This document shows positions 1-64,000 of a stretch of 64,000 nucleotides of DNA, piece after piece. The translations under genes were made by a program, and so were the position numbers. The stretch's first letter is position 1, and the number at the start of each line of letters is the position of its first letter. Under the pieces are notes generated by a model. That model was not told the DNA's origin. It searched no databases and saw only the letters and a program-made list of their open reading frames with translations. The stretch comes from Saprospiraceae bacterium (GTDB taxonomy: Bacteria; Bacteroidota; Bacteroidia; Chitinophagales; Saprospiraceae): assembly GCA_022448955.1 (NCBI GenBank), contig JAKVCU010000007.1, positions 1-64,000 on the forward strand, written 5' to 3'.

Positions 1-1337
1 TGAAATGCGTAACTAATATTATCTGATTGATAGGGGAAAGAAGGTACACAAGCATCTGCCGTTTGCGTCCAAGTTTGGGTAGCATAGTTAATATTAGTGG
101 TCCCCGTGCAACCAAAGGCTCCCTCATCAATACACTGTGATGAGCTTAGTGCAAGTTGCGGTGCAGATCCTACTGAGATACTACCGGTACCGACGACTGC
201 ATTAGGTGAAGCAGTAAAGCCAGCAGTTCCAATAATGATATTGTTATTGGTCAAATCTCCCTCATTCGTATTTGTTCCAGTGTAGTTTGTAGCTAATACC
301 CCATCATTTGAAAATTTGCCATCGTTATCGATTGAATTATTAGTCAGGATATTAATCACTCCCGTACAGGCATTATTTATTTCTCCATTATTATCAATTG
401 CATTATCACTTGAAAAATCACAATCTATGTTTATCGTATTTTCATTATTCAGTAAAGAAGATGAAGAGCTTAAATATACACCATCATCATCCCCATTTGT
501 CATACTGATTATTCCAGTATTTAAAAGCTCTCCCCCCGATTCAATGTACACACTTTCATCATCGCTATTATTAATTGTAACTATTGCACCTTCCTTATTA
601 TCAAAGATCCCGTCATCGACCTCTAAACCAGAGTCATCAGTATCTGAGATATTGATGGTTCCATAATTTTCAAAAACAGAATCGCTATCATCTATATCAA
701 TACCATCTTCATTACATTCTGATATTGAAATAGAGTTATAATTATAAAAATAACCATCATCTAATTCTATTCCTTCATCATCTGCGTTTGTAATGGTTAT
801 AAAACCCCGATTAATGAAAGTCGCTCGTTCGGAAAGATCAATACTTTCATTTCCAGCACCATCCAAAGTAATCATACCATCATTTTCGAAATGACTATCA
901 TCATACATTAATATTGGGTCACTTCCATCATCTGTAATATTAATTTGACCATCATTAAAAAATTGAGCATTATGTAGTAGTTTGATGGCGTCCGATGTAT
1001 TCATAAATTGCATAGCTCCTTGATTTCTGATGGAAGCATTGTCTTTCATGACAATATCCCCTACATTTATATCCAAACTTCCTGATGGAAGTAACCTCAA
1101 TAATGCATTGTCATATAAATCAATATTTTTTGCCACAGCCGCTGATAATATGATTACAGTATGAGACCCCTCTATAACTACATCATCTGAAGCCGTAGGG
1201 ACACTTCCTGTATCCCAATTATAAGGTATATGCCAAGAGTTATTTACTGCACCTGTGAAGGTTGCCGTAGCGGCATAAGAATTGAATGCGACCCATAGGA
1301 TTATTAGCATTCCAAGTATCACTTTCTTAGAATTCAT
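1..1337 (-). CDS. Secreted acidic beta-helix-like repeat protein (C-terminus outside window)
   Basis: Reading the minus strand from the ATG at 1335-1337, the frame stays open for 445 codons to the window edge, so the C-terminus is missing. Residues 1-22 form a signal peptide ending near NSYA. After a short N-terminal domain, the protein consists of degenerate repeats of about 20-25 residues following the pattern F-x-N-x-G-x-I-x-I-(S/T)-x-x-D-D-x-G-(I/V)-x-(L/I), rich in Asp, Asn and Ser. Alternating hydrophobic positions with Asn/Asp turns are typical of right-handed beta-helices in adhesins and surface proteins, and the acidic loops could bind calcium. The visible part ends in a Cys-containing segment. 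In this genome such proteins usually finish with a T9SS sorting domain, but that end is not visible. Function is unknown; a surface or adhesin role is inferred. Confidence 0.8.
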   Translation of the reverse strand, partial: MNSKKVILGMLIILWVAFNSYAATATFTGAVNNSWHIPYNWDTGSVPTASDDVVIEGSHTVIILSAAVAKNIDLYDNALLRLLPSGSLDINVGDIVMKDNASIRNQGAMQFMNTSDAIKLLHNAQFFNDGQINITDDGSDPILMYDDSHFENDGMITLDGAGNESIDLSERATFINRGFITITNADDEGIELDDGYFYNYNSISISECNEDGIDIDDSDSVFENYGTINISDTDDSGLEVDDGIFDNKEGAIVTINNSDDESVYIESGGELLNTGIISMTNGDDDGVYLSSSSSLLNNENTINIDCDFSSDNAIDNNGEINNACTGVINILTNNSIDNDGKFSNDGVLATNYTGTNTNEGDLTNNNIIIGTAGFTASPNAVVGTGSISVGSAPQLALSSSQCIDEGAFGCTGTTNINYATQTWTQTADACVPSFPYQSDNISYAF

Positions 1338-1951
1338 ACGAATACAATTTTGGTGAAAAAATTATTTAATCTTAATACAACAGGTTTGATGTATTTATGA
1401 GAGGTATTTCCAAAACAAAAAATGAATTAGTGGGGGGGGAGCGAGAGGGTTAGGTAATAATCCTTTGGGTGGTTATATTGTTCGTAGCTTTGTGTAATAT
1501 AAGCATTTTAAGCCATATAAAAAACTAAAAAACAACAATAACTTCCAATTCTTGTACTTTTTTTATGAAAAATACCAAGTATTGTTAAAAAAATCACCGG
1601 ATTCAATATGATCCAACGCTCCAAATAGATACTAAGCATAAAACTTTTCGATTACACTAAATAAATTGTTCATCATTTCGTTCAAGAGAAATATTCTCTA
1701 AAAGCATTTCAAGTAGGTCTTTAATCACTGATTACGCTTCGACAAATAATGAAGATTAGATCGTTGAATAAAGGCTTTGAATGATCGCAATTATGGGACA
1801 AAGGATGAATAAATGGCTAGTCTAATATTTTTATCAATTTTGTAGTTGATACCAATGCTTGTGTTATAAAAAATAGAAAATCTTAAATACTACCCAACGC
1901 TTTTGCGTTAAGCAGGTGTCTGGGCAGGTAATAAACAAAAACTTAGGATTT
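1338..1951. other. Divergent intergenic region, no gene seen
   Basis: This stretch separates the divergent beta-helix gene and the T9SS gene at 1952. It is AT-rich, contains a run of eight G around 1432-1439 and a promoter-like motif at 1464-1492, and I found no convincing ORF or RNA in it. Confidence 0.5.
1464..1492 (+). promoter_or_regulatory. Candidate Bacteroidota-type promoter
   Basis: TTTG at 1464-1467 is followed after 17 bases by TAGCTTTG at 1485-1492, matching the Bacteroidota sigma-A pattern TTTG-N17-23-TAnnTTTG. It points towards the gene at 1952, but lies about 460 bases upstream, so the assignment is weak. Confidence 0.3.
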
Positions 1952-2977
1952 ATGCAAAAATCAATCTTTCTCGCAATAGCTTTATTTTTGAGTTTTAGCT
2001 TAACTGCTCAGATAAGCTCTTCTTGTAATATCCCTGAAGAACTACAAGACGCCTATGAACGAGATGTCCAAAGTATTGCGCTAAAGCGAATGCAAACCTT
2101 AAATAGCCCAGATTTTAGTAAAATTGAAATCCCACAGGAATGGCAGGATACCATTTTTGAAGGCCTTGCTGCCATTTACAATGCCAATGTACTTCCACAA
2201 AGAGATTCTGTATTTAACCTATATTGTATACACGATGTATCCAACTCCTTAATTAGCACAGGATTTTTGGTAGGTGTCACAGATGGTTCTGAAATAGCAA
2301 ATGCATGGGACTCAGGAAATATACTTACAGGAAATACCTACCTAGATTCCCTATTAAGTTTCTATAATTTCCAGCTGACAGGCTATATCAGTAGTATCAA
2401 CGTAGGTGTTCTACAAACCGATAAAATCCTTAACCTTTACGCTTTAGGTAATGATCTTACAGCTAATGTACCAGACGTTCAATATGGCGAACCGGATTTC
2501 TTGATTGGTGGTGCAGGCCGTATCAATTATGAGATAGATGCAGATGGAAATCAACGCTATGGCTTTCGTTTTGAATGGAATGACTGTTTTGATGGCTGTG
2601 ATAATTCATATACCTGGAATTACAGGGTGAAGTCTGATTGTTCTGTAGAATTTTTAGGGGTAGAGGAGTTTGGCTTTTTTGGTGTTGAGCCCTTACCTGA
2701 ACCTATTAACTGCATGCTCACAGATGTAGAAGATGAGTTAGAAGTCAAACAAGAGGTAAGTATTTTCCCTAATCCAATTTCAGATAGGATCTTTGTGCGC
2801 AATGTACCTATTCAAACCCAATGGCAACTATTTTCAGCTAACGGTGCGCTGGCAGGATCAGGCCAAATTAATCCATCAGCAATTGACTTATCCCATTTGC
2901 CGAAAGGCATGTACTTCTTACAGCTCATTGCTGCAAATGGTCATCTGATAACCAGTAAAAAACTAATCAAACAATAA
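1952..2977 (+). CDS. T9SS-secreted protein of unknown function
   Basis: The frame is open from a GTG at 1916, but the ATG at 1952 begins a clean signal peptide (MQKSIFLAIALFLSFSLTAQ) and is the better start, giving 341 residues. The middle part, about 240 residues, has no domain I recognise; it holds several Cys (including a CFDGC stretch) and many aromatic residues. The last 75 residues are a type A T9SS sorting domain: a VSIFPNP motif opens it, followed by a LPKGMYFLQL strand pair and a basic end. The protein is therefore probably carried across the outer membrane by the type IX machinery and left on the surface or released. It stands alone, with 265 bases before asnS. Confidence 0.85.
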   Translation: MQKSIFLAIALFLSFSLTAQISSSCNIPEELQDAYERDVQSIALKRMQTLNSPDFSKIEIPQEWQDTIFEGLAAIYNANVLPQRDSVFNLYCIHDVSNSLISTGFLVGVTDGSEIANAWDSGNILTGNTYLDSLLSFYNFQLTGYISSINVGVLQTDKILNLYALGNDLTANVPDVQYGEPDFLIGGAGRINYEIDADGNQRYGFRFEWNDCFDGCDNSYTWNYRVKSDCSVEFLGVEEFGFFGVEPLPEPINCMLTDVEDELEVKQEVSIFPNPISDRIFVRNVPIQTQWQLFSANGALAGSGQINPSAIDLSHLPKGMYFLQLIAANGHLITSKKLIKQ

Positions 2978-3148
2978 AAGTAATCAAGGTTTAATTCCTA
3001 TCGATAGCATACAAGCTTCCAAAAGTGCTGTAGGAGTCATCAGCATCAATAGTAAGTCTTATAAATGGCTTAAATAGGCAAAAAAGGTCTGTATAGGTAA
3101 AAAATCTTCAAATCTCTTTCATTCTCGAGTGAAAGGAAGCTTTGAATG

Positions 3149-3180
3149 TTTGAACTTTCGGAGCAAAGATTTTATTTTCG
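3149..3180 (+). promoter_or_regulatory. Candidate asnS promoter
   Basis: TTTG at 3149-3152, 20 bases, then TATTTTCG at 3173-3180. This fits the Bacteroidota -33/-7 pattern with one C in place of T. It ends 62 bases before the asnS start codon, a reasonable leader length. Confidence 0.45.
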
Positions 3181-3242
3181 CAGCTTTATTGGAATTATTG
3201 ATGCCTGACAAATGTTAGTGTGTCTAAATTATAGATACAATT

Positions 3243-4685
3243 ATGAAACGAACAGAGATCGTACAATTACTGAAACCTGAGTTTTATCAGGCACATTTAG
3301 AGCAGACCGTGCTACTAATGGGATGGGTAAAAGCTTTTAGAGCTAATCGTTTTATTGCTTTGAATGACGGATCTACGATTAATAATGTACAAGTAGTTGT
3401 TGACTTCGAAAATTTTGATGAAGAAATCATCAAAAAGATTAGTTTCCATTCTTGTATTAAAGTTTCTGGAAAACTGATCGAATCCCAGGGTGCTGGTCAA
3501 AGTATTGAAATCCAAGCTGAAGATATCGAAATTCTTGGAGAATCTAACCCTGCAGACTATCCGATTCAGCCTAAGCGTATGACCATGGAGTACTTGCGTG
3601 AAAAGGCCCACTTCCGTATGCGTACTAATACCTTTAGCGCTGTATTCCGCATCCGCCATGCTGTTGCTTATGCCGTGCATAAGTTTTTCAACGATAAGGG
3701 CTACATTTACATGCATACACCTATTATTACAGGTAGTGATGCGGAAGGGGCAGGTGAAATGTTTAGGGTAACTACTTTTGAACCTCAGCAAGCACCCACA
3801 ACAGAAGAAGGAGAAGTGGATTATAGTCAAGATTTCTTTGGTAAAGCAACGAACCTTACTGTATCTGGTCAGTTACAGGCAGAGATTGGAGCATTAGCTT
3901 TTGGTAAGGTTTATACTTTTGGACCTACTTTCCGTGCGGAAAACTCCAACACTTCTCGCCACTTAGCAGAATTCTGGATGATCGAACCAGAAGTAGCTTT
4001 CTTTGATATCATGGATGATATGGATTTGGCTGAAGAATTTGTGCAGTACTTGATCAACTATGTGTTGGATAACTACCCAGATGATTTGGCATTTTTAGAT
4101 AAGCGTATCCAAGATGAAGAGAAGAATATGCCCAAAGAGAAGCGCCGTCCGATGGGCTTAATCGAGCAGCTTCGCTTTGTAGTTGATAACGATTTTGAAA
4201 GAATTACGTATACAGAAGCCGTGAATATTCTTCGTAATTCCAAGCCCTATAAAAAAGGTAAATTTGAATATGATGTAGAATGGGGAACTGATCTTCAGGC
4301 TGAGCACGAGCGCTTCCTAGTAGAGAAAAAATTCAAGAAGCCCGTGATCGTTCGCGACTATCCAAAGGGCATCAAAGCCTTCTATATGCGTTTGAATGAT
4401 GATCAAAAGACCGTTGCTGCTATGGATGTTTTGTTCCCTGGTATTGGAGAGGTCATTGGTGGTTCTCAAAGAGAGGAGCGCCTAGATGTACTCATAGAGC
4501 GTTGCGAAGCGGCCGGAATTCCAGCTGAAGAATTATGGTGGTATCAAGACTTACGCAAATTTGGCGGTGCACCACATGCTGGTTTTGGCCTAGGCTTTGA
4601 ACGCATCGTACAGTTTATTACAGGTATGTCAAATATTCGCGATGTAATTGCATTCCCTCGTACACCTGGTAATGCAGAGTTCTAG
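3243..4685 (+). CDS. asnS: Asparaginyl-tRNA synthetase
   Basis: Class II aminoacyl-tRNA synthetase that charges tRNA-Asn with asparagine in the cytoplasm. The 480 residues have the expected layout: an N-terminal OB-fold anticodon-binding domain (about 1-110, with the [18 protein letters not shown] stretch), then the class II catalytic core. Motif 2 is visible as [21 protein letters not shown], the AsnRS/AspRS signature, and motif 3 as [12 protein letters not shown] near the C-terminus. The end ([15 protein letters not shown]) is typical of AsnRS rather than AspRS, and the length matches the family. The ATG at 3243 is the first in frame. It is a housekeeping gene with no operon partner evident; the ABC exporter genes follow after more than 230 bases. 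Confidence 0.97.
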
Positions 4686-4922
4686 AATGATACTGTAAGA
4701 GGAAGGAGGGGAGAAAGTGAGCATTTGTGACTTTTAGAAAGTTTGCAGGCTCCCTTTCTCTCATCCTATCCCGCGCTCCAAAACCTAGGCTTCCCCAACA
4801 CTATGTCCCAAAAATTCTCCGTCTAAATTTTCTTTCTATTCTTCGATATTCTTTTTCACCATTCCTTAAGAAATATAACTTAGGGCTGTTCTATCCATTT
4901 ATTGAGAAAAATCTTTCCATCT

Positions 4923-5654
4923 ATGCAACAAGAACCAATGATACAGGCCAAAGGCTTGACTAAATTGTTTGGCGATTTCAGAGCTGTCCATGACCTTAGC
5001 TTTGAAGTGATGCCCGGCGAAATTTTTGGACTCCTTGGCCCAAATGGTGCTGGAAAAACAACTACTTTACGAATGCTCTCTGGATTACTCCAACCTACTA
5101 AAGGAGAATCTTTTATCGCAGGACATTCTATGAAAAACAATCAAATTGCCGCCCGACAAGAATTAGGTTTCCTTACGGGAGACATGGACCTTTATCGACG
5201 TTTGAACCCCAGAGAATTATTAACTTATTTTGGACGACTTTATGAAGTCCCTGAAAAAACACTCGAGGAAGCGGTTGATCGTCTGATAAATGAATTTGGT
5301 ATCACTGATTTTGAAAACCGCTTTTGTGAAAAGCTATCCACAGGCCAAAAACAACGCGTATCCATCGCTCGTACATTAGTACATGACCCTAAAGTGGTGA
5401 TCCTCGATGAGCCAACCACAGGCTTGGATATCATGGCCAGTGAATTCATTCTACAATTCATCAAAAAGATTGCTAAGGAAGATGGCAAATGTGTAATTTT
5501 TTCAACGCATCACCTAGATGAAGTAGAACGACTTTGTGATCGAATAGCCATTATTCACCAAGGTCAATTACAACAAATTGGAAGTATTCAAGAAGTTCAA
5601 CAAAGTGCAAGACAGGAAAGGCTTGCAGATGCGTTCTTCTCATTAGTTGCTTAA
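4923..5654 (+). CDS. ABC transporter ATP-binding protein, NatA-like
   Basis: ATPase subunit of an ABC-2 type exporter. An in-frame TTG lies at 4902, but the ATG at 4923 gives a normal NatA-type start (MIQAKGLTKLFGDF follows five residues later) and 243 residues. Walker A is GPNGAGKTTT (about 39-48), the ABC signature is LSTGQKQR, Walker B is VVILDEPTTG, and the switch His lies in FSTHHLDEVERL. The neighbouring permease starts 19 bases downstream, so the two form an operon and presumably one transporter. The pair resembles the NatAB sodium exporter group, but ABC-2 systems carry many substrates (drugs, ions, glycans), and the substrate cannot be told from sequence. Confidence 0.93.
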   Translation: MQQEPMIQAKGLTKLFGDFRAVHDLSFEVMPGEIFGLLGPNGAGKTTTLRMLSGLLQPTKGESFIAGHSMKNNQIAARQELGFLTGDMDLYRRLNPRELLTYFGRLYEVPEKTLEEAVDRLINEFGITDFENRFCEKLSTGQKQRVSIARTLVHDPKVVILDEPTTGLDIMASEFILQFIKKIAKEDGKCVIFSTHHLDEVERLCDRIAIIHQGQLQQIGSIQEVQQSARQERLADAFFSLVA

Positions 5655-5673
5655 CCCCCAAATCAAAAATTAG

Positions 5674-6897
5674 ATGCGTTTTTCTATCATAAAAACTATT
5701 TTCCAAAAGGAATTAAAAGAAGTTCTTCGCGATAGGCGAATGATTTACTTAATCATATTATTACCGTTTTTCTTATACCCTGCTTTATTCTACCTCATTG
5801 GGAAGGTTGGCCAAAACCAGCAAAAACAAATGAGCGAAGAGTCGGTGCAAGTACTACTTAATCCAGATGCAGAGCAAACAGCTGTGTATGAAATTGTGAA
5901 GAACACAGCTGGATTTGACCTAAGCCTAAGAAACTTTGATCAATCAGAACTAGATGTACTTAAAAATACCATTGGTATTCAAGTAACCGCTGACTACAAC
6001 CAACAAATTGCACAAAATGGAACGGCTCAGATTGAAATTTTTGCCAATCAATCTAATGACTTATTAAAAAAGCGGCAAAATCTTATTATCCAACAACTTG
6101 AAACCATAAATCAGCAAATACTTCTTCAAAGATTGGATAGTGCAGGCTTAGAACAATCATTCATCCAACCGCTCAACATTAAAAAGACGGATTTAGCTTC
6201 TACCAAAGTTCGACTAGGGAAGGCTATTGGTTCTTACCTTCCAATGATGCTTTTACTATTCATATTCATGGGAGCTATATATATTGCCATTGATATCACC
6301 GCAGGTGAAAAAGAACGACGTACATTACAAACCCTATTCACAACGCCTTCAAGAGTAGGAGAAATCATTGCAGGTAAGTTCCTTGCAGTGCTTGCAGTAG
6401 CACTTACTTCGGCTTTCATGAATTTATCTAGTTTGGTGGTAGCTATTTTGCTTCAAGCAAAATTGATGGGCGGCAATATCAGCAAGTTTGCCATAGATGT
6501 AAGTCCAACAGGCTGGGTATGGTTGATTTTATTGATTGTACTTTCAGCTATATTATTAGCAGCAATGAGTTTGGCCGTCGTTTTATTGGCCAACTCTTAT
6601 AAAGAAGCGCAGAGTTATGTATCTCCATTGATGATGTTGGTATTAATACCTGCCATTTTGGTACAAATGCCTGGTATGGAGTTGAATATGACGACTGCCT
6701 GTATTCCAATATTAAATATTTGTTTGGCTATGGGAGCCATTTTCAAAGGGACTTTTTCAATAGGTGCCATGGCTTTAACTGTAGTATTTTTAGCTGTTTA
6801 CTCAGCAATAGCCCTTTACTTCGCTTCTCTCGTATTTAGAAACGAAAACGTCATTACTGGCGAAAAAGTCAACTTTAAACAGTTGTTTGCTAACTAA
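5674..6897 (+). CDS. ABC-2 type permease, NatB-like
   Basis: Membrane subunit paired with the ATPase just upstream. The 407 residues begin with a cytoplasmic stretch (KELKEVLRDRRMIYLIIL) leading into a first membrane segment. A large extracytoplasmic domain of about 140 residues follows, then five or six membrane segments in the C-terminal half. The coupling motif GEKERRTLQTLFTTP after the second membrane segment is diagnostic of the ABC-2 NatB/YhaP branch (COG1668-type). Five-prime spacing to the ATPase gene is 19 bases and a strong terminator follows the stop codon, so this is the last gene of a two-gene operon. Substrate unknown; sodium or drug export is only a family-level guess. Confidence 0.92.
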   Translation: MRFSIIKTIFQKELKEVLRDRRMIYLIILLPFFLYPALFYLIGKVGQNQQKQMSEESVQVLLNPDAEQTAVYEIVKNTAGFDLSLRNFDQSELDVLKNTIGIQVTADYNQQIAQNGTAQIEIFANQSNDLLKKRQNLIIQQLETINQQILLQRLDSAGLEQSFIQPLNIKKTDLASTKVRLGKAIGSYLPMMLLLFIFMGAIYIAIDITAGEKERRTLQTLFTTPSRVGEIIAGKFLAVLAVALTSAFMNLSSLVVAILLQAKLMGGNISKFAIDVSPTGWVWLILLIVLSAILLAAMSLAVVLLANSYKEAQSYVSPLMMLVLIPAILVQMPGMELNMTTACIPILNICLAMGAIFKGTFSIGAMALTVVFLAVYSAIALYFASLVFRNENVITGEKVNFKQLFAN

Positions 6898-6932
6898 CAG
6901 AACGACTTAGCTTCATGACTTGTAAAACAATT

Positions 6933-6966
6933 GGTGCTGGAGATTTCTTCAGCACCTTTTTCTTTT
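6933..6966 (+). terminator. Rho-independent terminator of the ABC operon
   Basis: GGTGCTG at 6933-6939 pairs with CAGCACC at 6950-6956 and is followed by a T-rich run (6957-6966). It sits 36 bases after the permease stop codon. Confidence 0.8.
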
Positions 6967-7026
6967 TCAAGAACACATTTGTCCATCTTATCCCGACTTC
7001 CTACCTTAGCAGCAAAGACAATACCT

Positions 7027-8511
7027 ATGCGATTTACAAAGGGACTATACTTTATTTTATTTTTAGTCGCTTGCTACTTCCTTTTGTTTTTGCACCTTGA
7101 TAGCCAAGCCTTGCACCTTTGGGACGAATCCCGCAGGGCAGTCAGCGCTTTTGAAATGGTACAAAATGGCAATTGGTTAATCCCTATGTTTGAAGGGCAG
7201 CCCGATATGTATGGTACCAAACCGGCTCTGCTAATAGCCTTACAGGCCTTCTTTATGACATTTCTTGGTTATAATGAACTGGCAGTTCGTTTGCCTTCTG
7301 TCTTGGCAGCTTTGGCTACTGTTTTTATGCTTATTCATTTTGCAAAGCATTGGTTGCGCTTGCCATTTGCTGGATATCTAGGTAGTTTGGTATTATTGAC
7401 CTCTTTGATGTATATCAATTATCATGGTGCTGTTAGTGGTGATTATGATGCTTTATTATGCCTTTGGACAACAGCCTATGCCCTTTCCTATTATAAGTAT
7501 TTGGAGTCTTTCGACAAAAAATATATTTACTATACAGGACTATTTGTGGCCTTAGCTTGCTTAACCAAAAGTATTGCGGGTCTGTTTTTTGCGCCTGGGC
7601 TAATCGTTTATACGTTATTTAGAAGGCAATTTCAAGAGGTCATTCGCAAAGCTGATTTGTACTATGCAGCAACGGGCTCTATCGCGCTTATTCTTTCTTA
7701 TTACTTCTTGCGTGAAATCTACAATCCTGGATATCTGCATGCGGTTTGGATGAATGAAATTTATGGCCGTTACTTTGCTCCTCAAGAGGGGCATACCCAT
7801 GATGTATGGTACTACCTTAGACATACCTATGAAAGCAAACGTTTCCATCCTTGGGTATTCTTCTTGCCTTTTGCTTTTATCATTGGTTATTTCAATGATA
7901 AAACCAAAGCCATTACACAGTTAATTTTGATCAATGCATTGGTCTTTTTATGGATTTTATCCAATGGAGGAACAAAATTGGAATGGTATCCGCTTCCAAT
8001 CATCCCCAGTCTTTCCTTTTTGATTGGAATCGCTTTGGCATGGCTTTGGGAACATATGCGCTCGCTGGTTTCTTCGCCTTATCAAGCTATGATGGCAGGC
8101 CTTTTTATACTTGCCATTTTTGCACAGCCTTACGGCAAAATAGTACAGCGCCATCTAAACAATACCCCTCTTGGATGGGATGGATGGCTAGAGCATTATA
8201 GAGATGCCATGGAAGCCTTTTCAGATGAAAAAACCTATACCGTATTACATGGTCGTTATAATGGTCATGTGGTCTTTTACAAGAAAATATGGAATCATCA
8301 AGGTCATAACATTACGCAGCATATCCTTCATCCGCCTGCCCCGCATGTGCAAGCCACAGGCTTTAGCACGGGCCGTCTAAATTTCCCGAAAGGGCAAAAG
8401 CTATTAATGTGTGAAGGCGAAGCATTTGATCGCATTCGCGAAACCTACGAATACAAAGAAGTTCGATGGTATGGAAAGTGTCAAATGTGGGAAATCATTG
8501 GCCCTAAATAA
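7027..8511 (+). CDS. GT39/ArnT-like polyprenol-linked glycosyltransferase
   Basis: Multi-pass membrane glycosyltransferase of the PMT/ArnT superfamily (GT-C fold), which moves a sugar from a polyprenyl-phosphate donor to lipid or protein on the periplasmic side. In-frame TTG codons exist further upstream, but the ATG at 7027 gives a proper first membrane segment (FILFLVACYFLLFL) and leaves the preceding terminator outside the gene; length is then 494 residues. The acidic catalytic-loop motif after the first membrane segment is visible as LWDESRRAVSAFEM, the family D-E-x-R type. About eleven hydrophobic segments follow, then a soluble C-terminal domain of about 110 residues. Acceptor and sugar are unknown. 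The next gene is convergent and begins at the very next base. Confidence 0.85.
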   Translation: MRFTKGLYFILFLVACYFLLFLHLDSQALHLWDESRRAVSAFEMVQNGNWLIPMFEGQPDMYGTKPALLIALQAFFMTFLGYNELAVRLPSVLAALATVFMLIHFAKHWLRLPFAGYLGSLVLLTSLMYINYHGAVSGDYDALLCLWTTAYALSYYKYLESFDKKYIYYTGLFVALACLTKSIAGLFFAPGLIVYTLFRRQFQEVIRKADLYYAATGSIALILSYYFLREIYNPGYLHAVWMNEIYGRYFAPQEGHTHDVWYYLRHTYESKRFHPWVFFLPFAFIIGYFNDKTKAITQLILINALVFLWILSNGGTKLEWYPLPIIPSLSFLIGIALAWLWEHMRSLVSSPYQAMMAGLFILAIFAQPYGKIVQRHLNNTPLGWDGWLEHYRDAMEAFSDEKTYTVLHGRYNGHVVFYKKIWNHQGHNITQHILHPPAPHVQATGFSTGRLNFPKGQKLLMCEGEAFDRIRETYEYKEVRWYGKCQMWEIIGPK

Positions 8512-9453
8512 CTATAAGCGTCGAATATCCACTAGTACATCATTAATGAATAGAAGTTTAAGTGTTTCTATCTTTTTCTCCCTTCGAAAATAGGAAATGA
8601 TCTCCTCTTTCGATCGGATACTATTTTTTCCATAGAGCAAGGCTTCGCCTGAGAAGCGTTCTATGTTTTTGATTTCACTCTTTCTGAACAGTTGTCCTGC
8701 CTGATCAAAGTATTGAACAGACTCATTAAGTTGAGTCAGCATATGCCCACCATCGCAGCCTTCCTCATGCATCTCCTTTCTAATCCCACCACTATCTGAT
8801 GCATACCCTAATTGAATCGTTTTATCCACACAAAAGTAGGTAGGTTCATCTTCCCCATCACTGCTTTTACTACGATCAATAACGGCTATCGTATCTACTG
8901 CTTTTTGGTTAATTTCTACTGCTTGCATTTCAAGTTTCGAGATATCTCTTGGATCTGCGATCGCCTCATTTTTTTGGAGCGCCAAACTAGTTTCCACAAA
9001 AAGATAAGCCTGCGCAGCTTCTGTTATCTTTAGCAAGATTTGTTGAAGTCTTTTTGGGTTAAAAGGGGCCTCAAAAGTCTGAGTATCATCAATATGTCGA
9101 AACAAAGCTGGAAAAGTAGCCTTCTCGCTTAATCCAATATCAATAGATTCAAAATAATAGCGGTATTCCACACTATCGATTTGTTCAAAGATGAAAAGCA
9201 ACTCTTTATTTTCATTGAAGTAAAACTCTACCGTATTTGCCTGTGCTCTGTATTTACTGATCTTCTGGGGCACACCATCCTTCATCCAAACAAACACTTC
9301 CCCATTCAAATTAATTCGCTCTAGTTGATAGAGTATATCATTCACCGAATAGTAATGATCTTTTACCTTTTTCAGCGCCTCTGCATTATCCTGCCCGAAA
9401 AGGGTAAAAGATAATGCCATCATCAAGAATATCAATAAGCTGTTGTGTAACAT
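8512..9453 (-). CDS. Hypothetical secreted protein
   Basis: A 313-residue protein with a signal peptide (hydrophobic stretch LLIFLMMALSFTLFG, then Gln-Asp at the mature end). No family recognised. The mature part is mixed alpha/beta, with one Cys pair (about C205 and C230) and conspicuous charged segments, and lacks a T9SS sorting domain, so periplasmic location is most likely. The stop codon directly abuts the stop of the convergent glycosyltransferase gene (8511/8512), so the 3-prime ends meet without a spacer. Upstream on the same strand lies another gene of unknown function, starting 55 bases away from this start codon, but no functional tie is evident. Confidence 0.75.
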   Translation of the reverse strand: MLHNSLLIFLMMALSFTLFGQDNAEALKKVKDHYYSVNDILYQLERINLNGEVFVWMKDGVPQKISKYRAQANTVEFYFNENKELLFIFEQIDSVEYRYYFESIDIGLSEKATFPALFRHIDDTQTFEAPFNPKRLQQILLKITEAAQAYLFVETSLALQKNEAIADPRDISKLEMQAVEINQKAVDTIAVIDRSKSSDGEDEPTYFCVDKTIQLGYASDSGGIRKEMHEEGCDGGHMLTQLNESVQYFDQAGQLFRKSEIKNIERFSGEALLYGKNSIRSKEEIISYFRREKKIETLKLLFINDVLVDIRRL

Positions 9454-9507
9454 AATATGTCTAATGAATTTACCCCAAAACTACAAAATGATTAAATACA
9501 CTGTAAT

Positions 9508-10137
9508 TTAGATTAGATTGTATGAAATATGATAAGGATCTAAAAATCGAATCTTCCATTGATCCCAGAAGGAGACTTTATAATCTGATGGTAATCGATC
9601 AAGGTCTTCTAGGGTTGTGGAAGCAGCAAACCGAATTTTCCAGTTTTTATGCGAAAGCTGTTGTTTTATTCTATCTTCTAAACCAGTGTACTGATCAAGA
9701 ATACTAGGGGTTAAAAAATCACCTAGATTCCAGAGTGCTTTATACAAGATAGCAAGATTATCGTGATCTAAATAAGGCTGAATAAGCTCGATAATTTGAT
9801 CATTATAAGCTGTTGCTTCCAAATCTGCAAAGCCAATTTCGTCTAAACATTCTAATATTTCAAATGGATTGGGAGCCTTTTCTGCTGCTTGAAAAGCTCT
9901 TCGATATTCTTTTACAAAAAAGCCGCCCCATTTTTTAGGTTCATCGCTTAAAGCTTCATAAATCACTTCAATGCCAGAGAATAATACCTGATCAAAGTGT
10001 TGCTTCACCTCTTTTGCAAAATCCTTTGACCTTTGAGTATTGGCATATCGTCTGATCTTTGTCAGCAACTCGGTTTGCTCTGTTTCCTCTAAATCCCAGA
10101 ATTGGGCAATTGTTTGTTTGAAATCAGTTAGAGACAT
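9508..10137 (-). CDS. Hypothetical cytoplasmic helical protein
   Basis: A 209-residue protein without signal peptide or membrane segment. It is rich in amphipathic helices, with a short Trp-containing motif (QFWDLEETEQTELLTKIRRY) near the N-terminus and a helix repeat near the end (LSHKNWKIRFAASTTLEDL) that looks like a HEAT-type unit. I do not recognise a family. The ATG at 10137 is the first in frame; the upstream T9SS peptidase gene on the same strand ends 103 bases away, so co-transcription is possible but not shown. Confidence 0.7.
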   Translation of the reverse strand: MSLTDFKQTIAQFWDLEETEQTELLTKIRRYANTQRSKDFAKEVKQHFDQVLFSGIEVIYEALSDEPKKWGGFFVKEYRRAFQAAEKAPNPFEILECLDEIGFADLEATAYNDQIIELIQPYLDHDNLAILYKALWNLGDFLTPSILDQYTGLEDRIKQQLSHKNWKIRFAASTTLEDLDRLPSDYKVSFWDQWKIRFLDPYHISYNLI

Positions 10138-10240
10138 GCGTGAAGGTTAATCATATAATAGTTATAGTCTATCCGTTAATAGTATAAAGCTTAATGAGGA
10201 AAATAGGTACCCAGTCTATGAACCATTAACCTTTAACCAA

Positions 10241-11539
10241 TTACGATTTAACAAAAGGCAACTGAATAGCGCCACCTTTTACATAAATACTTAGATAATA
10301 TAAGCCTTTCGGCAAATGAGATACATCAATATTTCTTTCCAATTTGCCCGACCATACCGATTTGGCTTGCCCATTGATGATAGTTGCACTATCAATGACT
10401 ACATTTTGTTGATTATTGATCGTTACAAACTCGTTCACAGGATTTTGCGAAAGCGAAATACCTGATATAGCAGGAAGGGTTTCCACGGAAGTGAGAACAT
10501 CCGCACAATCGCCATTCGTATCACTTATAATTTGCAAAGTGCCATCTTCCACATACCAATTTTCCCAAATACCATTAGAAGGATTGCTCCAATCATTTAA
10601 GTCTATGGCTAATGTGCCATAAGTTGCACCGCCCACTTTGTACGCTTTTACTGCACTCTGTCCACGTACCCAATGTAGTGCTTCACCTTGCATCATCTGC
10701 TCTGGCAGTGGTGCTGCTTGGCAATTGGTTTGAATAAAGTAAGCAAAGTCATCATATTGAGGGTATTCTCCGAAGACAATCGCTTGTCCCATTTCATTGA
10801 TGCAGACAGCAGTATACTCATTACATGCAATTCCAAAGTACTGTTCCCCTGTTTCAGCAGCTAGGCGTGCTAAGAAAGTAAGATGTCTTCCTTTGCGATC
10901 TCTTTGATCGTAGTGCGTATCGGTAATAACATTAGTTAAGATCGGTGTTTCCACAAAATCATCATGCCCAATAATATCCATAAATGGATGAAAAGGATCA
11001 GAAAGTGCTTCCGCAGAAATTACGCCCGAACTTGTTGGCGTATAATAAGCCTTACCTAATATAGCCATCCCTGCGCTTGTTCCTCCTACAGTTGCACCTT
11101 TTTCATTAATCAAATCATTAATGGCCTCTTCAATGGGAGTATCTTTCCAATAAGAGTAATAATCGAATTGATCACCACCTGCGATGAATAATACCTCTGC
11201 ATTTTCAATGGTTTGAATCACAAAAGGATCATTTGCTGCATCCACATTGTGGAACAGAATTGTTTCTACAGAATTGACATTTACACTCAAATCAGAAAAG
11301 AAATAATTGTTATAGCCGTCTGATCCACTTGCACGGATCACAACGACATCACCACCATCTGCTCTTTCGAGCATCCATTGCATAGCATCATCATTGTCGC
11401 CACCGCCACCAGCCAAAACTATTCCTGATAAATGATTGGATTGAACATCTGCATCATCACCAGTAAGCCAATAAGAATAGGACTGAGCAAAGGTAGTTGT
11501 TGATAAAGTTGTGAGTAAAAAGAAGAATACGTACCGCAT
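10241..11539 (-). CDS. T9SS-exported cyanophycinase-like S51 peptidase
   Basis: Serine peptidase-like protein of family S51 (cyanophycinase/peptidase E). The frame is open upstream, but the ATG at 11539 starts a clear signal peptide (MRYVFFFLLTTLSTTTFAQ), giving 432 residues. The nucleophile elbow is GGTSAGM, preceded by the FIAGGDQFDYYSYW stretch, as in cyanophycinases; the catalytic His region is present as DTHYDQRDRKGR. A C-terminal T9SS sorting domain of about 75 residues (ISLSQNPVNE at its start, LPKGLYYLSI near its end) sends it outside the cell. An exported enzyme would act on extracellular cyanophycin or Asp-containing peptides rather than on stored polymer, but substrate is inferred from family only. 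Confidence 0.85.
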   Translation of the reverse strand: MRYVFFFLLTTLSTTTFAQSYSYWLTGDDADVQSNHLSGIVLAGGGGDNDDAMQWMLERADGGDVVVIRASGSDGYNNYFFSDLSVNVNSVETILFHNVDAANDPFVIQTIENAEVLFIAGGDQFDYYSYWKDTPIEEAINDLINEKGATVGGTSAGMAILGKAYYTPTSSGVISAEALSDPFHPFMDIIGHDDFVETPILTNVITDTHYDQRDRKGRHLTFLARLAAETGEQYFGIACNEYTAVCINEMGQAIVFGEYPQYDDFAYFIQTNCQAAPLPEQMMQGEALHWVRGQSAVKAYKVGGATYGTLAIDLNDWSNPSNGIWENWYVEDGTLQIISDTNGDCADVLTSVETLPAISGISLSQNPVNEFVTINNQQNVVIDSATIINGQAKSVWSGKLERNIDVSHLPKGLYYLSIYVKGGAIQLPFVKS

Positions 11540-11569
11540 TTTTGAAAGGTAATATAATTGGAAAGCTTG

Positions 11570-11608
11570 AAAACAACAAAAGACTTCCTGCAAGATTTGC
11601 AGGAAGTC
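11570..11608 (-). terminator. Rho-independent terminator (minus strand)
   Basis: A perfect 12-bp inverted repeat (GACTTCCTGCAA at 11582-11593 and its complement at 11597-11608, 3-base loop), followed on the minus strand by a T-rich tract (11570-11581). It lies between the gene ending at 11747 and the peptidase start at 11539, so it either ends the former or acts as a leader attenuator of the latter. Confidence 0.7.
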
Positions 11609-11746
11609 GCAATAGTCAATGGATATTTGTTTTATGCCACCGAACAAGTAACTTTATCTAAGCACTTATCGGTGAATAAATCGTATACCCTTATATATCT
11701 CAATAAAACTCATAAATTCGTTGAGGGGCATAGTTAAGCCCATATG

Positions 11747-12091
11747 TTAGATTTCGGATTGGAACGCAATCTTAATGTTATAATCAGTTGTTGCAGAGGT
11801 AGATTTTATATCTAATTGTTGCTCGTCTAGCTGTTGTGTGATGAAATTCTTCAAGTACTCGTTATCTGTTTTTACATTCAATACATTAATCGTACCATCG
11901 TCTTCCAAAGTAAATTGGAGGAATACATCAGCAGATTTGATGCCGTTCTTTGCCAATTCTGGCGTTTGAATAAGGCGTATCACCTCTTTTCTTACTTCTT
12001 TAGTGTCAGCTGTGCCATGCGTGCCAGTGTGAGCGAATACAGCTGTTGAAAATGCGGCGAATAAAGCAAAGCTCAAAAATAATTTTTTCAT
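11747..12091 (-). CDS. Small periplasmic protein, TonB-C-like fold
   Basis: A 114-residue protein with a signal peptide (MKKLFLSFALFAAFSTAVFA) followed by a short His-rich stretch (HTGTHG). The mature domain (about residues 32-114) has a helix and strand pattern with VFLQFTLEDDGTINVLNVKT and a closing helix-strand, as in the small TonB-C-terminal-like proteins common in Bacteroidota. There is no membrane anchor, so it is not a normal TonB. Role unknown. It is divergent from the DUF2721-type gene at 12433, and its long leader contains a hairpin at 12155-12183. Confidence 0.7.
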   Translation of the reverse strand: MKKLFLSFALFAAFSTAVFAHTGTHGTADTKEVRKEVIRLIQTPELAKNGIKSADVFLQFTLEDDGTINVLNVKTDNEYLKNFITQQLDEQQLDIKSTSATTDYNIKIAFQSEI

Positions 12092-12432
12092 AACGGATGA
12101 TTTTTAGTTAAGCAAGTGATCAGAATTCAATGATTGACGATAAAGATTGCCCAGGCATGAAGGTCACCCTTTCGGCTTCATGCGGTTCTCCTTGAATGTT
12201 GACCAGATTGCTTGGTACAAGGAATAATTTTACTGGTCAGACAAAGGACTCAAGTTCCTGATTATCTGTTCCTTAAAGTAGACCAAACTTGTAACATACT
12301 TACATATACAAAGATGGATAAAATTTAGAAAAGTTGCATGGGAGACAAAAAAAATTACAAGCACCTTCTATGAATGGGTATTTTTAGCAGATCAATATTA
12401 CCCCCTTTTCTACTGGAAGGCCTTGTTTATCT
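12092..12432. other. Divergent intergenic region with a leader hairpin
   Basis: This region holds the 5-prime flanks of two divergent genes. GCATGAAG at 12155-12162 pairs with CTTCATGC at 12176-12183 around a 13-base loop, probably within the leader of the minus-strand gene. I saw no ORF and no known riboswitch in it. Confidence 0.4.
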
Positions 12433-12894
12433 ATGAAAAAAGTAAATCACCCCATTTTCTTAAAAAAATTATTGAATTCATCTATTTTGCTAAAAAAATT
12501 TAAAATGGGAAATTGGATTTTTCCTTTAACGATACTACCTGGCATTGGATTATTAATTATGTCAACTACTCATTGGTCAGCTGCACTAACTGGAGAGATT
12601 AATAAATTATTTGAGCAAGATTCTTGCGACCGCTCGATACTAGCCCGAAAAATTCAACAGCTAGGTTTGATCAATAGAGCCTTAGTGATGTTATATATTG
12701 CGGCTTCTTTATCCGCGCTAGGTGGGTTCACAGGTGCTATTTGGGTGAATGATATGCACCAAGACGAGACACTTCCTGTAACTATCTTGACAGGTATCGG
12801 TGTATTATGTCTTTTTATAGGTACTTCTATGCTTATCATTTTTGCGGGGAGAGCCGTTCGGATTAAGCAAGACCAGTTTGAGCGACAGCTTTAA
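12433..12894 (+). CDS. DUF2721-like membrane protein
   Basis: A 153-residue membrane protein with three hydrophobic segments: WIFPLTILPGIGLLIMSTTH, then one around LVMLYIAASLSALGGFTG, then ILTGIGVLCLFIGTSMLIIF. The long helix between the first two carries the conserved LARKIQQLGLINRALVMLY stretch, typical of DUF2721 proteins (function unknown). Two starts are possible: the ATG at 12433, which adds a Lys-rich leader, or the ATG at 12505, which begins directly with the first membrane segment. I list the longer one but the shorter fits the family better. No operon partner. Confidence 0.75.
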   Translation: MKKVNHPIFLKKLLNSSILLKKFKMGNWIFPLTILPGIGLLIMSTTHWSAALTGEINKLFEQDSCDRSILARKIQQLGLINRALVMLYIAASLSALGGFTGAIWVNDMHQDETLPVTILTGIGVLCLFIGTSMLIIFAGRAVRIKQDQFERQL

Positions 12895-13048
12895 TCGAAG
12901 CACTTGTAAAATTTGCCGAATAATTGGAACTAATTTTATATCTTGATTGTATTAATTAATGATCTGATATAATCTATTAATTTAGTGTGAAATAATAAAA
13001 ATCAATTTCATAACTTTCTTGAAAACAAAAAACTAAAAAGGATACAAA

Positions 13049-13816
13049 ATGAGTAGACGAAAAGGATTTTTTGAGTCACGTAATCCAATCATGACGGATA
13101 AGGTTTTCCAACGTGCGAACCAAAATCAAACCTTAGATAATGATTTCATTCAGGCACGTGGTGCTAGAATGACCGTTACTGGTGCTGTAAATAAAACAAT
13201 GATCCTAACTGGTATTTTGCTGATTACAGCGTTATTCAGCTTTACTAGCCCAAGTCCATTATTGACATGGGGTGGTGCGATAGGCGGATTTATTGTAGTT
13301 TTAATTTCTGTTTACAAACTGGAATATTCTGCCACCCTAGCACCAATTTATGCTGCTTTGGAGGGCTTATTTGTTGGGGGTATTTCTGCCATGTATGCCA
13401 ATGTATTTGATGGCATTATCTTCCAAGCTGTATCTTTAACGATAGCTGTTTTATTTGCTATGCTTTTCTTATACCGGTCTGGTTTAGTGAAAGTTACAGA
13501 AAAACTGCGTTCTGGTGTCTATATGGCTACTGGTGCTATCGCATTAGTATACATCTTAAACTTTGTACTAAGTTTCTTCGGTATTTCTGTTCCTTATTTA
13601 CATGCTGGTGGTCCAATTGGAATTGGTATCAGCTTAGTCATCATAGGTGTAGCAGCATTTAATCTTTTATTAGACTTTGACAACTTCGAAAAGGGAGAGC
13701 GCCATGGCGCACCTGCTTACATGGAGTGGTTCTTTGGTATGGGATTATTAATTACACTAGTATGGTTGTATATTGAAATTCTTCGTTTGATTGCCATTTT
13801 CTCTTCTAGCGATTAA
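13049..13816 (+). CDS. Bax inhibitor-1/YccA family membrane protein
   Basis: A 255-residue integral membrane protein of the Bax1-I (BI-1/YccA) family in the branch with a cytoplasmic N-terminal tail bearing NPIMTDKVFQRA. Seven hydrophobic segments can be counted from about residue 48 to the end, and the short Asp-containing loop after the sixth (LLLDFDNFEKGERHGAP) matches the family's conserved acidic region, linked to pH-gated calcium leak in characterised members. Physiological role in Bacteroidota is unknown. The gene is monocistronic: a promoterless AT-rich gap precedes it and a strong terminator lies directly after it. Confidence 0.92.
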   Translation: MSRRKGFFESRNPIMTDKVFQRANQNQTLDNDFIQARGARMTVTGAVNKTMILTGILLITALFSFTSPSPLLTWGGAIGGFIVVLISVYKLEYSATLAPIYAALEGLFVGGISAMYANVFDGIIFQAVSLTIAVLFAMLFLYRSGLVKVTEKLRSGVYMATGAIALVYILNFVLSFFGISVPYLHAGGPIGIGISLVIIGVAAFNLLLDFDNFEKGERHGAPAYMEWFFGMGLLITLVWLYIEILRLIAIFSSSD

Positions 13817-13832
13817 ACATAGCCTTATCTAA

Positions 13833-13868
13833 AAAAAAAGCACAGTCCTGAGGGCTGTGCTTTTTTTT
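13833..13868 (+). terminator. Strong terminator after the BI-1 gene
   Basis: A-run plus GCACAG (ending 13845) pairs with CTGTGC plus T-run (13855-13868). The symmetric A/T tracts would let it work on both strands. Confidence 0.85.
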
Positions 13869-14072
13869 GCTCAATCTTTTCCCACAAGGAGCTGAATAGT
13901 AAGCCCAAAAAATGGGTACAGCTTTCCTATCCTTAGCAATTCATTATTTTCAGTCTGACCATTTTATTATACATACAATTTTGCTTAGTTACTGGAGATG
14001 CCAGAATTAAGCTAATTTTTTGCGGTATTTCTTGACTTTTTTCTTCTTCATGCCCTATTTTTCAAATAAAAA

Positions 14073-14408
14073 ATGACAGCAGAAGAAAGAACTATACTGA
14101 AAAGTAAAATAGAAGCAACAATCATTCAAACAGAAGATGAAATACGTCAGTTAGAAAAAATGACTCAACCTATTAGCCCCGAAAATGCTATCGGCCGAGT
14201 CAGTAGAATGGATGCCATCAACAACAAAAGTGTCGCCGAAGCCTCCCTACGGTCTGCCAGCCGAAAGTTAAACAATCTGAAGTTAGCACTAAGCAAAATT
14301 GATAGTCCTGCCTTTGGGATTTGTACACGATGCAAAAAGCCCATTCCATCCGCTAGGCTGATGTTTATGCCTCAAAGTACACGTTGTGTACATTGTGCAG
14401 ATCGCTAA
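14073..14408 (+). CDS. TraR/DksA-family zinc-finger protein
   Basis: A 111-residue protein with an N-terminal coiled-coil hairpin (about residues 1-75, starting TAEERTILKSKIEATI) and a C-terminal four-Cys zinc finger: C84-x2-C87 and C105-x2-C108. This is the DksA/TraR fold, whose members bind the RNA polymerase secondary channel and change transcription at rRNA and stress promoters with ppGpp. It lacks the usual Asp-Asp pair at the coiled-coil tip as far as I can see (the tip is around EKMTQPISPENA), so activity may differ from DksA. Cytoplasmic, monocistronic. Confidence 0.88.
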   Translation: MTAEERTILKSKIEATIIQTEDEIRQLEKMTQPISPENAIGRVSRMDAINNKSVAEASLRSASRKLNNLKLALSKIDSPAFGICTRCKKPIPSARLMFMPQSTRCVHCADR

Positions 14409-14482
14409 ATAAAGCTCTGTCAGTTGGATGACATCAAAATATCGACCATTTGGTTTAAAAAATTGTAAAATCTTTGAGTTTA

Positions 14483-14515
14483 TTGTGCAACTATTCTGAA
14501 GGTATATTACCTTTG
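14483..14515 (+). promoter_or_regulatory. Candidate promoter of a small RNA
   Basis: TTG at 14483-14485, 22 bases, then TACCTTTG at 14508-14515, a full match to TAnnTTTG. A terminator lies about 250 bases downstream with no convincing ORF in between. Confidence 0.45.
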
Positions 14516-14521
14516 TTTCAA

Positions 14522-14768
14522 AATTGTGAACAGCTTGATTGTTAGAACATTAAGATTAAGCTTTCTAAATTTGCTGGAGTTCAAGTTTCCTTAACTCCAA
14601 TCAGCTTCTAAAAACTACATTATAAAAATATCGTTAAACAAAATTGTAAACTAAAAGTCTGTTTTTAGGTTACACTATTATACATTGATAATTCTACCTC
14701 TGAATATAAGATCGACTTTTAAGTTTCATACATTAGGGAGGGGAGCTTGCTTTAAGCTCCCTTTTTTT
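14522..14768 (+). ncRNA. Candidate structured small RNA ending at a terminator
   Basis: Between a promoter-like motif (14483-14515) and a strong terminator (14741-14768) lie about 245 bases without a good ORF. Two internal pairings are visible: TGGAGTT (14575-14581) with AACTCCA (14593-14599), and CTAAAAAC (14608-14615) with GTTTTTAG (14661-14668). The terminator stem is GGGAGCTT (14741-14748) with AAGCTCCC (14754-14761), then seven T. I do not recognise the family; 6S-like RNA or an unknown sRNA are possible. The DksA-type gene ends 100 bases upstream, so a long 3-prime UTR is the main alternative. Confidence 0.4.
14741..14768 (+). terminator. Rho-independent terminator
   Basis: 8-bp GC-rich stem (14741-14748/14754-14761), 5-base loop, then T7. 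It ends whatever transcript comes from upstream: the DksA-type gene or the candidate small RNA. Confidence 0.85.
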
Positions 14769-14884
14769 GTCTATAATTATTCTTGGAGATATTCAGAAAA
14801 AACTGACGATTACTTTACTTTTGATCTACATCTTTCCTTTGATGTAATTTGTTTTAATGTTAAATCAAAAAAATCTTCAAAAGC

Positions 14885-15361
14885 ATGAGAATCTTTCAAT
14901 TCCTAATAACCCTAATGATATTTGGTGTACTAAGTACTTGTGGTAATTCTGCAGCTGATCAAGCAGCCAAAGAACGCGAAGCTGAAAATGTTAAAGCGCA
15001 AGAACAAAAATGGGATCAGGTGATGTCTATTCACGATGAAGTAATGCCTTTAATACCAGATATTAATAAAGCCGTGAAGGTATTGAAAGAAAATATCACT
15101 GAAGACATAGCTGAAGAAAAGAAAGAGCAAATTATGTCAACTATAGGAAAGTTAGAGTCAGCAGATGAAGGAATGTTCAGCTGGATGGCTAATATTCGTC
15201 AAATCGAACCATTAAGAGATTCTATGAACCACCAAGAAATCATGCAATATCTCGAAAAAGAAATGGTAGCGGTTACAAAAGTAAAAGTAAATATTTTACT
15301 TGGCCTAGAAGAAGGCCAAGCCCTCATTACCAACCTAGTGCAAAAGGCCAAAGAAGACTAA
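14885..15361 (+). CDS. Putative lipoprotein, helical
   Basis: A 158-residue protein with an N-terminal export signal ending in LSTC-GN; Cys19 could be lipidated, although Thr at -1 is unusual for a lipobox. The mature part is almost entirely helical and highly charged, with the conserved-looking block WDQVMSIHDEVMPLIPDI and a second helix pair later (FSWMANIRQIEPLRDS). Proteins of this kind are common in Bacteroidota, often labelled 'viral A-type inclusion protein' without functional support. It lies 195 bases before the SCO gene, another predicted lipoprotein, on the same strand. Confidence 0.7.
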   Translation: MRIFQFLITLMIFGVLSTCGNSAADQAAKEREAENVKAQEQKWDQVMSIHDEVMPLIPDINKAVKVLKENITEDIAEEKKEQIMSTIGKLESADEGMFSWMANIRQIEPLRDSMNHQEIMQYLEKEMVAVTKVKVNILLGLEEGQALITNLVQKAKED

Positions 15362-15556
15362 GAGGGGCTGTTTAGGATTGATAAATTAGACTTAGCAATG
15401 GCTATCAGTATGCCAATAATATGCTTTTCTTTCGCTTAAGAAATGGCCCTGTATACCGATAGCTAGCGAATAATCAAATACTAGACAAACTATTGACTAT
15501 TTCGACTCGAACTACAAATTCCCTAACTAAACTATAGATTAAAATATATTAAGTTC

Positions 15557-16183
15557 ATGAGATATCTTTTTTTTCTATTTCTTCTCTCACTAATTGCTTG
15601 CCAAGAAAATCTTCCAGAAGAACCAACAGATCTTCCTATTTTAGGCAATCATGATATTCATCCGGATACCGGAGATACAACCCTTCACATCATTCCTAAT
15701 TTTGAATTCTATAACCAGGATAGTGTGCTCATAAATAATAATACGTTTGCTGAAAGAATATATGTGGCAGACTTCTTTTTTACATCCTGCCCAACCATTT
15801 GCCCTAAGGTGAAGAAAAATATGCTTCGCCTTTACGATAAGCATAAAAACAATCCAGAATTTGCATTGGTTTCTTATACGATCGATCCCAAAAGGGATAC
15901 CGTTGGCAAATTAAAGCAATATGCTACCAACCTAGATATCACTGAAAAGGATAAGTGGCATTTCCTTACTGGAGAAAAAGCAACCATCTATGATCTTGCC
16001 GAAGATTATATGAGTATCGCTGTAGAGGACGAGAATGTACCTGGTGGATTTGACCATAGTGGTTGGATTTTACTCATTGATGAAAATCGCCATATTCGCT
16101 CTTTCTGCGATGGTACAGACGCAGATGCTGTGACCAAATTCATGGATGATATAGATTGGCTACTAGCCAATAATGGGAAGTAA
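15557..16183 (+). CDS. SCO1/SenC-family copper chaperone lipoprotein
   Basis: Thioredoxin-fold copper protein that helps load copper into the CuA centre of cytochrome c oxidase or keeps its cysteines reduced. The 208 residues begin with a lipoprotein signal (lipobox LIAC, Cys15). The copper site is complete: C78-x3-C82 in FFFTSCPTICPKVKKNM, and the distal His in GGFDHSGWILLID. An inner-strand VSYTIDPKRDT is also typical of the family. Acts at the periplasmic face of a membrane. No cytochrome oxidase genes are in this window. The gene runs towards the convergent retron operon, whose last stop codon is 63 bases away. Confidence 0.93.
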   Translation: MRYLFFLFLLSLIACQENLPEEPTDLPILGNHDIHPDTGDTTLHIIPNFEFYNQDSVLINNNTFAERIYVADFFFTSCPTICPKVKKNMLRLYDKHKNNPEFALVSYTIDPKRDTVGKLKQYATNLDITEKDKWHFLTGEKATIYDLAEDYMSIAVEDENVPGGFDHSGWILLIDENRHIRSFCDGTDADAVTKFMDDIDWLLANNGK

Positions 16184-16246
16184 GATCAATATATTGGGTA
16201 ATCGTATAATAGAGAACTGTTATATGATTACCCATTCCACTATTCC

Positions 16247-17644
16247 CTAGTGTCTAATCCATGGATGCCTTAGCGCAACTTTTTTCGCCTGCTCTTCATT
16301 CACCATCTTGATAAATGCCCAATAGCCTTTCGCATAATTCTCTGCATTTTTGCCAATTCTTTGACTCATCACTTCCACTCCTTCTTTTTCATAATGGTGC
16401 AGAAAACTTCTAAATGCACGCATGTCCTTCCGGGAAATAGCAAGCTGTTCATTTACAACTACGCCTGTTACTGCTTGACGTTGATGTGGACGCATCACCT
16501 TCAACTTATCTGGATGTAACACAAAGGATTCATCTTCGATAATGTCTTTGGTATAATTCAAAACATGGCCCACTTTTGCTGCTGGGTCAGGATGAGAAAT
16601 GACCATATCATCCGCATAACGACTATAAAAAAAACCTAGCTTATTGCACAAACCTGTCATTCTTGCATCCAATCTTTTGCAGATAATATTTGTAATGGCA
16701 GCTGAAGTACAGGCGCCTTGCGGCAAATATCGCTCTCCTAAAGCGACATGATATTTTTTACCGTCCAAACTTGCTTCCATTCGAACTGAATCTGTACAAA
16801 GCAGTGCAAAGATACTCGCCACCCCTTCATTGTATCCAAAGCATTGAAATAAGCCTTTCACTCTCCTAAATTGAATGGAAGGGAAAAAATCTTTCAAGTC
16901 CATTTTAATAATGGTCTGATTATCTACATGGACTTTAGCATTGTCTACAATTGAGTGCTCTTTACGGAAAGCTTTTGCTGCTGGATGCAATGGGATCTTA
17001 TTCAATACCTGATCGAGTATCCATTCTTGCGCTTTACGCAAAAGCGGTTTTGACGAAGAAATCAAACGGATACCTCCACTCTTTTTGGGGATCTTGTACC
17101 GATCGTAGTGATCGATCTCTGATGCTTTTCTATGATAAGCCAACCAAGAAATTTGCCCTTCTGGAATTTCCATCGCTTTCGCTAAATCAGACACATCTTC
17201 TATTAATGGTAAATCTTGCTCTTCTAATTTTTGAGTTTCTGTCCCTTCAAATCTCAGTCCAGCAGATACCCCTTCTCCAAGGTAAAAAGGAGTTTTAAGG
17301 CGCTGCTGCTTTTGAGCAGCTTTTTTTTGTACTAATTCCTTTTGTTTTTGAACTCTTCGTTCTGCTCTTTCTTTGCGGACTCTTTCCATCCTTGCAAGTC
17401 GGATTTTCTTTAAGATCGTTTCTACGTCTGGTAATAAACGAAGTTCTTTGTCAATTTTTCGAAGCTCTTTTTGAATCGAGGCCTGTTCTTCCATTCCTCG
17501 TTTCATCACTTCTATTTCTTGGCGTGTTAGATCCAAAAATCCTAGTTGAATCATATCCTGCATAATGGCATATTGTCGGCCATATCTACGCCTATTTTCT
17601 TTCCATTCCTCTAAACTGATTCCTTTTTTGTTAGATGGCTTCAT
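16247..17644 (-). CDS. Retron-type reverse transcriptase with N-terminal extension
   Basis: RNA-directed DNA polymerase. Catalytic motifs are intact: RT motif A KMDLKDFFPSI (Asp249), LPQGACTS (307-314) and YADD (343-346). Two features specific to retron RTs are present: region X NAxxH (NAKVH, 235-239) and region Y VTG (392-394, in AVTGVVVN). The IPKKSGGIRLIS block (185-196) also matches. Typical retron RTs are about 310-400 residues; this one has 465, because an N-terminal Lys/Arg/Glu-rich, probably coiled-coil region (about 1-130) precedes the RT fold. Motifs of group II intron maturases and of DGR RTs are absent. It is the last gene of a minus-strand run, 30 bases after the WGR-like gene; candidate msr-msd RNAs lie at the head of that run (24883-25536). 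Expected role: make msDNA for an anti-phage system. Confidence 0.9.
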   Translation of the reverse strand: MKPSNKKGISLEEWKENRRRYGRQYAIMQDMIQLGFLDLTRQEIEVMKRGMEEQASIQKELRKIDKELRLLPDVETILKKIRLARMERVRKERAERRVQKQKELVQKKAAQKQQRLKTPFYLGEGVSAGLRFEGTETQKLEEQDLPLIEDVSDLAKAMEIPEGQISWLAYHRKASEIDHYDRYKIPKKSGGIRLISSSKPLLRKAQEWILDQVLNKIPLHPAAKAFRKEHSIVDNAKVHVDNQTIIKMDLKDFFPSIQFRRVKGLFQCFGYNEGVASIFALLCTDSVRMEASLDGKKYHVALGERYLPQGACTSAAITNIICKRLDARMTGLCNKLGFFYSRYADDMVISHPDPAAKVGHVLNYTKDIIEDESFVLHPDKLKVMRPHQRQAVTGVVVNEQLAISRKDMRAFRSFLHHYEKEGVEVMSQRIGKNAENYAKGYWAFIKMVNEEQAKKVALRHPWIRH

Positions 17645-17674
17645 TATCGTTACTTTTTTGGTGATAAAAAAGGC

Positions 17675-18628
17675 TTAGTCTGCTAAAATGAGTTGTGCTA
17701 ATGGAAGCAACTCAGACTTTAAATCCAATTCAAATTTGGATAAACTCATCACCTCTCCATCTTCGAAAACAAAATCTACGCGGTACAAACAGTTATTATC
17801 TACTAATAAGGACTTCGTTTTAAAATCTGCTTCATAAGATTTCAAATATTGCTTATCCCATACCCCATTTTCGTTGTAAATTTTGCTTTCCACCTGCTTC
17901 TCTCCTAATAAAAAATAATCGTCAAATCCAGCATTCATAGCCTCCCAAGTCGCAGACCTTAATAAACCATTCACACCATAAGCATGCTCAAAGTAGAGTT
18001 CATAACCTGCATTCTTCATCACTTTCATCCTAGCTTCTTGTACACTACCATCCTTTTGAACCTTTACTGGACAGTACTCCGTTTTGTGGATACCAAAGTA
18101 GGATAAAGTAACTTCTTTAACCGCTTTCTTTAAATAAGTAAAGTATTTTAATCTCAAATCCAGCGATAAATTTCTTACATCTTCTTTCTCCTCAAATCCG
18201 TCTTCCAATTTTTTATCAAACAAGTGTCTTGCATTTAATATCGCATGACGATTCGAATCCATTGTGATGCGAGATAACTCACCTAAAGTTCCTAAGCGAC
18301 CATGAAAAATGATCTGATCTTGGCCATGAACGACCATTTCCCAGAAACGACCGTCTTTTTCTAAATATCCTTGGAATGTATCTTCTGTATCCTCTTCAAA
18401 TGCATAAATGCGAAAAGTGCCATTAAATTCAAATACCCAATTCTCCTCATCTCCTAAAATATCCATAAAGTGTGACACCACTGATTGTGTAGCAAAATAA
18501 CCTTGCTTTCTCAATTCTTTCTTTACGTCTAGCGTACTCGTTTTACCATTTAAAATCATCAAGGCTTCTGCCATACCTAATACGATTTCCTTATCGATTG
18601 CTCTTAATTGCTTAGATGAAATAGACAT
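17675..18628 (-). CDS. WGR-like domain protein of the retron operon
   Basis: A 317-residue cytoplasmic protein. Residues 1-75 form a helical, winged-helix-like N-terminal part (KELRKQGYFATQSVVSHFMDIL, then a strand pair). Residues about 85-145 match a WGR domain: FWEMVVHGQDQIIFHGRLGTLGE (FWEM at 95, HGRLGTLGE at 109-117) with the later A-x-x-x-x-F-x-x-K-x-x-x-G(F/Y) helix (LFDKKLEDGF). WGR domains bind nucleic-acid ends or breaks. The C-terminal 170 residues are not recognised. It sits between the PARP gene (100 bases upstream) and the RT gene (30 bases downstream). A role in recognising DNA ends or msDNA is inferred from domain and context only. Confidence 0.7.
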   Translation of the reverse strand: MSISSKQLRAIDKEIVLGMAEALMILNGKTSTLDVKKELRKQGYFATQSVVSHFMDILGDEENWVFEFNGTFRIYAFEEDTEDTFQGYLEKDGRFWEMVVHGQDQIIFHGRLGTLGELSRITMDSNRHAILNARHLFDKKLEDGFEEKEDVRNLSLDLRLKYFTYLKKAVKEVTLSYFGIHKTEYCPVKVQKDGSVQEARMKVMKNAGYELYFEHAYGVNGLLRSATWEAMNAGFDDYFLLGEKQVESKIYNENGVWDKQYLKSYEADFKTKSLLVDNNCLYRVDFVFEDGEVMSLSKFELDLKSELLPLAQLILAD

Positions 18629-18728
18629 GATTTGTTGTTTTTTCTGGTTTAACCTAAAGATTTGATAGGAGCATGAACAGCTCCATGGAATGCTTAATTA
18701 ATTTTAGTTCTCTATATTTCGGGTCTGT

Positions 18729-19970
18729 TTATCTTACTTCTACTAAGTATCGAATAGTACATTGAGCGGAGTTGTAAACGATGTACTCATTATTAATCAA
18801 GTCCGCACCGCCTTTAGCATAAAGAGAGTCATAAGTCCCTCTCGCTCTTAAATTATCTTCCGATAAATCGTAGCACCAAGGCTGATGCTTCTTAATTTTC
18901 AACTGCTTACCTACATGCACATCAAACAATGCTAAATAGCCACGGTCTTGACTTCCTCTTGTCCAATAAGAGCCACGCAAAGATGTGTAATTCAATGATT
19001 TCTTGAATTTATCGGCAAAGTATAAACCGTAACCAAACATCTTACCATTAATTACAGCATTGGCTGGCCTAAGTACCAATCCTGTTTTTAGGATCGATAA
19101 CCAATTTTCATTTCTACTACCGTGCCAGAAAAGTGCCGTCTTTTTGTAGCGAGCATCTTTGTAAAAACCATCAAAATATTGTTGGGTAGCAATATTTTTC
19201 ACAGCAAATGCACGATAGAAACTAGAAGCATCATCTTTCATTAGCTTTTTGATCTTCTTGATCACAGCAGGATCATTTTCCTCTTCCACCTCTAACCCAA
19301 GATCTCTTAATAAATTTACCTCCTGCGAATCAAACTGATCTTCGTCCTTATCTTTATTCAATTCCACCTGGCTTCTCATGACATCCAAAGTGGCTTGCTC
19401 CTCTGCCAACTTTTCTTCCACTTCTTGCAAACCTTCTGCATCTTTTGGTATAAGCTGTAGCAGATGTCCTCGCACATTTCCCATACGACGAGGAATAACT
19501 TGGTACAAATCCAACAGACGCTTATTAAAATGATCAACATCTAAATTTAATTGAGTAAGGTTTACTAATTGGTCTAAGATATCTTGCGCTTCTCCAAGTT
19601 GCTGTTTGCTTACCTGATCTGCACGAACACTATAATTCATTTCAATCGACTTGCTAGCAAAGCTCATCAAATCTGCAATCAAAGCACCTACTGCAGCATT
19701 CTCAATACCAGTGATGATGGTTTCTTTCTTCTTTGTCGAGAAAAGGTGAGTTTGGTCTTTGTAACCTTTGCGCAGTTTTTCGCGCAATTTACTCTCCCAT
19801 TTTTTGATTGGATAACAGGATACAGAAGCAGTAGCTCCAACACGACCGTATTTTACCATGAATGTACCATCTGGGTTTTCTTCCATGTCATAGTACTTAT
19901 TGTTGTTACTAGCCGTCACCATGATTAATTTGGCTACTCTGAGTTGTGTGGATTCGTTAACAACTGGCAT
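18729..19970 (-). CDS. WGR-PARP: poly/mono-ADP-ribosyltransferase
   Basis: ADP-ribosyltransferase that uses NAD+ to modify proteins or nucleic acid. The 413 residues have the core layout of eukaryotic PARP1/2/3: a WGR domain (about 24-77, YYDMEENPDGTFMVKYGRVG), the all-helical regulatory domain (about 85-175, ALIADLMSFASKSIEMN onwards), a Glu-rich linker, and the ART catalytic domain (about 250-413). The H-Y-E triad is intact: His283 in FWHGSR, Tyr317 in GYGLYFADKFKKSLNY, and Glu395 in NNEYIVYNSAQ, so polymer-forming activity is plausible. It lies between the SWIM gene (terminator and promoter in the 252-base gap) and the second WGR-like gene. In PARP1 the WGR domain couples DNA-break binding to catalysis; here the trigger might be phage or msDNA ends. 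Confidence 0.92.
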   Translation of the reverse strand: MPVVNESTQLRVAKLIMVTASNNNKYYDMEENPDGTFMVKYGRVGATASVSCYPIKKWESKLREKLRKGYKDQTHLFSTKKKETIITGIENAAVGALIADLMSFASKSIEMNYSVRADQVSKQQLGEAQDILDQLVNLTQLNLDVDHFNKRLLDLYQVIPRRMGNVRGHLLQLIPKDAEGLQEVEEKLAEEQATLDVMRSQVELNKDKDEDQFDSQEVNLLRDLGLEVEEENDPAVIKKIKKLMKDDASSFYRAFAVKNIATQQYFDGFYKDARYKKTALFWHGSRNENWLSILKTGLVLRPANAVINGKMFGYGLYFADKFKKSLNYTSLRGSYWTRGSQDRGYLALFDVHVGKQLKIKKHQPWCYDLSEDNLRARGTYDSLYAKGGADLINNEYIVYNSAQCTIRYLVEVR

Positions 19971-20049
19971 GATTAAGACGTTTTTTATTTTATCATTAAT
20001 TTGATGTCAACAATTGTAATAACTCCTATTTCCCGCATTGATTATATAA

Positions 20050-20080
20050 CAAAAATAGTGAAATTTGACTAAAAAGTAAA
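20050..20080 (-). promoter_or_regulatory. Candidate promoter for PARP-WGR-RT
   Basis: On the minus strand TTTA (20080-20077) is followed after 19 bases by TATTTTTG (20057-20050), a match to the TAnnTTTG -7 element. It lies just downstream of the terminator at 20142-20171 and 80 bases before the PARP start codon. Confidence 0.5.
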
Positions 20081-20141
20081 TTTTATGATTACATATTTTA
20101 TCCTAAAGATAAATTTTAACACTTTTGTCATCAAATTAATT

Positions 20142-20171
20142 AAAAAAGCCATGCATCGTATGATACATGGC
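20142..20171 (-). terminator. Intra-operon terminator after the SWIM gene
   Basis: On the minus strand GCCATGTATC pairs with GATGCATGGC (10 bp with one U-G pair, ATAC loop; 20171-20148) and is followed by T6 (20147-20142). It lies 51 bases after the SWIM stop codon, separating HEAT-SWIM from PARP-WGR-RT. Confidence 0.75.
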
Positions 20172-20222
20172 TGCCAGCGTGTCAAATTAACGCGTTCGTA
20201 TAAATAGGACTATGCAGACCAC

Positions 20223-21845
20223 TTAAATACTCATCAAAGAAGCTGCTATATGCGCACAAGGCCCTTTACGCAACTTATTGTGTTTGAAGAATCCACAGGT
20301 ACAAGATGCACGTTTGATACGGCCATCTGAATCCTGTAAAATAATTGTACGAAATACATTTTTCCCCTCTACCTCAAATTCATAGTGCTTCAACTGATTT
20401 TCGCTTTTATCGATGAGTTTTTTGACTTTATTATTGGCAATTAGCTCTTTTGCGTATTGATGTTGGTCATCTTTCTGTTCTAATCGAACACCTACAGGGA
20501 ATAAATCTCTCCAGCGGTACATTCCTTTATTAGGATCATACATCGCCTTTCCTTCTTTACATAATTGTTGTAAAGCTGCTCCTGCTGTGGCATCATCGGT
20601 TTCTAAGGCTTTCGCCAGATCTTTTGTTTTTCCAGCTAGTTTAGCTTTTAACCATTTTTCTGTTTGATCAATTACGCTTTGATCTTTAACCATTTGACCA
20701 GCGAGCAAATCAAAACTTGATTTGCGTGCCCAGTCATTGCTCGTCCAACCAGAAAGCCCTAAATCTAATTGATGACCATCCAATTGCACCGACCAAAATG
20801 AAGGCATGCCCGTACCCAGCAGCTTTACATTTACCTGGTCAATTACAGGCAAAGCATCTGTTAGGATAAGTAAACGTCTTCTTCCCCATATTCTGATTTC
20901 TCCTTCAACATCTCCATCGAAGACATGCTCCTGTTCTTCTACTTCTATGTCCCAAGGATCTATCATGATAGTTGGCCTTTCACCTTTCTTCAAAACAAAG
21001 CGTAAAGAACGTGGTCCTTGTTTTGCTTTCTTTTGTTCGATATAGCCTAATATTTCACGTAAAGTGGCCGCACTTAAACGCACTTCCTGTCCATTCAAAG
21101 CCGCTGCAGATTGTACTTGCAAAAAGCCTTTCACCCAACTCTCAGGCAAATCAATCTTTTTCTCCACTTTCGCACCCGAAGATGTAGATAATTTCACCTG
21201 ATGCTGTGCTACTTTTAACCAAGCAGGGCGATAAGAACGAACACGGTATATTTCATCTGCTAATCCTTGGCTGAAGTCAATATTTGTCGTTCCATAATTT
21301 ACATCACCGAATGTTTCTAGGTTTTCAGAAGGAACACTCACTCTAGCATAAGTAGATTCATCTATAGAAAAGGCTTCGAAAATAACGGAATCTGGATGGA
21401 CACTAATAACTGGATCGAGCAAATAAGCTTTCTCCTTTTCATGCTTCCATATGTAAGAGCGATAGTTTCGCTGAGCATTCCACATCGCAGTTCGATAAGG
21501 CTGGTTTTCTTTCACTAACTGGCGATGCTTTTCACTAAGCTCTTTTTTCTGCTCCAGCAACTTCTTTTGAATGGGAGCAATATTCGCTAAATAGGTTGGT
21601 AGTTCTTTATAATATTCGTTTTGTACCCATTGTTGATATCGACTATGATCTTGTTCTTTATTTGCGAGATCACTAATCACTACGCGTCTTAATGCCAGCA
21701 TCAATTTTGCATAAGAAAGACTATGCTTAATCATAGCATGTAAGGACACTGATTTTCTGGACAATTCTGCCGAAAAATCAAAATGTGTACCTTTTGAATT
21801 GCTTTTAGCAATACTGGCTTGTGTATAAGATTGAGTAATCTGCAT
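20223..21845 (-). CDS. SWIM zinc-finger protein
   Basis: A 540-residue cytoplasmic protein ending in a SWIM zinc finger: C515-x-C517-x12-C530-x-H532, in a strand-rich context (FRTIILQDSDGRIKRASCTC). SWIM domains bind DNA or protein. The N-terminal 160 residues are helical with a coiled-coil-like stretch (KKLLEQKKELSEKHRQLVKENQ); the middle holds a beta-rich domain with EGEIRIWGRRRLLIL, seen in bacterial SWIM proteins that sit near MoxR/VWA or WGR genes. A helical linker with ALETDDATAGAALQQLCKEG resembles a winged-helix turn. It follows the HEAT gene by 142 bases and is followed by a terminator. Exact activity is unknown; a nucleic-acid-sensing or scaffold role in the retron locus is inferred. 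Confidence 0.8.
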   Translation of the reverse strand: MQITQSYTQASIAKSNSKGTHFDFSAELSRKSVSLHAMIKHSLSYAKLMLALRRVVISDLANKEQDHSRYQQWVQNEYYKELPTYLANIAPIQKKLLEQKKELSEKHRQLVKENQPYRTAMWNAQRNYRSYIWKHEKEKAYLLDPVISVHPDSVIFEAFSIDESTYARVSVPSENLETFGDVNYGTTNIDFSQGLADEIYRVRSYRPAWLKVAQHQVKLSTSSGAKVEKKIDLPESWVKGFLQVQSAAALNGQEVRLSAATLREILGYIEQKKAKQGPRSLRFVLKKGERPTIMIDPWDIEVEEQEHVFDGDVEGEIRIWGRRRLLILTDALPVIDQVNVKLLGTGMPSFWSVQLDGHQLDLGLSGWTSNDWARKSSFDLLAGQMVKDQSVIDQTEKWLKAKLAGKTKDLAKALETDDATAGAALQQLCKEGKAMYDPNKGMYRWRDLFPVGVRLEQKDDQHQYAKELIANNKVKKLIDKSENQLKHYEFEVEGKNVFRTIILQDSDGRIKRASCTCGFFKHNKLRKGPCAHIAASLMSI

Positions 21846-21960
21846 GGCAAAATAATTTTAAAGGAAGAAAAAAGAAAGGGGTTTCCCCCCTCCATAGGAA
21901 GCATTCGTCTTTGGTTTTTCGCTTTCGTTTTGTTAAGCGATTATTTTCAGTCTAAGGCAA

Positions 21961-21993
21961 GCATAAAGTGAAATCGTGATTTCTACTTTATGC
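21961..21993. repeat. Near-perfect 33-bp palindrome across the HEAT stop codon
   Basis: GCATAAAGT (21961-21969) pairs with ACTTTATGC (21985-21993), and inside it GAAATC (21970-21975) faces GATTTC (21978-21983). The right arm includes the last codon and stop of the HEAT gene. No T-run follows on the minus strand, so it is more likely an mRNA-end stabiliser or processing hairpin than a standard terminator. Confidence 0.65.
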
Positions 21994-24807
21994 TAATTCA
22001 AAGCCTGCGATTTCGGCTCCAGCCAGAGAAGCTTTTGCCAACTCCAACAATGCCCATTCCGCATCATTTTTGTTATTTCCTCTGGCCAGTTCAAGCAAAA
22101 TTTCTATAGGAACATTTGAATCTCCTTGTTTAATCAATTCTTTAGCTTTCCTAGCTCTATTCCGGCCATTTAATACATTCTTTTGAAGGTAAGCCTGGCC
22201 TTTTGTGTCTTTTAATGTCGATTCTTTTTGACTTAAGACAAATGCTTGAATTTGTGGATCACTATGCTCTGTTAAACATTCTAAAACATAGGATATATTT
22301 AGTTTTTTGGGTGGTTTTTCAATCATTTCTAATGCCCACATGCGCACCTTTTGGCTTGGGCTATCTATCATACTTAAAATTCCTTCTAAATAAGCTGTTT
22401 CTTTACTCTCTTCAATCATCTGCTTACCCAATTGCTCTACATCAGGAAGGCTTGACTCTAGCAACTGTACAATAAATGGCATACTAGGCTCAATGGTCTT
22501 ACAAATGGCCTTTGCTATATTTCTTACTCCCTCCAATTTGTGGATAAGCGCTTTAAAAAGTAGTTGTTGATCTTCTACTAATAAAGATTGGTGTTTGTGA
22601 GTCCATTTCACTATGATATCTGCGAGACTAGGCAGATTTACATCTAGAACTTGTGGATTTGGAAGTGCTAAAATTTGTTCTTTAAAACGCCCCTCTTCCA
22701 TTAATCGACTCAATAATATATCTTGGCCTTCTCCATTTAGCTTTCGCAAAATACCACTCCAAAGTTCATCTTGAGAAATTAGCTGCATAACCTCTTGCAT
22801 AGCGGCACCCCACTGCTCCCATTCTTGCTCGTCGAGTTGAGTAAGCAAATCCAAAAGCATATCTGAAGTAAAAAATGGCTGAAGCACTTCTAATTTATTT
22901 AGGATGGCTTGACGCTGATGCACCTCGCCTTTCTTCAAAAAGTCTGTTAATTTCTGGAGCAACAAGGCTTCCCACTTTGGCGATTCAAATAAAGGTAAAG
23001 TACGTTCAAAACCACTTGGATGCAATTGGATAAGAATGTGTTCAACAAGCAAACTACAAAGATCCTTATCCTGTTTTTGAGTAGTCAAAAATCTAATCAC
23101 TACATCTCTCACCCATTGATTTTTGTCCGTCAATCGGCCCAATATCTGATTAAATATATAACGATTGAAACGAACACGTGGGAAGATATCATTTACGATT
23201 TCATCTCTATCGGCAAAGTCTTTAAGAAAGGCATAACCCCACCAGAAGTGATTATTTACACTATTAATTAAGGCTTTCCTTGCAATAGCACACACTTTGG
23301 GATGGCCTTCTTCCATCACTTTGATACAAAAATCATATTGATAAGTCAATTTATAATGCCAATTGGGTAGTTTTTCAATCATTAGGTCAATACCATAAGA
23401 TGATTGAAATAAATGACGAACAGGTAGATAATTCCAACCACAATAGGGATACTTTGAATAAAGTATAGTAGTCATTTCGTGATGAAGATGCTTATACTCA
23501 TCCATCATTAAATACCAAGCAAAATTAGCAACGACAAAATGGTTGGATTCTGCTAATTGATACAATTGCTTCTGTGTCAAAGCTCCTCTATCGCTATGTT
23601 TTCCAATATTATTATAAATTGCCAATTGGAAATTTTTATCTTGCTTGGCGGTACTAACCAGCCATGTTTCCCAGTTCGCAATACCCACCTTTCTAGATAG
23701 ATGCATGAATAGGCGATGGAGTAGTGGATGATCTAAAGCAACAATAGTAGATAAACCATCTTGAAAATCTTGTACCGGAATTTCATCTTTCCATTCAAAC
23801 AATAAAGCAATAGCTGTTTCTGTTCTGGAAGTTTCGGGGCGTTGAACGCAAATTTTTAAAAGTTGGCCTAAAACTTTGCCAATTGGAAATGATGATTTGT
23901 TATCAGAGAATGCGCGTGAACCTCCCAGAAAGTTTTTCACTTTTTCAAAAATACTTTCATTTGGTTTTTCATTTTTTGACTGGGAAGTTTTATTTAAATG
24001 ATAAAAAGATAATATTTCTTCTTGCTCCTTTCCTTTTGCCATATAAATGAGGAAAGCAGCCATTTCATTCGATAATTGAGCTCCCACTTTTAATTTGGCG
24101 AAAGCCTGACGAAAAGCAATCACCTGCAACCATGGAGAGTTACTATTCAGTGCCTTAACTATTTGTTTTAGAGAAAAAGTAGGAATAGATAATCCATTAC
24201 GATGAAGTACCTTTACGGCAAAATCTAAGACTGTTGTACTGATAAAATGATCGTCAAATAATTCGTTTACCATTTGAGGTTGATCATTCCAAAGCGTCGC
24301 AAAACGCTCCTCCGTTCTATTCACTGCAGCCAAATCCATCTGCTGGATTACCTTTCCTCTTCCATGTCGGCTATGTTCAAATCTTTTTGAATCTCCTTTC
24401 AAAATCATCCAGGAAATCCATTGATAACTAAAGTCAAGTTGTTCATCTTGCTTTGTGCCATTTGGTAGACGAGTACGCAAAAACTGAATAGCCAATTTGC
24501 GAAAGCGTGCTGCGTCATCTTGAGCTATATTTCTTAAAAAGCGCATCACTCTTCGCTTGATGTAAGCGATTGTTTGATTCGACGGCTTCTTATTGTTATT
24601 TCGCTTATTAAATGGCATTTGATCAAAGCGTAGCATTAGTGTCAAGAGTAATTCATCATCATTTTTTTGCTCCACCATTTTGTAGAGGCGCTTTATCTTT
24701 GCCCAGTCAGCATTAGCTAAAGGGGCAGTTTGAATAAAATCAAGCAAAGATGTTCTGCCCTGAGTCGTCTGCAAAGACTTACTCAAGTGAATACTCAAAT
24801 GATCCAT
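21988..24807 (-). CDS. Large HEAT/ARM-type repeat protein
   Basis: A 939-residue cytoplasmic protein, almost wholly helical, made of degenerate helical-hairpin repeats, for example LTQKQLYQLAESNHFVVANF, LTDKNQWVRDVVIRFL, IDSPSQKVRMWALEMIE and LTEHSDPQIQAFVLSQ. These look like HEAT/ARM units forming a superhelical scaffold, most regular in the C-terminal half. No catalytic motif was found. It is the first protein gene of the minus-strand run and lies directly downstream of the tandem structured RNAs, so it may be co-transcribed with them. Likely role: large scaffold or sensor binding other partners of the system, inferred from repeats and position. The ATG at 24807 is the first in frame; the DNA upstream turns into an ATGA/TGAT-rich stretch. 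Confidence 0.8.
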   Translation of the reverse strand: MDHLSIHLSKSLQTTQGRTSLLDFIQTAPLANADWAKIKRLYKMVEQKNDDELLLTLMLRFDQMPFNKRNNNKKPSNQTIAYIKRRVMRFLRNIAQDDAARFRKLAIQFLRTRLPNGTKQDEQLDFSYQWISWMILKGDSKRFEHSRHGRGKVIQQMDLAAVNRTEERFATLWNDQPQMVNELFDDHFISTTVLDFAVKVLHRNGLSIPTFSLKQIVKALNSNSPWLQVIAFRQAFAKLKVGAQLSNEMAAFLIYMAKGKEQEEILSFYHLNKTSQSKNEKPNESIFEKVKNFLGGSRAFSDNKSSFPIGKVLGQLLKICVQRPETSRTETAIALLFEWKDEIPVQDFQDGLSTIVALDHPLLHRLFMHLSRKVGIANWETWLVSTAKQDKNFQLAIYNNIGKHSDRGALTQKQLYQLAESNHFVVANFAWYLMMDEYKHLHHEMTTILYSKYPYCGWNYLPVRHLFQSSYGIDLMIEKLPNWHYKLTYQYDFCIKVMEEGHPKVCAIARKALINSVNNHFWWGYAFLKDFADRDEIVNDIFPRVRFNRYIFNQILGRLTDKNQWVRDVVIRFLTTQKQDKDLCSLLVEHILIQLHPSGFERTLPLFESPKWEALLLQKLTDFLKKGEVHQRQAILNKLEVLQPFFTSDMLLDLLTQLDEQEWEQWGAAMQEVMQLISQDELWSGILRKLNGEGQDILLSRLMEEGRFKEQILALPNPQVLDVNLPSLADIIVKWTHKHQSLLVEDQQLLFKALIHKLEGVRNIAKAICKTIEPSMPFIVQLLESSLPDVEQLGKQMIEESKETAYLEGILSMIDSPSQKVRMWALEMIEKPPKKLNISYVLECLTEHSDPQIQAFVLSQKESTLKDTKGQAYLQKNVLNGRNRARKAKELIKQGDSNVPIEILLELARGNNKNDAEWALLELAKASLAGAEIAGFELA

Positions 24808-24814
24808 GATAAGT

Positions 24815-24875
24815 GAATTATGAATGATCTCTTATCAATGATAAATGATCAATTATGAGTGATGAATGATAATAC
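24815..24875. repeat. Simple ATGA/TGAT-rich repeat
   Basis: About 60 bases of irregular ATGA/TGAT units (for example ATGATAAATGATCA) between the HEAT start codon and the first structured RNA. No gene; this could be a spacer or a slippage tract. Confidence 0.5.
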
Positions 24876-24882
24876 GTCTGTT

Positions 24883-25125
24883 CTCTTTGCAATTTGCTAC
24901 AAGCATGCTGAGGACCGGTGGCAGGTACTGTAGGCGTCGGAGGGTACCTATACCTTTTATAAAGGTGTAAGTTGGTGAGTACGCTTACTGAGCGCCAAAT
25001 GTACCGATAAAAGGTATAGGTACAAAGGAGACGCTGAATGGCCCTGCCATCTGGTGTCTAGTGGGAAGTGATGAATTGACCATGGCGAAACGCCATAGCT
25101 TTTTACTTTAGTATTCCGCAAAAAA
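24883..25125 (-). ncRNA. Candidate retron msr-msd RNA, copy A (proximal)
   Basis: Structured element with the same block order as copy B. Read on the minus strand: an 8-bp hairpin with UUU loop (25098-25080), then GGGCCATTCAGCGTCT (25044-25029), then a 17-bp perfect stem (25023-25007 with 24960-24944) around a 46-base loop with its own small hairpin, then CGCCTACAGTACCTG (24936-24922). The hairpin's C-U-A/U-G-G end needs a U-G pair that exists only on the minus strand. The outer ends pair weakly (25125-25118 with 24890-24883, 8 bp with two G-U). A long msd stem, a UUU-loop msr hairpin and a position upstream of a retron RT operon fit an msr-msd. The weak ends may mean decay or a different boundary. 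Confidence 0.65.
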
Positions 25126-25133
25126 TTACTTCC

Positions 25134-25210
25134 CGATTTCTATAAGGTCTTTTCTTAGCACCGCCTGCTTTAAGTGTACCGCTTGGCTGTACTAAGAAAA
25201 GACGAAATCG
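25134..25210. repeat. Long inverted repeat between the two RNA copies
   Basis: CGATTTC (25134-25140) and GTCTTTTCTTAG (25147-25158) pair exactly with CTAAGAAAAGAC (25192-25203) and GAAATCG (25204-25210): 19 bp with one 6-base bulge and a 33-base loop. It shares no block with copies A or B. It could be a processing hairpin, a terminator-like spacer or part of another element. A 65-codon minus-strand frame crossing it looks fortuitous. Confidence 0.7.
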
Positions 25211-25286
25211 AAAAGTTAGTTTTTCTGCTTTACTCATTCGCCTAAACGATTGTAGTAAAAAAATGCTAACAAAGCTGCTGAAAGAA

Positions 25287-25536
25287 AAAAGATTTTGCAA
25301 CGCTCTTGCTCAGGATTGGCTACAGGTACTGTAGGCGGCTGATACTATAGTATATTGAATGGAAGGCCATTTTGTGGCCAACGGCTACGCAGCGCAAAAT
25401 GAACTGGAATAAATATACTATAGTTAAAAGACGCTGAATGGCCCTTTAGTCCAATGAACGATGGGAAGTTGTAATGACACCATGGCGAAACGCCATAGCT
25501 TTCTGTAAAAACAGAAAATTGCTTACAAAATCTTTT
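25287..25536 (-). ncRNA. Candidate retron msr-msd RNA, copy B (distal)
   Basis: Read on the minus strand: AAAAGATTTTGTAA (25536-25523) pairs with TTGCAAAATCTTTT (25300-25287), 14 bp with one U-G pair, as a1/a2 in retrons; it is directly followed by the AGC context expected for the branching guanosine (G25522). Next come a 7-bp hairpin with UUUU loop (25517-25500), the 8-bp UUU-loop hairpin (25498-25480), a single-stranded stretch with CTTCCCA, the block GGGCCATTCAGCGTCT, a 13-bp AT-rich stem (25424-25412 with 25356-25344) around a 55-base loop, and CGCCTACAGTACCTG. Block positions are offset from copy A by exactly 400 bp. The stem sequence differs from copy A yet pairs fully, which is covariation. 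I call it msr-msd by analogy; no transcript is shown. Confidence 0.75.
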
Positions 25537-25611
25537 CCAAAAGAGAGATCAAACTATCAAGTATCAAGTAAAACTTTTTTTACCTTATCGAGTCTAAATA
25601 CACAGTAGCTG

Positions 25612-25648
25612 AAGTAAATAATAAAGTGATTAGCCTTATTATTTACTT
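25612..25648. repeat. AT-rich 13-bp inverted repeat upstream of the RNA operon
   Basis: AAGTAAATAATAA (25612-25624) and its exact complement (25636-25648) flank an 11-base centre (AGTGATTAGCC). It lies between the divergent RNA operon and the Nudix gene, where an operator would sit, and may be a repressor site or a terminator-like hairpin. Confidence 0.6.
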
Positions 25649-25856
25649 TATGTCAAGTGAAATTAAAAAATAACTTTTTTGATTACAAATAATCTTATTT
25701 AAGATATTTTTAAATCCCTTTGTCATTAATTACATTACAAATTTACAGTCTTTTTTGATACAATGCAAGAAAAAAGGTAAAAAAATTTCACTTTTTTGAT
25801 TTTAATATAATCAAATTATTTACAAATCAACTTTCCGGGTTAAAAATCAATTACTT

Positions 25857-26387
25857 ATGGAGCATTGGAAAAAAATAAAAGAAGAACTTGTGTATGATGG
25901 ATGGCGAAAAGTAATCAGACGGTACTTCCTTTTACCCAATGGAAAAGAAGAGGCCTTTGATATCATTGGTAGTAACAACTATGTCATTATAGCTGCCTTT
26001 ACAGAAAATCATGATGCCATACTAGTCCAACAATATAGACCTGGAGCAGAAGAAGTTTTAGTTTCCTTTCCAGAGGGAGGTATAGAAGAAGCAGAAAGTT
26101 TGGCGGAAGCCGCAAGAAGAGAGCTCTTAGAAGAGACTGGATACTCTGCGGGAGAAGTTCAATTACTAAAATCGTTTCGCAGAGCTTATAGTAATCAACA
26201 ATATCATACCTTTATTGCCACTCATTGTAAAAAAATAGGCGATCAACAACTAGATGATTCAGAATTTATTGAAGTTTTCACGAAACCACTAACCGAATTT
26301 CGTTCCTTGATTAAGGATGCTCATGACCATAGCTTCCACAATGTAGGTTCGGCCTATTTGGCATTGGATTTTTTGGATAAATTATAA
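25857..26387 (+). CDS. Nudix hydrolase, ADP-ribose pyrophosphatase-like
   Basis: A 176-residue Nudix enzyme. The Nudix box is complete: G-x5-E-x7-REL-x-EE-x-G in GGIEEAESLAEAARRELLEETGY (about 80-102), binding Mg2+ through the REUxEE glutamates. The strand before it, ILVQQYRPGAEEVLVSFPEGG, is the pattern of ADP-ribose/NDP-sugar pyrophosphatases, which split ADP-ribose into AMP and ribose-5-phosphate. Substrate is assigned by family resemblance only. It is divergent from the RNA/PARP operon across about 320 bases of AT-rich DNA and starts a plus-strand operon with the dipeptidase 19 bases downstream. Next to a PARP gene, clearing free ADP-ribose is an attractive but unproven role. Confidence 0.9.
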   Translation: MEHWKKIKEELVYDGWRKVIRRYFLLPNGKEEAFDIIGSNNYVIIAAFTENHDAILVQQYRPGAEEVLVSFPEGGIEEAESLAEAARRELLEETGYSAGEVQLLKSFRRAYSNQQYHTFIATHCKKIGDQQLDDSEFIEVFTKPLTEFRSLIKDAHDHSFHNVGSAYLALDFLDKL

Positions 26388-26406
26388 TTATTAGACGAAC
26401 AATTTT

Positions 26407-27384
26407 ATGAAATTACTACCAATTACAGATCTCCATTGTGATCTTCTACTTTACTTGTCACATTTTGAAGGGGCTCACATTGAAGGAACCGAAGATATTG
26501 GCGTTACTTTACCTTTTTTAAAAAAAGGAAATGTCAAACATCAAATCACAGCTGTATTTACCCCTACAAAAAAAGGAAGTGTAGCCATGGCTAACAAGCA
26601 ATTTGATTGCTTTAAAACCCTTGTCGAATCTTCCGATTTTCACAACCATACCAGTCCAGAGGCTAATGCAAAAGATACCATAGGAATTACACTAGCCATT
26701 GAAAATGCCAGTGGTATTTGCAATGAATCAGAACCCATCCAAAACGCTTTTCAACGGCTCGATAAAATTCGGGATACTTACCAACGTATATTCTATATTA
26801 GCTTTACGCATCATCCAGAAAATCGCTTTGGAGGAGGAAATTATGCCCCTGGCATAGGCCTAAAAGAAGATGGTGAACGCATGCTCGACTACATGGATGG
26901 CCAGCAAATTGCTATCGACCTATCACATACAAGCGATGCATTGGCCATAGATATCCTTAATTATATAGATCAAAATAACTTAAAAATTCCAGTCATTGCC
27001 AGTCACTCTAACTTTAGAATAATTTGGGATCACCCCAGAAACCTTCCTGAAGAATTGGTACAAGAAGTCATTCGAAGAGAAGGCCTGATCGGAATGAACT
27101 TCCTTAGAGCTTTCATTCATCCAACTGATCCAGGTGTACTCTTGGAGCATATCCAAATGGGATTAGAAAAAGCAGAAGATCAAGTGGCTTTTGGCGCAGA
27201 TTTCTTTTATCGAAAGGGTATCCTAGATCCTGAAAGACAACCCCTTTTCTTTGAAGAGCACGAGGATGCTGGAAAATATCCAAATATTATTCAGCAACTC
27301 ACGGAAAAAGGTATGGATCATATTCAAATAGAGAAATTAGCTTATCAAAATGTTTTAAATTTTATGGCAAAAAATTGGGGATAA
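26407..27384 (+). CDS. Membrane dipeptidase family (M19) peptidase
   Basis: Zinc amidohydrolase-fold dipeptidase, 325 residues, related to renal dipeptidase. Metal ligands are visible: His10-x-Asp12 in TDLHCDLL, the bridging Glu in LAIENASG, His in AIDLSHTSD and His in VIASHSNFR, with a later Asp in AFGADFF. There is no signal peptide, so the protein is cytoplasmic, as often in bacterial M19 enzymes acting on L-Xaa-D-Xaa or ordinary dipeptides. It starts 19 bases after the Nudix stop and is probably co-transcribed with it; no functional link between the two is known. Confidence 0.93.
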   Translation: MKLLPITDLHCDLLLYLSHFEGAHIEGTEDIGVTLPFLKKGNVKHQITAVFTPTKKGSVAMANKQFDCFKTLVESSDFHNHTSPEANAKDTIGITLAIENASGICNESEPIQNAFQRLDKIRDTYQRIFYISFTHHPENRFGGGNYAPGIGLKEDGERMLDYMDGQQIAIDLSHTSDALAIDILNYIDQNNLKIPVIASHSNFRIIWDHPRNLPEELVQEVIRREGLIGMNFLRAFIHPTDPGVLLEHIQMGLEKAEDQVAFGADFFYRKGILDPERQPLFFEEHEDAGKYPNIIQQLTEKGMDHIQIEKLAYQNVLNFMAKNWG

Positions 27385-27503
27385 TCTCTTTTACATCTGG
27401 AACCATTCTATACCGTGCTTTTGTTCCAATCAAAACCATTCAATCTATTTTTGTTATTTTGTTTAGGGATTTTTAAAATCCTTGCAGCTATAAAACTAAA
27501 TTC

Positions 27504-28685
27504 ATGGAAATACTCTTAGGCATGCTCTATGCCATTTCGGCAATTTTCTTGGTGCTCTGCATTCGCCCAATCACCACCTTTGTCCATGAAATGGGACATG
27601 CTATTCCTGCGCTTTTATTCACAGATGGAGAAGTGACCATTTATGTCGGTTCTTATGGAGATATTAATCAAAGTACCTTGATTGACTATGGTCGCTTAAA
27701 AATATATTTCCGTCTCAATCTATTTCATTGGGACCTTGGACTATGTTCTCACCATGCCTATATTTCACTCACTCAGCACCTAATTATCGTCCTTGGAGGA
27801 CCTTTTCTTTCTTTGATCTTTGCCACCCTACTATTTTTACAAATGATTGGTGGAACTTACTCAGACGGCGCTATTGCCATCATGAGTTTATTTATCATTT
27901 CTAGTACTTGGGACTTTGCCATTAATATGATTCCTCGTTCAGAGCCATTGGTCCTTCATGATCAGTCCTTGGCATACAATGATGGTGCTCAGATCAAGCG
28001 ATTATTGTCAATGGGATCTTCTGCAGCTGACTATGCGCAAACATTTAATACCTTTAAGCAAACAGGGCAGCCTATTGATTATGAAAGGCTCCTAAAAATT
28101 ATTGAGCAAAAGAATTATCCGCCTATTATGGTGGATGAAACTTCCCATTTATTGGTCGCTAAGGCTAAATACCAAGATGCCTTAGATTTATTCCAAGAAT
28201 ACCACAATCGAAAAAATTTAAAAACCCACCAATATCTTCTCTTGGGCCAAATCTATCAAGGACTAGGCAATGCCCATGAAGCCATTAAGGCTTATGAGCA
28301 GTATTGGTTCTATCATCATAACGATCCTAATACGCTCAATAAAAAAGCAGCTCTATTAATGGATATTGGCCAGTACGAGGTAGCTGCCGAAGACATCCGC
28401 ATTAGCCTTTCTATGCAACCCGAAGGTAATGTTAGTGCATTACTCAATAGGGTACGTTATTATTTAAATCAACATGCCCTTGAAGAGGCCAAGCAAGATT
28501 TAGAGCAAATAGAAAAGCTAGTGCCAGAAAATGCCAATCTATTCTATTATTGGGGGCGTTACCATGAAGAAAAATGGAATTATCAGGCGGCCATCCACTA
28601 TTTAGAAAAAGCAAAAGCGGCAGGTTCTGAACAACATGCGCTTGATTATAAAATTGAAGAACTCCAACAAATGTTAGAGCGATAA
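27504..28685 (+). CDS. M50-type membrane metalloprotease-like protein with TPR domain
   Basis: A 393-residue membrane protein. The zinc motif is HEMGH (H28-E29-x2-H32) in the second helix, as in M50 site-2 proteases, with further hydrophobic segments up to about residue 155 (LIIVLGGPFLSLIFATLLFL, then IMSLFIISSTWDFAINMIP). The expected third ligand motif (NxxPxxxxD-type) could be FAINMIPRSEPL. From about residue 195 to the end lie four to five TPR units (YLLLGQIYQGLGNAHEAIKAY; ANLFYYWGRYHEEKWNYQAA). A protease core fused to a cytoplasmic TPR platform is unusual. It is followed at 3 bases by the CapA-like gene, so the two form an operon. Substrate unknown. Confidence 0.8.
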   Translation: MEILLGMLYAISAIFLVLCIRPITTFVHEMGHAIPALLFTDGEVTIYVGSYGDINQSTLIDYGRLKIYFRLNLFHWDLGLCSHHAYISLTQHLIIVLGGPFLSLIFATLLFLQMIGGTYSDGAIAIMSLFIISSTWDFAINMIPRSEPLVLHDQSLAYNDGAQIKRLLSMGSSAADYAQTFNTFKQTGQPIDYERLLKIIEQKNYPPIMVDETSHLLVAKAKYQDALDLFQEYHNRKNLKTHQYLLLGQIYQGLGNAHEAIKAYEQYWFYHHNDPNTLNKKAALLMDIGQYEVAAEDIRISLSMQPEGNVSALLNRVRYYLNQHALEEAKQDLEQIEKLVPENANLFYYWGRYHEEKWNYQAAIHYLEKAKAAGSEQHALDYKIEELQQMLER

Positions 28686-28688
28686 GCC

Positions 28689-29753
28689 ATGAAATGCTGC
28701 TTAACCCTAATTTTTGTCTGCTTCCTGGCTCTTTCAGGCCATACACAGTCCGATACGCTACAATTGACCTTTTTAGGCGACATTATGGGGCATGAGGCAC
28801 AGATTCATGCAGCATTTCAAGCTGAGACGCAACAATACGATTACTGGCCTTCTTTTAAGGAAATAGCGCCTATCTTGCGTCAAGCTGATTTTACTATAGG
28901 CAATTTAGAAGTTACCCTTTCGGGAAAACCTTTTCATGGCTACCCTGTATTTTCTTCTCCTGACGCCTTAGCAGTGGCTTGCCAAAAAGCAGGTATTAAT
29001 GTTCTACTCACTGCAAATAACCATGCCCTAGATTTTAGCAGTCGTGGCCTTATACGCACCATAGACGTGCTAGACTCATTAGGCATCAAACATACCGGAA
29101 GTTTCCATAGTAAGGCTGCAAGACGCATAAAAAACCTATTGATTCTCCATAAAAATAATATTAGGTTAGGCTTGCTAAATTATACCTTTAGCACAAATGG
29201 TATTCGAATTCCCAAAAGTGTAGCAGTTAATAAGATCGATACATTACAAATGAAAAAAGACATTCAAAGAGCAAAACGTACCAATATCGACAAGCTCATT
29301 GTCTTTATGCACTGGGGGAAAGAGTACGAAAATATGCCTCACGAAAAACAAAGGACGATAGCTCAATTTCTGAAAAGGCAAAAGGTAGACATTATTATCG
29401 GGGCTCATCCTCACGTTTTGCAACCCATGGAGTTTAGTAATAGACAAATAATCGCTTATTCATTAGGTAACTTCCTCACTGCCCAACGCAATACCGGTAA
29501 AGATGGAGGTGCCCTTTTACATATTACCATAGTCAAAAATGAAAAAAGTTGTAAGCTTATTAGATGTGAATACGAACTTACTTGGGTACATTGCCCAGCA
29601 ATAGAAAACAAAAAACAGTTTGTTATACTCCCTGCTAAATCCTATGAAACTTCATCTCATCTTGACAACTACGCTCAAATGCGATTAAACCGATTTCTAA
29701 AAAGTGCAAGAACTTTTTTAGCTCAGCATAATGTGCATGTGAAAGAGAGGTAG
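28689..29753 (+). CDS. CapA/PgsA-family metallophosphatase-like protein
   Basis: A 354-residue exported protein with a signal peptide (CCLTLIFVCFLALSGHTQS). It has the CapA fold, a calcineurin-like metal-binding phosphoesterase relative: LTFLGDIMGHEAQ near the start, ADFTIGNLEVTLSG, LLTANNHALDFSSRGL (metal-binding Asn-His), VFMHWGKEYEN and GAHPHVLQPME. In poly-gamma-glutamate producers CapA takes part in polymer synthesis or anchoring; no capB/capC are seen here, so a general cell-surface phosphoesterase role is equally likely. It lies 3 bases after the M50-TPR gene, in the same operon. Confidence 0.88.
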   Translation: MKCCLTLIFVCFLALSGHTQSDTLQLTFLGDIMGHEAQIHAAFQAETQQYDYWPSFKEIAPILRQADFTIGNLEVTLSGKPFHGYPVFSSPDALAVACQKAGINVLLTANNHALDFSSRGLIRTIDVLDSLGIKHTGSFHSKAARRIKNLLILHKNNIRLGLLNYTFSTNGIRIPKSVAVNKIDTLQMKKDIQRAKRTNIDKLIVFMHWGKEYENMPHEKQRTIAQFLKRQKVDIIIGAHPHVLQPMEFSNRQIIAYSLGNFLTAQRNTGKDGGALLHITIVKNEKSCKLIRCEYELTWVHCPAIENKKQFVILPAKSYETSSHLDNYAQMRLNRFLKSARTFLAQHNVHVKER

Positions 29754-29798
29754 TTGGAGTATCATCAATAAAGGGCCATTCATCTGGGTCGTCACATA

Positions 29799-29963
29799 CT
29801 AATTATTGGGAAGCTCTAATAAATTACGAAGATATCTATCCAACAGATCAGCAGGAATATCTTTTACTATCCATTTTACTGCGTCCCATCGATTCGGCGA
29901 AAGCACTTTTATACATTTAATCAACAATTGCAAATAACCTTTCTGCTAGAAATGTTCATTCAT
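29799..29963 (-). pseudogene. Small ORF with an in-frame amber codon
   Basis: An ATG at 29963 opens a frame of 55 codons that is interrupted only by TAG at codon 6 (29948-29946). The remaining 48 residues look protein-like (WDAVKWIVKDIPADLLDRYL) and end at TAG (29801-29799). It could be a gene remnant, a gene starting at a later TTG, or chance. It follows the ADP-ribosylglycohydrolase gene directly on the same strand. No family recognised. Confidence 0.35.
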
Positions 29964-29973
29964 CCTTCCTCAT

Positions 29974-30933
29974 TTATTCATAATATTGATCAAATAATCG
30001 TTTACCTAAATCTTTGATTTTATTTACTTTCACTAGCACATCCAACCACTTTTTTGGAATAGAGGAAGCGCCATAAATCAGTCCAGCCATGCCCCCTGCA
30101 ACTGCGGCAGTAGTATCTGTATCTTCGCCTAAGTTTACAGCCATCAGTACCGTTTCTTCATAACTTTCTCCCTTCATCACACACCACAAAGCAGCCTCTA
30201 AAGTATGCAACACATAACCATCTGATTTAATCTCCTCTTCTTCAAAACTCTGAATATTAAACGCTAAAATCCTACAAAATTTATCAATTTCTGTACTAGG
30301 AAAATCATTGGATTCAAAAAAGGAAAGGCATTGATTTTTAGCAACTAGATAAGCTATATTTTTCTTTGCACCATCAAGTAGTTCTTCTATAAATAGTACA
30401 GCTATCATGCACGCCATATTCGATCGAATATGAGCATGTGTAAGACTTCCAACCTCTTTAATCAACTGCCATTTCTTTAAAATAGGAAGATCAAAAGTTT
30501 CAAATGCCAGAGGTAAAATGCGCATAAGTGCCCCATTTCCGTTACTAAATTCATTGTTATTGTGGCGCTGATTAAGCTCTGCAAAATTCTTACGCTTGAA
30601 AATGGCGACTAACTCATCAATCGCATTGCGGGTTTGACCTCCAATATCAAATACGTTCCCATTTGGCGTCCACGTAGCATCTTGAAACCAACTGACAATA
30701 CCCTTAGCGATATCTTTTAAATCATAAGCATTTGCAGATAAACTCTCTGCCAAACAAAAAGACAAAGAGCTATCATCAGACCAAGTTCCTAATGGTTGAT
30801 TATGTGTACCATAGGCAAGCATATCTTTCACTGGATGTGCCCGAAGAAAATCTCTACTTGTAAACTCCACGGGAACTCCAAGTGCATCTCCAACTGCTAT
30901 TCCTAAAAGTAAACTTTGTCCTAAATTCATCAA
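29974..30933 (-). CDS. ADP-ribosylglycohydrolase (ARH/DraG family)
   Basis: Mg2+-dependent all-helical hydrolase that removes ADP-ribose from proteins or other acceptors. The 319 residues carry the family's metal sites: GIAVGDALGVPVEF at the N-terminus, LGTWSDDSSLSFCLAESL (the T-x-D-D-type acidic cluster, about 50-54), and the C-terminal NLGEDTDTTAAVAGGMAGLIYG with its D-T-D-T motif. Cytoplasmic. It is a single minus-strand gene about 10 kb from the WGR-PARP gene and may reverse PARP modification, though many ARH proteins act on other substrates. Length and motifs indicate an active enzyme. Confidence 0.93.
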   Translation of the reverse strand: MMNLGQSLLLGIAVGDALGVPVEFTSRDFLRAHPVKDMLAYGTHNQPLGTWSDDSSLSFCLAESLSANAYDLKDIAKGIVSWFQDATWTPNGNVFDIGGQTRNAIDELVAIFKRKNFAELNQRHNNNEFSNGNGALMRILPLAFETFDLPILKKWQLIKEVGSLTHAHIRSNMACMIAVLFIEELLDGAKKNIAYLVAKNQCLSFFESNDFPSTEIDKFCRILAFNIQSFEEEEIKSDGYVLHTLEAALWCVMKGESYEETVLMAVNLGEDTDTTAAVAGGMAGLIYGASSIPKKWLDVLVKVNKIKDLGKRLFDQYYE

Positions 30934-31451
30934 TTATAACTTTTTGTTCTTCCCTATGAAGATACTGGTTCCTAGTCTATTTTTATCCTGCTGATAAGTT
31001 GGGATAAGGACTTTTTAATTCACACTTTCTATCCAAATCGCTAACCTGCAATAAGGCTTTCCAAGGTTGGATTAAGATTCCAAAACGATTGATTCTATTT
31101 CGTTCATTAGCTTTTGATCATGGCTCATTATTTACTAGCAGGCCTCAATATCTCTAATTCCTCTTAATGAGTAATACAAGTATATTTAATTGAGTACCGC
31201 ATCATTAATTACCTCTTTGAGTTTAAAGTATTCTTACCTATCGGATGGCATAAGTTGCAACCAAGTTTTGGCCTGTTCGTCAGCAGTAGTCACATTTTTA
31301 GGCTTATTCAAAAAGAGATTAATATGGGCTGTTTGATTGGTTACCATAAGTGTAACGGCCTTACCCCATTTTCATTGAAAAAAAGGTAAGTATGGTATAG
31401 TTAAAACTGAATACAGCTTATTTTCCAAGGTATTTTTTTAAGCTGTACCTT
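30934..31451. other. Intergenic region, possible gene debris
   Basis: No substantial ORF. A minus-strand frame from ATG at 31347 to TAA at 31234 encodes 37 residues of normal composition (TNQTAHINLFLNKPKNVTTA within it), which may be a small gene or a remnant. The rest is unremarkable AT-rich DNA. Confidence 0.4.
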
Positions 31452-32231
31452 TTACCAATCAAATTTCTTCACTTTTAGAGCTTGGTCAAATATAGTTTTG
31501 GGATTCATCCGGATTATCTGCTCATAGCGTTTTTTTTCACTAAATCTGTTCTCGGCAATCTGTACAATCATAAAATCGCTTTTCCGAATCCAATATTTCC
31601 TCGTCCATTCTAAGGTAATAGTAAAGCCATTCTTCTTTCGTTCTTGCCAAATAGGATGATCAAGATCATGGTTGATATATTGAAGTTCTAATACATAACA
31701 TTCCTCGATGCCTAATTCTTCCTCTGTGATTTGACTTTCGTCAAATCCTTTTAAGGGGGCTTTTCCACTAATTTCCTCTTCTACTTTCAGCAACTTTGCC
31801 ATATTTAGACCATAACTAGTTCCAAAACCTCCGACTGACATTGCGATACAATTTACAAGTGGTTTGGGCTTTAGTTGTCTTGGCCGATCACCACGAATGA
31901 TCCAGAACAAAGTATCTCCTGTAATTGGATTCCAGTGTATCCCTCCATTTATGTCCTTTATTCTGACACGTCCAAAGGCATAATACTCTATTTCATACAA
32001 ATTGGAACGTATAAACTGTAAAGAAAAGTTCGTTTGCTTCTTGGCCGATAGGGGTTTCCCAACTAAAGTATAAGATTGACTAATTATAATTCCACTGTCA
32101 GCAAATTGCTCAAGTGAACGATAATTTTTGAACACTTCTTGAATTAATGAATCAACGCCCATTTCTTGAGTGAATGATGGGCTTCCAATCATTACAAAAA
32201 TGATTAAAGACAAAAGATGTCGTTTTAGCAT
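31452..32231 (-). CDS. Hypothetical periplasmic or outer-membrane-associated protein
   Basis: A 259-residue protein with a signal peptide (LLSLIIFVMIGSPSFTQ). The mature part is beta-rich with long amphipathic strands (KKQTNFSLQFIRSNLYEIEYY; NGFTITLEWTRKYWIRKSDFMIVQ), an arrangement seen in LolA/outer-membrane lipoprotein-sorting-like folds, but the similarity is too weak for a name. It is a single gene on the minus strand, divergent from the acylase gene. Function unknown. Confidence 0.7.
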   Translation of the reverse strand: MLKRHLLSLIIFVMIGSPSFTQEMGVDSLIQEVFKNYRSLEQFADSGIIISQSYTLVGKPLSAKKQTNFSLQFIRSNLYEIEYYAFGRVRIKDINGGIHWNPITGDTLFWIIRGDRPRQLKPKPLVNCIAMSVGGFGTSYGLNMAKLLKVEEEISGKAPLKGFDESQITEEELGIEECYVLELQYINHDLDHPIWQERKKNGFTITLEWTRKYWIRKSDFMIVQIAENRFSEKKRYEQIIRMNPKTIFDQALKVKKFDW

Positions 32232-32491
32232 AGCTTTGTATTTTAGTGATCATATTCCTAATATACTGAAAATGTTCCCCAAATACAACCAAATGGAGCG
32301 GGAAGGATATCAAGTAGAAAAAATATCTTTTCAGGAAAGATCAATACCTTCATCCAATAATATCAGAACAATCTGGATGATTATCTTTTTATAAAGGCTA
32401 TGGCCAATTAATCAATAAATGCTAAAATGAAACGAGCATGATCTTTATTAATCATCCGCCTTAGACGGACACACAAGGATATGATTAAAGA

Positions 32492-32554
32492 AAATACATG
32501 CGAGCCTGCCTGCCGTACTTAGGTACTAAAGCAGGCAGGTTCCTGAATGTATTT
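32492..32554. repeat. Extended REP/MITE-like palindrome
   Basis: CCTGCCTGC (32505-32513) pairs with GCAGGCAGG (32531-32539) around a 17-base loop, and AAATACAT (32492-32499) pairs with ATGTATTT (32547-32554) outside it. GC-rich arms in AT-rich DNA are typical of a mobile REP-type element. It sits 42 bases upstream of the acylase start codon. Confidence 0.6.
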
Positions 32555-32596
32555 CAATTTTTTGCAGATTAACTGCAAGCAAAAAAATTTAAACGG

Positions 32597-34696
32597 ATGA
32601 AATACCTATTTACTTCCTTACTCACTGTAATTTCGTTTATTGTTACATTTGCTCAACAAACAGAGCTTTCACACATTCAAATCGCTAGAGATCAATATGG
32701 CGTACCCCATATCTACGCTCCAACTGATAATGAGGTAGCTTATGGACTTGCATGGGTCCAATGTGAAGATGACTTCAAAACCATTCAAGAACAATTAATG
32801 GCCATCAAAGGTATGCTTGGCCAGCATTGGGGGAAGCGAGGTATCCTAGTAGATTTTGGCATCAAATTCATGGGGCTTCGAGAAGAAGTCGAAGCACGAT
32901 ATGATCAAGAGATTAGTACCGATTTCAAAGCCTATTTGCAGAGGTTTGCAGATGGAATCAATAACTACGCTGCTTTACATCCTGATAAGGTGTTCTCAAA
33001 AAAAGTCTTTCCAATCAATACGAAAGATTTATTAGTAGGTTATGCACTTGGATTGGCAGAATTAACAGGCGCACGCAATCATTTGGAATCCATCCTTAAT
33101 GAAAGTGTACTTCCTTACGAAACTACCCAAAAACCCAAGGGTTCCAATGCTTTCGCTTTTTCCAAAAAGATCACCAAAGACAATAAAACCTACCTCGCTG
33201 TGAACTCTCACCAACCACTAGAAGGATGGTATTCTTGGTATGAAGCTCATCTTGTAAGTGAGGAGGGGCTGAATGTATTGGGTGGTACGTTCCCGCTTGG
33301 GGTCAGTATTTTGCATGGTACTAATGAACATCTTGGCTGGGCACATACCGTTAATCATCCTGATCTTACAGATGTTTACCAATTGGAAATGCATCCTACC
33401 GAAAAATTAACGTACAAACTAGATGGCGAATGGAAAAAACTGGCAAAGCGAAAGTACAAAGCTAAATTAAAGGTATTAGGCTTTCTTAAACTTCCAATTA
33501 GTCAAACGATCTATCACAGCGTTTATGGGCCAACTTTCAAAACGGACAAAGGTTTCTTTGCTATTCGTGCAGTAGCATCTCATGGAATAAAAGCGGCAGA
33601 ACAGTGGTATAAAATGACAAAAAGCACTGATTTTAAAGCCTTTTATGACTGCCTAAACATGCAGGGTATCCCTGGAATGAACATTGTATATGCAGACAAG
33701 GATGATCATATTTTCTACCTTAGTAATGGTCGTTTTCCTTTGCGGAATAAAGAGTTGGATTGGACCGTCACCCTTCCGGGAAATACAGCGGCAAGCCTTT
33801 GGGAAGAAACCTACTATCCATTAGATAGCTTACCTCAAATACTAGATCCTGACTGTGGTTATGTTTTTAATACCAACAATTCTCCTTTTGTAGCGACTGC
33901 TGCGGATGAAAATATTGATCCGATGGCTATTCCATCTACGATGGGGTATAAAGCAAAAGCTTTGGATAACAATCGGAGCATTCGTTTTCAAGAATTGATG
34001 AAGGAATATCCTGCACCTTATGATTATGAAACATTCAAAACAATAAAGTTTGATATTCAATATCCAGCTCGTTTACAGCATCATCAGATCACTAATCTAG
34101 AATTATTGATGCAGCTAGCATCATCTGCTCATCCAAATATCGCAGATGCTATTGAGCTTTTGCAAAACTGGGATCGCCGTGCATCCTTAGATAGCGAAGC
34201 TATGCCCCTATTTGTGCTATCCATGACTGCACTTTGGGATAAATTAAAAATCGAAAATCGCTTATTCGATGGCGGTAGCATTACAACATCTGATGCCGTT
34301 TTTGCGATCACTAAAGCACAAGAAATATTGCAAGAAGAAATAGGTAGCATTCGTATTCCGCTTGAAAAATTCCAGTTCTTGAGCCGTGGAAATCTGCGTT
34401 TGCCTATCACAGGAGGCCCTGACCTATTGCGTGCCGTTTATTGCAGCATGCAAGAGGACGAAGGCTTTTGTAGAAATATTGCAGGTGATTCTTATTTGCA
34501 ATTGGTTCGCTACAGCGAAAATGGTGTAGAGATAGAGAGCATCAACAGCTTTGGCGCTTCCGCCAACCCAGGTGATCCGCACTATACCGATCAAATGGAC
34601 AAATTTGTCAACTATGGCCTAAAACCCATGACACTAGACAAAGAAAGCGTTTTTGCGAAAGCAAAAAAGGTCTACTCCCCATATGAAATCAAATAA
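32597..34696 (+). CDS. Penicillin acylase (S45) family hydrolase
   Basis: Exported Ntn-hydrolase of the penicillin/AHL acylase family, 699 residues. After a signal peptide (residues 1-19) comes the alpha chain with IQIARDQYGVPHIYAPTDNEVAYGLAWVQCEDDF, the family opening. The autocatalytic cleavage site and nucleophile are KGSNAFAFS, Ser183 becoming the N-terminus of the beta chain. The beta chain has AVNSHQPLEGWYSWYEAHL and the HTVNHPDLTDVY stretch near the active site. Natural substrates could be acyl-homoserine lactones, cyclic lipopeptides or other amides; which one cannot be told. No T9SS domain, so it is probably periplasmic. It stands alone, with a 68-base gap before the GNAT genes. Confidence 0.92.
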   Translation: MKYLFTSLLTVISFIVTFAQQTELSHIQIARDQYGVPHIYAPTDNEVAYGLAWVQCEDDFKTIQEQLMAIKGMLGQHWGKRGILVDFGIKFMGLREEVEARYDQEISTDFKAYLQRFADGINNYAALHPDKVFSKKVFPINTKDLLVGYALGLAELTGARNHLESILNESVLPYETTQKPKGSNAFAFSKKITKDNKTYLAVNSHQPLEGWYSWYEAHLVSEEGLNVLGGTFPLGVSILHGTNEHLGWAHTVNHPDLTDVYQLEMHPTEKLTYKLDGEWKKLAKRKYKAKLKVLGFLKLPISQTIYHSVYGPTFKTDKGFFAIRAVASHGIKAAEQWYKMTKSTDFKAFYDCLNMQGIPGMNIVYADKDDHIFYLSNGRFPLRNKELDWTVTLPGNTAASLWEETYYPLDSLPQILDPDCGYVFNTNNSPFVATAADENIDPMAIPSTMGYKAKALDNNRSIRFQELMKEYPAPYDYETFKTIKFDIQYPARLQHHQITNLELLMQLASSAHPNIADAIELLQNWDRRASLDSEAMPLFVLSMTALWDKLKIENRLFDGGSITTSDAVFAITKAQEILQEEIGSIRIPLEKFQFLSRGNLRLPITGGPDLLRAVYCSMQEDEGFCRNIAGDSYLQLVRYSENGVEIESINSFGASANPGDPHYTDQMDKFVNYGLKPMTLDKESVFAKAKKVYSPYEIK

Positions 34697-34763
34697 ATTT
34701 AAAGAGAAGGGAATTATTCTCAACAGATTTTGTTGATTAGCCCAAAGAAAACCAAAAAGGACT

Positions 34764-35315
34764 ATGCTGATCAAATTACCACACACTTTTACCACTAAAG
34801 ATGGTCGCTCTATGCTCGTTCGGGAAGCTACTTGGCAGGATGCCGAAAAAGTAATCCAATACGTTAAACTAGTAGGCGATGAATCCGAAAACTTAACTTT
34901 CACCAGTAAGGATTTTAATAAAACCATTTCTGAAGAAGTTCAGATCATCAGGGATCATCAAAAAAAAGAAAACCACGTCTTTATTATTGCCGAAATGGAT
35001 AATCAAATCGTTGGCCAACTTAATGTAATGGCTAGCCATAAACCTCGCTTGTTTCACGTCGGTGAGTTTGGTATTTCTGTAAGGAAATCACATTGGGGGT
35101 TAGGCGTAGGAGCTGCCCTCATGCATGCTATGGTGGATTGGGCCAAACAATCAGGTGTCATTAGAAAGCTGAACCTTATGGTAAGAGCTGACAATGAAAA
35201 AGCACAAAGTCTATACAAGAAGTTTGGCTTTGAATACGAAGGCACCAACCGTAGAGATATGATCATAAACGGCCAAATGCATGATGCCCATTATATGGGA
35301 TTATTGATTGATTAA
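34764..35315 (+). CDS. GNAT N-acetyltransferase
   Basis: Acetyl-CoA-dependent N-acetyltransferase of 183 residues. The conserved GNAT parts are present: motif A as VGEFGISVRKSHWGLGVGAALMHAMVDWA (the Q/R-x-x-G-x-G/A acetyl-CoA loop is HWGLGVGA) and motif B as ADNEKAQSLYKKFGFEYEG. Acceptor is unknown. The next GNAT gene begins 10 bases after its stop; the two may form a small operon. They belong to different GNAT branches and are not recent duplicates. Confidence 0.9.
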   Translation: MLIKLPHTFTTKDGRSMLVREATWQDAEKVIQYVKLVGDESENLTFTSKDFNKTISEEVQIIRDHQKKENHVFIIAEMDNQIVGQLNVMASHKPRLFHVGEFGISVRKSHWGLGVGAALMHAMVDWAKQSGVIRKLNLMVRADNEKAQSLYKKFGFEYEGTNRRDMIINGQMHDAHYMGLLID

Positions 35316-35325
35316 ACCAAAAGCA

Positions 35326-35868
35326 ATGAAGATATTTGCAGAAACGCCTAGGCTGATCCTTCGAGAGATGACCCTAGCTGATGCCAAAGGCATGCTTGCT
35401 CTGAATAGCGATCCGGATGTGATGAGATACATCGGCACCCCTGTTGTCACTACTATTGAAGACAACATCAAAGGTATAGAATTTGTAAGGCAACAATACG
35501 ATGAACTAGGTATAGGAAGACTCAGTGTTATTCTAAAAGAAACCAATGAATTTATTGGTTGGTCAGGTTTAAAAAGAGTAACTGAAACACTGAATGGACA
35601 GTCTAACTATCTCGATCTTGGCTATCGATTCATACAAAAGTATTGGGGTAAGGGTTATGCTACAGAGGCTGCTCGGGCGAGCTTAGCATATGGTTTTAGT
35701 ACCTTTGATGACGCTAAAATTTATGCCATCATTATGCCTGACAACAGCAGTTCTAGGAACGTTTTAGAAAAATCAGGCCTACGCTATGTCAACAACTTTA
35801 TCGGATACGATGAAGATTTAGCATGGTATGAAATTAGTAGAGAAGAATGGATAACTACTGAACATTGA
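35326..35868 (+). CDS. GNAT acetyltransferase, RimJ/RimL type
   Basis: A 180-residue acetyltransferase of the RimJ/RimL (Acetyltransf_3) type. The longer frame begins with TTG at 35308 inside the previous gene; the ATG at 35326 gives the canonical start MKIFAETPRLILREMTLADA and is preferred. The acetyl-CoA loop is RFIQKYWGKGYATEAA and the later helix region carries IIMPDNSSSRNVLEKSGLRYV. These enzymes acetylate N-terminal residues of ribosomal proteins or free amino groups of small molecules. It is the second gene of a two-GNAT pair. Confidence 0.9.
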   Translation: MKIFAETPRLILREMTLADAKGMLALNSDPDVMRYIGTPVVTTIEDNIKGIEFVRQQYDELGIGRLSVILKETNEFIGWSGLKRVTETLNGQSNYLDLGYRFIQKYWGKGYATEAARASLAYGFSTFDDAKIYAIIMPDNSSSRNVLEKSGLRYVNNFIGYDEDLAWYEISREEWITTEH

Positions 35869-35911
35869 TTTCATCCCCCTTATGTTGAGCTGTAGGCTTG
35901 ATATAAGGAGG

Positions 35912-36316
35912 TTAGCTGCCCAAAAAGCGTGATTTCCATTCTGGTCGCGGTAGCATACAAGCCTCTTTTTTCCCAAACCACTTATACCTATTCCTCGCTA
36001 TCCAATCATAGATAAAATCTCTAATGGGCTTAGGAATAAGCCAAAACACACCAACCAGAGGCCAAAGGCCTGTTAGATTATGTGCTACTCGAAGTGCAAC
36101 ATCTGAATGCGTATAAAACGTGCCATTTTCATAAAGGATGACCGTATTTAGTTCTTTCACTGACAAACCGGCTTTCTGCATATACTCCTGCCCTATTTCT
36201 GATTGTAATGCGGCAAAAGAGAAGTATCCTTTTTTATCTCTTGTGATTACAAATTGTACAAATCCATTGCACAAATTACAGACGCCATCAAAAAATAAAA
36301 TTGCTTTATTATCCAT
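35912..36316 (-). CDS. DCC-family thiol-disulfide oxidoreductase (DUF393)
   Basis: A 134-residue thioredoxin-fold-like protein of the DCC family, named after its D-x-x-C-x-x-C motif: FFDGVCNLCNGFVQF (Cys13, Cys16). The rest also fits (FAALQSEIGQEYM, the short VWLIPKPIRDFIYDWIARNRYKWFG stretch). Members are small cytoplasmic or membrane-associated proteins of poorly defined redox function. It lies 44 bases downstream of radA on the same strand and may share its transcript. Confidence 0.93.
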   Translation of the reverse strand: MDNKAILFFDGVCNLCNGFVQFVITRDKKGYFSFAALQSEIGQEYMQKAGLSVKELNTVILYENGTFYTHSDVALRVAHNLTGLWPLVGVFWLIPKPIRDFIYDWIARNRYKWFGKKEACMLPRPEWKSRFLGS

Positions 36317-36360
36317 ATCTAATAAACAAATAAGTAGAACTAAAGTTAGAAAAGCTGAAG

Positions 36361-37740
36361 TTACTCAAACAATAATTTATACAACTCATCAATTTTACCC
36401 AGTGTGACTATCTTAATATCATAGCGATCCGGATCTAAACCTTTGGTATTATACTTTGAAATAAAGATTTGATCAAAGCCCAGTCTTGCTGCCTCTTGTA
36501 TACGTCTTTCTACCCTATTGACGGCACGAATTTCACCCGAAAGTCCAACCTCGCCAGCAAAACAGATATTATTAGGAATAGATACATCTTCCAAAGAAGA
36601 GATTAACGCACTAACAATTGCCAAATCAATAGCCGGATCGTCCACTCGTATCCCACCTGCAATATTTAAGAATACATCATTTTGTGCAAATGGAAAACCG
36701 CCACGTTTTTCTAAGACTGCTAACAACATGCTTAGGCGGCGAAGGTCAAAGCCTGTTGCAGAACGTTGTGGCGTACCATAAACGGCTGTGCTCACCAGTG
36801 CTTGCGTTTCTATTAAAATAGGACGCATCCCTTCTATAGTAGCGGCAATTCCGCTTCCTGATAAGTCCTCATCTTTTTGCGACAGCAAAAGTTCAGAGGG
36901 ATTCGCTACTTCTCGCAAACCATTCGCCTGCATCTCATAAATCCCCATCTCATCGGTTGATCCAAATCGATTTTTGATGGTCCTTAAAATTCGATAAGTA
37001 TAATGCTGGTCCCCTTCAAATTGTAATACAGCATCTACAATGTGTTCCAATAATTTTGGACCTGCAATACTTCCTTCTTTATTGATATGGCCAATGATAA
37101 AAATGGAGATATGCGTTTCCTTTGCAAAACGTTGCAATTCTCCTGCACAATCTCGCACTTGAGAAACGCTACCTGGCATGGAGTCAATGTGAGGAGAAGA
37201 AAGGGTTTGAATGGAGTCAACAATAACAATATCAGGAGCTACATTTTGAATATGTTTGAAAATTTTAGCGGTATTTGTCTCTGTCAGAATATAACATTCC
37301 GATTGATGATTATCAATGCGGTCTGCACGCATTTTGATCTGTTCCTTACTTTCTTCACCTGAGATATATAGCACCTTAGCCTGAGCTTGCATTGCTGTTT
37401 GCAAAAGTAATGTAGACTTACCAATTCCAGGCTGACCACCAACAAGCACTAAAGAACCAGGGACTACTCCTCCTCCTAAGACACGATTCAGCTCTTGATC
37501 AGGAAGTGCTAAACGTGGGGTATCACCAGCTATAATATCAGGCAATGCGACTGGCTTATTAAGTTGTACCTCATCATTAGAAGTCCATGTTTTACGTTTT
37601 TCTTGTTTAGAACTACTTCCTTTTACCAGCACTTCCTCTTGAAGTGTATTCCATTCACCACAGGAACTACATTTACCTTCCCATTTGGGCGAAGTCGCAC
37701 CACAATTCGTACAAACAAATACTTTTTTAACTTTTGCCAA
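36361..37740 (-). CDS. radA: DNA repair protein RadA (Sms)
   Basis: RecA-like ATPase helping branch migration during recombination. The 459 residues have all parts: an N-terminal zinc finger (C10-x2-C13 and C24-x2-C27), Walker A GQPGIGKST (102-110), the RadA-specific KNRFGSTDEMGIYEM, and a C-terminal Lon-like domain (QRSATGFDLRRLSMLLAVLEKRGG; LNIAGGIRVDDPAIDLAI). The start codon is TTG at 37740: the ORF has no ATG upstream before a stop, and MAKVKKVFVCTNCG matches RadA N-termini. The TTG start may lower translation. The DCC gene follows it. Upstream is a 560-base non-coding region holding a candidate small RNA on the other strand. Confidence 0.97.
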   Translation of the reverse strand: MAKVKKVFVCTNCGATSPKWEGKCSSCGEWNTLQEEVLVKGSSSKQEKRKTWTSNDEVQLNKPVALPDIIAGDTPRLALPDQELNRVLGGGVVPGSLVLVGGQPGIGKSTLLLQTAMQAQAKVLYISGEESKEQIKMRADRIDNHQSECYILTETNTAKIFKHIQNVAPDIVIVDSIQTLSSPHIDSMPGSVSQVRDCAGELQRFAKETHISIFIIGHINKEGSIAGPKLLEHIVDAVLQFEGDQHYTYRILRTIKNRFGSTDEMGIYEMQANGLREVANPSELLLSQKDEDLSGSGIAATIEGMRPILIETQALVSTAVYGTPQRSATGFDLRRLSMLLAVLEKRGGFPFAQNDVFLNIAGGIRVDDPAIDLAIVSALISSLEDVSIPNNICFAGEVGLSGEIRAVNRVERRIQEAARLGFDQIFISKYNTKGLDPDRYDIKIVTLGKIDELYKLLFE

Positions 37741-38092
37741 TTTTATAAATTTTCCTTTTTTGAAATGGATAAATAGAAGAACATAAAATCTACCAGAGGT
37801 AAAACATTAACAGTTAGAATTTATATATCTTAAGTAATTAAGAATCAGAAAATTGCTATTGTAATCATCTTCTTCTTTCAAAGAAACACAAAAAACATCA
37901 ATTAACTTTATTAGTTATTACTTTGTTTGTTATTGAAAAAATTCTATATTTAAGACACAGTCAAACGAGACAATTAGGTTATTGTCAATTAAAAGTTAAA
38001 TTTATAGTTTTTGAAGAATCTATGCCCTTTACAAGGTATAAAAACCAACTAAAAACTAGATTTTAACGAATAATACTGTTAACTTTGCGTTA
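37741..38092. other. AT-rich intergenic region with a small RNA promoter motif
   Basis: Very AT-rich DNA between radA and the candidate RNA. The only signal I see is TAACTTTG at 38080-38087 on the plus strand, a full TAnnTTTG match, just before the candidate RNA; a good -33 element is not evident. No ORF. Confidence 0.45.
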
Positions 38093-38251
38093 AATTTTTC
38101 TGGGAGGTAAACTATAAGGTTTTAACCTCTGTTATTTACACTGAAATAAAGATTTCAATTTCTCTTGAAAAAGAGCATTCATATGTAGATTGTTTTCATT
38201 TGGTTTTTTGGGGTTATACAGGGTACTAGGTACGTCCTAGTCCCTGTTTTT
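38093..38251 (+). ncRNA. Candidate small RNA with strong terminator
   Basis: About 160 bases between a TAnnTTTG motif (38080-38087) and an intrinsic terminator: an 11-bp stem with one bulge (38219-38230 with 38236-38246), then T5. Near the 5-prime end GAGGTAAAC pairs with GTTTTAACCTC around TATAAG, and a second hairpin (TTTCAA-TTTCTC-TTGAAA) lies downstream. No ORF is present. No known family recognised; 6S RNA is one possibility. It points towards the 3-prime end of the convergent sterol desaturase gene. Confidence 0.45.
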
Positions 38252-38269
38252 CTTCCTTTAATCAAATTT

Positions 38270-38301
38270 AAAAGGCCATCAAGTTATCTTAATGGCCTTT
38301 T
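38270..38301. terminator. Bidirectional terminator at the desaturase 3-prime end
   Basis: AAAAGGCCAT (38270-38279) and ATGGCCTTTT (38292-38301) pair around a 12-base loop, with further T residues to 38305 on the plus strand. It lies directly after the minus-strand desaturase stop codon and backs up the small RNA terminator from the other side. Confidence 0.8.
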
Positions 38302-38303
38302 TT

Positions 38304-39566
38304 TTATGCAGTTTGTATACTTTGTTTTCGTTCTAAATACAAAAAATAAACGGTTGCCAAAAGAGAGGCGACTAGATATACAATAATCAAGTAGCTTGCG
38401 CCAAACATCACTTCATCCAATCCATACCAACCATCCATTAAATAGATAAGAGATACACCTGACACTAGTTTCATTACCTCAAAAAACAAAGCCATTTTAT
38501 GCCCATCCATTAATGAGGTGAAAGCAAAAATTGAAATGAACAAAAAGCCCATATATAGTGCTAAATAGAAGTAATCAAATTTGCCAAAAGATACCAAAGC
38601 ATAATACATTAAAATATTATTCACCAATAACTGAAACCATGACCAATACAAGATAGATTTCGATGGATTGGTATCGTATTTTGGACGATTATAAACATCC
38701 TCCGTAATAACTACAGGATATTTTTCTTTCACATCATCTGGCCGCCAACCCGTTGGCATAAACCAAATCCTCAGTTTATCCCACCAGCTTTTTGTTCTCC
38801 AAGCGTCCATTATTAGTCCCCACAAGTGCATAAAATTAATAACAATAGGATTCCAAGTTTGTACTGGCTTTAAGGTTCCATAAATAGGAGTGACGTCTTT
38901 TAATTCTTCCTGAAAAGTACCAAATAGCTTATCCCAAATTATAAATATCGCTGCCAGATTTTTATCAATATATTCCTTATTAATGGCATGATGCACCCTA
39001 TGGTGAGATGGTGTCACAATGATATGTTCTAGAATACCCATCCTATTAATTAAGCGTGTATGATACCAAAACTGTGCAAAAAGATGCAGAGGTGCTACTA
39101 TCGCTAGTACCTGAGTGGGAATACCAATAATAGCCATCGGAATGTATAGGAAGAAGTAGATTTCTACAATACCTGAAATAGATTGCCGCAAAGCGCAGGA
39201 AAGATTAAACTCCTCACTACTATGATGCACAATATGGCGATTCCAAAAAACATTCACCACATGATTAAATCGATGCGACCAATAACTTGCAAAATCAATA
39301 CCAATAAAAGCCACTATATACAACCACAATGTAGATTGGATCTCGAAGATAGCCCAATTAGAAACCATCCAGTCATAACTCAATATAACAATCGATAAAC
39401 CAAGCAAACTTTTTAAAGTATTGGTCATTCCTGAACTAAGGCTAGAAATTACATCCATTCCTTTATTTACAGATCGCCCCATAATTCTAGCGGCAATCGA
39501 CTCAATTACAACCAACATAATAAAGCCCGGTATAGCATAAGACAGAGCCATCGCATACGTTTCCAT
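38304..39566 (-). CDS. Sterol desaturase/fatty acid hydroxylase family protein
   Basis: Di-iron membrane oxygenase of the FA_hydroxylase superfamily, 420 residues, with about nine hydrophobic segments. The eight-His ligand set is visible: SHRFNH (H-x3-H type), NRHIVHHSSEEF (H-x2-HH) and SHHRVHHAINKEYID (H-x2-HH), spaced as in sterol desaturases and alkylglycerol monooxygenase. The extra C-terminal hydrophobic domain of about 110 residues (NILMYYALVSFGKFDYFYLA) also occurs in alkylglycerol monooxygenase-like proteins. Substrate could be ether lipids, carotenoids or fatty acids. Single gene on the minus strand; the patatin gene upstream ends 58 bases before it. Confidence 0.9.
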   Translation of the reverse strand: METYAMALSYAIPGFIMLVVIESIAARIMGRSVNKGMDVISSLSSGMTNTLKSLLGLSIVILSYDWMVSNWAIFEIQSTLWLYIVAFIGIDFASYWSHRFNHVVNVFWNRHIVHHSSEEFNLSCALRQSISGIVEIYFFLYIPMAIIGIPTQVLAIVAPLHLFAQFWYHTRLINRMGILEHIIVTPSHHRVHHAINKEYIDKNLAAIFIIWDKLFGTFQEELKDVTPIYGTLKPVQTWNPIVINFMHLWGLIMDAWRTKSWWDKLRIWFMPTGWRPDDVKEKYPVVITEDVYNRPKYDTNPSKSILYWSWFQLLVNNILMYYALVSFGKFDYFYLALYMGFLFISIFAFTSLMDGHKMALFFEVMKLVSGVSLIYLMDGWYGLDEVMFGASYLIIVYLVASLLATVYFLYLERKQSIQTA

Positions 39567-39624
39567 AAATGATACACTTTAAAATCACTGAAATTCCTGA
39601 GTCGTTCTATTTTCCAAAGATAAG

Positions 39625-41883
39625 CTAAAATCGATGACCAATATGTAAAAATGTACGCAATTTACTAGGTATCCCGCCTTCACTATGAGAAGGTACTGTA
39701 AATGAACAACGGATTGGTCCTAAAAATGAATTGTAACCTATGGTCACCCCTATTCCAGTCAAAAACAAATCTGCCTCAGTAATCAGCTTATTATTTACTC
39801 CAAAGGGAAAATTGAACCAGCCAATATTAGCATTTAAACTAAACATCAAATTTTCTCGTAAAAAATATTCATACCCTACTCCTCCCCCGAAAGCACCCTC
39901 GACGATTAACTCATTTGCGTCCAAGCCATAAAAGGGAATGGAACGCCTAGTCACTTCATTTGGAGCACCCACCAAGAAAAATTCTTGAAAAGCATTCTTT
40001 GAATTGAATAATATGCTCAAGAAGGGTGAAATTCTTAATTGACTCTTTTCATCAATAGCCAAATAAGTTGTTCCATTTAGCTTCAATGAAAAATAGGGAT
40101 CTGCATTAAATAAAGAATCTTGGGCGTTGGCACCTCCTTGTAGTCCTTCAGTCTCTAAATTAGAAAGGTGCAGGCCTTTAAATTCTCCATATAGCCTTGT
40201 TCCACTTCGTGGAAAATTATTTCGATCAAAAGAATCGTAACTGGCAAAGAGGTAATAATTGTTATTGATATAATTCAAAGCTCGGAATTGTAGATCTGTC
40301 CCCGCTATTGGCCTAAATGATAATTGCTCCTTTTGACCACCTATTCCAACCAATAGATTTCTTCCAAATCGTTGTTGAACTCTAGCATCAATCAAAAAAT
40401 CAGACAACCTAAATTCTTGACCACGGATCCCCTCTTGAAACACAGGTAATTCATCTCTATTAAAGTGAATTCTAGTATTCACTGCAAACTTTTGCGTTTT
40501 GTCTAAGTACTTTAGAAAGTCAATATTAAACCGATAATTCACTGCAGCCTTCCCTCCCAAAATAAACCTTGATGCAGGCATTAATAAATTTCTAAAAGTA
40601 AAATTAAACAGCACACCTGCACCTAAATAACTATCGTAATTTAAGGCAAGTCTTAGCGTGCCTGGTGATTTTTCTACAAGAATAATTTTAAGAATATTTT
40701 GATCATCAACTCTTTGAATACGATAGGTAACTCGTTTAAAGTAATTAGTCCCAAACAAATCATCAATCCCCCCTTCTATATCAACAATGCGCATATATGA
40801 TTTTGGCTTTAAGATAAAACGACCAAGAATTTGTGATAAAGGAACCAGTTCATTCCCTTCTACCATAATCGTATCAACATAAAGTCCTTCAATGGGCTCT
40901 GGTGTCTTGGTAAGTGGAGGATTTTGATTCCGTGATAGAGATACAACTAACTCTTCAAGAGCTTCTAACTGAGCTTTTGCAGCAATCTCTCCTCTATGTA
41001 TAATAGAATCAAATTCATTAAAGTCCAAAGCAGAATACTCCCCTAGTTCTGGTTCGATATAAACATTACATAAGGACTTCTGTAATTCTGCATCCTGAAT
41101 ACCCAGCAGGAAAACTGATTGCAATAAAATATCAGAAAAGGATTCTAAATTTTCTTTATCTGCAAGCTTTCGTCCTGTATATACCCCAATGATAATATCC
41201 GCCCCCATATCCTTAGCTTCTACCACTGGAAAATTATGGATCAAACCTCCATCTACAAATAGAATGGAGTCTTTCTTAATTGGCGTAAATACCGTAGGAA
41301 TTGCCATACTAATACGCATGGCTTCTGGTAGTATCCCATCTTCCAAGACAATAGCTTCACCTTTTACGATATCTGCTCCAATACATTGAAAAGGGATAGG
41401 TAGTTCACAAAACTGTTCTATGTCATAATAAGGTAAGGTTAGCTTATTCAGAAGCTTAGAAATTTCTTGACCGTAAATTAATCCACCTGGAGTTTTTAAC
41501 TTATATCCATCAAAAGGAAACTCAATCAACTCATTTTCAAAGAATAATTTCTCTTCAAAAATCACTTGATTCAAAGGTATACGATCACTCAAAACACGAT
41601 CCCAATCTTGACTCCGTACTAAACTATCCAAAGTCTGTGCATCATAACCTAGTGCATAAAGTCCGCCAATAATACTCCCCATACTTGTACCTGTAATAAA
41701 ATCAGGACGAATACCTAAGTCTTCCAAGACTTTAAGCACGCCGACATGAGCAAGGCCTTTAGCACCGCCGCCGCTTAACACTAAGCCTAGTTTAATCGTA
41801 GAATCTTGTCTGATTTGCGCAAAGCAAAAAGAAAGGCTAACAAGGAGAAGAATAAAGACGGATAATATTCGCTGTATAATCAA
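39625..41883 (-). CDS. Patatin-like phospholipase with Omp85-type barrel (PlpD-like)
   Basis: A 752-residue outer-membrane lipolytic protein. After a signal peptide (1-22) comes a patatin domain: oxyanion-hole GGGAKG (38-43), nucleophile GTSMGS (Ser67), and the catalytic DGG in ILFVDGGLIHNFPV, so the Ser-Asp dyad is intact. A POTRA-like domain follows (IDTIMVEGNELVPLSQIL), then a C-terminal barrel of about 370 residues with alternating strands, ending HIGHRF with terminal Phe as in outer-membrane proteins. This domain order is that of PlpD/type Vd autotransporters, where the barrel anchors or exports the lipase. The enzyme would hydrolyse host, prey or self phospholipids. Confidence 0.94.
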   Translation of the reverse strand: MIIQRILSVFILLLVSLSFCFAQIRQDSTIKLGLVLSGGGAKGLAHVGVLKVLEDLGIRPDFITGTSMGSIIGGLYALGYDAQTLDSLVRSQDWDRVLSDRIPLNQVIFEEKLFFENELIEFPFDGYKLKTPGGLIYGQEISKLLNKLTLPYYDIEQFCELPIPFQCIGADIVKGEAIVLEDGILPEAMRISMAIPTVFTPIKKDSILFVDGGLIHNFPVVEAKDMGADIIIGVYTGRKLADKENLESFSDILLQSVFLLGIQDAELQKSLCNVYIEPELGEYSALDFNEFDSIIHRGEIAAKAQLEALEELVVSLSRNQNPPLTKTPEPIEGLYVDTIMVEGNELVPLSQILGRFILKPKSYMRIVDIEGGIDDLFGTNYFKRVTYRIQRVDDQNILKIILVEKSPGTLRLALNYDSYLGAGVLFNFTFRNLLMPASRFILGGKAAVNYRFNIDFLKYLDKTQKFAVNTRIHFNRDELPVFQEGIRGQEFRLSDFLIDARVQQRFGRNLLVGIGGQKEQLSFRPIAGTDLQFRALNYINNNYYLFASYDSFDRNNFPRSGTRLYGEFKGLHLSNLETEGLQGGANAQDSLFNADPYFSLKLNGTTYLAIDEKSQLRISPFLSILFNSKNAFQEFFLVGAPNEVTRRSIPFYGLDANELIVEGAFGGGVGYEYFLRENLMFSLNANIGWFNFPFGVNNKLITEADLFLTGIGVTIGYNSFLGPIRCSFTVPSHSEGGIPSKLRTFLHIGHRF

Positions 41884-41974
41884 AATTTTCTTTGTTTGGT
41901 TTCATCCATAAAACTACAGAATATCTTGAAAAACCAAGCGTTTAGCGAAATATTATCCATCAGAAATACAAAAC

Positions 41975-43618
41975 TTAATTTATCATTAACTTACCTGATT
42001 GGAATCGGCCACTTTCATCTTCAATCCGATAAAAGTACATGCCTGAAGGTAGCTGCTGTCTGTTAAATTCTAACTGAGTAGAACCTTTAGAGGCGGTTAA
42101 AGTACGTAGTTCACGTCCTTGTGTATCAAATAAACGGAATCGAATACCATCTAATCCTGTAGGAATACTAATCACTGTTTTTTCATCCATTGGATTTGGA
42201 AATACTTCTACCTCACTTAAAGGATTTGGTATGGTTTCCAAATTTGTGACTACCCCTGTAGTATCTTCAAGATACATGAGTACTAAAACCATCATCTCAT
42301 CATCTGAGGTAGGACCAAAATTAACTGGAGATGGGCCATTATTCACCCATTTTGCCTCGTGAATTATCCCATTAAAGAAATTCATCGTGATAGGTTCTAG
42401 TGGACTAAAGTAACGCATTGGTATATGATGATAATCAAAATAAGGAGAGACACAACCTGGAATCCCTAGTGCACAAGAAGCATCATAAATCAGGTCTCCC
42501 TTTACACCTCCAGCTAATCGTTTATATACTTTATAATCAGTTCCATACTGATGCGTGTGGCCCATCATTCCCCACAAAAACACCTCTCCTAAGTTGTAAG
42601 TTACCTGCTGTGTATGTGTTATTTCATTCCCATTATTTGGAATATAGATACTAGGGTTCACCAGAAGTTCTGTCTTCATTTCTTGTGCTGCAATGCCCTG
42701 CTCTTGGGTATAAACATTCACATAAACTTCTGCTTGATAAGGTAAGGTCGCTGAATAGTTGATATAATGCGAATTTAAGTCCAGCACTCTATCATTATCC
42801 CAGAAGAAAGCAGTGCCTTCCGGCAAATTCAAATCTAATGGTTCCTGAACAGCAGCCACTAAGCTGATATCCGAATGATCCGCCTCCAAGCGTAATCCTT
42901 CTGGAATATAAGATGGGTTTCCATTAGGAAAATCATACATAATAAAATGATGCGAGTAGTTGGAAAACTTTACATCCAGTCGAGTTACTTCTACATCTTC
43001 AGGAAGATCTAATTCATACTTGGTAAAGAATTCTACTTCTCCACCCGGTTCTAGGAAAAATGGCCCCATCTTTATTTGAAAACCTTCTTCTGCAGCAGGT
43101 GCCTCTGGAGGCCCATCAGGGAAAGAAGTTTGTCCCATGCCACTATAGTAGGTCTCCAATAAAGATTCATCTACGACTGTCCCACTTGTGGGTGCCCCAA
43201 ATAAAATCCATTGTCGGATCAATTCTGTTTCAACCTCCGTGAGTACGCCACCTCCATAAGCTGGCATTGACTGGCCCTCTCCTTCCTTCAGCGTAATGGT
43301 TTCATCTAGGTTAGCGTTTATTTTTCTAAAAAGAAAGCTCCGATCTGCCCTTCCTTTATAGATATAATGATCCCCATTTTCTGCTGCGATCTCATTCGCA
43401 GGAATTTGTCCTACAATATTACCATATACATCGGCAAACTTTGTAGAAGTATTAGCCCCAGCACCTTCTAAATCTAAACCACCTTGGGGATCAGCATGAT
43501 TGTGGCAAGTAGCACATTTTTCTTGCATAATTTCATAAACCCTAAGGCCCGTAGATTGCGCTTTAAGGAAAGTTGGGATAATGAATAGTAAGAAAAGGTT
43601 TAAGTAGATTCGCTTCAT
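41975..43618 (-). CDS. T9SS-exported haem c and copper monooxygenase-like protein
   Basis: A 547-residue secreted protein. A signal peptide (1-20) is followed by a c-type haem motif, C35-A-T-C38-H39, in a short cytochrome-like domain (to about 135, with the distal Met in GEGQSMPAYGGG). Then comes a beta-rich region with HHF (SNYSHHFIMYDF) and GHTHQYG, resembling the paired His sites of type II copper ascorbate-dependent monooxygenases (PHM/DBM). The last 80 residues form a T9SS sorting domain (VEVFPNPMDEKTVIS; LPSGMYFYRI). A haem and copper domain in one exported chain suggests electron feed to a copper oxygenase on the cell surface. Assignment of the copper fold is moderate. Confidence 0.82.
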   Translation of the reverse strand: MKRIYLNLFLLFIIPTFLKAQSTGLRVYEIMQEKCATCHNHADPQGGLDLEGAGANTSTKFADVYGNIVGQIPANEIAAENGDHYIYKGRADRSFLFRKINANLDETITLKEGEGQSMPAYGGGVLTEVETELIRQWILFGAPTSGTVVDESLLETYYSGMGQTSFPDGPPEAPAAEEGFQIKMGPFFLEPGGEVEFFTKYELDLPEDVEVTRLDVKFSNYSHHFIMYDFPNGNPSYIPEGLRLEADHSDISLVAAVQEPLDLNLPEGTAFFWDNDRVLDLNSHYINYSATLPYQAEVYVNVYTQEQGIAAQEMKTELLVNPSIYIPNNGNEITHTQQVTYNLGEVFLWGMMGHTHQYGTDYKVYKRLAGGVKGDLIYDASCALGIPGCVSPYFDYHHIPMRYFSPLEPITMNFFNGIIHEAKWVNNGPSPVNFGPTSDDEMMVLVLMYLEDTTGVVTNLETIPNPLSEVEVFPNPMDEKTVISIPTGLDGIRFRLFDTQGRELRTLTASKGSTQLEFNRQQLPSGMYFYRIEDESGRFQSGKLMIN

Positions 43619-43827
43619 AACAGTTTTTTTTATAAACAGGAAAACAAATAGGCACAGTCTTCTTATACTGTAGAATAATGGCTTGTTGCACCCATAGTTT
43701 ATAGGGGAGCCATTTCTAGCATAGCCTAGAAGAACAATTTACTAATAAGACGACAGAAACAAGGTCATCAGTTGGCTGTTTAACCTTTTATTGTAAGATA
43801 ACATTAGACGGGATATACCCCTATAGC

Positions 43828-44325
43828 TCAAGTAAGTTTTTCATAATCATCGATAAATTCACTAACAATTTCATCGATAATATCTTTAAGGTAAGTTTGT
43901 TTGTCTCTAGCGATAGAACGTAATTTATCTAGTTTAGCTGTATCAAAAACCAAGGTAATACGACGAGACTTTTTCTCATCTATTTCCATACCAGAAGCTT
44001 CCACGGTACTTCTAATTAATAAATCTAATCCACTAATAGGCCGACGACTTCTTTTCTTGATAATTTTATTAGGAGAAGGTTTTTCTTGGCGTTTTGCCAT
44101 TTGACGCTCGAAAGATTCCTCAAAGGTATCCGTGAGAAAATCCTGCATATCATCCGTAAAGTTCTTACTGGAACGTTTCTTGGCTACTGTATTTTTACTT
44201 TCTTTTTCTACTTTTTCGTCAGATGGGAATAACAATGAGCTGTCCTCTTGCTGTAACTCATCTGCTACAGCATCTCCTTCTGTGAACAAACTTTCTAAAC
44301 CCGCTGTGAATTTCTTCTTGCTCAA
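43828..44325 (-). CDS. ParA-associated protein with C-terminal ribbon-helix-helix-like domain
   Basis: A 165-residue basic protein encoded 37 bases after parA on the same strand. The N-terminal 110 residues are low-complexity and charged (probably disordered, KKRSSKNFTDDM...). The last 50 residues (RRITLVFDTAKLDKLRSIAR followed by a second helix KDIIDEIVSEFID) have the strand-helix-helix pattern of ribbon-helix-helix DNA-binding proteins. RHH proteins pair with ParA ATPases in plasmid-type partition loci, so this may be the centromere-binding partner. The start is TTG (44325-44323); no ATG lies in frame upstream near it. Family name unknown to me. Confidence 0.72.
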   Translation of the reverse strand: MSKKKFTAGLESLFTEGDAVADELQQEDSSLLFPSDEKVEKESKNTVAKKRSSKNFTDDMQDFLTDTFEESFERQMAKRQEKPSPNKIIKKRSRRPISGLDLLIRSTVEASGMEIDEKKSRRITLVFDTAKLDKLRSIARDKQTYLKDIIDEIVSEFIDDYEKLT

Positions 44326-44362
44326 ATTAATCTATTTTTCTCAAAGTTATTACCACGAATAC

Positions 44363-45130
44363 TTATGCTCCTATAGTTGCATTTTCTGTTCTTTCTATAA
44401 TTTCTTTACAAAGCGAAAGATAATCCTGTGCACCAGGACTGCTTGGACTATATGCGAATATATCTTTTCGTTGTGCAGGCGCTTCCGCCAAAGCTACATT
44501 ATCTCTAATCTTAGTACTAAAAACCATTTTACCAAAGTACTTGGTAATGGTTTCAACCACATCTCTATTCAGTACCTTCCGACTATCATACATCGTAGCA
44601 ATAACACCTCCAATCTGGAGCTCTTTATTTAAACGAAGACGAACCTTAGATATTACCTGTTTGATCTTTGCGAGTCCTTGCATCGCTAAAAACTCCGTCT
44701 GCAAAGGAATAAGAACATAATGACTAGATGTCAGTGCATTTAGTGTGAGCAAGCCAAGTGAAGGCGGACAATCAATGATGATATAATCGTATTGCAGGAG
44801 GATAGGATCGAACAATTCCTTTAAAATAAACTCTCTACCGGCCTCATTAATCAACTCCATCTCCGCTCCGGATAAATCCAAGACGGAAGTAACTACATCT
44901 AAATTTTCCTTTACTGTAACCGGAGTCAAAGCAGATTCTCCACGAAGAGCCTCATAGATTGTACTGGCCTGTCTTGGAATGCCTAATGATAAAGTCAGAT
45001 TTGCCTGGGGATCCAGATCAATCAGCAATACCTTTTTGCCTAATTCCACCAAACCAGCACCAATGTTAATAGCACTGGTTGTCTTTCCTACTCCACCTTT
45101 ATGATTTAACAACGAAATGATCTTTCCCAT
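44363..45130 (-). CDS. parA: ParA-family partition ATPase
   Basis: A 255-residue Walker-type ATPase of the ParA/Soj/MinD family that organises DNA or protein cargo on the nucleoid. The deviant Walker A is KGGVGKTTSA (11-20), switch I is LLIDLDPQANLTLSLG, and switch II/Walker B is IIIDCPPSLGLLTLNAL, matching Soj-type ParA. It lacks the N-terminal DNA-binding extension of large plasmid ParA proteins. It is followed by the RHH-like gene rather than a typical ParB, which may mean a non-canonical partition pair or chromosomal Soj relative. No parS-like site was looked for systematically. Confidence 0.93.
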   Translation of the reverse strand: MGKIISLLNHKGGVGKTTSAINIGAGLVELGKKVLLIDLDPQANLTLSLGIPRQASTIYEALRGESALTPVTVKENLDVVTSVLDLSGAEMELINEAGREFILKELFDPILLQYDYIIIDCPPSLGLLTLNALTSSHYVLIPLQTEFLAMQGLAKIKQVISKVRLRLNKELQIGGVIATMYDSRKVLNRDVVETITKYFGKMVFSTKIRDNVALAEAPAQRKDIFAYSPSSPGAQDYLSLCKEIIERTENATIGA

Positions 45131-45373
45131 TTATTCAATTCTGTTCTTCAAAACCGTAAAAGTAAAATAACTATTTATTCTTTAAAAATCCAATGAGCGT
45201 CTAATTTTATGATTCTAAAAACTACCGAGTAGGCGTAAAAAATTAGGTGAACTCATTTTTATTTCACCTAAGTGATGAGAACGAACTGACTAACAGAAAG
45301 TTCCGAGTATTAATTTGGTGAAATATTAAGAAAAAATGAGCTCATATGATTTAGCCCAATAACTTATAATACT

Positions 45374-46114
45374 ATGCTTAGCGAATTAACATTACTTCAA
45401 TGGATTTTAGTTCTATCCTGCGCCTTTATTTTTGGCGTTTCTAAAGCTGGTGTTAAAGGGATAGCTATTATTGCAATCCCCTTGATGGCGATCGGTTTTG
45501 GTGGTAAGCTTTCCACTGGTATTGTGCTCCCAATGTTAATCACAGGAGACATCCTAGCAGTCTGGTACTACAACCGTAATGCCAAATGGTCACTCTTACT
45601 TCAACTATTACCATGGGTACTTATTGGTGTCTTGTTTGGAGTATGGCTTGGTAAAGACCTCCCTGAATTATTGTTTAAGCAAAGTATGGCATGGATTATA
45701 CTCGCTAGTGTCGGACTGATGATATGGTGGGATCGAAGAAAATCCAATGAGGTGCCCACACACTGGTCTTTTCAAGTCATCATGGGATTATTAGTAGGTT
45801 TTACCACAATGGTGGGCAATATGGCTGGTGCTTTCGCAAATATTTTTTTCCTCGCTATGCGCTTGGATAAAACGACTTTCATTGGTACCGCAGCTTGGCT
45901 CTTTTTTATCGTGAATCTGTTTAAAGTGCCTTTCCATGTTTTCGTTTGGGGTACAATTTCTTGGCATACGTTCCAACTCAATTTAGCACTTATTCCTGCT
46001 ATTATTTTAGGCTTTATACTTGGGTTTAAGATTATTAAACTGATCAATGAGCAATTTTTCAGAATGATGATCTTGATACTTACTGCAATTGGAGCCCTTA
46101 TTATCCTTTTATAA
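45374..46114 (+). CDS. TauE/SafE-family membrane permease
   Basis: A 246-residue membrane protein of the TauE/SafE (DUF81) family, which moves sulfite, sulfoacetate or other organic anions. About eight hydrophobic segments are visible, in two related halves. The conserved N-terminal block SKAGVKGIAIIAIPLMAIGFGG and its repeat in the second half (GFTTMVGNMAGAFANIFFLA) match the family. Substrate unknown. Single gene; its 3-prime end faces the giant T9SS gene, with two hairpins in between. Confidence 0.92.
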   Translation: MLSELTLLQWILVLSCAFIFGVSKAGVKGIAIIAIPLMAIGFGGKLSTGIVLPMLITGDILAVWYYNRNAKWSLLLQLLPWVLIGVLFGVWLGKDLPELLFKQSMAWIILASVGLMIWWDRRKSNEVPTHWSFQVIMGLLVGFTTMVGNMAGAFANIFFLAMRLDKTTFIGTAAWLFFIVNLFKVPFHVFVWGTISWHTFQLNLALIPAIILGFILGFKIIKLINEQFFRMMILILTAIGALIILL

Positions 46115-46118
46115 AAGA

Positions 46119-46182
46119 ATCGCCACCTTAAAGAGATGGCGATCGGCATATCTATTGAGTAATGGAGTTTCTCAACTCCATT
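46119..46182. terminator. Two hairpins between convergent genes
   Basis: ATCGCCA (46119-46125) pairs with TGGCGAT (46137-46143), with a T-rich tract on the minus-strand side; AATGGAGTT (46161-46169) pairs with AACTCCATT (46174-46182) around TCTC. They probably end both the TauE and the giant T9SS transcripts, though neither has a classic T-run on both sides. Confidence 0.55.
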
Positions 46183-46202
46183 CAAATTATCAGCGTTTCA
46201 CA

Positions 46203-49200
46203 TTACAACTTAATAATCCGTTCGGTCATAACGGAATTATTAGTACGGAGCTGTAGGATATACATCCCACTTTCCAATTCAGCCTCATCGATTTGGTAAT
46301 TCCAATTACCCGAAGGGTGCTTCAGGTCCTTCGCCAATGTCTGAATGAAACGTCCGCGCATATCATACAGCTCCAATTCGACATCGGATATTTGGGCTAG
46401 GTAATGATGAATTTCAAACCCCCTATCACTTGGATTAGGTAGCACTTGGAATCCATCTGTAATCAATAGGTCATCTTTGATGACCAATTCAAAAGTCTGA
46501 AAATCAGGAGTATGCCCTACACTAGTAGGCTCTAGCTTTATATATTTTAGTGCTTCTTCTTTGCTACTCGCTGCCATTTCTATTTGCGTAAGCAAATGTG
46601 GACCATTTTGATTCCAATTTACATTAGTCCCTATAGTTCGTAGGCCGCCACTTGCTGTTTTGCTTGACATGCCCAAGAAAGGCAGTGCAAAAGAAGCTTC
46701 TAAAGGTGAAATATCTACTTGATAAACAGCTATATCTTGATCTTCTGTCCAACATGATACTACATATAGATTTTCATCAATCTGCTCCGCATTCAGCCAT
46801 ACTTCAATGGTTCCATCATAATTTCTATCATTAGGGTTTTCTGATTGAAAACTTGTGGAAGCCGTTCCATTCAAATCACCCTTTTTCACACCCACTACCT
46901 CTAGGACCGTATCATCACTTAGGTTTTCGATGACTAGATCGAGTACTCCAACTTCTGACCAAGGGTTGTTGATATCTGCAAAGTTATGGTTCTTATAAAA
47001 GTACCAACCACTTTCATCTGGCATTTGCAATCCAAGCAAAGAACGTTGTAATAAAATGATATCGAGAATAGAAACTGCCCCATTGCCATCCATATCAGCA
47101 GCAAAATAGAGATATGGATGATCGAATGTACTTTGCCCCAAAACATTGATAACCATTAGTAATAAATCGAATGTGCTTTGTCCATCTTGGTAGTCTGCGG
47201 CTTTCGCCAAATCAAAGTCATAATCTGCTCCTGTAGATACTGGCGAAGTACTAAATTGACCATTCATATCTGTGCTTCCAGCAGCAAGGCCATTTATTTG
47301 AACATCAACATTAGCCAATGCATCGCCAAAAACATTAGCAACATTTACATCTATTATTGCCTCCATTTGATCAATAAAATCCTCACCGATAACATGTGTC
47401 ACTAAATCTGTACTTACTACATCTACAGGAGCGAAATAAATCGTTGCCGAGTTGAAGATGTAAGTACCTACGATATTATCTATTTGCTGTGCTACTTCAA
47501 ACTTCACAAATCCTTTGGAGCCATCTTCATCTTCACTTGCCGGTGGTAATTCAATGTTTTGAATATGAAAAACCAGTCTTCCTTGATCTGTTAGGTTCCA
47601 AGTATATGGATGGCTACTTGCGCCAACCTGTATAGTGCTAGGGTCTAGTGCACCATCTAATTCGTCAACAATCAGGATTTCTGAAACAGTACTTGAACTT
47701 TCATTTTGGAAATTAATTTGATACTCAATACTGGTATTGGCTTCAATCAAATTATTTGGTCCTACTCCTTTCGGGAAACCTTTTTTATGGTTAAACTCTA
47801 CATCTTGTTCACTTTCTTGACAATCAATAGAAACAAATGGATCAAGATCATCTTCTGTAAACTGAGTAACATAACCTAAGCTGATATTTCCTAGATCATC
47901 CACGCCACATCCCTCTAAACTAATGCTAGGTTGACTATTTCCCGGATGGCCGATTGATTGGTCCAATTCTAACCGCTTAGTACTTCCATCTCCAATATGT
48001 GCGACCATAGTACTCTCGCCTGCTCCTAATACCACTTCATCTGTTAGCATCAATAGATCATCTTCAATAACGATATATTGAACAGGCAATTCCATTGGGT
48101 CTCCTAAATTTTCTATCAAAAATTTAACAGAATCTTCTTGGCAAACTGCGCTTACTGCAAGGCTAGCTCCATCCCAAAGTGGATCTTCAGGTGAACAATC
48201 TTCTTGTGGAAAAATTTCGGCAGTTGTACAATGAGTTTGCCCGACTACTGCATCACAGCTTAAACTATACTCAATGGTAAATAGGCCACTTTCTCCAGAT
48301 GCAATATTGCCAATTGGGAAAGTATAAGTATTATCAACTGCACTCGTCCATACAATAGAACTAGAAGTAACACTCATAAAATCATCTATCGTCACTTCCA
48401 CATAAGCATTTGCAGCAGCATCAGGTCCAGTGTTTTTATACTGCACATAATAGGTGCCATCACCACAAGCTTCTATTGCTGGTGTAGAAATATCTACAAG
48501 CATATAGGGACATGGAGCTACGGTCTGTGCCGCAAAATCATGTGTTATTTGCTCATTTACTCCTGCATCAATTGAAATATCATTTACACATACATTCCAG
48601 TTCGGGTTGATCGGAACTGCACTTACTGTATAGTTGCCTGAAGGCAAGTTTAAATCATATATTCCTTCGTCATTCGTTAGTGCATAGTAAGTATTTACGC
48701 CATTATCTGCCTCGATAATCCATTCATTTAGGCCAGATTCGGTATCATCTTCTTCGCAATTTTCATTTTGATCAAAATAGACTTTACCTGAAATATTGGC
48801 ATTAGTAATAGGATCAAGATGAGTATCTGCATTACAATCTACATCTCCAATTTTGACTCCAATAAAATCAAAGCTTAGGTTTCCTAAGAGGTTATTAATA
48901 TTTACAACTTCTGGAAAAACTTCTGCATGAGGATTAGTCGGATCGGGAAAATTATACTCCGCTGAAATAAATCGCCAAGAGGTATTATTAGGAAAACTTG
49001 GCAAGTTATTTACAATCACATTTTCTAACTGAGCGATATCACTAGCCGTTAAAAATTGATTATTGTCTACATCCGCAGCAATTAGCTTATATGGAGAATC
49101 TAATAATTCAATGCCTTGTAAATGTTTAGAAATGGCTATTACATCATAAGTACTTACGCCATTACCCGGATCTGCATCATAAAGAGGGGTAAGCGTATAG

Positions 49201-50105
49201 TCTTGTCCTTGAACTAGATCCTCAAAAATATAACTTCCATCCGTATCTGTATGGGTAACAAAGTTGCCTAGGCTAACTTGAACACCACTTATTGCATCTC
49301 CTTCTGGGGTAGTGATCCTACCCGAAACACTAGGCCCATAGCTACATGGATTACCCGCACCTTGATCAATTAAAACATAAGTTTCACAATAATCATAATT
49401 AGGTCCTCCTACTGTTCCATCGGGTTGGATAGCATTGGGATTATTCGCATCATCCCATGCATATATCTCAATTGTAGTCAGAGCGGCATCATCACAAGTT
49501 AAGATGATATGGTCTTTATTGATATTGGGTGTTTCCCCTACTCTATTGATAGAGAGAGTGACAGCGCTACAGTTATCATAAGAACCGTTATCAAAATCAC
49601 TGGCCCACACAGCAACTGCACCTATATCATCATCTCCATCGCCATCTGCATCCGTATTGGGTGCTACTGGAAGTAAACTCACAGATACGCCATTTATGCA
49701 AATAGGAACTGGATCTTGACAGTCAAGAAATTGATAAATAACTGTGCAACTAGTACTATTACCACATTCATCAGAAATAGAAAAAACCATTTCATGGTTT
49801 CCAATAGGAAGACCTGAAACAAAAGTTCCATTCTCAGGTATATTGCCATCTGCCAAGGTGAGAATAGCACCTTGTGTTGTCTGAGTTGTCAGCTCATAAC
49901 TATAAAACAAACTACCTAAACAATTTGGACTAGAAGCATTTGGTTGTTCAATTTGTAATGCAACACTACAATCAAATGGTCCTGTACAAAACTGTAAAGT
50001 ATCCGGGCAATCCACAGTAATTTGCGATAAGCTCACCACAGGTATGCCTAATAAAATCAGGATAGAGCCAAGTTGTAGATATAGTATTTCAATGGGATGT
50101 TTCAT
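46203..50105 (-). CDS. Giant T9SS surface protein (module 1)
   Basis: A 1300-residue exported protein. After a signal peptide (about 1-28) comes a Cys-containing HYR-like beta domain, then a carboxypeptidase-regulatory-like/SdrD-B-type domain (SGRITTPEGDAISGVQVSLG). A dockerin-like repeat follows, with EF-hand-type Asp (ADVDNNQFLTASDIAQLENVI), then another B-type domain (SGKVYFDQNENCEEDDTESG). DUF11-type domains come next (EYQINFQNESSSTVSEILIV and ASSHPYTW stretches), then a second dockerin-like repeat (AADMDGNGAVSILDIILLQR) and a T9SS sorting domain (VLPNPSDRGFEI at its start). Domains are partly shared with the 51940-54999 protein, so the two are paralogues. Surface structural or adhesive role inferred. 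Confidence 0.85.
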   Translation of the reverse strand: MKHPIEILYLQLGSILILLGIPVVSLSQITVDCPDTLQFCTGPFDCSVALQIEQPNASSPNCLGSLFYSYELTTQTTQGAILTLADGNIPENGTFVSGLPIGNHEMVFSISDECGNSTSCTVIYQFLDCQDPVPICINGVSVSLLPVAPNTDADGDGDDDIGAVAVWASDFDNGSYDNCSAVTLSINRVGETPNINKDHIILTCDDAALTTIEIYAWDDANNPNAIQPDGTVGGPNYDYCETYVLIDQGAGNPCSYGPSVSGRITTPEGDAISGVQVSLGNFVTHTDTDGSYIFEDLVQGQDYTLTPLYDADPGNGVSTYDVIAISKHLQGIELLDSPYKLIAADVDNNQFLTASDIAQLENVIVNNLPSFPNNTSWRFISAEYNFPDPTNPHAEVFPEVVNINNLLGNLSFDFIGVKIGDVDCNADTHLDPITNANISGKVYFDQNENCEEDDTESGLNEWIIEADNGVNTYYALTNDEGIYDLNLPSGNYTVSAVPINPNWNVCVNDISIDAGVNEQITHDFAAQTVAPCPYMLVDISTPAIEACGDGTYYVQYKNTGPDAAANAYVEVTIDDFMSVTSSSIVWTSAVDNTYTFPIGNIASGESGLFTIEYSLSCDAVVGQTHCTTAEIFPQEDCSPEDPLWDGASLAVSAVCQEDSVKFLIENLGDPMELPVQYIVIEDDLLMLTDEVVLGAGESTMVAHIGDGSTKRLELDQSIGHPGNSQPSISLEGCGVDDLGNISLGYVTQFTEDDLDPFVSIDCQESEQDVEFNHKKGFPKGVGPNNLIEANTSIEYQINFQNESSSTVSEILIVDELDGALDPSTIQVGASSHPYTWNLTDQGRLVFHIQNIELPPASEDEDGSKGFVKFEVAQQIDNIVGTYIFNSATIYFAPVDVVSTDLVTHVIGEDFIDQMEAIIDVNVANVFGDALANVDVQINGLAAGSTDMNGQFSTSPVSTGADYDFDLAKAADYQDGQSTFDLLLMVINVLGQSTFDHPYLYFAADMDGNGAVSILDIILLQRSLLGLQMPDESGWYFYKNHNFADINNPWSEVGVLDLVIENLSDDTVLEVVGVKKGDLNGTASTSFQSENPNDRNYDGTIEVWLNAEQIDENLYVVSCWTEDQDIAVYQVDISPLEASFALPFLGMSSKTASGGLRTIGTNVNWNQNGPHLLTQIEMAASSKEEALKYIKLEPTSVGHTPDFQTFELVIKDDLLITDGFQVLPNPSDRGFEIHHYLAQISDVELELYDMRGRFIQTLAKDLKHPSGNWNYQIDEAELESGMYILQLRTNNSVMTERIIKL

Positions 50106-50256
50106 CAGCTGTATATTTGTAGGATAATTTGTTCTTCATGTTTTTCATTCTTCCATTGTCTTTTCTCTATTACAAAAATGTAAAATCGACATAGGGTTTT
50201 CAAATACACTTTCTAGTATTTGTCAGCAAAAATATCACCCTAAACCATCTCTAACC

Positions 50257-50287
50257 TTTATTTTAAAGTAAAAATGATATACATTTG
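50257..50287 (+). promoter_or_regulatory. Candidate promoter of module 1 cytoplasmic gene
   Basis: TTTA (50257-50260), 19 bases, then TACATTTG (50280-50287), a full TAnnTTTG match, ending 23 bases before the ATG at 50311. The same TTTA-N19 spacing occurs at the PARP promoter candidate. Confidence 0.5.
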
Positions 50288-50310
50288 TCGCATACATATT
50301 TTTTTTAATA

Positions 50311-51708
50311 ATGAAAAGATCTAAACTATTCCTTTTATTAGGATCTTTTAGTAGAAAAGAGTGGCGAATGTTTGAGCGTTTTGTAGCCTCTCCTTATTAT
50401 AATTTACGGCAAGATGTTAAAGACTTATTGGCTTACTTGCAAGAATGTTTGCTTGACTTCCACATTGAGCCGACAAAGGAAAAGGCTTTCAAGCGATTAT
50501 ACAAAGAAGAAGCCTACGACGATCACAAAATGCGAGTAGCGATCAGCAATCTATTTAAACTAGCAGAGCAGTTTATTATTTGCGAAAGCACACAAGAAGA
50601 AAGAAACCAAAGTATTCGTCTTGCCAAGTGGTATCGAGAAAAAGACCTTGAAAAGTTATTTGCGCAAGCCTTAAAAAAAGCAGAAGCACAGCAAGAAAGT
50701 TCTCCTTTCTTAGATGAAGTATATTTTCAGGACAATTTCAAGTTAGAGAAAGAAGTTTACAGCTCATTAGCTTTAAAAAAAAGAAGCGATGAGCTCAATT
50801 TTGAATCGATATTCTCTGCGCTAGATCGTGCTTACTTTATTCACAAACTAAAGGAAGCTTGTTTTGCGAAAGCACATGAGCAGGTATATAAGCGCACTTA
50901 TTCCTATGGCCTAATCGAGCCCATCCTCCGTTATATTGAAGAAGAGCAATTGTTATCCATTCCAAGTATTGCCATCTATTATCACTGTTATTACACTTTA
51001 TCGGATTCTTCGAATATTGAGCATTTTCAGTCTTTAAAAAAGCTGCTTTTTGGTATAGATGAATTATTGACAACAGCAGAGATACGTCATCTATATTTAC
51101 TAGCTACCAACTTTTGCTTAAGGCAGTACAATGCAGGAAATACTACTTTCATCTCTGATTTATTAGATATTTATGAGGAAGGTTTACAAAAGGCATATCT
51201 ACTAATAGATGGAAAAATCAGTCGATTCACCTATCGAAATTTAGTAACGATTGGATTAATCCAGAAAAGATATCAATGGGTAAAGAGCTTTATTTATGAC
51301 TACAAGGAGAAGTTAGAAGAGCGATATCGAGAGAGTATGTTTGGCTTATGTGAAGCTAGATTAGCCTTTAGTCAAGGCGATTTCACGAAAGCATTAGACC
51401 TTTTGCAGAAAGCAGATTATGAAGACATCCTGCTCAACCTTGCGGCAAAAACTGTATTAATGAAAGTTTATTATGCCATGAATGAGTACGACTTATTAGA
51501 ATCTCACCTAAGCGCCATGCAAGTGTACATTAGGAGAAAGAAGATCATGGGATACCACCGGGATAATTACCTAAACATGAGCAAGTATATGAGGAAGGTG
51601 CTGGAACTTGTTCCTAGTGATCAAGAGGCAAAAAAACAATTGCGGGAAGAAATACAAAGCAGCAAAACGATGGTAGAGAAGGAATGGTTGTTGAAATGTC
51701 TGACTTAG
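50311..51708 (+). CDS. Hypothetical helical protein (module 1)
   Basis: A 465-residue cytoplasmic protein, helical throughout, with TPR-like pairs in the second half (YRESMFGLCEARLAFSQGDFTKALDLLQKADYEDILLNLAAKTVLMKVYYAMNEYDLLESHLS, only key positions noted). It opens with FLLLGSFSRKEWRMFERFVASPYYN and ends with a basic EKEWLLKCL-type tail. It is a clear paralogue of the protein at 55213-56622 over its full length (shared SFSRKE/TFSKKE opening, YRES, RKKxxGYxxD block). Function unknown; it may act in regulating or assembling the divergent giant T9SS protein, from context only. Confidence 0.75.
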   Translation: MKRSKLFLLLGSFSRKEWRMFERFVASPYYNLRQDVKDLLAYLQECLLDFHIEPTKEKAFKRLYKEEAYDDHKMRVAISNLFKLAEQFIICESTQEERNQSIRLAKWYREKDLEKLFAQALKKAEAQQESSPFLDEVYFQDNFKLEKEVYSSLALKKRSDELNFESIFSALDRAYFIHKLKEACFAKAHEQVYKRTYSYGLIEPILRYIEEEQLLSIPSIAIYYHCYYTLSDSSNIEHFQSLKKLLFGIDELLTTAEIRHLYLLATNFCLRQYNAGNTTFISDLLDIYEEGLQKAYLLIDGKISRFTYRNLVTIGLIQKRYQWVKSFIYDYKEKLEERYRESMFGLCEARLAFSQGDFTKALDLLQKADYEDILLNLAAKTVLMKVYYAMNEYDLLESHLSAMQVYIRRKKIMGYHRDNYLNMSKYMRKVLELVPSDQEAKKQLREEIQSSKTMVEKEWLLKCLT

Positions 51709-51711
51709 GGG

Positions 51712-51743
51712 CAAAAAAAAAGGTCCGGTTACTCACCGGACCT
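51712..51743 (-). terminator. Rho-independent terminator (minus strand)
   Basis: AGGTCCGGT (51721-51729) pairs with ACCGGACCT (51735-51743) and on the minus strand is followed by nine T (51720-51712 region). It lies about 200 bases after the stop of the 51940-54999 gene and just 13 bases after the stop of the opposite gene. Confidence 0.8.
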
Positions 51744-51939
51744 CAATGCTAATAACAAATCATAATCTCATGAAAAAAAAATAAGACGACCTAATTCTTA
51801 AAAAAAACGAATATTACTTTCTATAAAAAATAAACCTAATCAAGTTTGGATATGCAACCCTTTTCTCTCTCCACTTTTTTAGCGTGTTGGGTTCCCTGCT
51901 ATGGTGAGCAAGGAACCTTTATTGTTTATGGGATTATGA

Positions 51940-54900
51940 TTACCGCGCTATAATTTTACCTGTACTTAAAAGTTGTCCTTCAGATTCAAGCCTATATAAA
52001 TATAGACCTGCAGGCATCCCGTTGCGATAATACGTGAAAATGTTTGATTGATGTAGTTCTTGGCGGATCAAGCGTCCCATCATATCATACACGCTAAAAA
52101 CCAGTTCATTCAATTCCCGTCCTTCTAATTCAATAACAATTGATTCATTAAACGGGTTTGGTTGCAAGTTTATTGTAAAGCCTGTTTGATTGTCTGGTTC
52201 AGGATAAATAGTAGTTATAATTGAAGGATCAAGCTCGATACAATTATCTTCTACTTCCTGATTTTCAACAATTTCCGAAGCAGTAGTGACTAAATTGTCA
52301 TCGCAGGCAACGTTATGCCAGACTGTTTCGGTGAGCACAGGCTCGTGATAATCAAAAAAGACAGCAGCGCGGTTTATAATTTCAGTCTCTTCGGGTAAAT
52401 TCGGCTTTTGGGAAACCCGGAATTTGATAAATCCTTTAGACTGAGCCTCCTCGGCGCTGCCACCTGGTAACAGAGCAATGTCTGAGAAGGTGACTTTCAG
52501 GATACCGTCGTCATACACTTTGAAATCATAGGGATGACTACTCGTTCCTGGTGTAGTTGTAGTAATGTCAAGATTTCCCGAAAGTGTATCTCTAATCACT
52601 ACTCTGTTAATAGTATCAGTTCCAGTATTTTCAAATTGAATTATATAAGTTATATCGGTATTGGCTGTTATACGGTTATCTGAACCGTAACCTTTGGGAT
52701 AGCCTCTAAGAAGCGCAGCTTCACTGGAACCGACTATTATTTCTTGTACATCGATTGATACGAAATCATTTCCATCATTTTCAGGGAACATGGACACAAA
52801 TCCAGTTTCATATTCATCTCCTTCATTCGCTACACATCCTTCTACAGCTACCGTTGGGAAGCTATTCCCTGGGTGGCCTTCTGCTTGAGGCGCAACAATT
52901 CTGTAAGTTGAGCCATCATTATCGAAGCCTCCTACATTTAAAATGGCATCTGCTTCAAGTGGATCTCCATCCGCTTCTAAAAGTAAAACAACACTCTCTT
53001 CAATAACGATATACTGAATGTTATTCTGCATATCATCACCAATGTTTTCGATGGTAAATTTCACTTCATTATTAGCTTCATCACAGTAGCCTGTCACTTT
53101 TAAACTCGAACCATCCCATTCGGGATCTGGAGCTACACAAAAAGAATCAGGATAGATATTTGCGACTGTAATTAATGATTGGCCATCAATAATATCTTCA
53201 CAAGACACATTGGTATAGATTTCAAATGCTGAGCACTCATTGATATCTAAATCACCTAATTGGAAAGTAAATAGTGAATCTAAAACTGTTGGATTTTGAT
53301 CTGGCCCGTTGTTTCCTACATAAGTCAGTTCATCATCTAATATTAGTTCAAGAACAATATCTGTTCCGATTGCTGTTCCTAGGTTACAAAAATCAACTGT
53401 TAGTGTTAAATCTTCGCAAGCCTCAGGAATTGGTGATGAGATATCCACGGTCATGAATGGGCAAGAAGCCCCTTCTTCGATTGGAAAATCTAAGGTATCG
53501 ATTATTTCATAGAACTCTGGTATATCAATTTCGTAAGACCCGCCATTACAGCTTGGGATCCACAAATCGTTGATAGGCAATACTTCAATGGTATAGAATC
53601 CAGTATCTACGAACATTTCGTATCTACCAAATTCATCTGTAGCGGTGAAAAATGCTAGCTCATCCGACGCTCTTGTCGCTTTTACTAACCAATTTTCGAG
53701 GAATAACTCTCCTAAGTCAAATGCACAAGTAGTCTCAAAATCCTCACTATCTACAAAAACTCGGCCACTGATCGTACTACTATTAATATCCCCTTCCCCA
53801 TTTACTTTGATTAATGTCAAATCGTTGAAAACTGCTAGCTCAACTGCGTTATAACCAGTTACAACAAAACCATTTTGCTCTGTCAGGTCAATGGAAGCAC
53901 CATTGTTCAGGAAAGCTCCGCTTCCCCAGCCTTTCCACCAAGCGATTGAACCGTCTTGGCTTAAGCGAGCGATTAGGATGTTTGACTTGGCTTGGCTTGG
54001 CTCTGTGATACCAGTTACAGCCAGATCTCCACCAGGGATAATGACTGCATCAGTGAGGTGATCTACAAAGTCACCACCAAATGTCGTTAACCAGATTGTT
54101 GATCCATCTTCTACACTCATCTTTTCCACCATTGCTTGAGCAGCGTTATAGATTGAGCCTACAATAATTAGGTTACCATCATCTGCCAAAACAATATCTT
54201 CTGAGAAATCTGCTTGAGCTTCGTTATTTAACACATTAGAGATTGTGCGAATCCAAGTTTCATTTCCATCGAGATCAACTTTTCTAACGTAAGCATCTTT
54301 ATTTCCAGCAACATTTGCGTTTTCTGTACCTCCTGTGAATGCATATCCATCATTTAGAACAACTACGCTTTTGGCATCATTACTAATCATTACTGGACCA
54401 TAAGTTTTGGTCCATTCCTGATTACCTTCGCTGTCTGTTTTCATCAAGAAGGCATCCGTTTTGATATCTGATTCTTCTGTTTCTGAAATAGAGCCTGCGA
54501 TAATGAAGCCCCCATCAGGTGTTACTTGAATGTCAAGAGCTTTTTGTGCTAAGGGCGTTTCAAATGTTTTACTCCAAATCGGCTGTCCTTCTTTGGAAAT
54601 TTTTAGAAGATAAACATCAGGATTGTCAAGGAGTGTTTTTTCAATATGACCTGCTATAACAATTGAGCCATCCGTCAATTCTACTGCGGAAGTGGCATCT
54701 TCGATGTAAGCTTCGTCGTAGAAGTTCGACCAAATTTGAGTTCCATCAACATCTGTTCGAACCACATAAACATCCTGATCATTATCTTCTCCGAAGGAAT
54801 TGCTAACCCCTATAACTATATATCCTTCATCAATTGATTGGATAACAGTTCTTCCTTCGTCGGTTTTTTCAGCACCAAAAGTGATTTCCCACCCTTGGAT

Positions 54901-54999
54901 TTGGCAATCACCAGCTATTGGCCATAATCCAACTGTTATTGCAAGTAGCAATAACATTATCTTTTTGGAGGTCGTTGGATTGTCGGCTTTTCTAGCCAT
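51940..54999 (-). CDS. Giant T9SS surface protein with beta-propeller-like repeats (module 2)
   Basis: An exported protein of about 1019 residues from the ATG at 54999 (in-frame starts at 55035 and TTG 55068 add only a polar leader). The signal sequence is IMLLLLAITVGLWP. The N-terminal half (to about 400) has repeated blade-like units of the type D-G-G-F-I-I-A-G ... DAFLMKTDSEGNQEWTKTYG, a beta-propeller. Then come a B-type domain (SGRVFVDSEDFETTCAFDLG) and DUF11-like domains closely similar to those in module 1 (IQYIVIEES; GHPGNSFPT; RGYPKGYGSDNRITANTDI). A T9SS sorting domain (INLQPNPFNESIVI; MPAGLYLYRLES) ends it. Surface protein; function unknown. Confidence 0.85.
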   Translation of the reverse strand: MARKADNPTTSKKIMLLLLAITVGLWPIAGDCQIQGWEITFGAEKTDEGRTVIQSIDEGYIVIGVSNSFGEDNDQDVYVVRTDVDGTQIWSNFYDEAYIEDATSAVELTDGSIVIAGHIEKTLLDNPDVYLLKISKEGQPIWSKTFETPLAQKALDIQVTPDGGFIIAGSISETEESDIKTDAFLMKTDSEGNQEWTKTYGPVMISNDAKSVVVLNDGYAFTGGTENANVAGNKDAYVRKVDLDGNETWIRTISNVLNNEAQADFSEDIVLADDGNLIIVGSIYNAAQAMVEKMSVEDGSTIWLTTFGGDFVDHLTDAVIIPGGDLAVTGITEPSQAKSNILIARLSQDGSIAWWKGWGSGAFLNNGASIDLTEQNGFVVTGYNAVELAVFNDLTLIKVNGEGDINSSTISGRVFVDSEDFETTCAFDLGELFLENWLVKATRASDELAFFTATDEFGRYEMFVDTGFYTIEVLPINDLWIPSCNGGSYEIDIPEFYEIIDTLDFPIEEGASCPFMTVDISSPIPEACEDLTLTVDFCNLGTAIGTDIVLELILDDELTYVGNNGPDQNPTVLDSLFTFQLGDLDINECSAFEIYTNVSCEDIIDGQSLITVANIYPDSFCVAPDPEWDGSSLKVTGYCDEANNEVKFTIENIGDDMQNNIQYIVIEESVVLLLEADGDPLEADAILNVGGFDNDGSTYRIVAPQAEGHPGNSFPTVAVEGCVANEGDEYETGFVSMFPENDGNDFVSIDVQEIIVGSSEAALLRGYPKGYGSDNRITANTDITYIIQFENTGTDTINRVVIRDTLSGNLDITTTTPGTSSHPYDFKVYDDGILKVTFSDIALLPGGSAEEAQSKGFIKFRVSQKPNLPEETEIINRAAVFFDYHEPVLTETVWHNVACDDNLVTTASEIVENQEVEDNCIELDPSIITTIYPEPDNQTGFTINLQPNPFNESIVIELEGRELNELVFSVYDMMGRLIRQELHQSNIFTYYRNGMPAGLYLYRLESEGQLLSTGKIIAR

Positions 55000-55212
55000 T
55001 GATGATTTGTTTTTGTTGTTTCCTTTTGAATACATTACAAATATCATTTGATTAAGCTCTGAAAACAATGACAGATTTAAAGGATTGTTGAAAAAAAAAG
55101 CTTATTTTTAAATCAAAAAACGATAACAAAAAACATATAAACACTTTATAATCAAACATTTATAACAATTTTATGCGAAACTAATTTGTTGTCAAAAAAT
55201 ATTTTTTTTATT

Positions 55213-56622
55213 GTGAAAAACAGCCATTTAATTTTCATTTTAAGAACTTTCTCTAAAAAGGAAGTTCGAGATTTCAGAAAATGGAACCAATCTCCCTCTC
55301 ATAATCAAAGGGATGACGTCATTTCGTTATTTGAATATTTGGTCGCTGGTAATCATTTAGCAGAGGAGAAATACTTAAAGAAAGAAAGAATTTATTCTAA
55401 GCTATTTCCCAAATCTGAGTTTGATGATGCTCGTTTGAGACAAACGATGCATTTTCTTTTGAAGTCTATTGAAGAATACTTGATCTATAAAGAATTTAGA
55501 GAAGATCAAGTTCAAGCTAAGTTAGTACTTGCTGGTATTTATCGCAAGCGCAAATTAGATAAAGTATTTCAAAGGACAATAAATGGTATACAACAACTTC
55601 AGGAACGGTCAGAGTTAAGAGATGAAGTATACCTTAGAAATGAATACCTACTTCAAAAAAGTCTATATGACTTTCTTAGTGAGAAAAAGCGTACTACATC
55701 CATTAACCTCCAAGAAGTTTCTGATGCTCTTGATATCACCTTTTGCGCTGACAAGCTCCGTCAGGCATGTTTGATGCTTGCCCATCAGAAGGTATACAAA
55801 GCAGAGTATAATATGGGTATTTTGGGGCATATCATTAGTTATGTAGAAAACAACAATTACCTTGAAATTCCTGCTATATCCATTTACTACTTTATATATA
55901 AGGCGTCAAAAGAAAAAGAAGACACCTCCTTTTTCGAAAAACTCAAGTCAGCAATCATAGAAAATGGTCAACTTTTTCCTTCCAATGAAAGGAGAGATAT
56001 TTATTTAATGGCTATCAATTATTGTATTTCTAAATTAAACATAGGCAAAAGAGAGTTTATTCGAGAAGCATTTGAGTTGTATAGACAAGGATTGGAAGAC
56101 GAAACTTTAGTAGACGGAAATGTTTTAACCCAATTCACTTTTAGTAATATCGTCAATATCGGCTGTGTTTTAAAGGAATATGTCTGGGTAGAATCATTTA
56201 TCAAAAATTACCAACAATATTTACCTAATAAATATAGAGAAAGTTATGTCACACTGACAACAGCAAGGCTTTACTTTGATAAAGGCGACTATCAAAGAGC
56301 TATGAAGTTATTAGCTCAGTTTGATGATGACGATGTGATTGTTACACTTAATGGAAAAGCCATGTTGCTAAAGATGTATTACGAAGAAAAGGAAGATGAT
56401 GCTTTGGAATCATTGTTAGAAAGTATGAGAAATTATGTACACCGAAAAAAGATGATTGGTTATTACAAGGACATTTACAGTAACCTTATTAAGTATACTC
56501 GAAAGCTACTCCGCATTAACCCTTACGATAAAAAGCAAAAAGAAAAATTAAGAAAAGAAATCAATGAAGCCAATCCGCTTCCTGAAAGAAAATGGTTGAT
56601 GGAGCAATTAGAAAAAATATAA
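55213..56622 (+). CDS. Hypothetical helical protein (module 2), paralogue of 50311-51708
   Basis: A helical cytoplasmic protein of about 469 residues. The frame is open from TTG at 55186, but alignment of its start with the paralogue (KNSHLIFILRTFSKKE against KRSKLFLLLGSFSRKE) favours the GTG at 55213. TPR-like helices fill the second half (YRESYVTLTTARLYFDKGDYQRAMKLLAQF). The two proteins share length, block order and position, each divergent from a giant T9SS gene. No family recognised. Function unknown; see the finding on duplicated modules. Confidence 0.75.
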   Translation: MKNSHLIFILRTFSKKEVRDFRKWNQSPSHNQRDDVISLFEYLVAGNHLAEEKYLKKERIYSKLFPKSEFDDARLRQTMHFLLKSIEEYLIYKEFREDQVQAKLVLAGIYRKRKLDKVFQRTINGIQQLQERSELRDEVYLRNEYLLQKSLYDFLSEKKRTTSINLQEVSDALDITFCADKLRQACLMLAHQKVYKAEYNMGILGHIISYVENNNYLEIPAISIYYFIYKASKEKEDTSFFEKLKSAIIENGQLFPSNERRDIYLMAINYCISKLNIGKREFIREAFELYRQGLEDETLVDGNVLTQFTFSNIVNIGCVLKEYVWVESFIKNYQQYLPNKYRESYVTLTTARLYFDKGDYQRAMKLLAQFDDDDVIVTLNGKAMLLKMYYEEKEDDALESLLESMRNYVHRKKMIGYYKDIYSNLIKYTRKLLRINPYDKKQKEKLRKEINEANPLPERKWLMEQLEKI

Positions 56623-56810
56623 CTATAATAGTAAACGGCAGTCCCAAGACTATTAAAAGAGTAGATCATTTATAGTATTTCATTAATCCCAATTTTGTTT
56701 ACAAAGGAGAAACAAAATATATTTTAATTTATTTTTAATAAACAGGCCTAAATACCAATGTACAATATTAACTTTATGTAAATTTTAAATTAATCAAAAG
56801 TTAATAAAGC

Positions 56811-57026
56811 ATGAGCAAGTCTAAAAAAGACAAGAAGGAAAAGAAAGAAGCGAAGATTAAGAAGTTAAAGGTTGAGGCAAAAAAAGCGAAGAAAAAAGCC
56901 AAAAAGAAAGCTGCTAAAAAAGTAGAAAAGAAGAAAGCGAAAGCAAAGCTTAAAGTAAAATCTGTAAAAAAAGGCAAGTCTGCTAAGGCAAAAAAGGCTA
57001 AAGCCAAGAAGAAAAAAAGAGCATAA
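56811..57026 (+). CDS. Lys/Ala-rich histone H1-like small protein
   Basis: A 71-residue protein made almost only of Lys, Ala, Val and Glu, with repeats of the KKAKKKAKKKAAKK type. Very basic C-terminal tail. Such proteins resemble histone H1 tails and bacterial nucleoid-associated proteins of the Hc1 kind, binding DNA or RNA through charge. The first 25 residues are more mixed (SKSKKDKKEKKEAKIKKLK). The ATG at 56811 is the only good start. A strong terminator follows two bases after the stop, so it is a one-gene unit. Low complexity means similarity searches will be noisy, and the function is inferred from composition only. Confidence 0.75.
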   Translation: MSKSKKDKKEKKEAKIKKLKVEAKKAKKKAKKKAAKKVEKKKAKAKLKVKSVKKGKSAKAKKAKAKKKKRA

Positions 57027-57027
57027 C

Positions 57028-57059
57028 AAAACGGCTGATCGTTACTGATCAGCCGTTTT
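57028..57059. terminator. Bidirectional terminator overlapping the SnoaL gene end
   Basis: AAAACGGCTGATC (57028-57040) pairs fully with GATCAGCCGTTTT (57047-57059) around GTTACT, a 13-bp stem with A/T tracts on both sides. The stop codon and last codons of the minus-strand gene lie inside it. Confidence 0.9.
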
Positions 57060-57389
57060 GACGAAAGTCACTTTCTGGATAAGGCCATGTTCTACTTCAT
57101 AAATGGCAACGACTTCAAAAACATCACGGCCGAGCCGGCCGGTCACTTCTTCTCGATCAAAGACTAAGTTACTTAGCGTAATTCGATTGATCAATTTACA
57201 ATAAATCTGAGGAGAGTTGTCGAATATCTCCTTATATCTCTCACGAAATGCAGTAGAACCGCTCAAAGTGGTTTCACCCGTTCTAAAATCAATAGCTGTA
57301 ATATTGTCTGCAAAGCAAGACATATAGGTATCTAAATCTCTTGCATTGTAGGCATCTAATTGCTTTTGAACAACTTTTTCTGGGCTCAT
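57042..57389 (-). CDS. SnoaL-like/NTF2-fold protein
   Basis: A 115-residue protein of the NTF2-like superfamily (SnoaL/steroid isomerase type). Typical start VVQKQLDAYNARDLDTYMSCFADNITAIDF, with the helix-then-strand order and later strands (FEVVAIYEVEHGLIQKVTFV). Some members are enzymes, many are ligand-binding proteins; no catalytic Asp/His can be assigned safely. It lies 3 bases downstream of ftsK and probably shares its transcript. Its final codons form part of the terminator stem, an economical overlap. Confidence 0.85.
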   Translation of the reverse strand: MSPEKVVQKQLDAYNARDLDTYMSCFADNITAIDFRTGETTLSGSTAFRERYKEIFDNSPQIYCKLINRITLSNLVFDREEVTGRLGRDVFEVVAIYEVEHGLIQKVTFVKTADQ

Positions 57390-57392
57390 TAG

Positions 57393-59882
57393 TTATTTTC
57401 GATTTTTAATATCTTCCAGATATCTCAATAATTCTACCTCATCATAAATCAATACTTCTCTGGCCTTACTTCCTTCATTTGGCCCTACAATACCTAGGGC
57501 TTCTAGCTGATCCATTATACGTCCAGCTCGATTGTAACCTAGTTTTAGCCGGCGTTGAATCATCGAAGTGGAACCATGTTGGTTTTGTACAATCAGACGG
57601 GCTGCATCTTCAAACATATCATCCAGATCACCATAAGTTAAACCTGTAACACCGCCAATTTCTTCATCATCACCATGAAACTCAGGAAGGAAATAAGGCT
57701 CCGGATAACCAGGCTGCTCTGCAATAAAATCAATAACTTGCTCTACTTCTGGTGTATCAAGGAATGCACCTTGCAGACGCACCATATCGCCACCAACAGA
57801 TAAAAGCATATCACCACGACCAATCAATTGATCAGCACCGCCTCCATCAAGAATCGTTCTGGAATCCACTTTTGCCGTTACCTTATAAGCAATCCTTGCT
57901 GGGAAATTGGCCTTAATGACACCGGTGATAATATTTACAGAAGGACGCTGTGTAGCGATAATCAAGTGAATACCTACCGCACGCGCCAATTGCGCTAAGC
58001 GGCCGATGGGCAATTCCACTTCTTTACCCGCCGTCATAATCAAATCAGCAAATTCATCCACTACCAGTACGATAAATGGCATAAATCGGTGCCCTTTGTT
58101 AGGATTGAGTCGACGTTGGACAAACTTTTCGTTGTATTCTCTAATATTTCTTGCAGATGCCTTCTTGAGCAAATTATAGCGGTTATCCATTTCTATACAA
58201 AGAGAATTCAGTACGTGAACTACTTTGTTCGTCTCGGTTGTAATCGGTTCGTCTTGGCCTGGCAAAAAAGCAAGAAAATGACTTTCCAACTTAGAATAAG
58301 GAAAAAGTTCTACTTTCTTTGGGTCAATTAATACCAATTTAACTTGAGATGGATGCTTTTTATAAAGAAGTGAGATCAAAATAGCGTTGATACCAACTGA
58401 TTTACCCTGCCCTGTGGCACCTGCCACTAGGAGGTGAGGCATTTTTGCTAAATCAGCCACAAAAACTTCATTAGAAATAGTTTTACCTAAAGCAATAGGT
58501 AAATCCATTTTTGCTCTTTTGAACTTATCAGATACCAATACCTCTCTCATCGATACGATCTGCTTCTTCTTATTGGGCACTTCTATACCAATCGTTCCTT
58601 TTCCAGGAATTGGTGCAATAATACGAATACCCAAAGCTGCTAAGCTCAGCGCAATATCATCTTCTAGATTTTTGATTTTAGAAATCCTGACCCCCGGTGC
58701 TGGAACGATCTCGTAGAGTGTAACCGTAGGTCCAATCGTTGCTCGGATTTTGATGATCTCGATCTTGTAGTTGAGTAAGGTCTCAATAATTTGATCCTTA
58801 TTGGCCTCTAACTCTGCCCGATCAATTTCTACTTTCTCTTCCGAACGATCTTCTAAAAGTGCTAATACTGGATGTTCATAAGACGAAAGCTCTAATGTAG
58901 GATCGTAGGGTTCTGAATGTTCTTTATTGGCTTCTTGAACCGCCAAGGGCTCGACATTAGTTGGAGATGCCGCTGGTGTGGGGTCATCATCGCCACTTTG
59001 CCCAGAATCATCAATTTCTAAGCCAGACTCTCCTACGCCCAGCGATTTTGGTTTCTCTTTTTTAGCTTTTTCCAGTTCAAATTTTAATTGTTCTCCCTTA
59101 GCATTGGGCAATTCTGATAGGGCATCTTCCAGTGCCTGCTCATCTATTACTTTTTTATCATTTGTAGGGTGCTCTTTACCATCACCCGGACGTAGGCTAG
59201 CCACTTTTTTATTCGTAGGATTAGGCGCACGATCTTTTCTTTGTTTTAAACGCCCAGAAACCAAGTCATTAAGATATTCCTGCGTATCCACCATTGCTGA
59301 CTTGGCCGTCATTTCATTAAAGTTGGGATTAAAATTCCAAACAATCGTCCCGATAACTACAAATAATAAAAGAACCACCATACCTAATGTACCAACGAAG
59401 GCAAGCAACCAATCTACTACTGCTTCTCCAAATGCCCCACCCCAAGGAAAACTTGATCCAGGCAAAATAAATTCTAGCAATACCGCGAAGAAAATAAGGG
59501 CTAAAAAGGCGTATCGAAGCGTCTTTATCAAAGTTTTTAATGGTGCACGACGCGTTAGAGTCATACCATATACTACCAATAAAAACACAAAAATGTAAGA
59601 AGGTAATCCAAATCCCCAGTAGAAGAACATATTAGAGACAATAGCACCAAGACGTCCTAGCCAATTAGCCATTTCTACATCACTTTGTAACAAGAGTTCC
59701 CAAGAAAACTGTAAAACTCTATTCTGATCTTCCTTCCAAGTAAATAGGTAAGATGTAAATGCAATAAATAGGTAAAGGGCAAAAAATAGCAGTAGAATAC
59801 CTACAAGCTTGGGTACACGTTCATCATTTAGTCCTATGCCTAATGTTAATTGTCCTTTTTTCTTTTTTTTCTTTGCGGCCAT
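57393..59882 (-). CDS. ftsK: DNA translocase FtsK/SpoIIIE
   Basis: Septal DNA pump that moves chromosome ends into daughter cells and activates Xer recombination. The frame reaches further upstream to 59930, but the ATG at 59882 (MAAKKKKKKGQLTLG) is the natural start, giving 829 residues. Four to five N-terminal membrane segments (about 25-175), an acidic, Pro/Glu-rich linker (about 215-345), then the motor: Walker A GATGQGKS, the IDPKKVELFPY and DEFADLIM (Walker B) motifs, and ATQRPSVNIITG. The C-terminal winged-helix gamma domain is present (STSMIQRRLKLGYNRAGRIMDQLEALGIVGP). It heads a two-gene unit with the SnoaL-like gene. Confidence 0.97.
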   Translation of the reverse strand: MAAKKKKKKGQLTLGIGLNDERVPKLVGILLLFFALYLFIAFTSYLFTWKEDQNRVLQFSWELLLQSDVEMANWLGRLGAIVSNMFFYWGFGLPSYIFVFLLVVYGMTLTRRAPLKTLIKTLRYAFLALIFFAVLLEFILPGSSFPWGGAFGEAVVDWLLAFVGTLGMVVLLLFVVIGTIVWNFNPNFNEMTAKSAMVDTQEYLNDLVSGRLKQRKDRAPNPTNKKVASLRPGDGKEHPTNDKKVIDEQALEDALSELPNAKGEQLKFELEKAKKEKPKSLGVGESGLEIDDSGQSGDDDPTPAASPTNVEPLAVQEANKEHSEPYDPTLELSSYEHPVLALLEDRSEEKVEIDRAELEANKDQIIETLLNYKIEIIKIRATIGPTVTLYEIVPAPGVRISKIKNLEDDIALSLAALGIRIIAPIPGKGTIGIEVPNKKKQIVSMREVLVSDKFKRAKMDLPIALGKTISNEVFVADLAKMPHLLVAGATGQGKSVGINAILISLLYKKHPSQVKLVLIDPKKVELFPYSKLESHFLAFLPGQDEPITTETNKVVHVLNSLCIEMDNRYNLLKKASARNIREYNEKFVQRRLNPNKGHRFMPFIVLVVDEFADLIMTAGKEVELPIGRLAQLARAVGIHLIIATQRPSVNIITGVIKANFPARIAYKVTAKVDSRTILDGGGADQLIGRGDMLLSVGGDMVRLQGAFLDTPEVEQVIDFIAEQPGYPEPYFLPEFHGDDEEIGGVTGLTYGDLDDMFEDAARLIVQNQHGSTSMIQRRLKLGYNRAGRIMDQLEALGIVGPNEGSKAREVLIYDEVELLRYLEDIKNRK

Positions 59883-60295
59883 AAAAAAAAATTTGTCAAA
59901 AAACAGCTGATCTCCCACGATCTGGATCATGCACCTCTTTGACGGTTTGGTCTCAAAATTTGCTTTTTATTCTTTGTTTATGAGCTGAACAAAAATAATG
60001 ATTAATCAACTTAAAAAATAACTTAATTGAGGTACTTATTTAAAAAATATAATTAATGCGCTGATTTTCATTCAATAATTTGCTTACTATTTTTTTAAAT
60101 CTAAAATAAAAATTACCAAAAAGTAGTATAATAATGGAATTTATTACTTTAATTTTATCACAACAGCGGTATGCATTTTGTAGATTATATTACCTTTGTT
60201 TATACGTTGTTTATAAATTGCAACTTACAGATAGCTTAAACTGGATAAAAACCTTTAGTGTTCCCAAATATTAGTTAACCAAAACAGAAGCAACT
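59883..60295. other. AT-rich intergenic region between ftsK and the cupin gene
   Basis: Divergent promoter region. On the plus strand TACCTTTG at 60191-60198 matches the -7 element, about 97 bases before the cupin gene; no clear -33 at the right distance. No ORF or RNA seen. Confidence 0.45.
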
Positions 60296-61150
60296 ATGTT
60301 ATCGCTTAAACCAATTGACAGAAGGTCAGGCCTAACACGTGAAACTTTTGCTGATGAATATTTATCTGTTCTTAAACCAGTAGTATTCACTGACTTGATG
60401 GATTCTTGGCCCGCAAAAAATAAGTGGACCGTTGAATATCTAAAAGACGCTTACGGACACATACAGGTTCCTTTATACTCAAATAACTACTCCAAGCCTG
60501 GAAAGAACTACATGGTTCCCGAAAAAGAAGTTCCTTTAAGAGAGTATTTAGAGATTTTGGAAGCGGGCCCTACAGACTTAAGAATGTTTTTGTTTAACAT
60601 CTTTCGTCATGCCCCAGAAATGTGTAACGACTTCCATGTATTTGATATAATGGATGGTTTTATTAAAGATTTTCCATTCATGTTCTTTGGCGGGGAAGGC
60701 TCAAAAGTAGCACTTCATTACGATATTGATCTTTCTCATGTATTCCTCAACCAATTCCATGGCAGGAAAAGAGTTGTTTTATTTGGTCCTGAGCAAAGCA
60801 GGAATATCTATCATCATCCGTTCACAGTAGCGAGCTATATTGATGTAAATAATCCAGACTATGGAAAATTCCCTGCCTTGAAAAATGTAACTGGTTATGA
60901 AACGACCTTACAACCAGGTGAAACGATCTTTATGCCAAGCGGATATTGGCACTATATAGAATATACAGATGGAGGTTATTCCATGTCTGTTCGTGCAAAT
61001 GAGTCTTATACTCGCCGTGCAAAAGGCTTATGGAATATCGCACGTCACTATGTAGTCGATAAAGGAATGAACCGATTAATGGGTTCTGACTGGAGAAAAA
61101 TGAAAGAAAGTATGGCTAAACGTCGTGCTGAATCAGATTTACTAGTATAA
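60296..61150 (+). CDS. JmjC/cupin_8 Fe(II)-dependent oxygenase-like protein
   Basis: A 284-residue cytoplasmic protein of the cupin_8/JmjC group, 2-oxoglutarate/Fe(II) hydroxylases. The iron triad is intact: His141-x-Asp143 in KVALHYDIDLSHVF, and His219 in GETIFMPSGYWHYI. The N-terminal SVLKPVVFTDLMDSWPAKNKWT and the YGKFPALKNVTGYETTLQPGE stretches are typical. The closest described relatives hydroxylate ribosomal proteins, RNA (tRNA wybutosine) or small molecules; substrate here is unknown. The C-terminal helical part (GLWNIARHYVVDKGMNRLMG) may aid dimer formation. Single gene with a strong terminator directly after it. Confidence 0.92.
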   Translation: MLSLKPIDRRSGLTRETFADEYLSVLKPVVFTDLMDSWPAKNKWTVEYLKDAYGHIQVPLYSNNYSKPGKNYMVPEKEVPLREYLEILEAGPTDLRMFLFNIFRHAPEMCNDFHVFDIMDGFIKDFPFMFFGGEGSKVALHYDIDLSHVFLNQFHGRKRVVLFGPEQSRNIYHHPFTVASYIDVNNPDYGKFPALKNVTGYETTLQPGETIFMPSGYWHYIEYTDGGYSMSVRANESYTRRAKGLWNIARHYVVDKGMNRLMGSDWRKMKESMAKRRAESDLLV

Positions 61151-61166
61151 TAGAAATACTGTCCAT

Positions 61167-61200
61167 AAGAAGAGATTCTGTTTGTTCAGAATCTCTTCTT
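61167..61200 (+). terminator. Terminator of the cupin gene
   Basis: AAGAAGAGATTCTG (61167-61180) pairs perfectly with CAGAATCTCTTCTT (61187-61200) around TTTGTT, 14 bp, 16 bases after the stop codon; only a short T-tract follows. Confidence 0.8.
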
Positions 61201-61320
61201 TAATATTTCTGCATGAAAAGAATAGTGCATTTACTATTGATTAATCATCTGCTACAGTCGGACATCCGAAAACAGATTATACAAATATTATATACTCTTA
61301 CAGTCCTTAAGTAATTTTCC

Positions 61321-61403
61321 CAAAATCGTGCCTTCCGGCAGGCTGGAAAAAGTACAATGAAATTCAGCCAAAGGCTGAAAGGCTTGGGTCCCTCAAAATC
61401 GTG
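61321..61403. repeat. REP-like repeat region with direct and inverted repeats
   Basis: CAAAATCGTG occurs at 61321-61330 and again at 61394-61403. Between the copies lie a GC-rich CCTTCCGGCAGGC stretch and a perfect 7-bp hairpin with AAA loop (61363-61379). Direct repeats flanking a palindromic core look like a small mobile-element footprint. No gene in 61201-61456. Confidence 0.5.
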
Positions 61404-61456
61404 TATCACTTTTTTATCTTCAGCAACTTACTATTCTGAGCCATACTATTGCATAT

Positions 61457-61870
61457 TCAAGCCCTTTTAAGAAGCTGACTTGTAATTCTATCCGGAAATC
61501 TGTACTCTTTATAAGTATTGTCCATCTCTTGAATAGTGAATCTTCCAGGTTGACCATAACAGTTTACGACAAAACGTATTGTTATATACCCATCTTGATT
61601 ATCTTCCATCGGATAATGGTAATTCGCTAATACAAAGTCTACTAGTTCTTTTTTCTCACCTTTATAACTAGCAGGTAGATCCGGTGAGTTTCTTGCATAA
61701 TACTGCTTAATATTTGATTCGTCACAAATAACAAAGTCTCTGTGATACAAACTTCGATTTGGCTTAATATCTCCTACGTTCCTGTACGAGCTTGAAGAAT
61801 TACAGCTCAATAGCATTGTGCACAGAACAAATACCAATAGAATATATGCTAAAAATGAGTTGATTGACAA
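61457..61870 (-). CDS. Putative lipoprotein with TonB-C-like segment
   Basis: A 137-residue protein with a lipoprotein signal (lipobox LLSC, Cys23). The second half, LVDFVLANYHYPMEDNQDGYITIRFVVNC followed by GQPGRFTIQE, resembles the TonB-C-terminal-like repeats common in Bacteroidota envelope proteins (P-x-x-A/E-x-x-x-x-x-G-x-V-x-v-x-F-x-V). The domain seems to stop early (LLKRA), so the protein may be truncated or a degraded remnant. Single gene. Function unknown. Confidence 0.65.
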   Translation of the reverse strand: MSINSFLAYILLVFVLCTMLLSCNSSSSYRNVGDIKPNRSLYHRDFVICDESNIKQYYARNSPDLPASYKGEKKELVDFVLANYHYPMEDNQDGYITIRFVVNCYGQPGRFTIQEMDNTYKEYRFPDRITSQLLKRA

Positions 61871-61986
61871 GTTATTTATTGGATGATAAGCTTATTCGTC
61901 TGATAATTAATTGATCAGCGGGACTAAAGGTACATTATTCCTCTTGCTGCAAAAAGGGAAATAGCCATAAACATTTTGTGAGTAGG

Positions 61987-62724
61987 CTAATTTTGGTAAG
62001 CTTGATAGAAATCCATGCCGGACTTCACCTCATCAATCAAGAGGAACAAGTCTGCCTTAGATTTATCCTGAAGCCATTTTTCCACTTCTACTTTAGAGAC
62101 CTTGTAATGGTATAAAAGCTCTGAATAGTCATTGACATAAAAATCTCTGGCCTTATCAATCTGACGAAGCTGAGCAATTGACCATCTCTGAATGTCAGCA
62201 AGTGATTCTACTGAATAAATTCCTGAATTGTTGAATTGTAATGCCACTCCTTCATCAAACCAATTAGGTAATCGTTGGTAATAAATCAGCCAAGACCTAT
62301 CAATTGCATTAAACATTTCAGTATGAGAAAGTTCATGACTCAAGAGTTCTTGGTCTATTCCGGTGGATGGTACAATTATATGGGTTCCAAGTCTAGTGAT
62401 GGCGGGCATGTTTTCGGCTCCGTATTCCAGATACAACTCTTGATTATGGCAGTATATCACCGTTGCTCTACCCATTTTTTTCTCCCAGAAGGCTTCATTA
62501 GCACTGATGCTTTTCCGAAGGATATCTAAAAACAGCCCCAGTGTATCTTCCGGTGTGTCTATACTGTAGTATATATCAATACTATCCTCTTGAACTTTTG
62601 AGAACTGACTGCTGTGACCTACACGAACGCATCGTATGTCGTTTTCGTAGAGGAAAAAGATAATGCCAATTGTAACTAGCACTACAACGCTTAGTTTTAT
62701 GGCTAGCCTTTTCTTTTTTTTCAT
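61987..62724 (-). CDS. Membrane-anchored HExxH metallopeptidase-like protein
   Basis: A 245-residue protein with one N-terminal membrane anchor (about 6-25, SVVVLVTIGIIFFLY). The zinc motif HELSH (within LLSHELSHTEMFNAI) is followed about 24 residues later by WFDEGVA, giving the third Glu ligand of gluzincin peptidases (H-E-x-x-H ... E). The extracytoplasmic catalytic domain fits a small peptidase_MA-like fold. Substrate unknown. It is a single gene, 117 bases away from the lipoprotein gene, in a region with mobile DNA. Confidence 0.78.
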   Translation of the reverse strand: MKKKKRLAIKLSVVVLVTIGIIFFLYENDIRCVRVGHSSQFSKVQEDSIDIYYSIDTPEDTLGLFLDILRKSISANEAFWEKKMGRATVIYCHNQELYLEYGAENMPAITRLGTHIIVPSTGIDQELLSHELSHTEMFNAIDRSWLIYYQRLPNWFDEGVALQFNNSGIYSVESLADIQRWSIAQLRQIDKARDFYVNDYSELLYHYKVSKVEVEKWLQDKSKADLFLLIDEVKSGMDFYQAYQN

Positions 62725-62785
62725 CTTGAAAGAGTATTTAGTAACAATAGTGAAAATAGATTCGACATAAATTTGAATTAAGTAC

Positions 62786-63807
62786 TTAATTAGAAATAAT
62801 CGACACTTCTAGTTCTTTGAAATTGATGGTGTATTTTTCTCCAAAATTCGTTAGAATTTCCTCAAGCTGTTCATTGAGTTGCTTTTGTGATGCGATATAT
62901 TCAAATTTCAACCATTTGTATTTGATCATTCGCCAGAGAATTTCAATGGGATTTAAATGTGGACTATATTTTGGCAGATAAAATATAAACAGGTCATCTT
63001 TTTTCCATGCCTCCACTTTATTTTTGAACCGTAGGGAATGATGAATTGGCGCATTATCAAGTACAATTACTGTTTGCTTTTTAATACCCGAGTGGAAATG
63101 GCCTATAAAGGCGATGATCGCCTCACTATTCATACTGCCTGTTAAAGCATAAGGATGTAATTGATTGTCTAAACTCATCAAGCCGAAAATCTGAGTGCCT
63201 TTAGTTTTCACAGGCGTGATATGAATATATTCACCAGCAGGTTGCCAACCATAGGGAATATAAGCTTCCATATTAAAACCGGATTCGTCTGCAAAAAATA
63301 AATCAATGTATCCTTGCTGGTTAAGCCTAATAAGGTCTTTAAGTTCAGTCAACTTACGTTGATATTCTTCTTCGTTCTGCTGCTTTTTGAGGCTTTTACG
63401 GAAACGTTTTCAACGATAGCCTAATTGCTTTAAAAAACGTCGAAGCATGTGTCGAGTGACTTTGAAACCTAAGTCTTGACTTAGCGTACTGGCAAAACCG
63501 CTTAGACTACGGGCATATTGCGTCGCTTTTTTTTGACCAACTCTACTAAATTGCTATCATTGATCCTTAGTTTAGACTTTACACCTCCACCCGGAAGAAT
63601 CATTAAACCTACAATTCCCGAACTTGTCCACCTATCCATCCAAGTGTAAATAGTTCGGGTGCGAACTTTAAACAGTTCTGCAATTTTAGGTATAGGTTCT
63701 CCTGAATCGCTTAAAAGCATTGCCTGACAACGTTGCCGAAAATGGTGTTTGGGATGATGCTTATAACCATTTTCTAGCGTTGTCCGCTCTGCTGTACTTA
63801 AGATCAT
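62786..63807 (-). pseudogene. IS630-family transposase, broken
   Basis: A transposase split by two lesions. The N-terminal part (from ATG 63807) is a helix-turn-helix segment (RTRTIYTWMDRWTSSGIVGL). Its frame is lost near a run of eight A (63534-63527 on the minus strand), where the sequence continues in another frame (ARSLSGFASTLSQDLGFKVT). That frame then meets TGA at 63412-63410, where a Trp is expected (GYR-stop-KRFRKSLK). The C-terminal part (62786-63352) has the DDE catalytic domain: DESGFNMEAYIPYGW, VLDNAPIHHS and HLNPIEILWRMIK. IS630 elements can use programmed frameshifts, but the TGA makes this copy inactive. Ends are not resolved; a 16-bp palindrome AATTAAGTACTTAATT lies at 62775-62790. 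Confidence 0.88.
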
Positions 63808-63827
63808 GTTTAAAAATTAAAATCGGC

Positions 63828-64000
63828 TTACAAAGGTAACCGATGAATAATAGTTTGACAATTATGCCAGAGCACCCAAGCTTCCGAAGATTGTACTGAT
63901 TTTTCATGATCTTTATCCAATCTACGCAAGAAATTGAATCGTCCAAAGGTCTGTTCAGTGACCCATCTCCATTTAATAGGAACAAATCCTTTAGTGCTTG
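63828..64000 (-). CDS. IS5-family transposase, C-terminal part at window edge
   Basis: A frame open to the window edge ends at TAA (63830-63828). Its 57 residues read TEQTFGRFNFLRRLDKDHEK with SSEAWVLWHNCQTI and so on, the C-terminal helix block of IS5/IS4-type DDE transposases, where the E-x-x-F-x-R-x-x-x-x-R-R-L-x-K-D-x-E motif carries the catalytic Glu. It lies directly upstream of the IS630 remnant, which may have inserted beside or into it. The overlapping 74-codon frame starting near 63985 is a shadow. Confidence 0.75.
   Translation of the reverse strand, partial: STKGFVPIKWRWVTEQTFGRFNFLRRLDKDHEKSVQSSEAWVLWHNCQTIIHRLPL

What the first reader, a model, noticed from the sequence alone, without database searches (positions are those of the whole stretch)
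24883..25536. Two tandem msr-msd-like RNAs with covarying msd stems
Two elements exactly 400 bp apart share short blocks in the same order (24922-24936/25323-25337, 25029-25045/25429-25445, 25080-25102/25480-25502) with identical spacing between the last two. The long stem is 17 bp in copy A and 13 bp in copy B with different sequence, yet both pair perfectly. Covariation shows selection for RNA or ssDNA structure. A UUU-loop hairpin, a long stem and a position upstream of a retron RT operon fit msr-msd. Two ncRNAs for one RT would be unusual.
Basis: partly seen in the sequence, partly recalled or inferred. Interest (0 to 1): 0.9.

Follow-up and report, generated by a model that had tools for sequence, protein, structure and literature searches.

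The report
Tandem retron ncRNAs with swapped stems
Upstream of one bacterial anti-phage reverse transcriptase lie two copies of its template RNA that share their frame but carry different, perfectly paired hairpin stems; relatives carry up to six such copies, which suggests that one retron can run several different DNA sensors at once.

Summary
On the minus strand, 24873-25541 carries two msr-msd units, B and A, directly upstream of a type XIII retron operon (HEAT, SWIM, WGR-PARP, WGR, RT). Both have the msr hairpin, basal msd stem and long msd stem. Unit B has a strong a1/a2 stem; unit A has a weak one and lacks the consensus priming site. In 40 unit pairs from 9 clusters the flanks are about 80% identical, but in 37 of 40 the long msd stems are no more alike than shuffled sequence, though each pairs. 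In Hazenella 18 of 50 stem positions differ (nine compensated pairs) against 4 of 250 elsewhere. Stems share words (TACTA, GGTAC, ACTAT), so they are not random. Best explanation: one RT makes several msDNAs from an array, each with a different duplex bait. Array and stem exchange are shown by sequence; msDNA production and bait role are inferred. Duplicated msr-msd repeats were reported for Nannocystis Ne160 without a nearby RT, so this is a new variant of a known kind.

The parts
25281..25541 (-). msr-msd unit B (distal to the genes)
   Evidence: R1 297 bits (model built from A and B); R2 match 25279-25549, E 2.7e-48 (it is among the 16 units of that model); fold z -5.8
24873..25136 (-). msr-msd unit A (next to the HEAT gene)
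   Evidence: R1 297 bits (model built from A and B); R2 match 24878-25144, E 1.1e-37 (among the 16 units of that model); fold z -5.4
25523..25536 (-). a1 arm of unit B; candidate priming G at 25522 in AAGC
   Evidence: inverted repeat I7 with 25287-25300, 93%; aligned to TAGC of relatives
25287..25300 (-). a2 arm of unit B
   Evidence: inverted repeat I7
25117..25124 (-). a1 arm of unit A (8 pairs including G-U; weak)
   Evidence: centroid fold only, not the minimum-energy fold; aligned priming site reads GCGG, not TAGC
24884..24891 (-). a2 arm of unit A
   Evidence: centroid fold
25480..25498 (-). msr hairpin with UUU loop, unit B
   Evidence: sequence; fold
25080..25098 (-). msr hairpin with UUU loop, unit A
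   Evidence: sequence; fold
25412..25424 (-). long msd stem of unit B, 5' arm (13 bp)
   Evidence: inverted repeat I8, 100%
25344..25356 (-). long msd stem of unit B, 3' arm
   Evidence: inverted repeat I8, 100%
25007..25023 (-). long msd stem of unit A, 5' arm (17 bp)
   Evidence: inverted repeat I3, 100%
24944..24960 (-). long msd stem of unit A, 3' arm
   Evidence: inverted repeat I3, 100%
25429..25445 (-). conserved 5' side of basal msd stem, unit B
   Evidence: identical to 25029-25045; conserved in relatives
25029..25045 (-). conserved 5' side of basal msd stem, unit A
   Evidence: identical to 25429-25445; conserved in relatives
21988..24807 (-). HEAT/ARM-repeat protein, 939 aa
   Evidence: PADLOC WGR_XIII 6e-28 and HEAT-ARM_XIII 2e-25, over part of its length; Pfam HEAT_2 below its cut-off
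20223..21845 (-). SWIM protein of type XIII retrons, 540 aa
   Evidence: PADLOC SWIM_XIII 4e-166; Pfam SWIM
18729..19970 (-). WGR-PARP protein, 413 aa; aligns with the PARP1 catalytic domain at WHGS and YFAD, and weakly at NEYIVY
   Evidence: Pfam PARP 4e-25 and WGR; PARP1 chains 1e-16, the NEYIVY piece 6 bits only
17675..18628 (-). WGR protein, 317 aa
   Evidence: Pfam WGR 1e-5
16247..17644 (-). type XIII retron reverse transcriptase, 465 aa (NAKVH, YADD, VTG)
   Evidence: PADLOC RT_XIII 5e-154; Ec86 RT 3.5e-35; motifs

Best explanation
The two elements are tandem msr-msd genes that serve one type XIII retron RT. They are a short case of an ncRNA array that recurs in this retron type with 2 to 6 units. 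Shown by sequence: the frame of each unit (a1/a2, msr hairpin, basal msd stem, apical loop) is conserved, while the 13-35 nt middle stem of the msd is exchanged between units and stays paired. Inferred: each intact unit is copied by the same RT into its own msDNA, so the cell holds several msDNAs with one protein-binding frame and different duplex stems. The HEAT, SWIM and WGR-PARP proteins form the sensing and effector part. Each stem is a bait for a phage (or phage-altered host) protein that acts on DNA; when one bait is bound, cut or modified, the complex is released and the WGR-PARP consumes NAD+ or modifies targets (abortive infection). Several baits widen the range of triggers and make escape harder.
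For: Type XIII operon. Covariation over 16 units. With R2, 6 of 32 genomes that hold type XIII RTs or close relatives of the window RT had two or more clustered matches (G000 2, G960 6, G961 4, G806 4, G802 3, G965 2; G000, G960 and G961 had supplied units to the model); G1034 adds 2. By stem scan L082 4, L083 4, L084 3; by reading L159 2. 40 within-cluster pairs: flanks 0.80 and 0.82 identical, loop 0.64, stem arms 0.53 and 0.52 against 0.51 shuffled; 37 of 40 pairs at chance. Hazenella: 18 of 50 stem positions differ, 4 of 250 elsewhere, Fisher p 2e-12. Stem words: TACTA in 19 of 41 stems (8.5 expected), ACTAT 15 (5.1), GGTAC 14 (5.4), 0 of 400 dinucleotide shuffles as high for any, which points to recognition rather than free drift. 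PARP motifs kept.
Against: No transcript, msDNA or phage assay. Unit A of the window lacks TAGC at the aligned priming site and has a weak a1/a2 stem; unit 5 of L107 is degenerate. Of 32 RT loci labelled for the tree, 23 were labelled single (one of them, L005, with its only unit in trans), so an array is not required. In six single-unit relatives most of the 27-nt stem is conserved: 45 of 50 pairwise mismatches fall at positions 12-22, so wholesale exchange is not universal; 3 of 40 within-cluster pairs also keep stem similarity. No exact match of five stems or stem parts in viral contigs, so no bait target is identified. The stem words were picked after the fact as the top 5-mers.
Confidence: 0.55

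Rival explanations
1. The array is real and several units are active, but stem divergence serves insulation: co-expressed ncRNAs or msDNAs with the same stem would cross-pair or recombine, so selection keeps the stems of one array different without any bait function.
For: Stems are at chance similarity in 37 of 40 within-cluster pairs, while six single-unit relatives keep most of the stem.
Against: Stems across loci share words beyond dinucleotide composition; the centre of the stem also varies between single-unit relatives; the Hazenella flanks stay 98% identical over 250 positions, so recombination would still be possible.
Confidence: 0.2
2. Only one unit per locus works; the others are tandem duplicates in decay or in transit, as was suggested for the Nannocystis Ne160 repeats.
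For: Unit A lacks TAGC and has a weak a1/a2; L107 unit 5 is degenerate; Ne160 precedent (passages of PMC6868368); one unit lies in trans in G959.
Against: TAGC is kept in 14 of 16 aligned units, among them the units of L107 and L108, and the a1/a2 helix pairs in 79% of cells with 14 of 17 pairs showing two-sided changes. All 30 units compared pair at 90% or more of their stem positions, though the stems were found by their pairing and the degenerate L107 unit 5 was left out.
Confidence: 0.2
3. The elements are structured RNAs that regulate the operon (leader or attenuator) and are not reverse-transcription templates.
For: They lie 5' of the first gene on the same strand.
Against: Retron anatomy with TAGC-type site, a1/a2 and UUU hairpin next to a retron RT; in another subgroup the units lie directly before the RT instead (L082, L083, L159); one unit lies in trans; no convincing Rfam match in 14000-28000.
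Confidence: 0.04

Closest known systems
Type XIII retrons (PADLOC RT_XIII, SWIM_XIII, HEAT-ARM_XIII)
   Same: RT, SWIM and, in part, HEAT proteins match the type models
   Different: Two ncRNAs here and up to six in relatives, with exchanged msd stems; WGR-PARP and WGR genes between SWIM and RT. What the typing papers say of the type XIII ncRNA was not seen (not held)
Retron-Nex1 (Ne160) repeats of Nannocystis exedens
   Same: Several duplicated msr and msd sequences (passages of PMC6868368; the primary papers were not read)
   Different: Described there as without an RT within a kilobase and as possible repeated insertion; whether their stems differ was not seen by me. Here the units head the operon and the stems are exchanged
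Retron-Mxa1 (Mx162) and Retron-Sau1 (Sa163)
   Same: Priming G in an AGC context, CAGC (passages of PMC6868368)
   Different: Their type, effector genes and stems were not compared here
Retron-Eco1 (Ec86)
   Same: Closest solved RT: E 3.5e-35 over residues 136-418
   Different: One ncRNA and other partner proteins (recalled)

Membership tests
Retron | Retron-type RT with NAxxH, YxDD and VTG | tested here: met
   NAKVH, YADD, VTG; Ec86 RT match; motif definitions from passages of PMC6868368
Retron | Complementary ends (a1/a2, about 8-30 bases) that close the msr-msd | tested here: met
   Unit B: 14-nt repeat, 93%, folds. Unit A: 8 pairs with G-U in the centroid fold only, so weak
Retron | Priming guanosine in TAGC or a near variant at the inner end of a1 | tested here: inconclusive
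   14 of 16 aligned units have TAGC; window B reads AAGC, window A reads GCGG
Retron | msr hairpin(s) followed by an msd with a long stem | tested here: met
   covariation over 16 units
Retron | Production of msDNA with a 2'-5' branch | not testable with these tools
   Needs a bench test
Type XIII retron | RT of the type XIII clade | tested here: met
   RT_XIII 5e-154, next best model 1e-86
Type XIII retron | SWIM and HEAT/ARM partner proteins | tested here: met
   SWIM_XIII 4e-166; HEAT protein matches WGR_XIII 6e-28 and HEAT-ARM_XIII 2e-25 over part of its length
Type XIII retron | Anti-phage function | not testable with these tools
   Not measured

The most novel reading that the evidence does not exclude
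Type XIII retrons run a diversifying repertoire. One RT serves an array of ncRNAs whose msd stems are exchanged by an active or strongly selected process that rewrites both arms at once, giving a set of DNA baits that differs between strains, much as spacers differ between CRISPR arrays, but with each bait read out as a protein-binding duplex rather than a guide.
Probability: 0.15. Interest if true: 0.95.

Novelty: new variant of a known kind. Interest (0 to 1): 0.78.

Why it matters
Retrons are usually thought of as one RT, one ncRNA, one msDNA. An array in which the msd stem is exchanged while the frame is kept points at the stem as the part under selection, and gives natural matched pairs (above all the two Hazenella units, 98% identical outside the stem) for asking what the msDNA stem recognises. 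It would also offer RTs that naturally serve several templates, of use for multiplexed DNA production.

Tried and rejected
L021 (Cloacimonadota): two AGC-hairpin repeats 160 nt apart looked like a further array, but the copies read as near-identical generic repeats without msr-msd anatomy.

Stems taken from phages: exact search of five stems or stem parts (21-25 nt) in viral contigs gave 0 matches each; a negative of little weight. Stem A with up to one mismatch occurs in its own genome only at its own two arms. Stem B was not searched.

In the 80 loci held of each, 12 of 82 sites against 5 of 80 had a second near copy of the same palindrome within 300 nt (1 of 80 for the first palindrome around control sites), and 21 of 82 against 7 of 80 lay outside long ORFs. 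Two tandem sites look like operators (L167, L233). A lead only: the motif was chosen after seeing the stems, and one control was used.

Stem words as words that the hosts avoid: GGTAC, TACTA and ACTAT are not depleted in the window and Bacteroidota loci (observed/expected 0.95, 0.97, 0.98). Rejected.

A strict mechanical unit finder undercounted, because it allowed one G-U pair in the hairpin, and it also gave units on the wrong strand or without msr context. Counts therefore come from the covariance models, the stem scans and reading. Rows dropped: four inverted repeats without msr context, stems without msr context in several loci; in the pair statistics, L107 unit 5 and the two L159 units, 11 of 52 stems as near-duplicates.

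Bacteroidota-type promoter consensus: 3 hits in the window region (two overlapping, one inside the msd of unit A) against 0.56 in shuffles; L107 3 against 2.6; L006 0. Not used as evidence.

Full report
WHAT IS THERE. The window lies in a 6.4 Mb genome (G000:C198). On the minus strand five genes run from 24807 to 16247: a HEAT/ARM protein, a SWIM protein, a WGR-PARP protein, a WGR protein and a reverse transcriptase. RT and SWIM match the PADLOC type XIII retron models (5e-154 and 4e-166). The RT has NAKVH, YADD and VTG, and all 14 solved sequences it matches are retron RTs, Ec86 first (3.5e-35). The PARP part aligns with the PARP1 catalytic domain at WHGS and YFAD and, by a weak second piece of 6 bits, at NEYIVY; that these hold the H-Y-E triad is recalled knowledge.

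THE TWO UNITS. Both fold far better than dinucleotide shuffles (z -5.4 and -5.8, 0 of 200). Unit B is closed by a 14-nt inverted repeat that fits a1/a2. In unit A that stem is short and appears in the centroid fold only. An Rfam search of 14000-28000 gave six matches below their gathering scores, none at the units.

CONSERVATION. A covariance model from A and B alone (R1) found the same element upstream of the HEAT gene in L093, L080 and L081 (2.9e-23 to 4.3e-14; 41 sources). In seven genomes reached through loci it found clusters in the genomes of L003 and L004: six in G960 (five at 1.2e-10 or better, the sixth at 0.07 with R1 and 1e-39 with R2) and four in G961. In the genome of L005 it found one unit, not at the operon but between dut and an acyl-CoA dehydrogenase (names from my reading of the translations). 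Sixteen units of 7 loci were aligned. With the variable long stem left out, 27 of 38 pairs show two-sided changes, against 15.3 in shuffles and 7 to 15 in slid versions; 83.4% of cells pair, against 74.4% in shuffles and at most 57.5% in slid versions. The site that corresponds to the priming guanosine reads TAGC in 14 of 16 units; window B reads AAGC and window A GCGG. A review gives TAGC as the commonest priming context (passages of PMC6868368).

ARRAYS. Model R2 (built from the 16 units) was run on 32 genomes whose RTs came from the type XIII searches or as relatives of the window RT: 21 of 32 matched at E 0.1 or better, and 6 of 32 held two or more clustered matches (G000 2, G960 6, G961 4, G806 4, G802 3, G965 2). 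G000, G960 and G961 had supplied units to the model; G806, G802 and G965 had not. G802's matches (1e-7, 6e-5, 0.009) and G965's (0.001 each) are weak by score but clear in the sequence. Over 396 genomes of the order 8 had matches at 0.001; 6 of the 8 held two or more clustered, G1034 being new, while G715 and G789 give the same coordinates as G961 and G960. A stem scan of 29 loci showed 4 units in L082, 4 in L083, 3 in L084, 2 in L006 and one in each of 19; six showed none: L076 (its unit sits on another contig, L158) and the distant L011, L012, L013, L014 and L016. L159 shows 2 units by reading. In an RT tree with 9 rows labelled array and 23 labelled single (L005, with its unit in trans, among the latter; 4 rows ungrouped) the label needs 5 changes, so arrays were gained or lost repeatedly. 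Two clusters (L107, L155) lie on contigs that do not reach an RT; there the link is the adjacent HEAT gene.

STEMS ARE EXCHANGED. For 30 units of 9 clusters I compared 40 within-cluster pairs (L107 unit 5, degenerate, and the L159 units left out). The 95 nt before the stem are 0.80 identical on average, the 50 nt after it 0.82, the loop 0.64; the stem arms are 0.53 and 0.52, against 0.51 for shuffled arms. In 37 of 40 pairs the arm identity is within shuffled values (P at least 0.05); the exceptions are the single pairs of L156 and L006 and one pair of L083. The window's own pair is less extreme than most: flanks 0.74 and 0.70, loop 0.58, arms 0.59 (P 0.29). All 30 units pair at 90% or more of stem positions, but stems were found by their pairing. 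The cleanest case is Hazenella coriacea: two units 375 nt apart differ at 4 of 250 positions outside the stem (150 before it, the 21-nt loop, 79 after it) and at 18 of 50 in it; since both stems are 25 of 25 paired, these are nine compensated pairs (Fisher p 2e-12). L082 and L083, from one genus, share one identical stem and one 0.79 alike, in swapped order, while others differ. Against a simple rule of fast change: six single-unit relatives (L074, L075, L077, L078, L079, L088) keep most of a 27-nt stem, and 45 of their 50 pairwise mismatches fall at positions 12-22.

STEM WORDS. In 41 of 52 stems (11 near-duplicates dropped) TACTA, ACTAT and GGTAC occur in 19, 15 and 14, against 8.5, 5.1 and 5.4 in dinucleotide shuffles (0 of 400 as high for each). 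These were the top 5-mers, so the choice is post hoc, but the excess is large. They are not words that the hosts' DNA avoids. Something appears to recognise the stems.

MECHANISM. Shown by sequence: conserved frame, exchanged paired stems, multiplicity, linkage to the operon. Inferred: every intact unit is copied by the one RT; the shared frame binds the RT and partner proteins; each stem is a different bait; a phage factor that acts on any bait releases the PARP effector. Rivals are insulation between co-expressed units and duplicates in decay. Unit A, with its poor priming site, may itself be decaying.

NOVELTY. The library searches (listings, several of them capped lists) and the passages that I saw of PMC12548924, PMC8867640 and PMC6868368 showed no operon-linked array with exchanged stems. 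PMC6868368 does report several duplicated msr and msd repeats for Retron-Nex1 (Ne160), without an RT within a kilobase. Two papers that I recall as the main type classification and a retron census were not held, so description elsewhere cannot be excluded.

Noticed in passing
L109:8262-8530 (G959:C46:100260-100517): A complete msr-msd unit in trans, between dut and an acyl-CoA dehydrogenase gene, in a genome whose type XIII operon (L005) shows no unit in cis.
   Followed up: partly
window:25137-25213: An imperfect 29-nt hairpin (79% complementary) between units B and A; no role assigned.
   Followed up: no
window:24797-24869: Short degenerate ATGAT-type direct repeats between the HEAT start and unit A.
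   Followed up: no
L021:7095-7380: Two near-identical repeats with AGC and a hairpin near a distant RT in a Cloacimonadota genome; not msr-msd by anatomy.
   Followed up: partly
L167:6372-6428 and L233:630-665: Viral contigs with tandem copies of the palindrome GGTACTATAGTACC, operator-like, which resembles the words enriched in msd stems.
   Followed up: partly
L155 (G806:C343) and L083 (G806:C322): One genome carries two type XIII loci, each with a four-unit array (the RT of the first is not on its contig).
   Followed up: partly
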